Positions 1 through 35,305 of a stretch of DNA of 35,305 nt are shown piece after piece. The notes beneath the pieces were generated by a model. It was not told the origin of the DNA. It did no database searches and saw only the letters and a program-made list of their open reading frames with translations. Origin of the DNA: an uncultured Pelagibacteraceae bacterium (GTDB lineage Bacteria; Pseudomonadota; Alphaproteobacteria; Pelagibacterales; Pelagibacteraceae); the NCBI GenBank assembly GCA_902577285.1, contig CACGYL010000011.1:1-35305 (forward strand). Reading direction: 5' to 3'. The first letter of the stretch is position 1. Every line of letters starts with the position of its first letter. The translations under genes and the position numbers were made by a program.

Positions 1-228
1 GTCATTAATAAATTTTGATTTTTCAAGATCTTCAAGAACAATATCAATTAAATTTGATACATCATTTTTTTTTATGTTTGGGGTTCTTGAAGTAAGGTAT
101 TTTTTTAACAAATACGTTCTCAATTGTTGTTTTGATGGAGCGAATTTTTCAACATAATTAAGTGCAAAATTTGTCATCTCCTCAACAGTGACCTCTAATG
201 ACTTTTTTTTATTTTTTATAGGAATCAT
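1..228 (-). CDS. recX: RecX-family regulatory protein, N-terminal part (runs off the left edge)
   Basis: The minus strand is open from an ATG at 228 to the window edge, giving 76 residues with no stop. The segment ALNYVEKFAPSKQQLRTYL followed by a KKYL stretch matches the RecX pattern: an aligned helix of the form A-x-x-Y-L/V-x-x-x, a short linker, then L-R-x-x-L. RecX proteins bind and modulate RecA filaments. The lysine-rich N-terminus and the FAPSK motif resemble alphaproteobacterial members. The C-terminal two-thirds are missing from the window, so nothing can be said about the later three-helix repeats. The call rests on one repeat unit only. Confidence 0.6.
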   Translation of the reverse strand, partial: MIPIKNKKKSLEVTVEEMTNFALNYVEKFAPSKQQLRTYLLKKYLTSRTPNIKKNDVSNLIDIVLEDLEKSKFIND

Positions 229-257
229 TTGCTTATTTAATATAATATAAAAATATT

Positions 258-731
258 ATGATTGAACAAATAGCAGCTTTTTTTACCATTGAGATGATCT
301 ATTTATGGTTAAATATAGGTGTAATACCCTTCTGGTTAATTCTGATTATTTTTCCACAGTCAAAGATTTGTGGATTATTGGTTACTTCTGTGTTCCCATT
401 TTTAATTTTAACGGCTGTATATGTTTATCTGGGTTATTATTTCTACATTTCTGGATATGATTTTGATTATAATTTTACGCTGTACCTTGGTCTGTACGAC
501 TTGAGAAATCTTTTTGAAGCTGAAGCTTTTTTGATAATGTTTTGGACACACTTTTTAGCAATAAACTTATTTTGTGGAGCGTGGATTATGAAAGATAGTC
601 AAAAATTATTTATGTCTAGATATATTGTCTTCATTCCAATAATAATAACTTATTTTATTGGTCCTTTAGGTTTAGTTATTTATTGGATAATAAGAATGTT
701 CTTCGCCAAAAGAATTAATTTGTTAGATTAA
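258..731 (+). CDS. ABA4-like (DUF4281) integral membrane protein
   Basis: A 157-residue protein with about four hydrophobic segments (roughly residues 10-32, 38-60, 92-108 and 122-148). The pattern NLFEAEAFLIMFWTHFLAIN, then a short GAWI-x-D segment and the C-terminal FIGPLGLVIYW, matches the ABA4-like/DUF4281 family. Its plant member is linked to neoxanthin synthesis, and bacterial members are often near carotenoid or retinal genes. No such genes lie in this window, so the bacterial role is unknown. It starts 29 bases after the divergent recX start and is followed, tail to tail, by a rhodanese gene. The family call is good; the function is not. Confidence 0.7.
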   Translation: MIEQIAAFFTIEMIYLWLNIGVIPFWLILIIFPQSKICGLLVTSVFPFLILTAVYVYLGYYFYISGYDFDYNFTLYLGLYDLRNLFEAEAFLIMFWTHFLAINLFCGAWIMKDSQKLFMSRYIVFIPIIITYFIGPLGLVIYWIIRMFFAKRINLLD

Positions 732-739
732 AAGATAAA

Positions 740-1126
740 TTACTTTACTACTTTAAAGCCTGAATTTTGCATTGATCCAAAACCTCCATCAACATGGCAA
801 ATATTTTTAAAACCCATACTTTGTAAAGTTTTTGTTGCTAATGCAGATCTTAGACCCCCAGCACAAAACAGAACCATTTCCTTATTCATATCAATTTTAC
901 CATCTTTAAAATATTGACTATCTGGATCCATCCAAAATTCCAGCATTCCTCTTGGTATGTGAGAAGACTTTTCTATTCTTCCTAGTCTCTCTAATTCTCT
1001 TACATCTCTGATATCGATAAGGTTGCATGAATCGTTATTTAATTTTTCTAGAGCTTCCTCTGGTGATATGGTTTTAATTTCCTTTAAAGCTTCTGCGACT
1101 AAAGTTGATGCTGATTTTATTGCCAT
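740..1126 (-). CDS. Rhodanese-like sulfurtransferase (single domain)
   Basis: A 128-residue single rhodanese domain. The first strand carries LIDIRDVREL (about residues 36-45), and a further conserved block SSHIPRGML lies at 54-62. The active-site loop is FCAGGLRSA with the catalytic cysteine at residue 88, so the C-x-x-x-x-R loop is intact, followed by the GFKNICHVDGGF ending typical of the fold. Such proteins carry a persulfide on the cysteine and move sulfane sulfur; the physiological acceptor cannot be told here. There is no signal peptide, so it is cytosolic. It diverges from the peroxiredoxin gene across 58 bases, suggesting back-to-back promoters for two thiol-chemistry genes. Confidence 0.88.
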   Translation of the reverse strand: MAIKSASTLVAEALKEIKTISPEEALEKLNNDSCNLIDIRDVRELERLGRIEKSSHIPRGMLEFWMDPDSQYFKDGKIDMNKEMVLFCAGGLRSALATKTLQSMGFKNICHVDGGFGSMQNSGFKVVK

Positions 1127-1184
1127 TAATGTTTATTACACTAAATAAAAAATATTACTATATAAATTAAATAAAGGTTATCAA

Positions 1185-1628
1185 ATGAAAGCTCCAAATT
1201 TTAAGTTATCATCTACTTCAGGCAAAACTGTTGAATTAAATAAAGTAAAATCAAAATTTATCATCATCTATTTCTATCCAAAAGATAATACAAGTGGATG
1301 TACAATTGAGACAAATGATTTTAATAAACTTTTGAGTAAATTTGAAAAACTAGGATGCACTATTTTTGGAATATCTAAAGATAGTTTAGAAAGTCATGAA
1401 AAATGGAGCAAAAAACTTAATTTAAAATTCGAATTATTAGCAGACGAAGATAAAACTTCTTTAAAAGCTTATAAAACTTGGGCCAAAAAGAAATTTATGG
1501 GTCGAGAATTTATGGGTACAATAAGAAGCACTTTCATAATCGAGAAAAACAAAATCATCAAAGAATGGCGAAATGTTAAAGCCGCAGGCCACGCCGCAGA
1601 AGTTTTAGATTTTATTAAAAATTACTAA
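1185..1628 (+). CDS. bcp: Peroxiredoxin, Bcp/PrxQ family
   Basis: A 147-residue AhpC/TSA-fold protein that reduces peroxides through a peroxidatic cysteine. The active-site block FYPKDNTSGCT places that cysteine at residue 39. Downstream elements FGISKDSLESHEKW, the LLADED segment and the late R-STFIIE block are typical of Bcp. The usual Bcp resolving cysteine five residues after the first is absent (the position is Asn); the only other cysteine is residue 58, in LGCTIFG. It may therefore act as a 1-Cys enzyme or use an unusual resolving partner. The weak Shine-Dalgarno AAAGG lies 10 bases before the ATG. A strong terminator follows directly after the stop. Confidence 0.9.
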   Translation: MKAPNFKLSSTSGKTVELNKVKSKFIIIYFYPKDNTSGCTIETNDFNKLLSKFEKLGCTIFGISKDSLESHEKWSKKLNLKFELLADEDKTSLKAYKTWAKKKFMGREFMGTIRSTFIIEKNKIIKEWRNVKAAGHAAEVLDFIKNY

Positions 1629-1633
1629 AAAAA

Positions 1634-1660
1634 AGGCCCCTATTAAGGGGCCTTTTGTTA
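1634..1660. terminator. Bidirectional intrinsic terminator between bcp and amt
   Basis: The left arm AAAAGGCCCC (1631-1640) pairs perfectly with GGGGCCTTTT (1647-1656) around a six-base loop. The A and T runs on either side provide a U tract on both strands, so it can end transcripts of bcp (+) and amt (-). A second, weaker inverted repeat, AACTAT(AG)nATAGTT at 1660-1681, lies between this hairpin and the amt stop. Confidence 0.9.
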
Positions 1661-1686
1661 ACTATAGAGAGAGAGATAGTTATTCT

Positions 1687-2988
1687 TTAGTCTCTTATTG
1701 CGTATGCAATTACACCAGACTCTGAAACGTCAGTTCCAAGTCTTTCTGCTTCTTTACTCAATCTTATACCCATTGTACCTTTCATAATTCCCCAAACTAT
1801 TAGTGAAACTATAAATACAAACGCATTGATTGATATTACTCCAAGAAGCTGCGCACCGAATGATGCATCACCATTTGTAAGTGGAACAGCTAGTGTACCC
1901 CATACTCCAGCGAATAAGTGAGCTGGAATTGCTCCAACTACATCATCGATTTTAAGTGAGAATAATAATTTAGTTCCGAAGACAACTATTAGTCCACCAA
2001 TTGCACCTATAAGAATTGCTGCTAGCGGTGAAGGCATTAGTGGTTCAGCTGTAATTGCTACTAGACCACCAATTGCTCCGTTAAGCATTTGTATAACGTC
2101 AGTTTTGCCTGCCATTAATCTAGTTACTGCTCCAGCTGCTAATACACCACCACAGGCTGCTAAATTTGTATTAATGAAAATATTTGATACAGCAACTGCA
2201 TCATCAAATGTTCCCATTGCTAATTGTGATCCACCATTAAATCCGAACCAACCTAGCCATAAAATAAATACACCAACTGTAACTAATGGTACAGATGACG
2301 CTGCAAATGGCTTCATAGGTTTTGCTGCTCCAGATTTATCAAATCTACCTGTTCTAGCTCCCAAAAGAATTGCCCCAGCTAAAGCTGCTGCTCCTCCAGT
2401 TGAGTGAACAAGAGTAGAGCCAGCAAAATCAGAGAAACCTGCAGCTGCTAACCAGCCACCTCCCCACTGCCAACCCATGACGATTGGATAAATTATTCCT
2501 GAAAGAATCGCTGCAAATAAGAAGAACGGCCATAATTTAATTCTTTCAGCTAATGTTCCAGATACAATCGAAACTGTTGTTGCACAGAATACCATTTGGA
2601 AATACCAATCTGATCCATCAGCATAGCCAGTATCAACTGAACTTGCATCAGACCATGGTGTAAAACTACCAATGTATCCACCCTCAGGAATTCCGTAAGC
2701 TAAATTATATCCAACCATCCAGAACATAATTCCAGCTATTGAAAATAATCCGATATTTTTGGCACATATTACTGATACACTTTTTGATGTTACCATTCCT
2801 GATTCAAGCATGGCAAATCCAGCTGCCATAAACATTACTAGAAAACCACAGACCAAGAAAAGAAATGTATTGAATATGAAACCTACTTCAGCTGAAACTG
2901 TTGTTTCAGCGTAACCAGCACTAGTCATATTTAATAAGAAAAATATACTTACTAATGGACCAACCAGTTTTTTAAAAAGTTTAACCAT
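1687..2988 (-). CDS. amt: Ammonium transporter, Amt family
   Basis: A 433-residue protein of usual length for AmtB-type channels that bring ammonium across the inner membrane. A cleavable signal peptide (about residues 1-27, ending AGYA) precedes about eleven membrane segments. The twin histidines of the conduction path are visible at H195 (LVHSTGG) and H357 (AIPAHLFAG). The conserved AAGFAMLESG and WFGFNGGS blocks are also present. The cytosolic tail ends SEAERLGTDVSE-type sequence, the AmtB tail contacted by GlnK, but no glnK gene is adjacent. The start has the upstream GGAGGTGA-like Shine-Dalgarno (minus strand). It is a stand-alone gene between the shared terminator and hup. Confidence 0.96.
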   Translation of the reverse strand: MVKLFKKLVGPLVSIFFLLNMTSAGYAETTVSAEVGFIFNTFLFLVCGFLVMFMAAGFAMLESGMVTSKSVSVICAKNIGLFSIAGIMFWMVGYNLAYGIPEGGYIGSFTPWSDASSVDTGYADGSDWYFQMVFCATTVSIVSGTLAERIKLWPFFLFAAILSGIIYPIVMGWQWGGGWLAAAGFSDFAGSTLVHSTGGAAALAGAILLGARTGRFDKSGAAKPMKPFAASSVPLVTVGVFILWLGWFGFNGGSQLAMGTFDDAVAVSNIFINTNLAACGGVLAAGAVTRLMAGKTDVIQMLNGAIGGLVAITAEPLMPSPLAAILIGAIGGLIVVFGTKLLFSLKIDDVVGAIPAHLFAGVWGTLAVPLTNGDASFGAQLLGVISINAFVFIVSLIVWGIMKGTMGIRLSKEAERLGTDVSESGVIAYAIRD

Positions 2989-3084
2989 TTCACCTCCGTT
3001 TAATTAAAGGTGTTCTTATAAATTTATTAAATTTAAAAACTAATGATAGTTAGGAAAAATAGGTATGCAGTAAGCGCATGTAGT

Positions 3085-3124
3085 AACAGCCTTTTTCAAG
3101 TTTTTAAGCTTAAAAAAGGCTGTT
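3085..3124 (-). terminator. Long hairpin downstream of hup
   Basis: The arms AACAGCCTTTTT (3085-3096) and AAAAAGGCTGTT (3113-3124) are perfectly complementary with a 16-base loop. The hairpin lies 10 bases after the hup stop codon on the minus strand. The run of T comes before rather than after the stem on that strand, so it is not a textbook intrinsic terminator; it may instead cap the 3' end of the hup message. Confidence 0.55.
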
Positions 3125-3133
3125 AAAAAAAGT

Positions 3134-3409
3134 TTATTTGTTGAAAACTTCTTTAAGTGCTTTTGCAGGTAAAAATTTTACCTTTTGAGAAGCTGCGATT
3201 TGGATTTGTTCTCCAGTTCTTGGATTACGACCAATTCGGGCTTTTCTTTTAGCCACTTTATATGTACCAAAACCAGCAATTTTCACATTATCATCGCCTT
3301 TTAAAGCATCTAAAATAGTGTTGGTAATTGTATCAAAAGTACGCTCAGCATCAGCTTTACTTTGATTTAACGACCCAGCTAGTTTTGCTATAAGTTGTTT
3401 TTTGTTCAT
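3134..3409 (-). CDS. hup: HU-family DNA-binding protein
   Basis: A 91-residue histone-like protein covering the whole HU/IHF fold. The N-terminal helix pair begins MNKKQLIAKLAG, and the DNA-binding beta arm carries ARIGRNPRTGEQIQI (about residues 57-71), with the conserved RNP that intercalates into bent DNA. The C-terminal FLPAKALKEVFNK helix is standard. It would act as a nucleoid-compacting homodimer. The minus-strand start is preceded by a CCGGAG Shine-Dalgarno six bases upstream. Both flanking spacers exceed 100 bases, long for this genome, which fits a strongly and separately expressed gene. Confidence 0.95.
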   Translation of the reverse strand: MNKKQLIAKLAGSLNQSKADAERTFDTITNTILDALKGDDNVKIAGFGTYKVAKRKARIGRNPRTGEQIQIAASQKVKFLPAKALKEVFNK

Positions 3410-3560
3410 TTTAGCTCCGGTTTTAAAGGTTAAATATACATACTTAACAAAATCATTGATAATTCAAGCTTTTTTTTTGTGTCTAAAAAAATTTTTGGCA
3501 CAACATATAGTTGTAAAAAAACGTTGATTTATATAGCTTTTTTAACTGTCAAAAATGCCT

Positions 3561-4667
3561 TTAAAATAAGCCTAAATCTTTAAGGTCGTTGAAAGTCGCA
3601 AAAAACATCAAAGTTAACAATAAAAACATTCCGATTCGAAAAAAACCCTCTTGTGTTTTTTGGCTTAACGGCTTTCCTAATACTTTTTCGAAAGCATAAA
3701 ACATTAAGTGACCACCGTCTAAAAGTGGGATGGGAAATAGATTAATTAAACCTAAACTAATTGAAATATAAGCCATCATGCTAATAAATGGGAGTATTCC
3801 AAACTCTGCAACTTGACCCGAAATTTTTGCTATTCTAATAGGCCCTCCTAATTGAGAACTGTCTCCAGAGCCAGTAATCATTGAACCCATATATTTAAGA
3901 GATGAAGTGGTAACAAAGTAAACTTCCTTAACAGACTCAATTAATGCCCTGGCTGGTCCTAATTTTTTATGGTTTATTTCGTTGTTATATGGACTAAGTT
4001 TTATGCCAATTATTCTTTTGTTAATTTTGTTTCCTAGATTATCAACTCCAGCAACAATTTTTGGTTTTACTTTTAATAATAATTCTTGATCATATCTAGA
4101 AACTTTAAAATCAACTATTTCAGATGTTGACATTAAAATTAGTTTAGAAACATCAAGAATACTCTCTACTTTGTTATTATCTATTTCAAGTATTACGTCA
4201 TTTTTTTTCATTCCAGCAATTTCTGCAGGGCTGTCTTTTTGAACTTCATCGATAATTGCTGGGGTAAAGTCTTTTCCTGCAAACATATATATGAATAAAA
4301 AAATAAATATTGCTAAAACAAAGTTTGCAATTGGACCTCCTGCAACAATCAATGATCTTTGATATAACGGTTTTGTAACAAAAAGCTTTTCTTGATCTTC
4401 TTTATTATATTTTTTTAAAAGTTCTTCTTGATCAGCCTGAGAAAAAACATTTCGATCTCCAAAAAATTTAACATATCCACCGAGGGGTATCCAACAAATT
4501 TTCCATCTTGTTCCAGATTTATCATTCCATCCAAACACTTCTTTTCCAAAACCTATAGAAAAGTCAGTTACTCCAACACCATATTTCTTAGCAAAATAGT
4601 AATGTCCATATTCATGAATAAAAACAACTACAATGATCAATACAATAAATGGCAAAATAAAACTCAT
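3561..4667 (-). CDS. rseP: RIP metalloprotease RseP (site-2 protease)
   Basis: A 368-residue intramembrane zinc protease, family M50. The zinc-binding HEYGH is at residues 18-22 in the first membrane helix, and the third-ligand motif LLDGGH is at 315-320. A single PDZ domain occupies about residues 134-225 (core AEIAGMKKNDVILEIDNNKV). The membrane-reentrant block WIPLGGYVKFFGD is at 59-71. RseP releases anti-sigma factors and trims leftover signal peptides. In most Proteobacteria the gene sits in the cdsA-dxr-rseP-bamA cluster; here it stands between thiV and hup with none of those neighbours. It is probably cotranscribed downstream of thiV (45-base gap). Confidence 0.92.
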   Translation of the reverse strand: MSFILPFIVLIIVVVFIHEYGHYYFAKKYGVGVTDFSIGFGKEVFGWNDKSGTRWKICWIPLGGYVKFFGDRNVFSQADQEELLKKYNKEDQEKLFVTKPLYQRSLIVAGGPIANFVLAIFIFLFIYMFAGKDFTPAIIDEVQKDSPAEIAGMKKNDVILEIDNNKVESILDVSKLILMSTSEIVDFKVSRYDQELLLKVKPKIVAGVDNLGNKINKRIIGIKLSPYNNEINHKKLGPARALIESVKEVYFVTTSSLKYMGSMITGSGDSSQLGGPIRIAKISGQVAEFGILPFISMMAYISISLGLINLFPIPLLDGGHLMFYAFEKVLGKPLSQKTQEGFFRIGMFLLLTLMFFATFNDLKDLGLF

Positions 4668-4712
4668 AATTTTTTTATAATATATTTATATAAACAGGAT
4701 GTAAATAATGGT

Positions 4713-6143
4713 TTAATTTAGTCTCCAAGTTAAAATAGGTAGAAATGTTGCAACAATAAATGAGCAAAAAAGCAAGGATTGTGAGACAAATATAGGCAAA
4801 AAGTCTAGAGGCAATATTATTCCGAACAGAATTGATTTTGAAAAGTCAGGGCTTGGGAATAAAAGGATTCCTCCAATTAACCCAACAATGATAGCCACAT
4901 ATGCATTTTTTTCAGTAAATTTTTTGGAATAAAAACTATAAAAAACACTTAGTACAGCTGCACAACAAAATAAATCAGCTAGTAAAAATAAATATAAAAT
5001 ACTTATTCCTTTTGATGCCACGAAAAAAGAAATTAAAGAGATTAAAATTATTATTTGCTTAGATAGTTTTAAATAATCACCTTTGAATTTGATAACTTTA
5101 TTTCCATCAACAATTATTAAACTAGAAATAGCATTTACCAAAGTATCTATGCTACTTACTGTTAATGAAATAGCTAAAATTATTATTATAATTGATATAA
5201 AAAGAGCATTTTCTTTTAGAAGCAAAGAAAAAAATGCTAGATCAGGAATAAGATTTGAATTTTGAGAAGTTGCAATTAACCCTGTAAATCCCATCAAAAA
5301 TATAGTTGGTAAAATAATTAAAAATGAAAAAATTAGACTACTTTTTAAAACTTTATTGTCTTTAGCTGCATAAACTCTTTGCCAATTACCTTGATGAAAA
5401 AGATTTGTTGCTGCAACAGCTATAAAAAAAGTTAGACCTGCAGTAAAATTTGGCAAATAGTTAAAGCTTAATAAATTAGGTTTATTTTGTTTGATAAATT
5501 CAAAGCTAAACTCATCAGAATTTAAAGATATCAAATACGAAAATGATATAATTAAAAGTAAACCAAAAACTATAAACTGAATATTATCTGTAAATATTGA
5601 AGCTCGTAATCCACCATATAAAGTATATAAAAGAGAACTAATTATCACAATAGATGCTGTTATCCATAGATCTGTTCCAGATATATAATTGATTAATATA
5701 GAGACAGCTGTCACCTCTGCTATTAAAAAAATGGACATATAAAAAATGGATAAAAATAAAATCAGTTTAAATAATTTTGAACCAAATCTATGTCTTACAA
5801 CTTCAATTAAAGATTTGCTTCTTGGGTATTTATCTCTAAATTTTTTTCCCAAGTATATAAGAGTGAAAAGAGGAAATGCTGTTCCTAAAGAATATCCGAT
5901 AACTGCCCCTATACCTCCCCATGTAGCAGCAGATGCAGGACCAAATAATATCCATGCACCCAAAGCAGATGCGACCAAACTTGCTGTTAAAGAAAAAGTA
6001 CCAACAGATCTACTTGCAACTAAATAATTATTAAGCCCTTGATACTTTTTAGAGTAAAGAAGTCCAATTATTACAAAAACAATACTAATTGCTAAAGTTA
6101 ATATTATCGCTGAAGATTGACTAATGATATTTATTTGTTCCAT
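4713..6143 (-). CDS. thiV: Sodium:solute symporter, thiamine-precursor (HMP) transporter ThiV
   Basis: A 476-residue SSS-family permease with about 13 membrane segments. The SSS signature region includes TLYGGLRASIFTDNIQF and HQGNWQRVYAAKDNK. It is directly preceded by a TPP riboswitch, which ties it to thiamine supply. In SAR11 a riboswitch-controlled SSS symporter named ThiV is the proposed importer of the pyrimidine precursor HMP, for which these bacteria are auxotrophic. The substrate here is inferred from that precedent and the riboswitch, not from residues. The ATG is the only methionine near the start. It lies inside the 3' side of the riboswitch closing helix, so translation initiation is probably controlled directly. 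Confidence 0.85.
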   Translation of the reverse strand: MEQINIISQSSAIILTLAISIVFVIIGLLYSKKYQGLNNYLVASRSVGTFSLTASLVASALGAWILFGPASAATWGGIGAVIGYSLGTAFPLFTLIYLGKKFRDKYPRSKSLIEVVRHRFGSKLFKLILFLSIFYMSIFLIAEVTAVSILINYISGTDLWITASIVIISSLLYTLYGGLRASIFTDNIQFIVFGLLLIISFSYLISLNSDEFSFEFIKQNKPNLLSFNYLPNFTAGLTFFIAVAATNLFHQGNWQRVYAAKDNKVLKSSLIFSFLIILPTIFLMGFTGLIATSQNSNLIPDLAFFSLLLKENALFISIIIIILAISLTVSSIDTLVNAISSLIIVDGNKVIKFKGDYLKLSKQIIILISLISFFVASKGISILYLFLLADLFCCAAVLSVFYSFYSKKFTEKNAYVAIIVGLIGGILLFPSPDFSKSILFGIILPLDFLPIFVSQSLLFCSFIVATFLPILTWRLN

Positions 6144-6215
6144 TTTTCCCTTTCTGAATTACCGGACAGGTTCATTGGGTTTTTCTCAGCCTATACTGGC
6201 ACCCCATGTGTCAAT
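6141..6215 (-). promoter_or_regulatory. TPP riboswitch (thi-box) controlling thiV
   Basis: Read on the minus strand, all conserved TPP aptamer blocks occur in order: GGGGUGCC (6205-6198), CUGAGA (6189-6184), UGAACCUG (6174-6167), UCCGGUAAU (6166-6158) and GGGAAA (6150-6145). A short P4 helix is formed by CUG (6169-6167) and CAG (6156-6154). The spacing between blocks is compact, as in other bacterial TPP switches. The 3' GGGAAA block is three to eight bases from the thiV AUG, so the aptamer overlaps the ribosome-binding region. This favours translational rather than terminator-type control, and no separate expression platform is visible. Confidence 0.93.
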
Positions 6216-6257
6216 ATAAAGTATTTTTTTTATTTTAAAAATACATATATTCACAAA

Positions 6258-6650
6258 ATGTTTAAAAGAATTTTAATACTTACTATTTGCATATTTGCAT
6301 TAGGTGCGAATGCAATGGAAAAGAAAACAACATTTAACCAAGAATTGTTTAATAAAGCTCAATCAGAGGGGAAAGTTATAGTGATTAGTTCTTGGATAGA
6401 ATATTGTTCATCGTGTGCAAGACAAATGAAAATATTACAAACAGCCAAAAAGGAAGGCGAATTAGAAGATATTAACTTTGATAACATTGAGTATTTTTCA
6501 TTTGATGTAATGAATAAAGATATTGCCGATTCGTTTAATGTGCTTTACCAGACTACTCTATTAATTTTCAAGGATGGCAAAGAAGTCTATAGAAGCATCG
6601 GCGAAACTACAGAAGATTTAATTTATTGGGCTTTAAAAGATACAATTTAA
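6258..6650 (+). CDS. Exported thioredoxin-like protein
   Basis: A 130-residue protein if started at the ATG at 6258. An open frame extends back to 6117, but that stretch lies across the riboswitch on the other strand and has no signal-peptide logic. From 6258 it begins with a signal peptide (MFKRILILTICIFALGANA, cleavage near residue 19). A thioredoxin-fold domain follows, with the dithiol CSSC at residues 50-53 after the SSWIEY strand. The segment TLLIFKDGKEVYR is the strand after the cis-proline position, which is Thr-Thr here rather than a clear Pro. It probably acts on periplasmic thiols, like DsbD-gamma/TlpA-type domains; its partner is unknown. Confidence 0.75.
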   Translation: MFKRILILTICIFALGANAMEKKTTFNQELFNKAQSEGKVIVISSWIEYCSSCARQMKILQTAKKEGELEDINFDNIEYFSFDVMNKDIADSFNVLYQTTLLIFKDGKEVYRSIGETTEDLIYWALKDTI

Positions 6651-6672
6651 AAAATTTCATAAGTTTCTAATA

Positions 6673-9198
6673 TTATTCATTTCTTACAAGTGGATAAACT
6701 TTTGGACTTAAGTATTTAAAATTTGTTAATACTATAAGAGCAAGTGTTGTAAAGCCAACACCAATTATAACATATAAAAATATTTCAAATTCAAATAACC
6801 AGTTGAGTTGAAAAATATTTTCAATAACAAACCTCGATGCTATTACAGAAAATATAGTAGAAAATAATATTATAGATAAAAAAGATATTATGAATTCAAT
6901 AATTGAGGACATAATAATTTCTTTCTTTGAGAAGCCTAAAATTTTAAAAATAAGGTTTTGAAATGTTTTGATTTTTCCTTGAACAATAATTGCACTTGAA
7001 ATCACAACTAAACCAACAATAACAGTGACAGCTGAAATTATACTTACTGCAATAAATACTTTATTAAGTACATTTGTTACTTTTGACAAATAATCTGAAA
7101 TTTTTATTATTGATACGCTTGGAAATTGATCCAAAAAATTTACTTCATTAAAATTTTCAGTATTTTTAAATTTTATAGTAGAAAGGTACTCATGTGGAAT
7201 ATTTTTTGCAAATTGAGGATTAAGTAACATTGCAAAGTTAATACTTAAATCTTGATAATTCACCATTCTAAAATTAACTACTTCTCCTTCAATTTCTCTT
7301 CCATAAATTCTTAGTGTAAACATGTCACCAATGTTAACTCCAAAGTCTTTTGCGACTTTGCTATCTAATGAAATTTGTAATTTGTTAGGTTGTGAATTAT
7401 CCCACCAACTACCCTCTAAAATTGGATTATCTTTTGGAATTGTGTCAACCCAAGAAACTCGTCTATCATTCATTATTACCCAATAACTATCATTAGTAGT
7501 TGATATATATGTGTTTGGGTCAATTCCATTAATTTTAACAATCCCAGCTGAAACCATAGGAACAATCTCTATTACAGCGTCTTTATCTATGTCATAAATG
7601 ACTTTTTGAAATGAATCTTTTTGATTGTTTTGTATCCCTAAGAAAAAATAATCAGGCGCAATGTCTGGAATTGACTTTGCTATTTCTCTTTTAAAGTTAG
7701 AGCCTACAAATGATAATGTAAGCAACAATGTCATTCCTAGTCCAAGAGACATAACAGTTATTGGCGTAATACTTTTTGATTGTGTGATATTTTTAATTGC
7801 TATTTTTGAAGAAATTCCAAGATTAATTAGATTATTCCTGAGTAATAATATTATTAAACGGGAAACATAAAAAAATATCGCTAGACATACAAAGAAGGAA
7901 GCAAAATAAATAAAGCTGTAATATGGAAGAGAGGACCTAAATGCAAATAAACTAATTAAAATAGCTAGTAGTAATAAACTTAACATTATCGATTTATTTG
8001 AATATTTAAACTGCAAACTTTGAAAAACATTTCTAAACAAACTAGAGGCTTTAATTTGGTCAATAGAATTAACAGTTGGGATTGAAAATATTATTATTAC
8101 CAATAATCCAACTAAAAAAACTATTGATAAATTTATTATTGAAAAAGAGGCCTCAATATTTAATCCAAGTCCATCTGATATATATTTATCTACAATTGGC
8201 ACCAATAGGAAACTAAAACCATAAGCAATGAGTGAAATAAAAAATAAACTTATAAATAATTGTAAATAATAAATAGTCTTAATATTTATAGAATTAATTC
8301 CTATTGCTTTTTGAACTGCAATTGATGAATTCTTTTGGTTAATAAATGAAAGAAGCGTATTTGCAATTCCTATTCCGGCAATAAGCATAGCACTTATTGA
8401 TACCAATGATAAAAATTGTGAAAAATTATCAATAATTCTTTTAATGCCTCCAGCAGAATTTTCTGGATATCGTATTTTTACTTTACTGTTATTTTTAAAA
8501 ATATTAACAATTCTATTTATTTTATTATCTTTGTTTTCGTTACCATCAAATCGGATTTTATATTCGTAATTTAAGAAGCTTCCTAAAGTATTTAATTCCA
8601 AATTATCTAATGTTTTTTTTCCTGTTAAGGCAAAATCACCAAAAACAAATGCTCCGCCAATATCTGGTAGAGCTTTCACGGTACCAATAACTTTAAATTC
8701 TTTATTTTGAACTTTTACGATATCATTAATTTTAAGTTTTAAATTCTTAAATATATTTTCGTTTACAATTATAGTGTTATCAATTTTGTTCAAATTCTCT
8801 AATGACCCAATTGGTTCATAAATTACTTCTCCATACAAAGGGTAATTTTGATCAACTGCTTTTATTCTTGTAAATGATGTTTTATTATTTTTATTTTTTG
8901 TTGTTGAAATCATTGTGCTGAATTCAACCATTTGCGATACTGTAGAAAAACTTTCGAGCTGATTGATTAAACTTCTATCACCTTCTTTATTATTATAATC
9001 AATTTCTAAATCGCCTCCTAAAAGAACTTTTGAATTTTCGTTAAGTTCATTTTCTAAACTGTCTTCAATAGTTAAGATAGCACTAAGTATAAAAAGGCTT
9101 ATTAATAAAGTAATTATGATGCTAAATATTTTTGAGTAACTTCTAGTTAAATCACGAAATGCATATCTAGAGTAAAGACTTAAATCATTTATTTTCAC
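6673..9198 (-). CDS. FtsX-like ABC transporter permease, YbbP/MacB-type
   Basis: An 841-residue protein with an N-terminal membrane anchor, large extracytoplasmic MacB-PCD-like domains (about residues 45-235 and 500-680) and two FtsX bundles. The first bundle begins near residue 262 (ISAMLIAGIGIANTLLSF), the second near residue 715, and there are central helices at about 400-460. Ten or so membrane segments in a 4+2+4 layout match YbbP, the partner of YbbA. The reading frame overlaps the ATPase gene by 14 bases, so the two are translated together. Such transporters usually move lipids or release envelope proteins; linkage to a TesA-like esterase (ybbA-tesA-ybbP in E. coli) supports this family. 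The substrate is unknown. Confidence 0.88.
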   Translation of the reverse strand: MKINDLSLYSRYAFRDLTRSYSKIFSIIITLLISLFILSAILTIEDSLENELNENSKVLLGGDLEIDYNNKEGDRSLINQLESFSTVSQMVEFSTMISTTKNKNNKTSFTRIKAVDQNYPLYGEVIYEPIGSLENLNKIDNTIIVNENIFKNLKLKINDIVKVQNKEFKVIGTVKALPDIGGAFVFGDFALTGKKTLDNLELNTLGSFLNYEYKIRFDGNENKDNKINRIVNIFKNNSKVKIRYPENSAGGIKRIIDNFSQFLSLVSISAMLIAGIGIANTLLSFINQKNSSIAVQKAIGINSINIKTIYYLQLFISLFFISLIAYGFSFLLVPIVDKYISDGLGLNIEASFSIINLSIVFLVGLLVIIIFSIPTVNSIDQIKASSLFRNVFQSLQFKYSNKSIMLSLLLLAILISLFAFRSSLPYYSFIYFASFFVCLAIFFYVSRLIILLLRNNLINLGISSKIAIKNITQSKSITPITVMSLGLGMTLLLTLSFVGSNFKREIAKSIPDIAPDYFFLGIQNNQKDSFQKVIYDIDKDAVIEIVPMVSAGIVKINGIDPNTYISTTNDSYWVIMNDRRVSWVDTIPKDNPILEGSWWDNSQPNKLQISLDSKVAKDFGVNIGDMFTLRIYGREIEGEVVNFRMVNYQDLSINFAMLLNPQFAKNIPHEYLSTIKFKNTENFNEVNFLDQFPSVSIIKISDYLSKVTNVLNKVFIAVSIISAVTVIVGLVVISSAIIVQGKIKTFQNLIFKILGFSKKEIIMSSIIEFIISFLSIILFSTIFSVIASRFVIENIFQLNWLFEFEIFLYVIIGVGFTTLALIVLTNFKYLSPKVYPLVRNE

Positions 9199-9859
9199 TA
9201 ATTACTCCATCTTTAATATTGATTTTCCTTTTTGTAAGATTCGCCAAATTATTATCATGTGTAACCATTATTAAACTTGCGTTTTCATCTTCAATATAAT
9301 TAAAAAGTAAATTAGAAATTTTGTCTGTATTTTCACTATCCAAGTTACCAGTTGGCTCATCAGCTAAAATTAGCTCTGGTTTCATTGCAACAGATCTTGC
9401 AATGGCAACCCTTTGTTGTTCTCCTCCTGAAAGTTGACTTGGAAAATTATTTAATCTATTACTTAGACCAAACCTATCTAAAATTTCTTTTGCCTTAGCT
9501 GTTGAATTGTTAAATTTATTTATTTCTAAAGATAGGCTTACATTCTCAAGAGCAGTGTAATTTGGTATTAAATAAAAGGATTGAAATACTATTCCAATAT
9601 TTTTTCTTCTAATTTCAGAAATCTCATCTTCATTCATCTTAGATACTTCTAAGTCTCTAAAAAAAATGTTTCCTGAAGATACTTTTTCAAGTCCTCCAAT
9701 TAACATTATTAAACTTGTTTTGCCTGAACCACTTTCTCCAACTACTGAAATGGTTTCTTTATAATCTACATCGAAACTAATATTTTTTAAAATATTTATA
9801 GACTTACTGTCTATGGTATAATTTAAATTAACTTTAGATAATTTTAAAAGCTTACTCAT
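9185..9859 (-). CDS. ABC transporter ATP-binding protein, YbbA/LolD type
   Basis: A 224-residue ATPase starting at the ATG at 9859. The frame is open back to 9916, but those extra 19 residues lie in the divergent esterase gene and are not family sequence. Walker A GESGSGKT is at 41-48, the Q-loop VFQSFYLIP at 91-99, the signature LSGGEQQR at 143-150, Walker B LILADEP at 163-169 and the switch His at 201. The [10 protein letters not shown] pattern is typical of the MacB/LolD/YbbA family. It overlaps the start of its FtsX-like permease by 14 bases. Its start codon shares two bases with that of the divergent tesA-like gene. Confidence 0.92.
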
Positions 9860-10469
9860 GATAAAAAAATTAATTATTAAAATAATAGTTTTATTAATAC
9901 CAGCATTTGTAGCCAAAGCCGATTACAAAGTTGTCTTATTTGGTGATAGCCTTATGGCAGGTTATGGCTTGGATAAAAAATATCATTTATCTACCGTGCT
10001 TGAGAAAAGTTTAAATAAAAAAGGCTTAAAAGTAAAAGTCATCAATGCAAGTGTATCAGGAGATACATCTGCTGGAGGTTTAAATAGAATAGCTTGGACA
10101 ATTAGTGAAGAGAATATTGATATAATTTTATTAGGCCTTGGCGCAAATGATATGTTGCGAGGAATTAGTCCAAATGAAACTGAAAAAAACTTGGAAAAAA
10201 TTATTATAAAAATATTAAATAAAGAAATTCACATAGTTATTGCTGGAATGATAGCACCTAATACTCATGGATATGATTATAAAAATAAATTTGATAAAAT
10301 TTTTAAAAGATTATCCATTAAATATGAATTGGATTTTATACCTTTTTTGCTAGAAGGAGTTGCTTTAAATCCTGATTTAAATTTAGATGATGGAATACAT
10401 CCTAATGAAAAAGGTGTTATTATAATAGGTAAAAATATAGAAAAAAAATTAATTAATATTCTAAATTAA
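9858..10469 (+). CDS. tesA: Exported GDSL lipase/esterase, TesA-like
   Basis: A 203-residue SGNH hydrolase. A signal peptide (about residues 1-20) precedes DYKVVLFGDSL. The SGNH residues are visible: Ser31 in GDSL, the oxyanion Gly near SGDTSAGG (68-74), Asn97 in GLGANDML, and the D178/H181 pair in DDGIHPN. These match TesA (lysophospholipase L1/thioesterase I/protease I), which hydrolyses acyl thioesters and lysophospholipids in the periplasm. The divergent YbbA/YbbP pair is the same partnership found in many Proteobacteria. The stop codon overlaps the convergent alanine dehydrogenase stop by four bases. No Shine-Dalgarno is clear. Confidence 0.9.
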   Translation: MIKKLIIKIIVLLIPAFVAKADYKVVLFGDSLMAGYGLDKKYHLSTVLEKSLNKKGLKVKVINASVSGDTSAGGLNRIAWTISEENIDIILLGLGANDMLRGISPNETEKNLEKIIIKILNKEIHIVIAGMIAPNTHGYDYKNKFDKIFKRLSIKYELDFIPFLLEGVALNPDLNLDDGIHPNEKGVIIIGKNIEKKLINILN

Positions 10470-11581
10470 TTTAATGCATCTCTAGCGGTTAAATAATCAT
10501 AGCCAAAAACATCTGCAACTGCCTTATAGGTAATTTGTCCTTTATGAACATTTAGTCCAGCTAAAAAATTATGATCGTCTTTTAGTGCTTTATGATACCC
10601 ATCATTCGCAAGTTTTGTTAAGAAGGGTAAAGTTGCTTTATTTAATGCTAAAGTTGAAGTTCTAGGAACTCCACCCGGCATGTTTGCTACACAATAATGT
10701 ACAATATCATCAACAATGTAAGTTGGTTCTGCGTGTGTTGTAGGTTTACTTGTTTCAACACATCCTCCTTGGTCAATTGCGACATCAACAATAACTGATC
10801 CTCGTTTCATATTTTTTATCATTTTTTTAGAAACTAATTTAGGAGCTTCCGCACCTGGAATTAAAACTCCTCCAACTAAAAGATCGCATTGGGAAATTAA
10901 TTTTTCTAAGTCTGTCTTATCACTTAATTGAGGAATAATTTTATCACCAAAGATTTCAGTCAATTGTTTTAATCTAGTCTCTGATTTATCAACAACATGC
11001 ACTTTTGCTCTCATTCCAGTTGCAATGATTGCAGCATTTTCACCAACTACACCTCCACCAAGTATAACAACCTCTGCTGGATCGCCTCCAGGAGCACCTC
11101 CTAATAATATCCCTCTTCCCTTTTGATTTTTTTCTAAACAATGTGCACCTGCTTGCACTGACATTCTACCAGCAACAGCACTCATTGGTGCCAATAAAGG
11201 AAGTCTTCCATTATTATCTGTAACAGTTTCATAAGCTATACAAACTGCTTTTGAGTCTACCAAACCTTTAGTTAATTCTTTTGCTGCTGCTAAATGTAGG
11301 TAGGTAAAAACTATTTGATTTTCCTTAATCATTTTTACTTCATTTGAAAGGGGTTCTTTAACTTTCACAATTACATCCGCATCATTAAATATATCCTCTG
11401 CTTGATTAACTATTTTTGCTCCAGCAGACTTGTATTGATCATTTTCAAAACCTGCTTCATATCCTCCATTATTTTCAACTAAGACTTCATGACCATTGGC
11501 AGTTAATGTTTTAACGCTTTCAGGAGTAAGGCCGATTCTATTTTCTTGAGGTTTAATTTCCTTTGGAACACCTATTTTCAT
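10466..11581 (-). CDS. ald: Alanine dehydrogenase
   Basis: A 371-residue NAD-dependent enzyme of standard family length, catalysing L-alanine + NAD to pyruvate, ammonium and NADH. The N-terminus MKIGVPKEIKPQENRIGLTP is the hallmark, with the substrate-binding Arg at 15. Further marks are VKVKEPL near 72-78, the catalytic His in TYLHLAAAKEL (about 93-103) and the Rossmann GGGVVGENAA loop near 176-185. It lies nine bases after the aminotransferase gene on the same strand, so the two form an operon. The aminotransferase makes alanine from pyruvate, and this enzyme closes the cycle and releases ammonium. That pairing is the known Tpa/Ald route for taurine nitrogen. Confidence 0.95.
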   Translation of the reverse strand: MKIGVPKEIKPQENRIGLTPESVKTLTANGHEVLVENNGGYEAGFENDQYKSAGAKIVNQAEDIFNDADVIVKVKEPLSNEVKMIKENQIVFTYLHLAAAKELTKGLVDSKAVCIAYETVTDNNGRLPLLAPMSAVAGRMSVQAGAHCLEKNQKGRGILLGGAPGGDPAEVVILGGGVVGENAAIIATGMRAKVHVVDKSETRLKQLTEIFGDKIIPQLSDKTDLEKLISQCDLLVGGVLIPGAEAPKLVSKKMIKNMKRGSVIVDVAIDQGGCVETSKPTTHAEPTYIVDDIVHYCVANMPGGVPRTSTLALNKATLPFLTKLANDGYHKALKDDHNFLAGLNVHKGQITYKAVADVFGYDYLTARDALN

Positions 11582-11590
11582 ATAAGTGAG

Positions 11591-12934
11591 TTAGTTTTTT
11601 TTACTTTTAGAGTAATTCGTAATTCCTGTTCTTAGTTTATCGATTATTTCATCAATATGTTTCTTTTCACAAATGAACATAGGAGCAATGATTAAACAGT
11701 CCCCAGTAGCTTTAAAGTTGACACCAGCTTCATAACAATGTTTAAAACAAGTAAATCCTGCTGCTCCTGGTTTTTTATCCATTTTAATATCAATTCCACC
11801 CATCATTCCATATCCTCTTATATTATCTACTACATCAATATCTTTTAAAGACATTAAACCTTCTTGGAAATAAGGAGCTAAGTTTTTAGCTCTATTAAAT
11901 ATATCTTCTTTCTCGAAAATATCTTGAACTGCTAATCCTGCTGCAACAGAAACAGGTATCCCAGAATAAGTATAACCATGAAATAGTTCAATTGAACCTT
12001 TTGGTGACCCATCCATTACTGTATCATAAATTTCTTCCTTGCAAGCAACTGCTCCTAAAGGACTAATTCCATTTGTTGTAGCCTTAGCCATAGTAATTAT
12101 ATCAGGTGTTACTCCGTATTCTTGAGACGCGAATGGAGAGCCTGTTCTTCCCCAGCCTGTAATTACTTCATCAAAAATTAAAAGAATTCCATGCTTATCA
12201 CAAATCTCTCTTAATCTTTGTAAGTATCCTTTTGGAGGAACAAGTGTTCCAGTTGACCCTGCAATCGGTTCAACGATACATGCAGCAATGTTTTCAGATC
12301 CAAAGTTAGTGCAAATTCTTTCAAGATCTTCAGCTATCTCAGCTCCAGTTTCTGGTTGTCCAGAAACAAATTTATGTTCTGGTAAATGAGTATGTCTCAT
12401 GTGAACAACTCCTGGCATTAAAACACTTGCAAAAGTTTTTACATTATTAATCATTCCGCCAACTGAGGTAGCTCCAATATTCATACCATGGTAAGCTCTT
12501 TCTCTTCCCACAAATCTAAATCTTTGCCCTTCACCTCTAGCCTTATGATAAGCAACTGAAATTTTAATTGCTGTTTCAACGGCAGTTGATCCACATATAG
12601 TATAAAAAATTCTATTTAAATTTCCTGGAGTATGTTTTGAAATTCTTGTAGCAAGTTCAAATGAACCTCCGAAGCCCTGTTGAAAGGGTTGAGCATAATC
12701 AACAGTTCTTAATTGTTTTGTTATAGCCTCAATTATTTCCTCTCTACCATGGCCTAATGGGTTACAAAATAAACCCGAACTTGCATCTATTTGAGTTTGT
12801 CCTTGATGATTTTTTAGATAAACCCCTTTTGCCTCTACTATTAATCTTGGATTTGCTTTAAAGTCTCTATTTGAAGAGAATGGCATCCAATGTTCATTAA
12901 GTGAATTTGGTATTTGTGGTTTTTCAGAGCTCAT
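11591..12934 (-). CDS. Class III omega-amino acid:pyruvate aminotransferase, candidate taurine:pyruvate aminotransferase
   Basis: A 447-residue PLP enzyme. Asp255 of FDEVITGWG contacts the pyridine nitrogen, and Lys284 (TMAKATTNG) is the Schiff-base lysine. The opening HWMPFSSNRDFKANPRL, the RERAYHGMN block (144-152) and GSTGTLVPPKGYLQRLR closely match the beta-alanine/omega-amino acid:pyruvate transaminase branch. The usual products are an aldehyde and alanine. Pairing with ald in one operon and divergence from a taurine-type transporter make taurine (to sulfoacetaldehyde) the favoured substrate. Beta-alanine, hypotaurine or other omega-amines remain possible from sequence alone. No sulfoacetaldehyde acetyltransferase (Xsc) gene lies in the window. 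Confidence 0.85.
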   Translation of the reverse strand: MSSEKPQIPNSLNEHWMPFSSNRDFKANPRLIVEAKGVYLKNHQGQTQIDASSGLFCNPLGHGREEIIEAITKQLRTVDYAQPFQQGFGGSFELATRISKHTPGNLNRIFYTICGSTAVETAIKISVAYHKARGEGQRFRFVGRERAYHGMNIGATSVGGMINNVKTFASVLMPGVVHMRHTHLPEHKFVSGQPETGAEIAEDLERICTNFGSENIAACIVEPIAGSTGTLVPPKGYLQRLREICDKHGILLIFDEVITGWGRTGSPFASQEYGVTPDIITMAKATTNGISPLGAVACKEEIYDTVMDGSPKGSIELFHGYTYSGIPVSVAAGLAVQDIFEKEDIFNRAKNLAPYFQEGLMSLKDIDVVDNIRGYGMMGGIDIKMDKKPGAAGFTCFKHCYEAGVNFKATGDCLIIAPMFICEKKHIDEIIDKLRTGITNYSKSKKN

Positions 12935-13161
12935 AAATATTTTAAAAGTTTAATTATACTCTCTAATAGACTAATTTAAAAAAATAGAAAATAATTAATG
13001 CGCACATTTAGTATGTAATAAGGTTATATAAAATACAACCTAAAATTGAACCCATTTTAGACATCTCAATTTACATGTGATTATGATGCCTACAAAATTC
13101 ATTTACTTATATTCAAAATTGCACTTAAATAACGCTAATTAAATTTAATTAAGGAGATAAA
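12935..13161. promoter_or_regulatory. Divergent promoter region between the aminotransferase operon and tauA
   Basis: This 227-base spacer is the longest non-coding stretch between genes in the window. It contains no riboswitch consensus that I recognise. It must hold the promoters of both divergent transcripts and is the natural place for shared control of uptake and transamination. The tauA start is preceded by a strong AAGGAG Shine-Dalgarno at 13151-13156. No confident -35/-10 pair can be assigned by eye. Confidence 0.5.
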
Positions 13162-14103
13162 ATGAAGAAAATAATTAGTTTTATTTTAGGAAGTTTATTT
13201 GCTCTTAACCTATCAATTTCAGCTGCAAATGCTGCTGCAAATGAAGTTAGAGTTGCATACTTTCTAGAATGGCCTAGTCCAAATCTAGAGGACATGCAAA
13301 AAAAGAATTTTGCTAAAGCTCTTGGAGTTCCAGTAAAATGGACAAACTTCACAAATGGTGGAGCAATGACAGATGCAATGCTAGCAGGAGACATTGATAT
13401 ATCTTATTCACAAGGTCTAGTGCCTTTTATTAATGCTGTTAAATCTAATGCACCTATCAAGTTAGTTGATATTGCAATGGAATACGGAATGGGCGGAACT
13501 ACTTGTGTTACATCTAACGCTTCTGGTATTACTAAAGCTAATGCAACTGAATTAGAAGGTAAAAAAGTTGCAGTTCCACTAGGAACAATGGCAGAATATG
13601 TATTTGATGAAAGTATGAAAGTTGTTGGAGCTGACAGAAGTAAAATGGATATAATTCAAATGGATCCTGAAGAAGGTGCCGCTGCATTAGTGAGTGGTGA
13701 TGTTGTAATGGCATGTTTATTTGGTGGTAACTCTATTAAAGCAGCAGTAGCTGTTGGTTCAAGATTATTAACAGTAGATGAAGCAAGAGCAGCTGGAATT
13801 CTAGGAATAGATATTACTTCAGTAACTGATAAATTTATGAAGGAAAATCCTGGAATGTTAAGAACTTTTATAGAAGTAACTCATGAAGCAAATGACAGAT
13901 ACAGAGCAGGTAAGAGTGATATGAATGCTATGTCTAAAGCTTCTGAAATGAAAGTTGCAGATATGAAAGAAACTTTAAGTGGATTTAAATTCTTAACTCC
14001 AGAAGAAACTAAACAATCTATGGAAAGTGGAAACCTTGATGCATTCTTAAAAGGAATGGGAACTCCAGGTGGAAATGTAGATACAAGTTTCTTACCTTTA
14101 TAA
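13162..14103 (+). CDS. tauA: Periplasmic substrate-binding protein of a taurine-type ABC transporter (TauA)
   Basis: A 313-residue NMT1/SsuA/TauA-family binding protein. The signal peptide (about residues 1-24, cleavage after ANA) precedes VRVAYFLEWPSP. The family elements NGGAMTDAMLAGDIDISYSQ (ligand-cleft region, about 73-92), LEGKKVAVPLGTMAEYVF and MDPEEGAAALVSGDV are all present. It captures the substrate in the periplasm and delivers it to TauBC. The strong Shine-Dalgarno and the terminator directly after the gene suggest it is made in large excess over the membrane components, as usual for SAR11 binding proteins. The ligand is inferred to be taurine from family and neighbours; other omega-amino acids are possible. 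Confidence 0.88.
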   Translation: MKKIISFILGSLFALNLSISAANAAANEVRVAYFLEWPSPNLEDMQKKNFAKALGVPVKWTNFTNGGAMTDAMLAGDIDISYSQGLVPFINAVKSNAPIKLVDIAMEYGMGGTTCVTSNASGITKANATELEGKKVAVPLGTMAEYVFDESMKVVGADRSKMDIIQMDPEEGAAALVSGDVVMACLFGGNSIKAAVAVGSRLLTVDEARAAGILGIDITSVTDKFMKENPGMLRTFIEVTHEANDRYRAGKSDMNAMSKASEMKVADMKETLSGFKFLTPEETKQSMESGNLDAFLKGMGTPGGNVDTSFLPL

Positions 14104-14124
14104 TCTAAAGAGTAAAAATATTTA

Positions 14125-14159
14125 ATAGGCGCTAACTAAAATTAGCGCCTATTTTTTTT
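14125..14159 (+). terminator. Intrinsic terminator/attenuating hairpin between tauA and tauB
   Basis: Perfect 11-bp stem ATAGGCGCTAA (14125-14135) / TTAGCGCCTAT (14142-14152) with a six-base loop, followed by a run of T to 14159. It lies 22 bases after the tauA stop and 28 bases before the tauB ATG. Partial termination here would set a high binding-protein to transporter ratio. Confidence 0.93.
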
Positions 14160-14186
14160 AATAAAATTTTTATATAAAGTTATCTT

Positions 14187-14984
14187 ATGAGTGATTTAGT
14201 TTCTCAAGATCTAAATATGATCTTTAAAACACCTAAGGGAGAAACTGTTCATGCATTAAAAGATGTAAGTTTCACTCTTAAAAAAGGTGAACTACTTACA
14301 GTCCTAGGACCTTCAGGTTGTGGGAAAACTACACTTTTAAATATAGCAGCAGGATTTTTAAGACCAACATCTGGCTCTATTGTTCTTGGTGGAAATGAAA
14401 TTAATGGTCCTGGTGTAGAAAGAGGAATGGTATTTCAACAAGGAGCTTTATTTGAATGGTTAACGGTTGCTGAAAATGTTGATTTCGGACTTAGAATGAA
14501 AAAAGAAGATCCAATTAAAACAGCTAAAAAAGTTGATGAATGGCTAGAAATAGTTGGATTAAAAGGTTTTGGTAATACTCCTACATATCAATTATCAGGA
14601 GGAATGCAGCAGAGAGTTGCACTTGCAAGATGTCTTATAAATGATCCAGATTTAATATTAATGGACGAGCCGTTGGGTGCTCTTGATGCTCTAACAAGAG
14701 AAAAAATGCAATCTTTAGTTCTTAAGATTTGGAAAGAAACAGGAAAAACAATTATTTTAATTACTCACTCAGTAGAGGAAGCCTTACTGCTTGGTGAAAG
14801 ATTATATGTAATGGCGCCAAGACCAGGCAGGATACATAAAGAGTACAATCTTCCTTTTGCAGAAATGGGTTTAAAAGAGGATTTAAGAGAAATTAAGAAG
14901 AATAAAGAATTTTCATCTAAGCGTGAAGAAATATTATCCATGATTTGGAACATGGAAGAAGAAATAATGGGGAAAGAAAATTAA
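14187..14984 (+). CDS. tauB: Taurine-type ABC transporter ATPase (TauB)
   Basis: A 265-residue nitrate/sulfonate/taurine-class ATPase. Walker A GPSGCGKTT is at 41-49. The class-specific PGVERGMVFQQGALFEWLTV stretch (about 73-92) contains the Q-loop. The signature LSGGMQQR, Walker B LILMDEPLGALDALT and the switch His in LITHSVEEA follow in order. The C-terminal tail ends in acidic and lysine-rich sequence. The stop codon abuts the tauC ATG with no gap, so the two are translationally coupled. It powers import by the TauA/TauC system. Confidence 0.93.
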   Translation: MSDLVSQDLNMIFKTPKGETVHALKDVSFTLKKGELLTVLGPSGCGKTTLLNIAAGFLRPTSGSIVLGGNEINGPGVERGMVFQQGALFEWLTVAENVDFGLRMKKEDPIKTAKKVDEWLEIVGLKGFGNTPTYQLSGGMQQRVALARCLINDPDLILMDEPLGALDALTREKMQSLVLKIWKETGKTIILITHSVEEALLLGERLYVMAPRPGRIHKEYNLPFAEMGLKEDLREIKKNKEFSSKREEILSMIWNMEEEIMGKEN

Positions 14985-16910
14985 ATGTTAACCCAAATAG
15001 TAACAATACTAATTTTTGTATCCATTATTGGATGTATACTTTATGGGAGAAGACTTATTCAAACTGAAAAAGTTGATGCAGTATTTGGTAATCCAGAAAG
15101 AGCTAAAGGAGGAACACACTGGGTTATTGTTGGTAGTGCTGCAATATTATTAGTTTGGCTTTATTATTCATGGGATATTGCAAAAGGTTTTTATCCAAAA
15201 TCTGCAAATGAATTATGTCAAGTTGCAAAAATTAATGAATCGTTACTAGGATTAAAATATCAATTTCCTATCGAAGAAAGAGAATTTAAAAGTACTTCGA
15301 TTATTAAAATCGAGAACAAAAATTTAAAAAAAATTACATCTGAAATACAGAATTCTAAAGATTTAAATAATCAACAAAAAACAATTTTAGTTGGTTTTAT
15401 AAATAAGACTAAACAATTAATACCTCTTTTAACAAATGAAGATTTAATTGAAATAGATACAAAAATAAAAATTGATGAGATGACTAAAGAAATAAGACTT
15501 TTAAGTTCTAATTTTAAAAAGCAAGATTATCCGTTTGAAACTAATGATCAAAAAAATGATAGACTTAAAGCAATTTCGGAACAGGGTGAATGGGGTATAA
15601 TTACAGTAAGATCTGGAACAGGATCAATAGAAAATACTATAGAAGTCCCATTTGTTGCTGAAACAGCAAAAGGATTGAAATTCCAAGCAGCAGCTGAAGA
15701 ACTTAAAATCATAAATGATAAATTTTTCAAATTAAGAAATCACAATCCACAATTTAAAAATTCTATAAAACAATTAAAAGATGAGGTCAAAGCTTATAGA
15801 AAAAATCTAAAAGACTCTGAAGAAATTGCATCCGATTATGCAAAAAATATTGTCAAAATTGCAAGAAGAATAGAGTTTGCAAGTATTTATCCACCGAATG
15901 CTCTAAATGAAATGCAAAATGCAATTATTGAATTTGATAACCTTCAAGAAAGTGAGCAAGCTGGTCTAAGATTGATTGATATTCTTTTATTTCCAGCTGG
16001 AACAATTGTTGCTAGTGGACCAAGTTGTTCTGAACAAGGATCAGGAAGATGGTTACCTAAACCCTCAGATACTTTTAATAAATTTATATTAATGTCTAAA
16101 CCAAGCGTAGGTTATAAAAATATCCCTCTTCTTTGGATAGAAATGATAGATGTAAGCTCAATTATTGGATTTATTTTACCAGATTGGATTGCTGATATTT
16201 TACCAGGTGAATATCCTGTTCACACAAGTGAAGGTATTGTTAAAGAAAACTTCAAAGGAAAAGTATTAAAAATTGTAACAGGTGATTTTAAATTATTTAA
16301 AATACCTGTTCCTTATGGTCATATCTGGGACTCTTTCTTAAGAGTATTTTTAGGATTAGTGTTTGGAATAATTATTGGAGTGCCATTGGGTTTATTCATG
16401 GGGCTAAATAGATTTGCTAAAGGTTTCTTTGATCCTCTAATTGAACTATATAGACCCGTACCACCATTAGCATGGGCACCTTTAATCATTTCTGTTCTTG
16501 GAATTGATAATACAGGAAAAGTATTTTTATTATTCATGGTTTCACTCTCTATTATGATTATCTCTGCAAGAGCTGGTGCATCTGGAACGCAATTATCTAA
16601 AATTCACGCCGCACATTCACTAGGGGCATCAAAAAGACAAATACTTAGACATGTTATATTTCCAAATTCCTTACCTGAAATTCTTACTGGAATAAGAGTT
16701 GCTGTAGGTATGTGTTGGGGAACTTTGGTTGCGGCCGAATTTTTAGCTGGGACAACAGGTATTGGTTTTGTTGAAAATGTTGCGAAAAAATATTTTCAAT
16801 ACGAAGTAATCTGGATAACAATATTCATTATGGGGATGCTAGGATTGTTGTTTGATATCACACTAAGAAAAATAATTGATAAGACTATACCTTGGCGAGG
16901 TAAGGGTTAG
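14985..16910 (+). CDS. tauC: Taurine-type ABC permease (TauC) with a ~370-residue N-terminal extension
   Basis: A 641-residue protein; classical TauC is about 275. Only the last 200 or so residues (about 440-641) form the BPD-type permease. It includes the RPVPPLAWAPL segment, the EAA coupling loop AAHSLGASKRQILRHVIFP (542-560) and the LVAAEFLAGTTGIGF block. The N-terminus adds two membrane helices (about 1-20 and 45-62), then about 250 charged, largely helical residues (80-330, coiled-coil-like around 235-300) and a linker with Cys348. The extension is in frame without stops and contains no recognisable ATPase or binding domain. It likely forms a periplasmic domain between helices 2 and 3 and may help dock TauA. 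Its function is unknown. Confidence 0.88.
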   Translation: MLTQIVTILIFVSIIGCILYGRRLIQTEKVDAVFGNPERAKGGTHWVIVGSAAILLVWLYYSWDIAKGFYPKSANELCQVAKINESLLGLKYQFPIEEREFKSTSIIKIENKNLKKITSEIQNSKDLNNQQKTILVGFINKTKQLIPLLTNEDLIEIDTKIKIDEMTKEIRLLSSNFKKQDYPFETNDQKNDRLKAISEQGEWGIITVRSGTGSIENTIEVPFVAETAKGLKFQAAAEELKIINDKFFKLRNHNPQFKNSIKQLKDEVKAYRKNLKDSEEIASDYAKNIVKIARRIEFASIYPPNALNEMQNAIIEFDNLQESEQAGLRLIDILLFPAGTIVASGPSCSEQGSGRWLPKPSDTFNKFILMSKPSVGYKNIPLLWIEMIDVSSIIGFILPDWIADILPGEYPVHTSEGIVKENFKGKVLKIVTGDFKLFKIPVPYGHIWDSFLRVFLGLVFGIIIGVPLGLFMGLNRFAKGFFDPLIELYRPVPPLAWAPLIISVLGIDNTGKVFLLFMVSLSIMIISARAGASGTQLSKIHAAHSLGASKRQILRHVIFPNSLPEILTGIRVAVGMCWGTLVAAEFLAGTTGIGFVENVAKKYFQYEVIWITIFIMGMLGLLFDITLRKIIDKTIPWRGKG

Positions 16911-16921
16911 TAATAGCAATA

Positions 16922-18073
16922 ATGATAAAAAAATTTAAGGTAAATGTATCAAAAGAAACCTTAAAAAAAATATATAAAAAAATAAGAAAATTCCCTTTTA
17001 ACAATATTCAAAATATGGATGGATGGCTTCATGGCACAAATCATGATTATTTGAAAAAAATATCAAAATACTGGGTTTCAAAATTTAATTGGAAATTACA
17101 AGAAAGTAAAATTAATAAATTTAATAATTTTATTGCTAACGTTAATGGAAATAGAATTCATTTCATAAAAGAAAAAGGCAGTGGGAAAAATCCCAAACCT
17201 CTTTTAATTTTACACGGTTGGCCAGGAAGTTTTATTGAATTCTTAAGTATAATTGAAAAACTAGCCCATCCTGAAAGATTCGGAGGAAATAAAGAAGATA
17301 GTTTTGATGTAATTGTTCCTTCACTGCCTGGTTTTGGTTTTTCAGGTATACCAAAAAAACCAATTGGTCCAAAAAAAATTGCAAAAATCATGAATGAATT
17401 TATGACAAAAAATCTTGGATACAAAAAATATTTTGCCCAAGGGGGTGACTGGGGTTCAGCAGTATGTAATTGGTTAGGACATGATCATCATAAATATTGT
17501 AAGGCAATTCATATTAATTGTTTAAATATGAGACATCCAAAAGGCGCTCTAACAAATGAAGAAAAAGAATGGGAAAAAAGATTTTTTAAAGAACAAATTA
17601 TGCAAGAAGGTTATAGAACCCAACAAGCTACCAAACCTCAATCATTAAGTTATGCAATGATAGATAGCCCTGTGGGAACTGCTGCGTGGATATTAGAAAA
17701 ATTTTATTCTTGGTCAGATTTAAAAAATGGAAATATTGAAAAAATATACACAAGAGATTTTTTGCTAACTAATATTATGATTTATATAATAACAAATACT
17801 TTTAACTCTGCCGCTTGGATTTATTTTGGTAGAAGAGAAGAAGGCGGTAGACCCTTTCCCAAAAATTTTAAAAAAATAAGAGTCCCAACAGCAATTGCAG
17901 AATTTCCAAAAGAAATGTTGAGTTGGCCACCAAAGTCATACGTAAACAGAATATTCAATGTAAAAAGATGGACTAAAATGAGAAAAGGTGGTCATTTTGC
18001 AGCTTTGGAGGAGCCAGATATGTTGGTTAATGATATATGTTCGTTTTTTAATAAAGATTTGAAAAAACTGTAA
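16922..18073 (+). CDS. Epoxide hydrolase-like alpha/beta hydrolase (EHN family)
   Basis: A 383-residue protein with an N-terminal EHN domain (about residues 3-110) followed by an alpha/beta-hydrolase fold, the layout of microsomal-type epoxide hydrolases. The oxyanion motif HGWPGS is at 98-103, the nucleophile Asp176 in AQGGDWGS, and the general-base His358 in KGGHFAALEEP. The lid region includes YSWSDL and a RDFLLTNIMIY segment that carries a candidate ring-opening Tyr. It starts 11 bases after tauC, so it is in the same transcript, but no epoxide substrate is suggested by the neighbours. The native substrate is unknown. Confidence 0.85.
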   Translation: MIKKFKVNVSKETLKKIYKKIRKFPFNNIQNMDGWLHGTNHDYLKKISKYWVSKFNWKLQESKINKFNNFIANVNGNRIHFIKEKGSGKNPKPLLILHGWPGSFIEFLSIIEKLAHPERFGGNKEDSFDVIVPSLPGFGFSGIPKKPIGPKKIAKIMNEFMTKNLGYKKYFAQGGDWGSAVCNWLGHDHHKYCKAIHINCLNMRHPKGALTNEEKEWEKRFFKEQIMQEGYRTQQATKPQSLSYAMIDSPVGTAAWILEKFYSWSDLKNGNIEKIYTRDFLLTNIMIYIITNTFNSAAWIYFGRREEGGRPFPKNFKKIRVPTAIAEFPKEMLSWPPKSYVNRIFNVKRWTKMRKGGHFAALEEPDMLVNDICSFFNKDLKKL

Positions 18074-19078
18074 ATGAATAAAAATAAACTAAAAAAAATT
18101 ATAATTGAAATATTTAGAAAATATAAACTTTCAAAAAATCATTCGAAAATATGTGCAGATGCGATAATTAATGCAGAATTAGTTGGGGCTCCTACACATG
18201 GATTATCAAGACTAAAAATGTACTGTGACCGTATAAATCATAATTTAATTAACCCTAAACCTAAAATAAAAATAAAAAATATTTCTCAATCTGTCGCTCA
18301 CATAAATGGTGATGATAGCATTGGTTTTGTTGCAGCTGATATAGCAATAAAAAAAGCGATAAAAAATGCCAAGAAAACCGGAATAGGATTAGTGGCTGTT
18401 AAAAATAGTGGTCATTATGGAATGTCTGGATATTACGCAGAACAAGCAGTAAAGAAAAATATGATGGCATTAGTTTTTACTAATGCACCGCCTGCAATTG
18501 CGCCGCATGGGGCAATCAAATCTTTATTTGGCACAAATCCTATTTGCTTTGGATCACCAACTGGATCAAAAGCACCATTCATCTTAGATACATCTGTTTC
18601 AATGATCAATAGAGGAAAAATAAGAGTTGCATCAAGAACAAATTCAAAAATACCTGAAGGTGTTGCTTTAGATAGACATGGTAATCCTACAACCAGCGCT
18701 ATTAAAGCTCTTGAGGGCGTTCAACTTCCTATTGCAGGATTTAGAGGTTCTGGTCTTGCATGGATGGTTGATATTTTGAGTGGAGTTTATACTGGAGGTA
18801 ATCACGGTGGAAAAGTAAAAGATCCATTCGACGATTTTTCTGGACCACAAAATATTGGTCATTTATTTATAGTAATGAAAGCAAATTTATTTCAATCAAA
18901 TTTTAAAAAAAGAATTAAAGAAAATATTAAAAGAATAAAAAAACTTCCTAAACTAAAAGGACTAAAAGAGATATTATACCCTGGGGAAAATAAATTAAGA
19001 AGATTTAAAAAGAATTTAAAATCTGAAATAAAAATACCAGAAAATATAAAAGAAGATATTCAAACTCTTCTTAAATAG
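18074..19078 (+). CDS. Ldh2-family (malate/L-lactate/sulfolactate-type) dehydrogenase
   Basis: A 334-residue NAD(P)-dependent oxidoreductase of the LDH2/MDHG2 family. The N-terminal motif GAPTHGLSRL (about 37-46) and the SGHYGMSGYYAEQA block (112-125) hold the catalytic histidines. The late PIAGFRGSGLAWMVDILSG segment is the family's nucleotide-site signature. The family includes malate, ureidoglycolate, piperideine-2-carboxylate and (R)-sulfolactate dehydrogenases, which cannot be separated by eye. The start ATG follows the hydrolase stop immediately, so it is coupled to the transporter operon. An oxidoreductase for a 2-hydroxy acid such as sulfolactate would suit the sulfonate context, but this is inference. 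Confidence 0.83.
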   Translation: MNKNKLKKIIIEIFRKYKLSKNHSKICADAIINAELVGAPTHGLSRLKMYCDRINHNLINPKPKIKIKNISQSVAHINGDDSIGFVAADIAIKKAIKNAKKTGIGLVAVKNSGHYGMSGYYAEQAVKKNMMALVFTNAPPAIAPHGAIKSLFGTNPICFGSPTGSKAPFILDTSVSMINRGKIRVASRTNSKIPEGVALDRHGNPTTSAIKALEGVQLPIAGFRGSGLAWMVDILSGVYTGGNHGGKVKDPFDDFSGPQNIGHLFIVMKANLFQSNFKKRIKENIKRIKKLPKLKGLKEILYPGENKLRRFKKNLKSEIKIPENIKEDIQTLLK

Positions 19079-19087
19079 TAAAAATTT

Positions 19088-19423
19088 TTAGCCAGCGCGT
19101 CCTAAATAATTTACCATTATAACTCCTGTTACGATCAGACAAATCCCAATAAAACCATAAACATTCGGTACTTGATTATATTTTAGCATGCCAAAGATTA
19201 CTACTCCTGCTACTGTTAAACCGCTATAAGTAGAGTAACTAAAAGCAACAGGTATTACAGACATTGCTTTTGCTAAAGAAAACATTGTTACAGTCATTAA
19301 TAGTAAGCAAGCAATTGTAGGAGTTAATTTTGTAAATCCTTCAGAAATTTTTGCAAAACTATTCGCTGCTATTCCTGTGGTTATTCCTAAAGCTAATATT
19401 AGATATCCAGTAAATGGTTTCAT
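19088..19423 (-). CDS. SMR (EmrE-like) small membrane protein lacking the family glutamate
   Basis: A 111-residue, four-helix protein. The loop KISEGFTKLTPT aligns without gaps to the EmrE loop KFSEGFTRLWPS, and the end GVIMVNYLGRAG matches the EmrE tail. SMR proteins are dual-topology proton-coupled exporters of cations or guanidinium. Counting back eight residues from the loop Lys, the position of EmrE Glu14 is Gly17 here. The first helix has no acidic residue at all, and the EmrE Trp63 position is Tyr. Normal proton/drug exchange is therefore unlikely; it may be a heterodimer partner or a repurposed paralogue. It is convergent with the Ldh2-family gene, nine bases away. Confidence 0.85.
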   Translation of the reverse strand: MKPFTGYLILALGITTGIAANSFAKISEGFTKLTPTIACLLLMTVTMFSLAKAMSVIPVAFSYSTYSGLTVAGVVIFGMLKYNQVPNVYGFIGICLIVTGVIMVNYLGRAG

Positions 19424-19513
19424 TACATTATTATTTACTTATTTTTATTTATTACAACAGTTGATATGTCTTTATGTACTTGAATTTAATTTAAATTATG
19501 AAGCTAAAAAGAC

Positions 19514-19726
19514 TTAGTTAGACACAAAGTATCCAATAGTGCCTAGGACTATGAAAAACGTTAAAATGAAAATTCTATTCTTTAAAGTTTCTTTTTTTTC
19601 TTTTTGAATAATTCTGAGTTTGAGAGCACTGATATTTACTTTTTGAGGGGTATCAATATTTACGTCACCTGTTAATTGAGAAGAAATTTCAATATCAGAT
19701 GCTCTACTATCTTTATTATAACTCAT
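19514..19726 (-). CDS. Small C-terminally anchored membrane protein, unknown function
   Basis: A 70-residue open frame I do not recognise. The first 45 residues are polar and the stretch from about 30 to 48 is lysine-rich. They are followed by one hydrophobic helix (residues 51-67, FILTFFIVLGTIGYFV) ending in SN, the layout of a tail-anchored or single-pass protein with its bulk in the cytosol. It diverges from the wHTH regulator at 19848, and the repeat pair between them may control both genes. It could be a spurious frame, but its hydrophobicity pattern, position and clean spacing favour a real gene. Confidence 0.55.
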   Translation of the reverse strand: MSYNKDSRASDIEISSQLTGDVNIDTPQKVNISALKLRIIQKEKKETLKNRIFILTFFIVLGTIGYFVSN

Positions 19727-19760
19727 ATGGTTCTATTTAAACACATGTTTAATTTGTAAA

Positions 19761-19818
19761 AATTAATTCTGTGTCCAAAATGGGTTGTGTACAATTAATT
19801 TTATGTCCATTTTGGGTT
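19761..19818. promoter_or_regulatory. Paired 26-bp repeats with CCANNNTGG palindromic cores (candidate operators)
   Basis: Two 26-base direct repeats at 19761-19786 and 19793-19818 match at 21 positions with a period of 32 bases, close to three helical turns. Each contains a small palindrome, CCAAAATGG (19775-19783) and CCATTTTGG (19807-19815), and the two cores are exact reverse complements. Three of the five mismatches are the central AAA/TTT of the palindrome, so the arms are kept. The pair lies between the divergent 70-aa gene and the wHTH regulator, 30 bases upstream of the latter, as expected for an autoregulatory operator. Confidence 0.65.
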
Positions 19819-19847
19819 TAAAATAATAGAATGGTTATCTGTAAAAA

Positions 19848-20780
19848 ATGAATAAAATCCTAAATAATCTCATAAAAAAAAATATTCAAAAATTAATCAC
19901 AGGAAATTTTGAAAAACTTGCCCCAACATACTACAGATTAATATCTGAATGGATGAATTCTTCATATGAAGTTTTTAACGATATAGATAAATATAGGATA
20001 ATACTTTATCTAATAAACAAAGATTTTGAGCACTACATACAAATTAAAAAAATAGAGAGCTATGATAATTTTTTTATGTTTGATAAATCTTTGGAATTAG
20101 ATCGAATTAATATAATAGAAATATCAAAAAATTTAAATATCCCAAAGGAAAGTACTAGAAGAAAAATTCTCGACCTTGAAAAATTAAACGTTCTTCAAAA
20201 AATTGGAAAAAAAATTTATATAGATAGGTCGGCTTATAGACTGGTACAACCTAAAAATACTCTTAAAAATTTGAGCGCATTATTATCAAAAATTTCTGAA
20301 ATATTGAAAATAGAAAATTTAATAGATAAATCTTTAAATGTCGATGAAGTATCAGAGCATTTAAAGGATAACTTTTCATATTGTTGGTATTATTTTTATA
20401 TATTTATTTTTACTTTGACCTTGAGATGGAAAAAGCAATTAGGAGATCTTGAAATTTATTCAGTAGGCATGGTTATAACATGTCACTCAATAGTAAATAA
20501 ATCTTATGAGGGTGTTGGTTTAAATTTTTCAGAATGGAAGAAAGATATGATAAATGTTGAAGAAGGTGGGGTAAATACTATGTCAATTTCTGAGATAACT
20601 CATATTCCAAGACCTACAGTTGTAAGAAAATTGAATTATTTGTTAAAAAATAAATACATTAGCATTAATAAAAAAAAACAATTCACTATAAATATGAAAG
20701 ATCAAGCATTAAGCGATACTATTAAAATTCAAGAACAAAATATCTCTTCTTTGTCAGATTTAGTTTGTAAAATATTTTAA
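19848..20780 (+). CDS. Putative transcription regulator with two winged-helix domains
   Basis: A 310-residue soluble protein that I cannot place in a named family. Two stretches look like winged helix-turn-helix units. The first, at about 90-126, has EISKNLNIPKESTRRKILDL followed by a wing-like KIGKKIYID. The second, at about 246-282, has SEITHIPRPTVVRKLNYLL followed by NKKKQFTIN. They share the spacing I-P-x-x-(S/T)-x-x-R-K-(I/L) and resemble each other, suggesting internal duplication. Each is preceded by aromatic, helix-rich sequence (25-65 and 176-215). No ligand-binding or receiver domain is recognised. The paired palindromic repeats just upstream are a plausible target. The start has no clear Shine-Dalgarno. 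Confidence 0.65.
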   Translation: MNKILNNLIKKNIQKLITGNFEKLAPTYYRLISEWMNSSYEVFNDIDKYRIILYLINKDFEHYIQIKKIESYDNFFMFDKSLELDRINIIEISKNLNIPKESTRRKILDLEKLNVLQKIGKKIYIDRSAYRLVQPKNTLKNLSALLSKISEILKIENLIDKSLNVDEVSEHLKDNFSYCWYYFYIFIFTLTLRWKKQLGDLEIYSVGMVITCHSIVNKSYEGVGLNFSEWKKDMINVEEGGVNTMSISEITHIPRPTVVRKLNYLLKNKYISINKKKQFTINMKDQALSDTIKIQEQNISSLSDLVCKIF

Positions 20781-20789
20781 AAGTAAAAA

Positions 20790-21638
20790 TTAATTAGCTC
20801 TTCGAAGTATAAAAATTAAAGCGAAGCCAGTTAAGTACATTATAAGAGCATATGCTGCTGTTGGTATCATATAAGCAATATCATTAAACATTTGTGTTGC
20901 TACAAACACTGCCAAAGTTCCATTTTGTAAACCACATTCTATCGCAATACATTTTCTTTGCTTCATTCCAGTTGCAAAGAATTTGGCTATATAATAAGCA
21001 AGTATCAACATTACAACATTTAATACTAATACTGCAAAGCCTGCTTGTTTTAAGTAATTAAAAATATTTTCTCTTTCTTCAATCCAAATTGCAGCAAATA
21101 CAATAACGAACAAAGCAGTTGTTATTTTATTAACAATCGAAATATTTGAGGAAATTAAATTATCTGCAAATTTTCTAATAATCATGCCTAAAATTACTGG
21201 CACAGTAACAACCAATGCCATCTTAAGTGTAATCGCTGTCATAGTAATATCTGCTGAGATATTAGTAACACCAAGTAAATCAGCTGATTTTAAAACAATA
21301 AATGGTACCGAAATTATGCTAATTAAACTAATTATTGCAGTTAATGAAATTGACAAAGCCACATCTCCATTTGCAAATTTGGTCATAACATTTGTAGTAA
21401 CGCCCCCTGGTGCAGCAGCAATAATCATAATGCCTAATGCAATCTCTATAGGTAAATTTAATATTAATATTAAAATATATGCAACAATGGGTAAAAGAAA
21501 CAATTGGCATACAAATCCAATCACAAAATCTTTTGGATTATTTATTACCCTTAAAAAGTCTCGTCCAGTTAGACCTAACCCTAGACCTAACATTATAAGT
21601 GCTAAAGCGATTGGAGCTATTTTTGTAACTATTTCCAC
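20790..21638 (-). CDS. Bile acid:sodium symporter (BASS/SBF) family transporter
   Basis: A 282-residue integral membrane protein with about nine to ten helices. The BASS signature APGGVTTNVMTKFANGDVALS lies near 75-95 in two blocks, and ECGLQNGTLAVFVA is the second conserved crossover motif (near residues 233-246). These form the sodium and substrate sites in the ASBT fold. Bacterial members carry organic anions, including pantoate, pyruvate-type acids and perhaps sulfonates; the substrate cannot be read from sequence. It diverges from the Pta-like gene across 63 bases and is convergent with the regulator gene. Its placement among possible C2/C3 acid genes suggests a small organic anion. Confidence 0.88.
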   Translation of the reverse strand: MEIVTKIAPIALALIMLGLGLGLTGRDFLRVINNPKDFVIGFVCQLFLLPIVAYILILILNLPIEIALGIMIIAAAPGGVTTNVMTKFANGDVALSISLTAIISLISIISVPFIVLKSADLLGVTNISADITMTAITLKMALVVTVPVILGMIIRKFADNLISSNISIVNKITTALFVIVFAAIWIEERENIFNYLKQAGFAVLVLNVVMLILAYYIAKFFATGMKQRKCIAIECGLQNGTLAVFVATQMFNDIAYMIPTAAYALIMYLTGFALIFILRRAN

Positions 21639-21701
21639 TTTTTATCCTTATACTATATTTGTTATATTAGTTTTTTAATCATTTTAGTATATATAAATTT
21701 A

Positions 21702-22613
21702 ATGCTTTCAGATAAATCAACAGTTTGTCCACTTAATTTATTAGATATTGCTCATCAAAAGAGAGGAATTAAAGCTGCAATTGTGAATGCTGGTAAGGAG
21801 CTACCAATGCTCTCCGTTATGGATGCCGTTAAAGAAAAATTAATAGTTCCTGTTTTGATCGGTGATGAGGGGGAAATTAAAAAGATAGCTGAAGAATTAA
21901 AATTTGATATTTCTGATTATGAAATTGTTGATGAACCAATTGAAAATAATACTGCTAAAGTTGCTGCTAAACTAGCAGGCGATGGTGATGTGAAGATTAT
22001 AGTCAAAGGTCATATACATACTGATGTGTTAATGAAAGAAGTTTTGTTAAGAAAATATAACTTAATAGGAAAAACTAGATTAAGCCATATTTGGCATATG
22101 ACATTGGATAAAGAAGACGATCCTCTAATAATTACTGATGGTGCATTAAATGTTAATCCTAATGTCAAAACAAAAATGCATATTTTAAAAAATGTTATAG
22201 ATTTTTGTCACAGAATAAAAATTGCAAGACCTAAAGTTTCTATTTTGTCAGCCACAGAGGAAGTTTTAGATAGTATGCAAAGTTCTGTTGATGCTAAGGA
22301 AATTTGTAGATTGGCAAGCAAAGAAAATTTTAACGCAGATATATTTGGCCCACTAGCGTTTGATAATAGTGTTTCTAAAAAATCTGCAACTATTAAAGGA
22401 ATTAAAAATGAAGTTGCAGGAGATGCAGATGTTTTATTAGTTCCAAATGTAGAGGCTGGAAACGCTTTAGTAAAGATGATGATATATTTTATGGGAGCTT
22501 GTGCAGCTGGTGTAGTTGTTGGTGGTAAAGTCCCTGTTGTAATAACAAGTAGATCAGATGATGCGACAGCAAGACTAGCCTCAATTGCTGCAGCTGTGGT
22601 AGCTTTAGATTAA
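21702..22613 (+). CDS. Phosphate acetyl/butyryltransferase family enzyme
   Basis: A 303-residue PTA_PTB domain protein, which exchanges CoA and phosphate on an acyl group. Recognisable parts are KGHIHTDVLMKEVL (about 107-120), LIITDGALNVNPN (145-157), the GPLAFDNSVS segment (near 222-231) and VPNVEAGNALVKMMIYFMGA. Domain length resembles phosphate butyryltransferase or the short Pta of Alphaproteobacteria. In taurine pathways Pta turns Xsc-derived acetyl phosphate into acetyl-CoA, and this gene may have that role. It has no Shine-Dalgarno, and a TATATAAAT element lies within ten bases of the ATG, so a leaderless mRNA is possible. A HisD-like gene follows 42 bases later. Confidence 0.87.
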   Translation: MLSDKSTVCPLNLLDIAHQKRGIKAAIVNAGKELPMLSVMDAVKEKLIVPVLIGDEGEIKKIAEELKFDISDYEIVDEPIENNTAKVAAKLAGDGDVKIIVKGHIHTDVLMKEVLLRKYNLIGKTRLSHIWHMTLDKEDDPLIITDGALNVNPNVKTKMHILKNVIDFCHRIKIARPKVSILSATEEVLDSMQSSVDAKEICRLASKENFNADIFGPLAFDNSVSKKSATIKGIKNEVAGDADVLLVPNVEAGNALVKMMIYFMGACAAGVVVGGKVPVVITSRSDDATARLASIAAAVVALD

Positions 22614-22655
22614 ATGAATATTGAAAAAAAATAATAATTAAATTAGGATTTAAAT

Positions 22656-23942
22656 ATGGCAATAACTTATTTGAAAAAATCACCAAAAACTTCATCAACT
22701 GACGATACAAAGACCAGAGAGATTGTTGAAAATATTCTTAAAGATATTGAAAAAACTAAAGAAGAAGGATGTATCGAATTATCAAAAAAATTTGATAAAT
22801 ATGAAGGTGAAGTAATTGTTACGAGAGAAAAAATTGAAGAAATTAAAAAAAATTTAGATCCTAAGACAAAAGATGATATTCAATTTTCTCATGAAAGAGT
22901 AAGAAAATTTGCTGAAGCACAATTGAAAAACTATGGTCAGGATTTTGAAGTAGAGTTATCAGATGGTTTATATGCTGGGCAAAAATTAATTCCAGTTAAT
23001 ACTGCAGGTTGTTATGTTCCTGCTGGAAGATATGCACACATAGCATCAGCTGTGATGAGTGTAACAACAGCAAAGGTAGCAGGTGTAAAAAATATTATTG
23101 TTTGTAGTTCTCCAAAACCAGGTGTGGGTGTTCATCCTGCGATAGTCTATACTGCGGATTTATGTGGCGCAGATGTAATAATGAATTTAGGCGGTGTGCA
23201 AGCTATTGCTGCAATGACTTATGGTCTTTTTGGAAACGCGCCTGCGGATATGCTTGTAGGCCCAGGTAATCAATTTGTTGCAGAGTCAAAAAGAATTCTG
23301 TTTGGAAAAGTTGGGATTGATTTATTTGCAGGTCCTACAGAAATCGCTGTGATAGCTGACGACACAGCTGATCCAGAATTAGTTGCTTTTGATTTAGTTG
23401 GACAAGCAGAGCATGGATACAATTCTCCAGCTTGGTTATTTACGACTAGTAAAAAACTTGCTGAATATGTCATGCAAAGAGTGCCAGAGCTTATTGCAGA
23501 TCTGCCAGATTTACCAAGAGAAAACTCGGGCGCTGCTTGGAGAGACTATGGTGAAGTTATTCTGTGCGATACGGATGAAGAAATGGCTAAAATAAGTGAT
23601 GAATATGCCCCTGAACATTTAGAAATTCAAACTAAAAATCTTCAATGGTTCCATGACAGATTAAAAAATTATGGATCATTATTTATTGGAGAAGAGACAA
23701 CAGTTGCTTATGGAGATAAATGTTCTGGTACAAACCACATTTTGCCTACTAAAGGAGCAGGAAAATATACTGGTGGTTTGTTTGTTGGAAAATTTATTAA
23801 AACATTAAGTTTTCAAAGAATGACTAAAGAGTCTACAAAAGAAGTGGGTGCAGCATGCGCGAGAATTTCAAGATATGAAGGCATGGAAGCTCATGCAAGA
23901 ACTGGGGATGTAAGACTAAGAAAGTACGGATTTCAAAATTAG
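22656..23942 (+). CDS. Histidinol dehydrogenase-family oxidoreductase, probable sulfopropanediol 3-dehydrogenase (HpsN-like)
   Basis: A 428-residue zinc/NAD dehydrogenase of the HisD fold. All metal and catalytic positions are present in order: GQAEHG (Gln/His ligands), APEHLE (catalytic Glu/His), the Asp of AYGDKCSGTNHILPT, and the His of EGMEAHART. It has none of the histidine-biosynthesis neighbours. Features such as EHGYNSPAWL and GKFIKTLSFQRMTKEST fit the non-biosynthetic branch that includes HpsN, which oxidises 2,3-dihydroxypropane-1-sulfonate to sulfolactate. That assignment is from pattern memory and context; other vicinal diols or amino alcohols are possible. The start is supported by an AGGA Shine-Dalgarno. 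It is convergent with the EamA gene. Confidence 0.8.
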   Translation: MAITYLKKSPKTSSTDDTKTREIVENILKDIEKTKEEGCIELSKKFDKYEGEVIVTREKIEEIKKNLDPKTKDDIQFSHERVRKFAEAQLKNYGQDFEVELSDGLYAGQKLIPVNTAGCYVPAGRYAHIASAVMSVTTAKVAGVKNIIVCSSPKPGVGVHPAIVYTADLCGADVIMNLGGVQAIAAMTYGLFGNAPADMLVGPGNQFVAESKRILFGKVGIDLFAGPTEIAVIADDTADPELVAFDLVGQAEHGYNSPAWLFTTSKKLAEYVMQRVPELIADLPDLPRENSGAAWRDYGEVILCDTDEEMAKISDEYAPEHLEIQTKNLQWFHDRLKNYGSLFIGEETTVAYGDKCSGTNHILPTKGAGKYTGGLFVGKFIKTLSFQRMTKESTKEVGAACARISRYEGMEAHARTGDVRLRKYGFQN

Positions 23943-23947
23943 TTTTA

Positions 23948-24847
23948 TTAAACTCTTGAAAATAATAAAAGTGTTACTCCTAGTACAAAAATTATAATAC
24001 CTATTATTTCAGACGCTTTTACTTTTTCCTTAAAGAAATATCTTGAAGAAAAATAACTAAATAATAATTCAATTTGTCCAACCGCTCTGACAAATGATGC
24101 TTGAATTAATGTAAAAGCATAAAACCATGATAAAGATGCAAAAAAACCACCTAAGCCAATTAGCATGCAATCATATTTATCATTATAAAGTTTTCTAAAT
24201 TCTCTTTTTTCAAATATTAAGAGATAAATAGTTAAGATTATTGTAGGTATTAAAAGGCCAAATAGTAGTGTTGATATTACTTTTTCAAAATTTGACTCAA
24301 AATTTTTCAAAGATAGTGCTGCAGATCTAAAATAAACAATACTCAAAGCTAAGAATAAACCTGAAATTAATCCAATTAATGTAGTTTTAGAAAAAATATT
24401 TTGGAAAAAAAATTTTACATTTTTTATTGATAAAATAATTACTCCCAAAGTTGAAATTATAATTCCACTAATTCCTATTATATTTAGTTTTTCATTGAGT
24501 ATTAAATATTCAAATAAAGCAACTTGTACAACTTCTGTCTTACTAAGTGACGTACCTACTACAAAATTTGAAAATTTAAAAAGGTAGAGTAAAACAAATG
24601 TAAAAATAACTTGAAAAATTGATGCTAATGTAACATTGATTAAAAAACTTGGTTGAACAAGTATATCTTTAATAATTGAGAATTCTCTAAAATAAACAAA
24701 AAATAACAGTAAGGCTAAAGGTAGAGCAAATGAAAATCTTACATATGTTGAAGCAATTGTAGAAACATCTTTGTTAATTTTTTTCTGAAATGATGATCTT
24801 AAATTTTGAAAAAAAGCAGCGATGATTGTGACTATAATCCAATTCAT
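23948..24847 (-). CDS. EamA/DMT-family transporter
   Basis: A 299-residue protein with about ten membrane helices in two five-helix halves. The first EamA repeat ends around residue 130 (SGIIISTLGVIILSI) and the second ends EIIGIIIFVLGVTLLLF, the standard last-two-helix pattern. The drug/metabolite transporter superfamily exports or imports many metabolites, and no substrate can be given. It follows the CUT1 ATPase on the same strand with a 35-base gap, so it may be the last gene of the 27019-to-23948 operon. It ends six bases from the HpsN-like stop. Confidence 0.86.
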   Translation of the reverse strand: MNWIIVTIIAAFFQNLRSSFQKKINKDVSTIASTYVRFSFALPLALLLFFVYFREFSIIKDILVQPSFLINVTLASIFQVIFTFVLLYLFKFSNFVVGTSLSKTEVVQVALFEYLILNEKLNIIGISGIIISTLGVIILSIKNVKFFFQNIFSKTTLIGLISGLFLALSIVYFRSAALSLKNFESNFEKVISTLLFGLLIPTIILTIYLLIFEKREFRKLYNDKYDCMLIGLGGFFASLSWFYAFTLIQASFVRAVGQIELLFSYFSSRYFFKEKVKASEIIGIIIFVLGVTLLLFSRV

Positions 24848-24882
24848 TTTGAGTTAATTAGGTAAATACTTATCAAGGAAGT

Positions 24883-25932
24883 TTAAATTCTACTTCCGTT
24901 TTCATCAAATATAAAAATATCTTTAGTATCAAATCTAAGCTCATTTTGAAAATCAATTTGACTAGAAATTTTTGCACTAAGCTCTAAATTATCATTACTC
25001 ATATAAACTATCTTTTCATTTCCTAAATTTTCTACTAATTCAATTTTAGGTTTGAACTTAAATTTAGATTCATTTGATACATTAAAATGTTCGGGTCTTA
25101 TTCCAATAAAATATTTACTTTTATCAAAATTAATTTTTTCAAAGGTAATTTCGTTCCCTAAAAAGTTAATTTTATTATCTGAAATAATATTTTCACTATT
25201 TAATGGTAAAATATTCATTTTTGGTGTTCCAATAAATTGAGCAACAAAAATATTTGATGGATTATTGTAAATTTCATCAGGTGTTCCGACTTGCTCTATA
25301 TTTCCAAGATTTAATATTACAATTCTATCAGCTAAAGTCATTGCTTCTACTTGATCATGGGTAACATAAATCATATTGGTTTTGATTTGGTTATGAAGCT
25401 TTGAAATTTCTACTCTCATCTCAGCTCTTAAAGCTGCATCCAAATTAGATAATGGCTCATCAAATAAAAATATTTTAGGATTTCGGGTAATTGCACGTCC
25501 AATGGCAACTCTTTGCCTCTGACCTCCAGATAATTGCTTGGGTTTTCTTTCAAGTAATTCCTCTATTTTTAAAATTTTAGCTGCTTGCATAACTTTTGTT
25601 TCAATTTCTTCCTTAGATTTCTTTTCAATCTTAAGTCCAAATGACATGTTCTCATAAACATTCATGTGTGGATAAAGAGCATAAGATTGAAATACCATTG
25701 CAGTTTGTCTTTTTGAGGGATGAAGATCATTAATTTTTTGATCATTTATAAATATTTCGCCCTCATCAATTTTTTCTAAACCTGCTATCATTCTTAATAA
25801 AGTTGACTTTCCACATCCAGATGGACCAACTAATACAAGAAATTCGTCATCTTTTCCCATCAGGTTAAAATCAGTTATAATCTTGTTTGATCCAAAAGAT
25901 TTATGAACGCCTGTGAATTTTATATTTGCCAT
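24883..25932 (-). CDS. CUT1-type (MalK/UgpC) ABC transporter ATPase
   Basis: A 349-residue ATPase. Walker A GPSGCGKST is at 36-44, the Q-loop FQSYALYPHM at 81-90, the signature LSGGQRQR at 134-141, Walker B IFLFDEPLSNLD at 154-165 and the switch His at 192. A C-terminal TOBE/OB domain (about 235-349) with GIRPEHFNV confirms the MalK/UgpC class rather than the TauB class. No other CUT1 ATPase is nearby. It is therefore the likely energiser of the binding protein and two permeases encoded on the other strand at 30183-33362. It is separated by one base from the upstream SnoaL-like gene. Confidence 0.92.
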   Translation of the reverse strand: MANIKFTGVHKSFGSNKIITDFNLMGKDDEFLVLVGPSGCGKSTLLRMIAGLEKIDEGEIFINDQKINDLHPSKRQTAMVFQSYALYPHMNVYENMSFGLKIEKKSKEEIETKVMQAAKILKIEELLERKPKQLSGGQRQRVAIGRAITRNPKIFLFDEPLSNLDAALRAEMRVEISKLHNQIKTNMIYVTHDQVEAMTLADRIVILNLGNIEQVGTPDEIYNNPSNIFVAQFIGTPKMNILPLNSENIISDNKINFLGNEITFEKINFDKSKYFIGIRPEHFNVSNESKFKFKPKIELVENLGNEKIVYMSNDNLELSAKISSQIDFQNELRFDTKDIFIFDENGSRI

Positions 25933-25933
25933 T

Positions 25934-27019
25934 TCAACTTTTAACTTTTTCTAAAATATCTATGCCTATTTGTTTTAAAATATGAAGTATATCAATTGGT
26001 ACCCAATTTTCACGGATTTTTCCTTCATCATGGTGATAAAAATCCATAACTCTCATTGTTAGTTTTTGATTATTTGCAGTAAAACCTAACCAATCATTTG
26101 AACCATAATAAGCCTCTAAACTGTGCCAACCAGCACATAAAGAAAATTTACCATCCCCTATTTCACAATAATGACCAAGTTTGAAATAATCTCTTTCAGT
26201 AAATGATTTTCTAAATGGCAACTGATGCATATCAATAAAACCCTCTAAAGATCTTGAGGTGCCTATCCCACATGGTCCATACCATATCATTTTGTCATGC
26301 CAATATTCTCTTTGAGGATGATCTATTAATCTTTTTTTTAATTCTTCATCAGATAGGTTCTCTATTTCAGGTTTAAAATTAAGACTTCTATTCATTGAAA
26401 GAGCTTGTCTCAAACTTGAATTTGAAATTTCAATATCTTTTTCAAAAAAATTTACACTATCAGTATTTATTGGGGGTAACCAGGCTCCTTCAGATCCTCT
26501 CGATGGATTGATTGGAAAAATACCACATTGTCTTAAGAAATCTATAACATCAATTAATATATGGCTTTCTACTATTTTGTCTTCTTTAAGTTCATGTATT
26601 TCACAACATCTGAGATTAATCATTTTAAAATTTGGTTTAATCCCTAACCATGACTTTTTAAAGTATCCAGATAACGTTGAGTATGACCCTACTAAAATTT
26701 TATCCCTAAAAGCTCCCCCTACTACAATGTTTTCTCTTCTTTCTAAATCTGGGAAGGCTTCTAATAATGGTGTCCAGAGCTTCTCTTTTAAATTTTTTAT
26801 TCCAACAAACTCATTTAAAGGATGAAAACAATTGACCTTTACATCATTTATAAATGCCTTATCTATACTTTTATCTATTTCTTTTAATCCAAAATTTACA
26901 ATTTGATTTAAATAGCTTCTAATTAAATTTTTATTTCGAAAATTTTGCTCTGGTGAAAGAACAATATCTTTAACGTTTGTTTTGGTTTTAAGTCCTGTAT
27001 CAAATTGCTCTATTTGCAT
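25934..27019 (-). CDS. Two-domain SnoaL/NTF2-like protein (A)
   Basis: A 361-residue cytosolic protein with two SnoaL-like (ester-cyclase/NTF2-fold) domains. The first covers about residues 25-165, with a YFKKSWLGIKPNFKMINLR strand and a DKIVESHILIDVIDFLRQCG end. The second covers about 210-357, ending EGKIRENWVPIDILHILKQIG. The repeated phrase of the form K-I-x-E-x-W/H-x-x-x-D-x-x-x-x-L-x-Q-x-G marks both domains. SnoaL-fold proteins act as cyclases, isomerases, hydrolases or binding proteins, and no reaction can be given. It is the first gene of the minus-strand operon, diverging from the bicupin gene, and pairs with the similar protein at 28016. Confidence 0.8.
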   Translation of the reverse strand: MQIEQFDTGLKTKTNVKDIVLSPEQNFRNKNLIRSYLNQIVNFGLKEIDKSIDKAFINDVKVNCFHPLNEFVGIKNLKEKLWTPLLEAFPDLERRENIVVGGAFRDKILVGSYSTLSGYFKKSWLGIKPNFKMINLRCCEIHELKEDKIVESHILIDVIDFLRQCGIFPINPSRGSEGAWLPPINTDSVNFFEKDIEISNSSLRQALSMNRSLNFKPEIENLSDEELKKRLIDHPQREYWHDKMIWYGPCGIGTSRSLEGFIDMHQLPFRKSFTERDYFKLGHYCEIGDGKFSLCAGWHSLEAYYGSNDWLGFTANNQKLTMRVMDFYHHDEGKIRENWVPIDILHILKQIGIDILEKVKS

Positions 27020-27071
27020 ATATTTATTTATTGGAAATATTCGTGTATCACAATATTATAATTAAAAAAAT
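27020..27071. promoter_or_regulatory. Divergent promoter region of the SnoaL/cupin/CUT1 cluster
   Basis: This 52-base AT-rich spacer separates the two divergent operons that together make one transporter and its enzyme set. Both promoters must overlap here or reach into the coding starts, so joint regulation is expected. The imperfect TATTTATTTATTGGAAATATT stretch is weakly symmetric. No -35/-10 pair is clear by eye. Confidence 0.4.
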
Positions 27072-28016
27072 ATGAATATTAGACTTGCTAAATTTGAAGA
27101 CTTAACTCCTAGTACTTTACCCTTTGTTGAAGGTAAATTGAAAGGTCATAAAGAGAGAAAAAATTATTCTATTTTAGGGCCAGGTGTTGCTGAAGATGCA
27201 AATCAATCAATAAAAATATCAGAGCCACATGGATTTAACTTGGGTGCTGTTTCTGCAAAACCCTTAAATGGTTCTGGACTTCATAGCCATTTGACTGCTG
27301 AAGTATTCATAATTTATTCAGGTAAATGGAGGTTTTATTGGGGTTCTAAAGGTGAAGATGAGACAATATTAAATCCGGGCGATATTATATCTATGCCAAC
27401 AAATATGTTTAGAGCATTTGAAAATGTAGGAGATGAGGAGGGTTTTATTTTTGTTGTTCTTGGTGGAGATGATCCTGGAATTGTAACTTGGATACCTGAA
27501 GTTCTAAAAAAAGCTAAACAAACTGGTATGGCGCTATTAGATGATAATTCTTTGATTGATTTAAACAATCAAGATATTCCAAATGGTAGAAAATTACTTG
27601 ACCCTATATCAAAGGATGAGATTACAAAATTTGATAATTATAAACTAGAACAATTACAAAAAAATATATGCGAGACTAACAAGAGACTTGAAAATGAAAG
27701 GAATATTGGAAAAAATGTTAAAATTTCACATATTTTAGGAAACAATTTTCAAAACAAAACAATAACTCCAATTATAAAACAAGATACAGGATTTAGCTTA
27801 TGCACTTTTAAATCTACAATAGGAAGAGTTGAAAATCTAAAATTTGATAAACCTACAATTTTTTTTTCACAAAAAGGGAAATGGAACATTGAGACGGACA
27901 ATTCTTCCATTGAATTAGATTATAAAGATACATTTTCAGTTCCAGTTGGATCTAACATTAGCATTAAAATTGAAGAAAAAAATGAGTCACTTCTTAATTG
28001 TGTATCACAAATATAA
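27072..28016 (+). CDS. Bicupin-like protein
   Basis: A 314-residue protein with a clear cupin domain at about residues 52-145. The first metal motif is GLHSHLTAEVFIIYSGKW (H-x-H-x-x-x-E). The second motif is GDIISMPTNMFRAFEN, where the usual metal histidine is replaced by Arg. A second, weaker cupin-like half spans about 235-314 (FSQKGKWNIETD, then FSVPVGSNISI) and has no histidines. Bicupins include dioxygenases, isomerases and demethylating enzymes. With one ligand lost, the metal site may be non-standard. The stop codon overlaps the next gene's start (TAATG), so the two are coupled. Confidence 0.8.
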   Translation: MNIRLAKFEDLTPSTLPFVEGKLKGHKERKNYSILGPGVAEDANQSIKISEPHGFNLGAVSAKPLNGSGLHSHLTAEVFIIYSGKWRFYWGSKGEDETILNPGDIISMPTNMFRAFENVGDEEGFIFVVLGGDDPGIVTWIPEVLKKAKQTGMALLDDNSLIDLNNQDIPNGRKLLDPISKDEITKFDNYKLEQLQKNICETNKRLENERNIGKNVKISHILGNNFQNKTITPIIKQDTGFSLCTFKSTIGRVENLKFDKPTIFFSQKGKWNIETDNSSIELDYKDTFSVPVGSNISIKIEEKNESLLNCVSQI

Positions 28017-28984
28017 TGAAAGGTTTTGATAAGAAATACAAAGACTTTCCTGACTATATATTAAAAATAACTGAGCAAATTTGGGAAGGTAAAGATGTTG
28101 AGTCTATCAGTAAATTTTATACAAAAGATATACCAGTAAGATCACCATTTGGAGTTACTTATGGCAATAAACCAGTTATAGACGCAACATATGCAACTTT
28201 AAAAGAATTTCCTAACAGACAATTGTTAGGTGAGGATGTTATTTGGAATGGTAATGACGAAATTGGATATCACTCTTCCCATAGAATATTAAGTAAAGGA
28301 ACACACCTAGGTGATGGTTTTTATGGAAAGCCCAGTGGAAAAGATATTTATTATAGAGTAATTGCAGATTGTGCATGTAAAGAAAATCAAGTTTATGACG
28401 AGTGGATTGTTAGAGATCAAGGAGCGATGGTAAGACAGATTGGTTACTCTCCAAAAGAATTTGCAAAGAAAATAATTGAAAGTGAAGGGGGAATTTCAAC
28501 TGCATCCAGGTTATTCGATTTTGAAACTGATAAAAGTTCAAATTATGAAGCTGAGATATATAAAAAAGGGTCAAAAGCTGAAAAATATACAGAGATACTT
28601 AAAAATATTTTTAATTATAACTATAAATTTGAAGGATATGATAGAGCAGCTAATATTTTTTGGCCAGGAAATAAAATTGGCCATGGAAGAGAGGTTATTA
28701 AAGAAAAATGGAATTCTCTAAAAGTAATATTTTCAAACATAAAATTTACTATAGAACATGTAGGTTTTTTAGAGGAAGTAGGTCAAAACCCAAGAATATC
28801 AGTTAGATGGTTTTTAGAAGGTACTCACAGTAACAACAGTATGGATTTTGATAAAGCTTCAAATAAAAAAATATTTATAATGGGAATTAATCATGCAGAA
28901 TTTTACTCCAACTCTATTATAAGGGAGTGGGTATTATTTGATGAAGTTGCTATATGGAAACAAATTTTATTAAATCATGGTTAA
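28016..28984 (+). CDS. Two-domain SnoaL/NTF2-like protein (B)
   Basis: A 322-residue protein starting at the ATG at 28016, which overlaps the bicupin stop in TAATG. An ATG 18 bases upstream lies inside the bicupin gene and is less likely. The first SnoaL-like domain is about residues 10-145 (RSPFGVTYGNKPVIDATYATL; DEWIVRDQGAMVRQIG). The second is about 180-320 (ISVRWFLEGTHS; NSIIREWVLFDEVAIWKQ). The two-domain layout mirrors the divergently encoded protein A, although identity is low. The reaction is unknown. Its last eight bases overlap the start of the MetE-like gene, so both are made together. Confidence 0.78.
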   Translation: MKGFDKKYKDFPDYILKITEQIWEGKDVESISKFYTKDIPVRSPFGVTYGNKPVIDATYATLKEFPNRQLLGEDVIWNGNDEIGYHSSHRILSKGTHLGDGFYGKPSGKDIYYRVIADCACKENQVYDEWIVRDQGAMVRQIGYSPKEFAKKIIESEGGISTASRLFDFETDKSSNYEAEIYKKGSKAEKYTEILKNIFNYNYKFEGYDRAANIFWPGNKIGHGREVIKEKWNSLKVIFSNIKFTIEHVGFLEEVGQNPRISVRWFLEGTHSNNSMDFDKASNKKIFIMGINHAEFYSNSIIREWVLFDEVAIWKQILLNHG

Positions 28985-30104
28985 AATAAAAACCACACAT
29001 GTCGGAAGCCTACCCAGATCAAATGAACTCTCAAGTCTTTTAGCATCAAAAGATAATAAAGAAGAAATAAGCATAAAAAAATTTGACGAAGTTGTAAGAA
29101 ATAATGTTTTAGAAGTTGTAAAAAAACAGATTGATACAGGAATTGATATAGTAAGTGACGGAGAAATGTCAAAAATTAGTTATGCAACATATATTAAAGA
29201 TAGAGTTGAAGGTTTTTCAGGAGAAAGTGAAAGAAAAGCTCCAAAAGATTTAGATGATTTTCCATCTTTTAAAAAAAAACTTATACAATCTGGTGGAACC
29301 CCAACATATAAAAGACCATGTTGCACAAGTGAATTAAAATTAAAAGATAATGTTTCGATTAGTAAAGATATTGTTAATTTTAAAGATGCATTAAATAAAA
29401 ATTCTCATAGTGACGGGTTTATGAATTCTCCATCACCAGGAGTTATTTGTAATTTTCTACCTAATAAATTTTATAAAAATGACGATGAATATTTAGAAAA
29501 GCTCTCAGATATTTTGAAATTTGAATATGAAAAAATTATTAATAGTGGTCTTTCTCTTCAAATCGATTGCCCTGACCTAGCTCTATCAAGGCATATGATT
29601 TATAAGGACTTTTCAGAGGAAAATTTTTTAGAAAGGGCAAACAAACATGTCGAGGTTTTAAATAAGTCATTAGAAAATATTGATCCAGCCAAAGTAAGAA
29701 TGCATATTTGTTGGGGAAATTATGAAGGACCTCACACTCACGATATTGAATTAAATAAAATTATTGAGATAGCTTTTAAAGCTAACATAAATATGTATTT
29801 GATAGAGTCTGCTAACCCTAGGCATGCTCATGAATGGGAAGTATTTGAAAATATAAAACTACCAAAAGATAAAATTATTATTCCAGGAGTAATAGAGTCC
29901 ACGAGTAATTTTATTGAACATCCAGATGTTGTAAAACATAGAATTTTAGCCTTTTCTAAAGTAATTGATTCTAGCCAATTAATGGCCGGCACTGATTGTG
30001 GATTTAGCACATTTGCCGGATTTGGAAATGTTGATGAAAATATAGTTTATAAAAAACTTGAGTCACTTGTGATTGGATCAGGACTTGCGTCAAAAGTGAT
30101 TTAA
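28977..30104 (+). CDS. MetE C-terminal-like (UROD/MetE superfamily) methyltransferase
   Basis: A 375-residue protein resembling only the catalytic half of cobalamin-independent methionine synthase. The N-terminal TTHVGSLPR and GIDIVSDGEM segments are the family opening. The zinc ligands are likely H-x-C in VRMHICWGNYEGPH (about 240-253), the Glu of ESANPR and the Cys of AGTDCGFSTF near the C-terminus. The folate-binding N-terminal half of MetE is absent, as in the archaeal and epoxyalkane:CoM/methyl-transferase relatives. Such enzymes move methyl or alkyl groups to or from a zinc-bound thiol. Here it probably demethylates the imported compound or handles a thiol adduct; both substrate and acceptor are unknown. 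Confidence 0.82.
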   Translation: MVKIKTTHVGSLPRSNELSSLLASKDNKEEISIKKFDEVVRNNVLEVVKKQIDTGIDIVSDGEMSKISYATYIKDRVEGFSGESERKAPKDLDDFPSFKKKLIQSGGTPTYKRPCCTSELKLKDNVSISKDIVNFKDALNKNSHSDGFMNSPSPGVICNFLPNKFYKNDDEYLEKLSDILKFEYEKIINSGLSLQIDCPDLALSRHMIYKDFSEENFLERANKHVEVLNKSLENIDPAKVRMHICWGNYEGPHTHDIELNKIIEIAFKANINMYLIESANPRHAHEWEVFENIKLPKDKIIIPGVIESTSNFIEHPDVVKHRILAFSKVIDSSQLMAGTDCGFSTFAGFGNVDENIVYKKLESLVIGSGLASKVI

Positions 30105-30182
30105 AAATCTCTTTTATTAGATAATTCTTAAAGATATAGTTTTTATTAGAATAATTATAAACAACCAAAAAAGAGAGAAAAT

Positions 30183-31409
30183 ATGAGAAAAATACTATTA
30201 ACCTTATTGTTCATGCTTTTTGGAACAACGGCATATGCTGATGGGCATTGCAGTAAACCAAGCGGTTCAATAAATATTTTAGCAAATGATTTTCCAGCAT
30301 TAAGAACATTTGTAGAAACAGCTAAAGGATGTAAAGGAAGTGCAGATTTTAAAGTAACTCACTCATCAGAACACAACAAAATTGCTGTTCCAGCTTTAAC
30401 TGCAAACCCTTCTGAATTTTCAGCAAGAATTGCAGCTAATAGTTCAATTGTTCCTTTAATGAATCAAGATTTAATTAGACCTATGGATGATCTAGTTAAA
30501 AAATATGGAAAAGGAATACAAGACTCCCAATTAATAACAATTGATGGAAAAGTAATGGCTGTTGCTTTTATGGCAAACACTCAACATTTGTATTACAGAG
30601 AAGATGTTTTAAAAGAATTAGGTATACCTGTACCTAAAACTTACGAAGAAGTTGTTGCTGCATCTGAAAAAATAAGAGCATCAGGTAAAATGCAACATCC
30701 GTATGCAGCTGCGTATAAAGCTGGATGGAATTTAGCTGAAGAATTTGTAAACATGTTCATTGGTCATGGTGGTGAATTCTTTAAAGCTGGAACTGCTGAA
30801 CCAAATATCAATAATGCAAAAGGTGTGGCTACACTGAACATGCTTAAAAAGTTAGCAAGTTTAAGTAACCCAGATTATCTTACTCACGATAGTGAAGCAA
30901 TCAAAGTTGAATGGGAATCTGGAAAAGTTGCTCTTATGACATTATGGGCATCAAGATCTGGAACTTTATTAGATGATGAGGGTGATGCAAAAATTACTGC
31001 AGCAACTAAATTAACTGGACCAGCAACCGTTGGTGGAGGAAATATTCCTGCAGCTACATTATGGTGGGATGGATTTACTTTAGCAAAAAATAGATCTGAC
31101 AGTGATGCAGAGGCAACTTTTATAGCTCTAGCTCATGCTGCTTCAAATAAAAAAATGGTTGCAGATGCTGCTGACCAAGCTGTTTGGTTAGTTGAAGGTT
31201 TTGTACCAGGACCAAAATCTATTGGTGTGATTGAAGCTGTAAAAATGGGAGCAAAACCTTACCCGATGTTACCACAAATGGGTTTGATGCATGGTGCATT
31301 AGGAAGTGAAATAGTTGAGTTCTTACAGGGTAAAGAGTCTGCAGAACAAGCATTGAAAGATGTTGAAGCTGCTTACATCAGTAAAGCTAAAGAACAAGGC
31401 TTTCTATAA
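30183..31409 (+). CDS. Extracellular solute-binding protein, family 1 (CUT1 type)
   Basis: A 408-residue binding protein with a signal peptide (about residues 1-19, cleavage after AYA). The family-1 hinge regions include MAVAFMANTQHLYYREDVLKELG in two blocks, with the P-x-T-Y-E-E-V linker, and later LMTLWASRSG and TLWWDGFTLAKN. It would bind a small polar solute in the periplasm. Tryptophans in the cleft region (W286-W287 area) could stack on a sugar ring or cage a quaternary amine. The preceding GAGAGAAAAT acts as Shine-Dalgarno. A hairpin follows directly, as after tauA. The ligand is not known. Confidence 0.9.
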   Translation: MRKILLTLLFMLFGTTAYADGHCSKPSGSINILANDFPALRTFVETAKGCKGSADFKVTHSSEHNKIAVPALTANPSEFSARIAANSSIVPLMNQDLIRPMDDLVKKYGKGIQDSQLITIDGKVMAVAFMANTQHLYYREDVLKELGIPVPKTYEEVVAASEKIRASGKMQHPYAAAYKAGWNLAEEFVNMFIGHGGEFFKAGTAEPNINNAKGVATLNMLKKLASLSNPDYLTHDSEAIKVEWESGKVALMTLWASRSGTLLDDEGDAKITAATKLTGPATVGGGNIPAATLWWDGFTLAKNRSDSDAEATFIALAHAASNKKMVADAADQAVWLVEGFVPGPKSIGVIEAVKMGAKPYPMLPQMGLMHGALGSEIVEFLQGKESAEQALKDVEAAYISKAKEQGFL

Positions 31410-31419
31410 AAATAAATAT

Positions 31420-31446
31420 TTAAGTGGGGATTTAATCCCCACTTAA
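31420..31446 (+). terminator. Hairpin between the binding-protein and permease genes
   Basis: Stem TTAAGTGGGGA (31420-31430) pairs with TCCCCACTTAA (31436-31446) around five bases, followed by TTTT. It lies 10 bases after the binding-protein stop. It is only six bases before the permease ATG, so it may both attenuate transcription and hide the permease ribosome-binding region. Confidence 0.85.
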
Positions 31447-31452
31447 TTTTAA

Positions 31453-32481
31453 ATGCCAAATAAAACTTTTTTCTGGTTTTTTTTGCCAACTGGTTTGGCA
31501 ATGATTTTGTTTATTGGTTTGCCAATAATATCTACTGGTATCCAATCTTTTTATGCCCAACATGATCAAGTAGTAAAAGAAGTTAAGAAATGCGATCCTT
31601 TTGGCTGTACAGTTTCAATAGTTGTTGATCAAGAAGCAACTTCAATATTAAGAGATGAAAAACCTTTAGGTAAATTTAACGGATTTGGTACTTATATAGA
31701 TAGAAATCACTTAGCTATTGAGCAAATTTCAGATTTTTGGAAAGAAACTGACTCCTTTGGAGAATTTATCAATCAGGTTACTAATTTACCTTTTTACAAA
31801 GCTCTTTTATTTACTTTAACTTATTGTTTATTTGTAACTCCCAATGTTTTATTGCTAGGTTTCATTATTGCGTTAAGTTTAAATGCAATATCTAGAAAAA
31901 TAAGAGGCCCATTAATATTTGGTACAATATTACCAATGATAGTTACTCCATTAGTAGGATCCCTTGTTTTATTTTGGATGATTGATGCAGAGGGAATTAT
32001 TGGAGCAAATTTACAATTAATGATGGAAGATCCATATCTATCATTAAAATCATCTAGAACGCTTACATGGATAACTATAATTATCTATGGAATTTGGCAT
32101 CATTCTCCTTTTGCTTTTGTAGTTTTTTATGCTGCATTACAAACAGTACCTCAAGAACCTGTCGAGGCAGCAATTATCGATGGAGCGTCAAGATACCAAA
32201 GAATTAGACATATTGTGTTACCACATATTTATCCGGTTGTTACTTTTGTAGCTTTAATATCATTAATGGACAATTTTAGAGTCTTTGAGCCAATAATTGG
32301 TTTTAGCGCTGAAGGAAGTGCTCAATCTTTATCATGGTTAATCTATGATAATTTAGTCAATGAAGAAGTAATCTTATTTGGTTCTGCAGCAGCAACTTCT
32401 ATGATGACTATTATTGGTATAGCCATATTGTTAGCACCAGTATTAATTAGGACTTGGAAAGAATTTAGGACGGCAAGATAA
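31453..32481 (+). CDS. CUT1 ABC permease 1 (MalF/UgpA type) with periplasmic insertion
   Basis: A 342-residue permease. The first helix (about residues 7-31) is followed by an unusually long loop, residues 33-112. The loop contains the pair CDPFGC (C47 and C52), which could form a disulfide outside the membrane, as in MalF-like P2 loops. Five further helices follow, with the EAA loop VEAAIIDGASRYQRIRHIVL at about 238-257. The ATG has no Shine-Dalgarno and sits right behind the hairpin. The stop overlaps the next gene in TAATG. It forms the channel together with permease 2. Confidence 0.9.
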   Translation: MPNKTFFWFFLPTGLAMILFIGLPIISTGIQSFYAQHDQVVKEVKKCDPFGCTVSIVVDQEATSILRDEKPLGKFNGFGTYIDRNHLAIEQISDFWKETDSFGEFINQVTNLPFYKALLFTLTYCLFVTPNVLLLGFIIALSLNAISRKIRGPLIFGTILPMIVTPLVGSLVLFWMIDAEGIIGANLQLMMEDPYLSLKSSRTLTWITIIIYGIWHHSPFAFVVFYAALQTVPQEPVEAAIIDGASRYQRIRHIVLPHIYPVVTFVALISLMDNFRVFEPIIGFSAEGSAQSLSWLIYDNLVNEEVILFGSAAATSMMTIIGIAILLAPVLIRTWKEFRTAR

Positions 32482-33362
32482 TGGAATATGGTTTAGACAA
32501 AAGATCAAATGCACTTAAAACATTTAACACAACTTTTATAATCATTTGGTTATTAATTGCATGCTTTCCATTCATTTGGACTTTTTGGGGATCATTTAAA
32601 GTAAGAGCAGATTTTTTTTCTAGAGCTGATTGGTGGTATGCGATCTCAGCATTTAATACGTTATTAGAAACAGGAGGTCAATTTACTTCAAAAGCATATT
32701 CTGAAGCCTGGACTGAAGGTGAATTTTGGAAAGCATCGAGAAATACGATAATAGTAACAGTATTTGTTGTCTCTATATCACTTTTTTTAGGAACTTTAGG
32801 TGCTTATGCTTTATCTAGATCTACTGAAAGATATGCTTTTTGGATATTAATTGCAGCATTAATTTTTAGAGCAATGCCACATATAACACTAGTCTCAGGA
32901 TATCTTTTTCCATTTTTTGAATTACAGATTTGGGGAATTTTACCAACCACAATTGTGGTTTTAGTTGCAATAAATCAACCCTTTACTTTATGGCTACTTT
33001 ATTCTTTTTTTAAAACCGTACCTAAAGAATTAGATGAAAGTGCTTTAATTGATGGTTGCTCATATTTTCAAGCATTTAGGTATATAATCATGCCCGTAAT
33101 GTGGCCTGGAGTTATTACAGCTGGTTTGTTTAGTCTAATGTTGGCTTATAATGACTTTACAGTTACTGCATTATTATTAAATCAAGAAAACCACACAATG
33201 GTCCCAAAAATTCAAAGTTATCTTGGTACAAATCAGCACGAAGGTAATTTGATGTGGGCTGTTTCAGCAGTTGTGTCAGCAACCGCACCATTATTTATGT
33301 TAGTCATGTTTTTTCAAAGACAAGTAATAAGTGGCTTAACTACTGGTGCTGTTAAAGGATAA
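32481..33362 (+). CDS. CUT1 ABC permease 2 (MalG/UgpE type)
   Basis: A 293-residue permease with six membrane helices. The EAA coupling loop is LDESALIDGCSYFQAFRYII (about 180-199), and the FIWTFWGSFK motif follows helix 1. The early loop between helix 1 and 2 carries a segment rich in aromatic and acidic residues (DWWYAISAF; AYSEAWTEGEFWKAS) of the MalG type. Both junctions are TAATG overlaps, so it is translationally coupled to permease 1 and to the HAD-like gene. With the ATPase at 24883 it completes the importer. Confidence 0.92.
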   Translation: MEYGLDKRSNALKTFNTTFIIIWLLIACFPFIWTFWGSFKVRADFFSRADWWYAISAFNTLLETGGQFTSKAYSEAWTEGEFWKASRNTIIVTVFVVSISLFLGTLGAYALSRSTERYAFWILIAALIFRAMPHITLVSGYLFPFFELQIWGILPTTIVVLVAINQPFTLWLLYSFFKTVPKELDESALIDGCSYFQAFRYIIMPVMWPGVITAGLFSLMLAYNDFTVTALLLNQENHTMVPKIQSYLGTNQHEGNLMWAVSAVVSATAPLFMLVMFFQRQVISGLTTGAVKG

Positions 33363-34024
33363 TGGCAATTAAAGCCATACTATTTGGTTCTATTGGTACT
33401 ATAGTTGAAACATCTAATATTCAAAGAAATTGCTTTAATTTAGCTTTTAAAATCTCAGGATTAAAATGGCATTGGAGTAAAGTATTGTATCAATCTATGT
33501 TAAAAAAATCTGGCGGGGAAAAAAGAGTAAAAAAATTTAGTCTAGAGAAAAAAACGTTAGTTAATGCAAAAAAAATTAGAAATTTAAAAACTTTTATTTT
33601 TAATAATTTTTTAAAAAAGAATAAATTAAAGCCACGTACTGGAGTAATTGATGTGATCAAATATTGTAAAAAAAATAAAATAAAAATTGGCTTTGTAACC
33701 TCAACTACAAAAAATAATGTTGATGCAGTATTTATATCATTAAATAAATATATAAAAAAAAGAGATTTTGATTACATCGGACATGACAAAATTATAAAAA
33801 ACTTTAACAACAAGACAGATATTTACTTACATTGTCTAAAAAAATTAAAACTTTCGAATAAAAATTGTTTAGCAATTGAAGACACAGAGATCAGTTTGAA
33901 ATATGCTAAAAAAGCTAAACTCAAATGTATTGCATTCCCGGGCGATTTTCACCGCTCCGGGAAGTACAAGGATTCATTTATAAAAGTTAGACGGCTTAAC
34001 TCAAAAATATTTGCTGATTTATAG
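33362..34024 (+). CDS. HAD-fold protein without the catalytic aspartates (probable pseudophosphatase)
   Basis: A 220-residue protein with the overall layout of CbbY/Gph-type haloacid dehalogenase-superfamily hydrolases. In place of the nucleophile motif D-x-D-G-T it has FGSIGTIVET. Gly9 replaces the nucleophile Asp and Ile11 the acid/base Asp. The rest of the fold is recognisable: motif II in GFVTSTTKNN (about 112-121), a Lys near 140, and the motif IV-like LAIEDTEISLKYAKKA near 177-192. It is basic overall. Phosphatase chemistry is not expected; it could be a binding or regulatory protein. It overlaps the permease 2 stop by one base and the pseudoazurin stop, on the other strand, by six. Confidence 0.8.
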   Translation: MAIKAILFGSIGTIVETSNIQRNCFNLAFKISGLKWHWSKVLYQSMLKKSGGEKRVKKFSLEKKTLVNAKKIRNLKTFIFNNFLKKNKLKPRTGVIDVIKYCKKNKIKIGFVTSTTKNNVDAVFISLNKYIKKRDFDYIGHDKIIKNFNNKTDIYLHCLKKLKLSNKNCLAIEDTEISLKYAKKAKLKCIAFPGDFHRSGKYKDSFIKVRRLNSKIFADL

Positions 34025-34462
34025 TTGATCTATTAAACTAGGTGCTAATTTTTTAGATTTAGATGAAAATCTAAGTTTTTTAATTGCATCAAGGTTTGAT
34101 TTATCGTCTCCAACAACCACAAAACCAATCATTCCCATATTTTTGTGTGGTGTACACCAGTAAGCATAAATACCTGGGACCTCGAATTTATATTCGACAT
34201 CTTTATTGAACTTTGATTTAAACTTACCAACGCCTTCTGGCACACCTTTTTTTATGAATTCAACATTATGTCCTTTATCTGTTGCCTTCCAAAGGACTGT
34301 ATCTCCAGGGTTAACTCTTACTATTTTAGGCTCAAAAACATTTGATTCTTTATCAAGCCTGTTAAGCATTTCCACTGTAACATCCGCACCTAAAGCTACA
34401 TTCGTAAAAAATATACTGATTAATATTATAAATGAACTTATTGATTTATTATATTTAGTCAT
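34019..34462 (-). CDS. Pseudoazurin-like type 1 copper protein
   Basis: A 147-residue exported cupredoxin. The signal peptide covers about residues 1-25 (ending ALGA). The copper ligands are visible: His65 in DKGHNVEF, and Cys, His and Met in YWCTPHKNMGM (C103, H106, M111 by count). The VRVNPGDTVLWKATDKGHN block is the family hallmark. Pseudoazurins shuttle electrons in the periplasm, often to nitrite or nitrous oxide reductases. No denitrification gene is here, so the partner is probably cytochrome c or another oxidoreductase. About 20 residues after the last ligand extend the usual end. Confidence 0.92.
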   Translation of the reverse strand: MTKYNKSISSFIILISIFFTNVALGADVTVEMLNRLDKESNVFEPKIVRVNPGDTVLWKATDKGHNVEFIKKGVPEGVGKFKSKFNKDVEYKFEVPGIYAYWCTPHKNMGMIGFVVVGDDKSNLDAIKKLRFSSKSKKLAPSLIDQL

Positions 34463-34494
34463 AGCGGTGATATATTCTTTCTAAATCAATAAAC

Positions 34495-34536
34495 AATAAC
34501 TATGTGGTGTAACAAGTTGACACGTCTTTAGTTATT
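34495..34536 (-). terminator. Possible hairpin overlapping the MFS gene stop
   Basis: AATAACTA (34495-34502) pairs with TAGTTATT (34529-34536), with a possible inner GTGT/ACAC pairing. On the minus strand it begins inside the last codons of the MFS gene and is followed by a T-containing but interrupted stretch. Weak; it could also be a chance inverted repeat in AT-rich DNA. Confidence 0.35.
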
Positions 34537-35305
34537 TTTATTTAACAATCTGTCAGCTCTAAAGGTGGTAAAAATTATAATTATTAAAAATGGGATACAC
34601 AATATGTTCATTATTTTCCAACTTGTAAAACTTAAAACAATTCCCGCTGTTAAACTTGCTGTAGCTTGAATTGAAAAGACGATAAAATCATTAAATCCTT
34701 GTGCTCTAAATCTTTCTTCTTCTTTATAATTTAAAACTAATAAACTTGTTCCAGATATAAATAGAAAATTCCACCCAAGGCCTAAAAAAACTAATGAAAA
34801 AAGATAGTTGATCACTGTTTGATCGAAGTAACTAAGTATAATTGTAAATATAAAAAATAAAACACCAAAATACATAATTTTACTATGCCCATATTTTTTA
34901 ATTAAATTCCCAGTAATTAATGCTGGCAAAAACATGCTTACGATATGTAATTGAATTACAAAACTTGTATTATTTAAAGACATATTATCATGAATATGCA
35001 TACTAATAGGAGTAGCAGTCATTAAAAAAGACATAACTGCGTAAGCGAAAGATGACGAGACTAATGCCTGTAAAAATCTTGGTTGAGAGATCAATTCTAA
35101 AACTGATCTTCCTTTTAAATTTTTCTTATTATTAATTATTTTGTTTTCTTTATAAAAAATTAAAAAAATAATAGATGATAAAGTTAATAAAGATAAACAA
35201 AGATAAGAGCCGACATACAATCCCTCTGAAATAATATTTTTTCCATAATTTGCTAAATTTGGACCCAGTAAAGCTGACAAAATCCCCGCAAAAAGTAATA
35301 GTGAA
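34528..35305 (-). CDS. Major facilitator superfamily transporter, C-terminal half (runs off the right edge)
   Basis: The minus strand is open from the stop at 34528 to the window edge, about 259 residues. The apparent start at 35280 is a TTG inside the frame and not a real start, since the frame continues upstream with LLLFAGI. Seven to eight hydrophobic helices remain. The segment G-x-L-S-A-L-L-G-P-N-L is the MFS motif C at the end of helix 5, so helices 5-12 are present. A lysine-rich central loop (KNLKGRSVLEL) follows helix 6. The substrate cannot be assigned. No neighbour on the same strand except pseudoazurin lies in the window. Confidence 0.85.
   Translation of the reverse strand, partial: SLLLFAGILSALLGPNLANYGKNIISEGLYVGSYLCLSLLTLSSIIFLIFYKENKIINNKKNLKGRSVLELISQPRFLQALVSSSFAYAVMSFLMTATPISMHIHDNMSLNNTSFVIQLHIVSMFLPALITGNLIKKYGHSKIMYFGVLFFIFTIILSYFDQTVINYLFSLVFLGLGWNFLFISGTSLLVLNYKEEERFRAQGFNDFIVFSIQATASLTAGIVLSFTSWKIMNILCIPFLIIIIFTTFRADRLLNKNN

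What the first reader, a model, noticed from the sequence alone, without database searches (positions are those of the whole stretch)
24883..34024. Divergent CUT1 transporter cluster with SnoaL pair, bicupin and MetE-like methyltransferase: candidate undescribed uptake/catabolic system
One complete importer is split over two divergent operons (ATPase on minus; binding protein and two permeases on plus). It is interleaved with five soluble proteins of non-standard families: two double SnoaL-like proteins, a bicupin with a lost metal ligand, a MetE-C-like methyltransferase and a HAD pseudoenzyme. Tight overlaps (TAATG three times, an 8-base overlap once, a 1-base gap once) show they are made together. 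No sugar kinase, isomerase or glycosidase is present, so the solute is probably not a simple sugar. The methyltransferase points to a methylated substrate (N- or S-methyl osmolyte or alkaloid-like compound) demethylated in the cytosol. Gene families are established; the substrate idea is inference.
Basis: partly seen in the sequence, partly recalled or inferred. Interest (0 to 1): 0.78.

Follow-up and report, generated by a model that had tools for sequence, protein, structure and literature searches.

The report
Undescribed SAR11 uptake and breakdown operon
A set of nine neighbouring genes in an abundant ocean bacterium looks like the trimmed-down form of a widespread bacterial gene set that seems to import an unidentified small molecule and take it apart, probably passing a methyl group to homocysteine to make methionine.

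Summary
Window 24883-34024 carries a complete CUT1 importer and five soluble genes with the stated overlaps. All nine genes occur in 47 of 58 SAR11 loci; contig ends explain 9 of the 11 gaps. The set looks like the streamlined form of a wider operon. Fuller versions in Roseobacters, SAR116 and other Alphaproteobacteria add a HisD-family dehydrogenase, an SDR, a LacI regulator, an alpha/beta hydrolase, an RraA- or HpcH-type enzyme and more SnoaL proteins; distant forms occur in Actinomycetota, Deinococcus, Pantoea and Priestia. My literature searches found no description. The MetE-like protein keeps all four zinc ligands (13 of 13), and its orthologue co-occurs with the SnoaL gene across 385 genomes. 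In other lineages it is absent from the stretches read, and the 8 loci with an amidase or C-N hydrolase never have it. A methylated substrate is plausible for SAR11 but does not define the system. The neighbouring HpsN is a DHPS-type enzyme in a locus that SAR11 non-carriers share, distinct from the operons' own HisD family. The substrate is unknown; a polar hydroxy-acid or polyol-like compound fits best.

The parts
24883..25932 (-). CUT1-type ATPase (UgpC/MalK-like, 349 aa)
   Evidence: NF008653 UgpC subfamily 459 bits, cut-off 432
25934..27019 (-). Sno1: double-SnoaL-domain protein (361 aa)
   Evidence: PF07366 E 4.7e-19, two stretches; conserved in SAR11 and distant loci
27020..27071 (.). 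52-bp divergent intergenic region between the two operons
   Evidence: sequence read
27072..28016 (+). Bicupin (314 aa); HxH...E kept, Arg in place of motif-2 His
   Evidence: model pLDDT 88.2, bicupin fold as in oxalate decarboxylase and quercetinase
28016..28984 (+). Sno2: double-SnoaL-domain protein, 322 aa from ATG 28016
   Evidence: model pLDDT 86.8; best PDB matches are SnoaL-fold proteins
28977..30104 (+). MetE-C-like zinc methyltransferase (core type, no folate domain, 375 aa)
   Evidence: PF01717 E 9.6e-15; invariant H243, C245, E277, C341 in 13 of 13
30183..31409 (+). Solute-binding protein, family 1
   Evidence: PF01547; profile's best PDB match 5iai 'Sugar ABC transporter' E 3.8e-21
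31453..32481 (+). CUT1 permease A
   Evidence: PF00528
32481..33362 (+). CUT1 permease B
   Evidence: PF00528
33362..34024 (+). HAD-like protein without the catalytic aspartates
22656..23942 (+). HpsN-type DHPS dehydrogenase; neighbour, probably not part of the ancestral operon

Best explanation
The nine genes are the streamlined SAR11 form of a widespread catabolic operon that I could not find described. SHOWN: the transporter, the SnoaL pair, the bicupin and the MetE-like gene are inherited together within SAR11, and their homologues sit together in fuller operons of other bacteria. INFERRED: the CUT1 importer brings in a polar, oxygenated small molecule that is not a simple sugar. The SnoaL-fold proteins and the bicupin rearrange or cleave its carbon skeleton. 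The MetE-type zinc enzyme moves a methyl (or other alkyl) group from the substrate or a product to homocysteine, yielding methionine. In fuller operons a HisD-family and an SDR dehydrogenase oxidise the core, an alpha/beta hydrolase and an RraA or HpcH/HpaI enzyme cut it to central metabolites, and LacI regulates. The SAR11 cluster lacks those genes and must rely on other enzymes, possibly the adjacent HpsN.
For: All nine genes in 47 of 58 SAR11 loci. Sno2 in 15 of 197 family genomes and a strong MetE-like match (340 bits or more) in 15 of 197, 14 shared; G152's contig breaks inside Sno2 and G131 has only part of MetE. Across 385 class genomes, 21 of 24 genomes with a strong Sno2 match also hold the MetE orthologue and one genome has the orthologue alone (Fisher 2e-30, which ignores relatedness; cut-offs set after seeing the gaps; in G270 and G280 the two lie on different contigs). 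Nearly the same gene order on Ruegeria, Octadecabacter and Marinovum plasmids. Zinc ligands invariant 13 of 13. In one variant a TRAP transporter replaces CUT1 and SnoaL.
Against: No substrate, activity or expression is shown. No MetE was found in the stretches read of Paracoccus, Vibrio and Actinomycetota forms, so the core pathway does not need it. SAR11 lacks the operon's HisD type (0 of 16 SAR11 genomes searched), and LacI and RraA relatives are in 0 of 64 SAR11 loci, SDR in 1 of 64 at 28% identity; the SAR11 pathway may differ or end early. Four SAR11 carriers (L158, L161-L163) have no close ATPase beside the cluster. SnoaL and cupin folds cover many chemistries and some non-enzymes.
Confidence: 0.55

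Rival explanations
1. The operon handles a capped hydroxy acid of the tetronate/pantoate type. In amidase-bearing clusters the cap is an amide, in MetE-bearing clusters a methyl group. HisD turns the terminal CH2OH into a carboxylate, SDR oxidises the 2-hydroxyl, and the RraA/HpcH enzyme decarboxylates or cleaves the product.
For: The TRAP binding protein of variant L149 best matches 4p47, 4pdh, 4nq8 and 4p9k. A paper on the related IseP took ten solved homologues (4P47 the closest): two open, three with sugar acids, the rest with pantoate or erythronate (passages of PMC11668362; which entries hold which ligand is only recalled by me). One Ensifer cluster has genes annotated 3-oxo-tetronate kinase and aldolase. 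MetE in 30 and amidase or C-N hydrolase in 8 of 51 loci, 0 both.
Against: The paper warns that most of those ligands were co-purified; three of the ten homologues bind sugar acids. Does not explain up to five SnoaL proteins or the cupin. SAR11 lacks the operon's HisD type. An amidohydrolase-family gene lies beside the MetE-bearing Ruegeria operon and an arginase-family gene beside L115, so C-N enzymes in a wide sense are not wholly exclusive.
Confidence: 0.2
2. The cluster serves uptake and breakdown of DHPS or another sulfonate, together with the neighbouring taurine, ComC, Pta and HpsN genes.
For: HpsN lies within the locus in 51 of 58 SAR11 loci, median 3.2 kb from Sno1. The window HpsN matches sulfopropanediol 3-dehydrogenase 8v35 at E 7.5e-161 and keeps the sulfonate His (His126 role from passages of PMC11382572).
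Against: Six of six non-carrier SAR11 genomes examined have the same tau-ComC-Pta-HpsN locus without the cluster. The operons' HisD-like proteins lack the His in 44 of 44 rows and stand outside the SAR11 HpsN clade.
Confidence: 0.12
3. The main benefit is methionine: the MetE-like protein is a folate-independent methionine synthase fed with methyl groups from the imported compound, in a group reported to lack MetE and MetH.
For: [quoted passage not shown] In the window's genus one search reported no MetE-fold match other than this protein. Zinc ligands intact.
Against: One search also shows that other genera of the same family have frames of about 750-780 aa with weak matches, the length of full MetE, so the lack of MetE is not general in the family. 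MetH was not searched. Roseobacter carriers have other methionine synthases (recalled, not tested).
Confidence: 0.15
4. An ordinary sugar or polyol importer next to unrelated hitchhiking genes.
For: The SBP's nearest solved relatives are named sugar, trehalose/maltose and sorbitol binding proteins; SBP and permeases are more conserved than the soluble proteins in SAR11.
Against: The same soluble families accompany CUT1 genes in three phyla: Pseudomonadota, Actinomycetota and Deinococcota.
Confidence: 0.06

Closest known systems
CUT1 (UgpABCE/Smo/polyol-type) ABC importers
   Same: UgpC-type ATPase, two distinct permeases, family 1 binding protein
   Different: Operon carries SnoaL, bicupin and MetE-like genes and no recurring kinase, isomerase or glycosidase
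Core (folate-independent) methionine synthases MesA-D (PMC7857596, passages)
   Same: MetE catalytic domain alone with H/C/E/C zinc ligands
   Different: Embedded in a catabolic operon; far below every NCBIfam methionine synthase cut-off (best 98 bits against 406); MesX not found in 14 carriers, though the control was silent
DHPS catabolism (HpsN/HpsO/HpsP)
   Same: HisD-family plus SDR dehydrogenases in the fuller operons
   Different: Operon HisD lacks the sulfonate-recognition His (0 of 44 rows)
SnoaL/NTF2 polyketide cyclases and hydrolases (SnoaL2, AclR, Lsd19)
   Same: Fold and PF07366 match
   Different: Double-domain proteins, several per operon, in loci with transporter and dehydrogenase genes rather than polyketide synthases
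Bicupins (oxalate decarboxylase, quercetin dioxygenase)
   Same: Bicupin fold, VIA Z about 21-23; seed vicilins score about the same
   Different: Arg instead of the motif-2 His; 8-17% identity

Membership tests
CUT1 ABC importer | MalK/UgpC-type ATPase with C-terminal extension | tested here: met
   349 aa; UgpC subfamily 459 bits over cut-off 432, matched over residues 1-347
CUT1 ABC importer | two permeases and family 1 SBP in the same cluster | tested here: met
   PF00528 twice, PF01547
CUT1 ABC importer | carbohydrate or polyol substrate | not testable with these tools
   no binding assay
Core methionine synthase (MetE C-domain) | Zn ligands His, Cys, Glu, Cys | tested here: met
   H243, C245, E277, C341 invariant in 13 of 13; the four residue types are those named in PMC12478193 (passage); their positions in MetE are recalled
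Core methionine synthase (MetE C-domain) | no N-terminal folate domain | tested here: met
   375 aa; PF01717 spans residues 5-345
Core methionine synthase (MetE C-domain) | methyl transfer to homocysteine | not testable with these tools
   -
MesD | MesX (PF08908) in the genome | tested here: inconclusive
   0 of 14 carriers, but 0 of 14 control genomes rang
SnoaL family | PF07366 above cut-off and SnoaL fold | tested here: met
   (fold tested for Sno2 only)
SnoaL family | cyclase, hydrolase or isomerase activity | not testable with these tools
   -
HpsN (DHPS 3-dehydrogenase): window 22656-23942 | His126-equivalent in the GRYxH motif | tested here: met
   GRYAH, aligned with 8v35
HpsN (DHPS 3-dehydrogenase): operon HisD-like proteins of relatives | His126-equivalent | tested here: not met
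   0 of 44 rows from 40 loci; Met, Leu or Ile there
HAD phosphatase | catalytic DxD | tested here: not met
   reads GSIG (once GAIG) in the window and the homologues printed
Cupin metal site | HxH(x)3E of motif 1 | tested here: met
   H71, H73, E77 invariant 13 of 13
Cupin metal site | motif-2 His | tested here: not met
   Arg114 in 13 of 13

The most novel reading that the evidence does not exclude
An undescribed 'cap and core' pathway found in several phyla: one shared core (HisD-like, SDR, bicupin, hydrolase, aldolase, SnoaL set) degrades a family of natural products whose caps differ, and lineages swap the decapping enzyme: an amidase or C-N hydrolase in some, a MetE-type homocysteine-dependent demethylase in others. 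In SAR11, reported to lack known methionine synthases, the demethylase would turn a dissolved methylated compound directly into methionine. A methoxylated cyclitol such as a mycosporine-type sunscreen is one speculative substrate.
Probability: 0.25. Interest if true: 0.82.

Novelty: new variant of a known kind. Interest (0 to 1): 0.6.

Why it matters
SAR11 is among the most abundant bacteria in the sea (general knowledge), and here 15 of 197 sampled genomes of its family (14 of 77 high-quality ones) carry the Sno2 marker of an uptake system of unknown substrate with its own enzymes. Naming the substrate would add a compound to the surface-ocean carbon budget. If the MetE-like enzyme demethylates it, that would be a folate-independent route to methionine in organisms reported to depend on outside sources. 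The fuller operon sits on plasmids of cultured Roseobacters, so it is open to direct genetics.

Tried and rejected
DHPS or taurine pathway membership: rejected as the main reading because six of six non-carriers examined share that locus and the operon's HisD family differs. MesD/MesX: not decided (silent control). Mycosporine-type substrate: kept only as speculation; amidase clusters lack MetE although such compounds carry a methoxy group (general knowledge), and searches listed no title on their catabolic genes (12 of 392 and 10 of 729 papers shown). Literature on the operon: 0 papers; 8 listed, none on this operon by title; 0 papers; searches also listed no title describing it. Paralogous MetE-like genes in seven other Alphaproteobacteria (L142-L144, L146-L148, L150) showed no shared neighbours that explain function, judged by eye. 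Profile search of the bicupin against solved sequences gave only weak hits. Fold searches name folds, not functions; families absent from those lists are not excluded. Foldseek's top hit for Sno2, Lsd19, covers both domains but at TM 0.32.
Full report
WHAT IS THERE. The window lies in a SAR11 genome (G000, 933 kb, 58% complete; its nearest named relatives are Pelagibacteraceae single-cell genomes). Searches confirm the gene list: UgpC-type ATPase and a double-SnoaL protein (Sno1) on the minus strand; bicupin, a second double-SnoaL protein (Sno2), MetE-C-like protein, binding protein, two permeases and a HAD-like protein on the plus strand. Sno2 most likely starts at the ATG at 28016, where homologues outside SAR11 begin.

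CONSERVATION IN SAR11. A scan with Sno2 gave 64 loci, 58 of them Pelagibacteraceae. All nine genes are found in 47 of 58; in 9 of the other 11 a contig end explains the gap, leaving one locus without HAD and one without the ATPase. Median identities to the window are 94, 91 and 94% for SBP and permeases, 93% for the ATPase, 79-85% for the cupin, SnoaL and MetE-like proteins and 69% for HAD. In 197 genomes drawn from the family, 15 have Sno2, 14 of them among the 77 high-quality genomes. A strong MetE-like match (340 bits or more) is also in 15, 14 shared. The two mismatches are G152, whose contig breaks inside Sno2, and G131, which shows part of MetE only. Four carriers (L158, L161-L163) have no close ATPase gene beside the cluster in the fetched stretch.

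THE WIDER OPERON. Sno2 homologues occur in 29 of 385 genomes drawn from the class at E 1e-20, 24 of them above 390 bits in 17 families, the window's own included. Named plasmids show the fuller form: ATPase, SBP, two permeases, SnoaL proteins (up to five), HisD-like dehydrogenase, SDR, LacI, Sno2, bicupin, MetE-like, alpha/beta hydrolase and RraA family protein. Ruegeria conchae and Octadecabacter have all of these; the coral Ruegeria lists no RraA, Marinovum no SDR, Paracoccus no MetE. More distant forms, with Sno2 29-33% identical to the Ruegeria protein, lie on plasmids of Deinococcus, Pantoea, Priestia, Roseibium and Alloyangia; Pantoea and Priestia show MFS transporters instead of CUT1. 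Actinomycetota (L074, L078), an unnamed bacterium (L075) and SAR116 (L077) also have it.

MetE AS A MEMBER. A MetE profile over 385 class genomes with the same handles shows a gap between 626 and 594 bits. Taking matches above the gap plus one fragment in the same cluster (G284), 21 of 24 Sno2 genomes have it and only G211 has it without Sno2 (Fisher 2e-30, which ignores kinship; the cut-offs were set after seeing the gaps; in G270 and G280 the two genes are on different contigs). Of the three exceptions, G425 has a more divergent copy at 557 bits, 65 bases from its Sno2; G542's contig ends after the cupin and no copy was found elsewhere; G388 (64% complete) lacks it between cupin and RraA. 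The four zinc ligands are invariant in 13 of 13 rows. Ser11, Glu63 and Asp197, which I recall as matching homocysteine-binding positions of MetE, are also invariant. SAR11 is reported to lack MetE and MetH (PMC12478193, passages). In one search the window's genus showed no MetE-fold match other than this protein, but other genera of the family showed frames of about 750-780 aa with weak matches, the length of full MetE.

MODULES. G211 (L149) has a TRAP transporter followed by HisD-like, SDR, LacI, bicupin, MetE-like, hydrolase and RraA, with no CUT1 or SnoaL in the stretch and no Sno2 in the genome at the cut-off. A Vibrio pelagius plasmid shows the reverse, CUT1 plus four SnoaL proteins only. 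The L149 TRAP binding protein is 72% identical to one next to a Roseibium cluster. Its closest solved relatives are 4p47, 4pdh, 4nq8 and 4p9k. Of ten solved homologues of the related IseP (4P47 the closest), two are open, three hold sugar acids and the rest pantoate or erythronate, with the warning that most ligands were co-purified (PMC11668362, passages). Over 51 loci, 30 have MetE, 8 have the amidase or C-N hydrolase, 0 have both and 13 have neither. Some loci come from one genome (L136 and L145; L129 and L131), stretches are short and sometimes cut, and amidases were sought by similarity to those already seen. Against a clean split, an amidohydrolase-family gene lies beside the Ruegeria conchae operon and an arginase-family gene beside L115, both MetE-bearing.

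THE HpsN NEIGHBOUR. Window 22656-23942 is a DHPS-type HpsN: E 7.5e-161 to 8v35, with the GRYAH motif whose His recognises the sulfonate (PMC11382572, passages). In the tree, 20 SAR11 HpsN rows form one group (100/100), apart from true HisD and from the 44 HisD-like operon rows, which do not form a single group; the HpsN group lies beside the largest of them, and some long branches make details unsure. The sulfonate His is Met, Leu or Ile in 44 of 44 operon rows. The operon's HisD type was not found in the 16 SAR11 genomes searched, 10 carriers and 6 not; they show HpsN and true HisD, the window's incomplete genome HpsN alone. LacI and RraA relatives are in 0 of 64 SAR11 loci and SDR in 1 of 64 at 28% identity. 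Six of six non-carriers examined have the tau-ComC-Pta-HpsN locus without the cluster, so adjacency is positional. In one carrier lineage, however, that His is replaced in an Asn-Asn motif: 7 of 14 carriers and 0 of 40 non-carriers read (55 family genomes looked at, one non-carrier without a readable motif), plus three named carriers, L048, L049 and L076. The four such rows in the tree form one clade, so this may be a single event. It hints that HpsN was adapted to a new substrate there.

FOLDS. Sno2 modelled at pLDDT 86.8: Foldseek's best hit is the double-domain epoxide hydrolase Lsd19 (E 1.0e-9 but TM 0.32); VIA's best include AclR (Z 16.8, rmsd 2.4 over 133) and SnoaL2 (Z 16.4, rmsd 1.9 over 128), first domain only. 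The bicupin modelled at 88.2 resembles oxalate decarboxylase (Z 23.1, rmsd 3.5, 245 aligned), seed vicilins (Z 21.9, rmsd 3.5, 243 aligned) and quercetin dioxygenase (Z 21.2, rmsd 2.9, 228 aligned) about equally. These give folds, not functions.

MECHANISM. Shown: gene content, linkage, conserved residues. Inferred: import by CUT1; skeleton chemistry by SnoaL and cupin; methyl transfer to homocysteine by the MetE-like enzyme; oxidation and cleavage by HisD-like, SDR, hydrolase and RraA/HpcH enzymes where present. The substrate class (polar hydroxy acid or polyol-like, capped by a methyl or an amide) rests on the TRAP kinship, the tetronate-kinase gene annotated in one Ensifer cluster and the lack of recurring sugar-pathway genes; it is a guess of moderate strength.

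VERDICT. A real, conserved system for which searches found no description.

Noticed in passing
L048, L049, L076, L161-L163 and family genomes G069, G101, G109, G123, G146, G158, G172: HpsN in the same genomes as the cluster has Asn-Asn where the sulfonate-recognising His belongs; seen only in cluster carriers among those read, one clade in the tree.
   Followed up: partly
L175 (Marinovum algicola plasmid) 17361-23241; L171 4635-6032: Genes annotated SBP56 lie near the clusters; in Marinovum they are followed by genes annotated DMSP demethylase DmdA and other DMSP breakdown proteins.
   Followed up: no
L149 1958-11680: Variant operon with a TRAP transporter instead of CUT1 and without SnoaL genes.
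   Followed up: partly
L158, L161-L163: SAR11 carriers with no close ATPase gene beside the cluster in the fetched stretch; the importer may share an ATPase encoded elsewhere.
   Followed up: partly
L116, L120, L124: A GMC oxidoreductase gene lies within or near the operon (Pfam for L120 and L124; similarity for L116).
   Followed up: no
L115 16860-19060: Kynureninase-like and arginase-family genes directly follow the MetE-like gene.
   Followed up: no
window 14985-16910: TauC-like permease of 641 aa, with a long N-terminal part before the recognisable permease region (read by eye).
   Followed up: no
L168 14531-16386: Ensifer cluster carries genes annotated 3-oxo-tetronate kinase and aldolase next to the SnoaL, HpcH-type aldolase and hydrolase genes.
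   Followed up: partly
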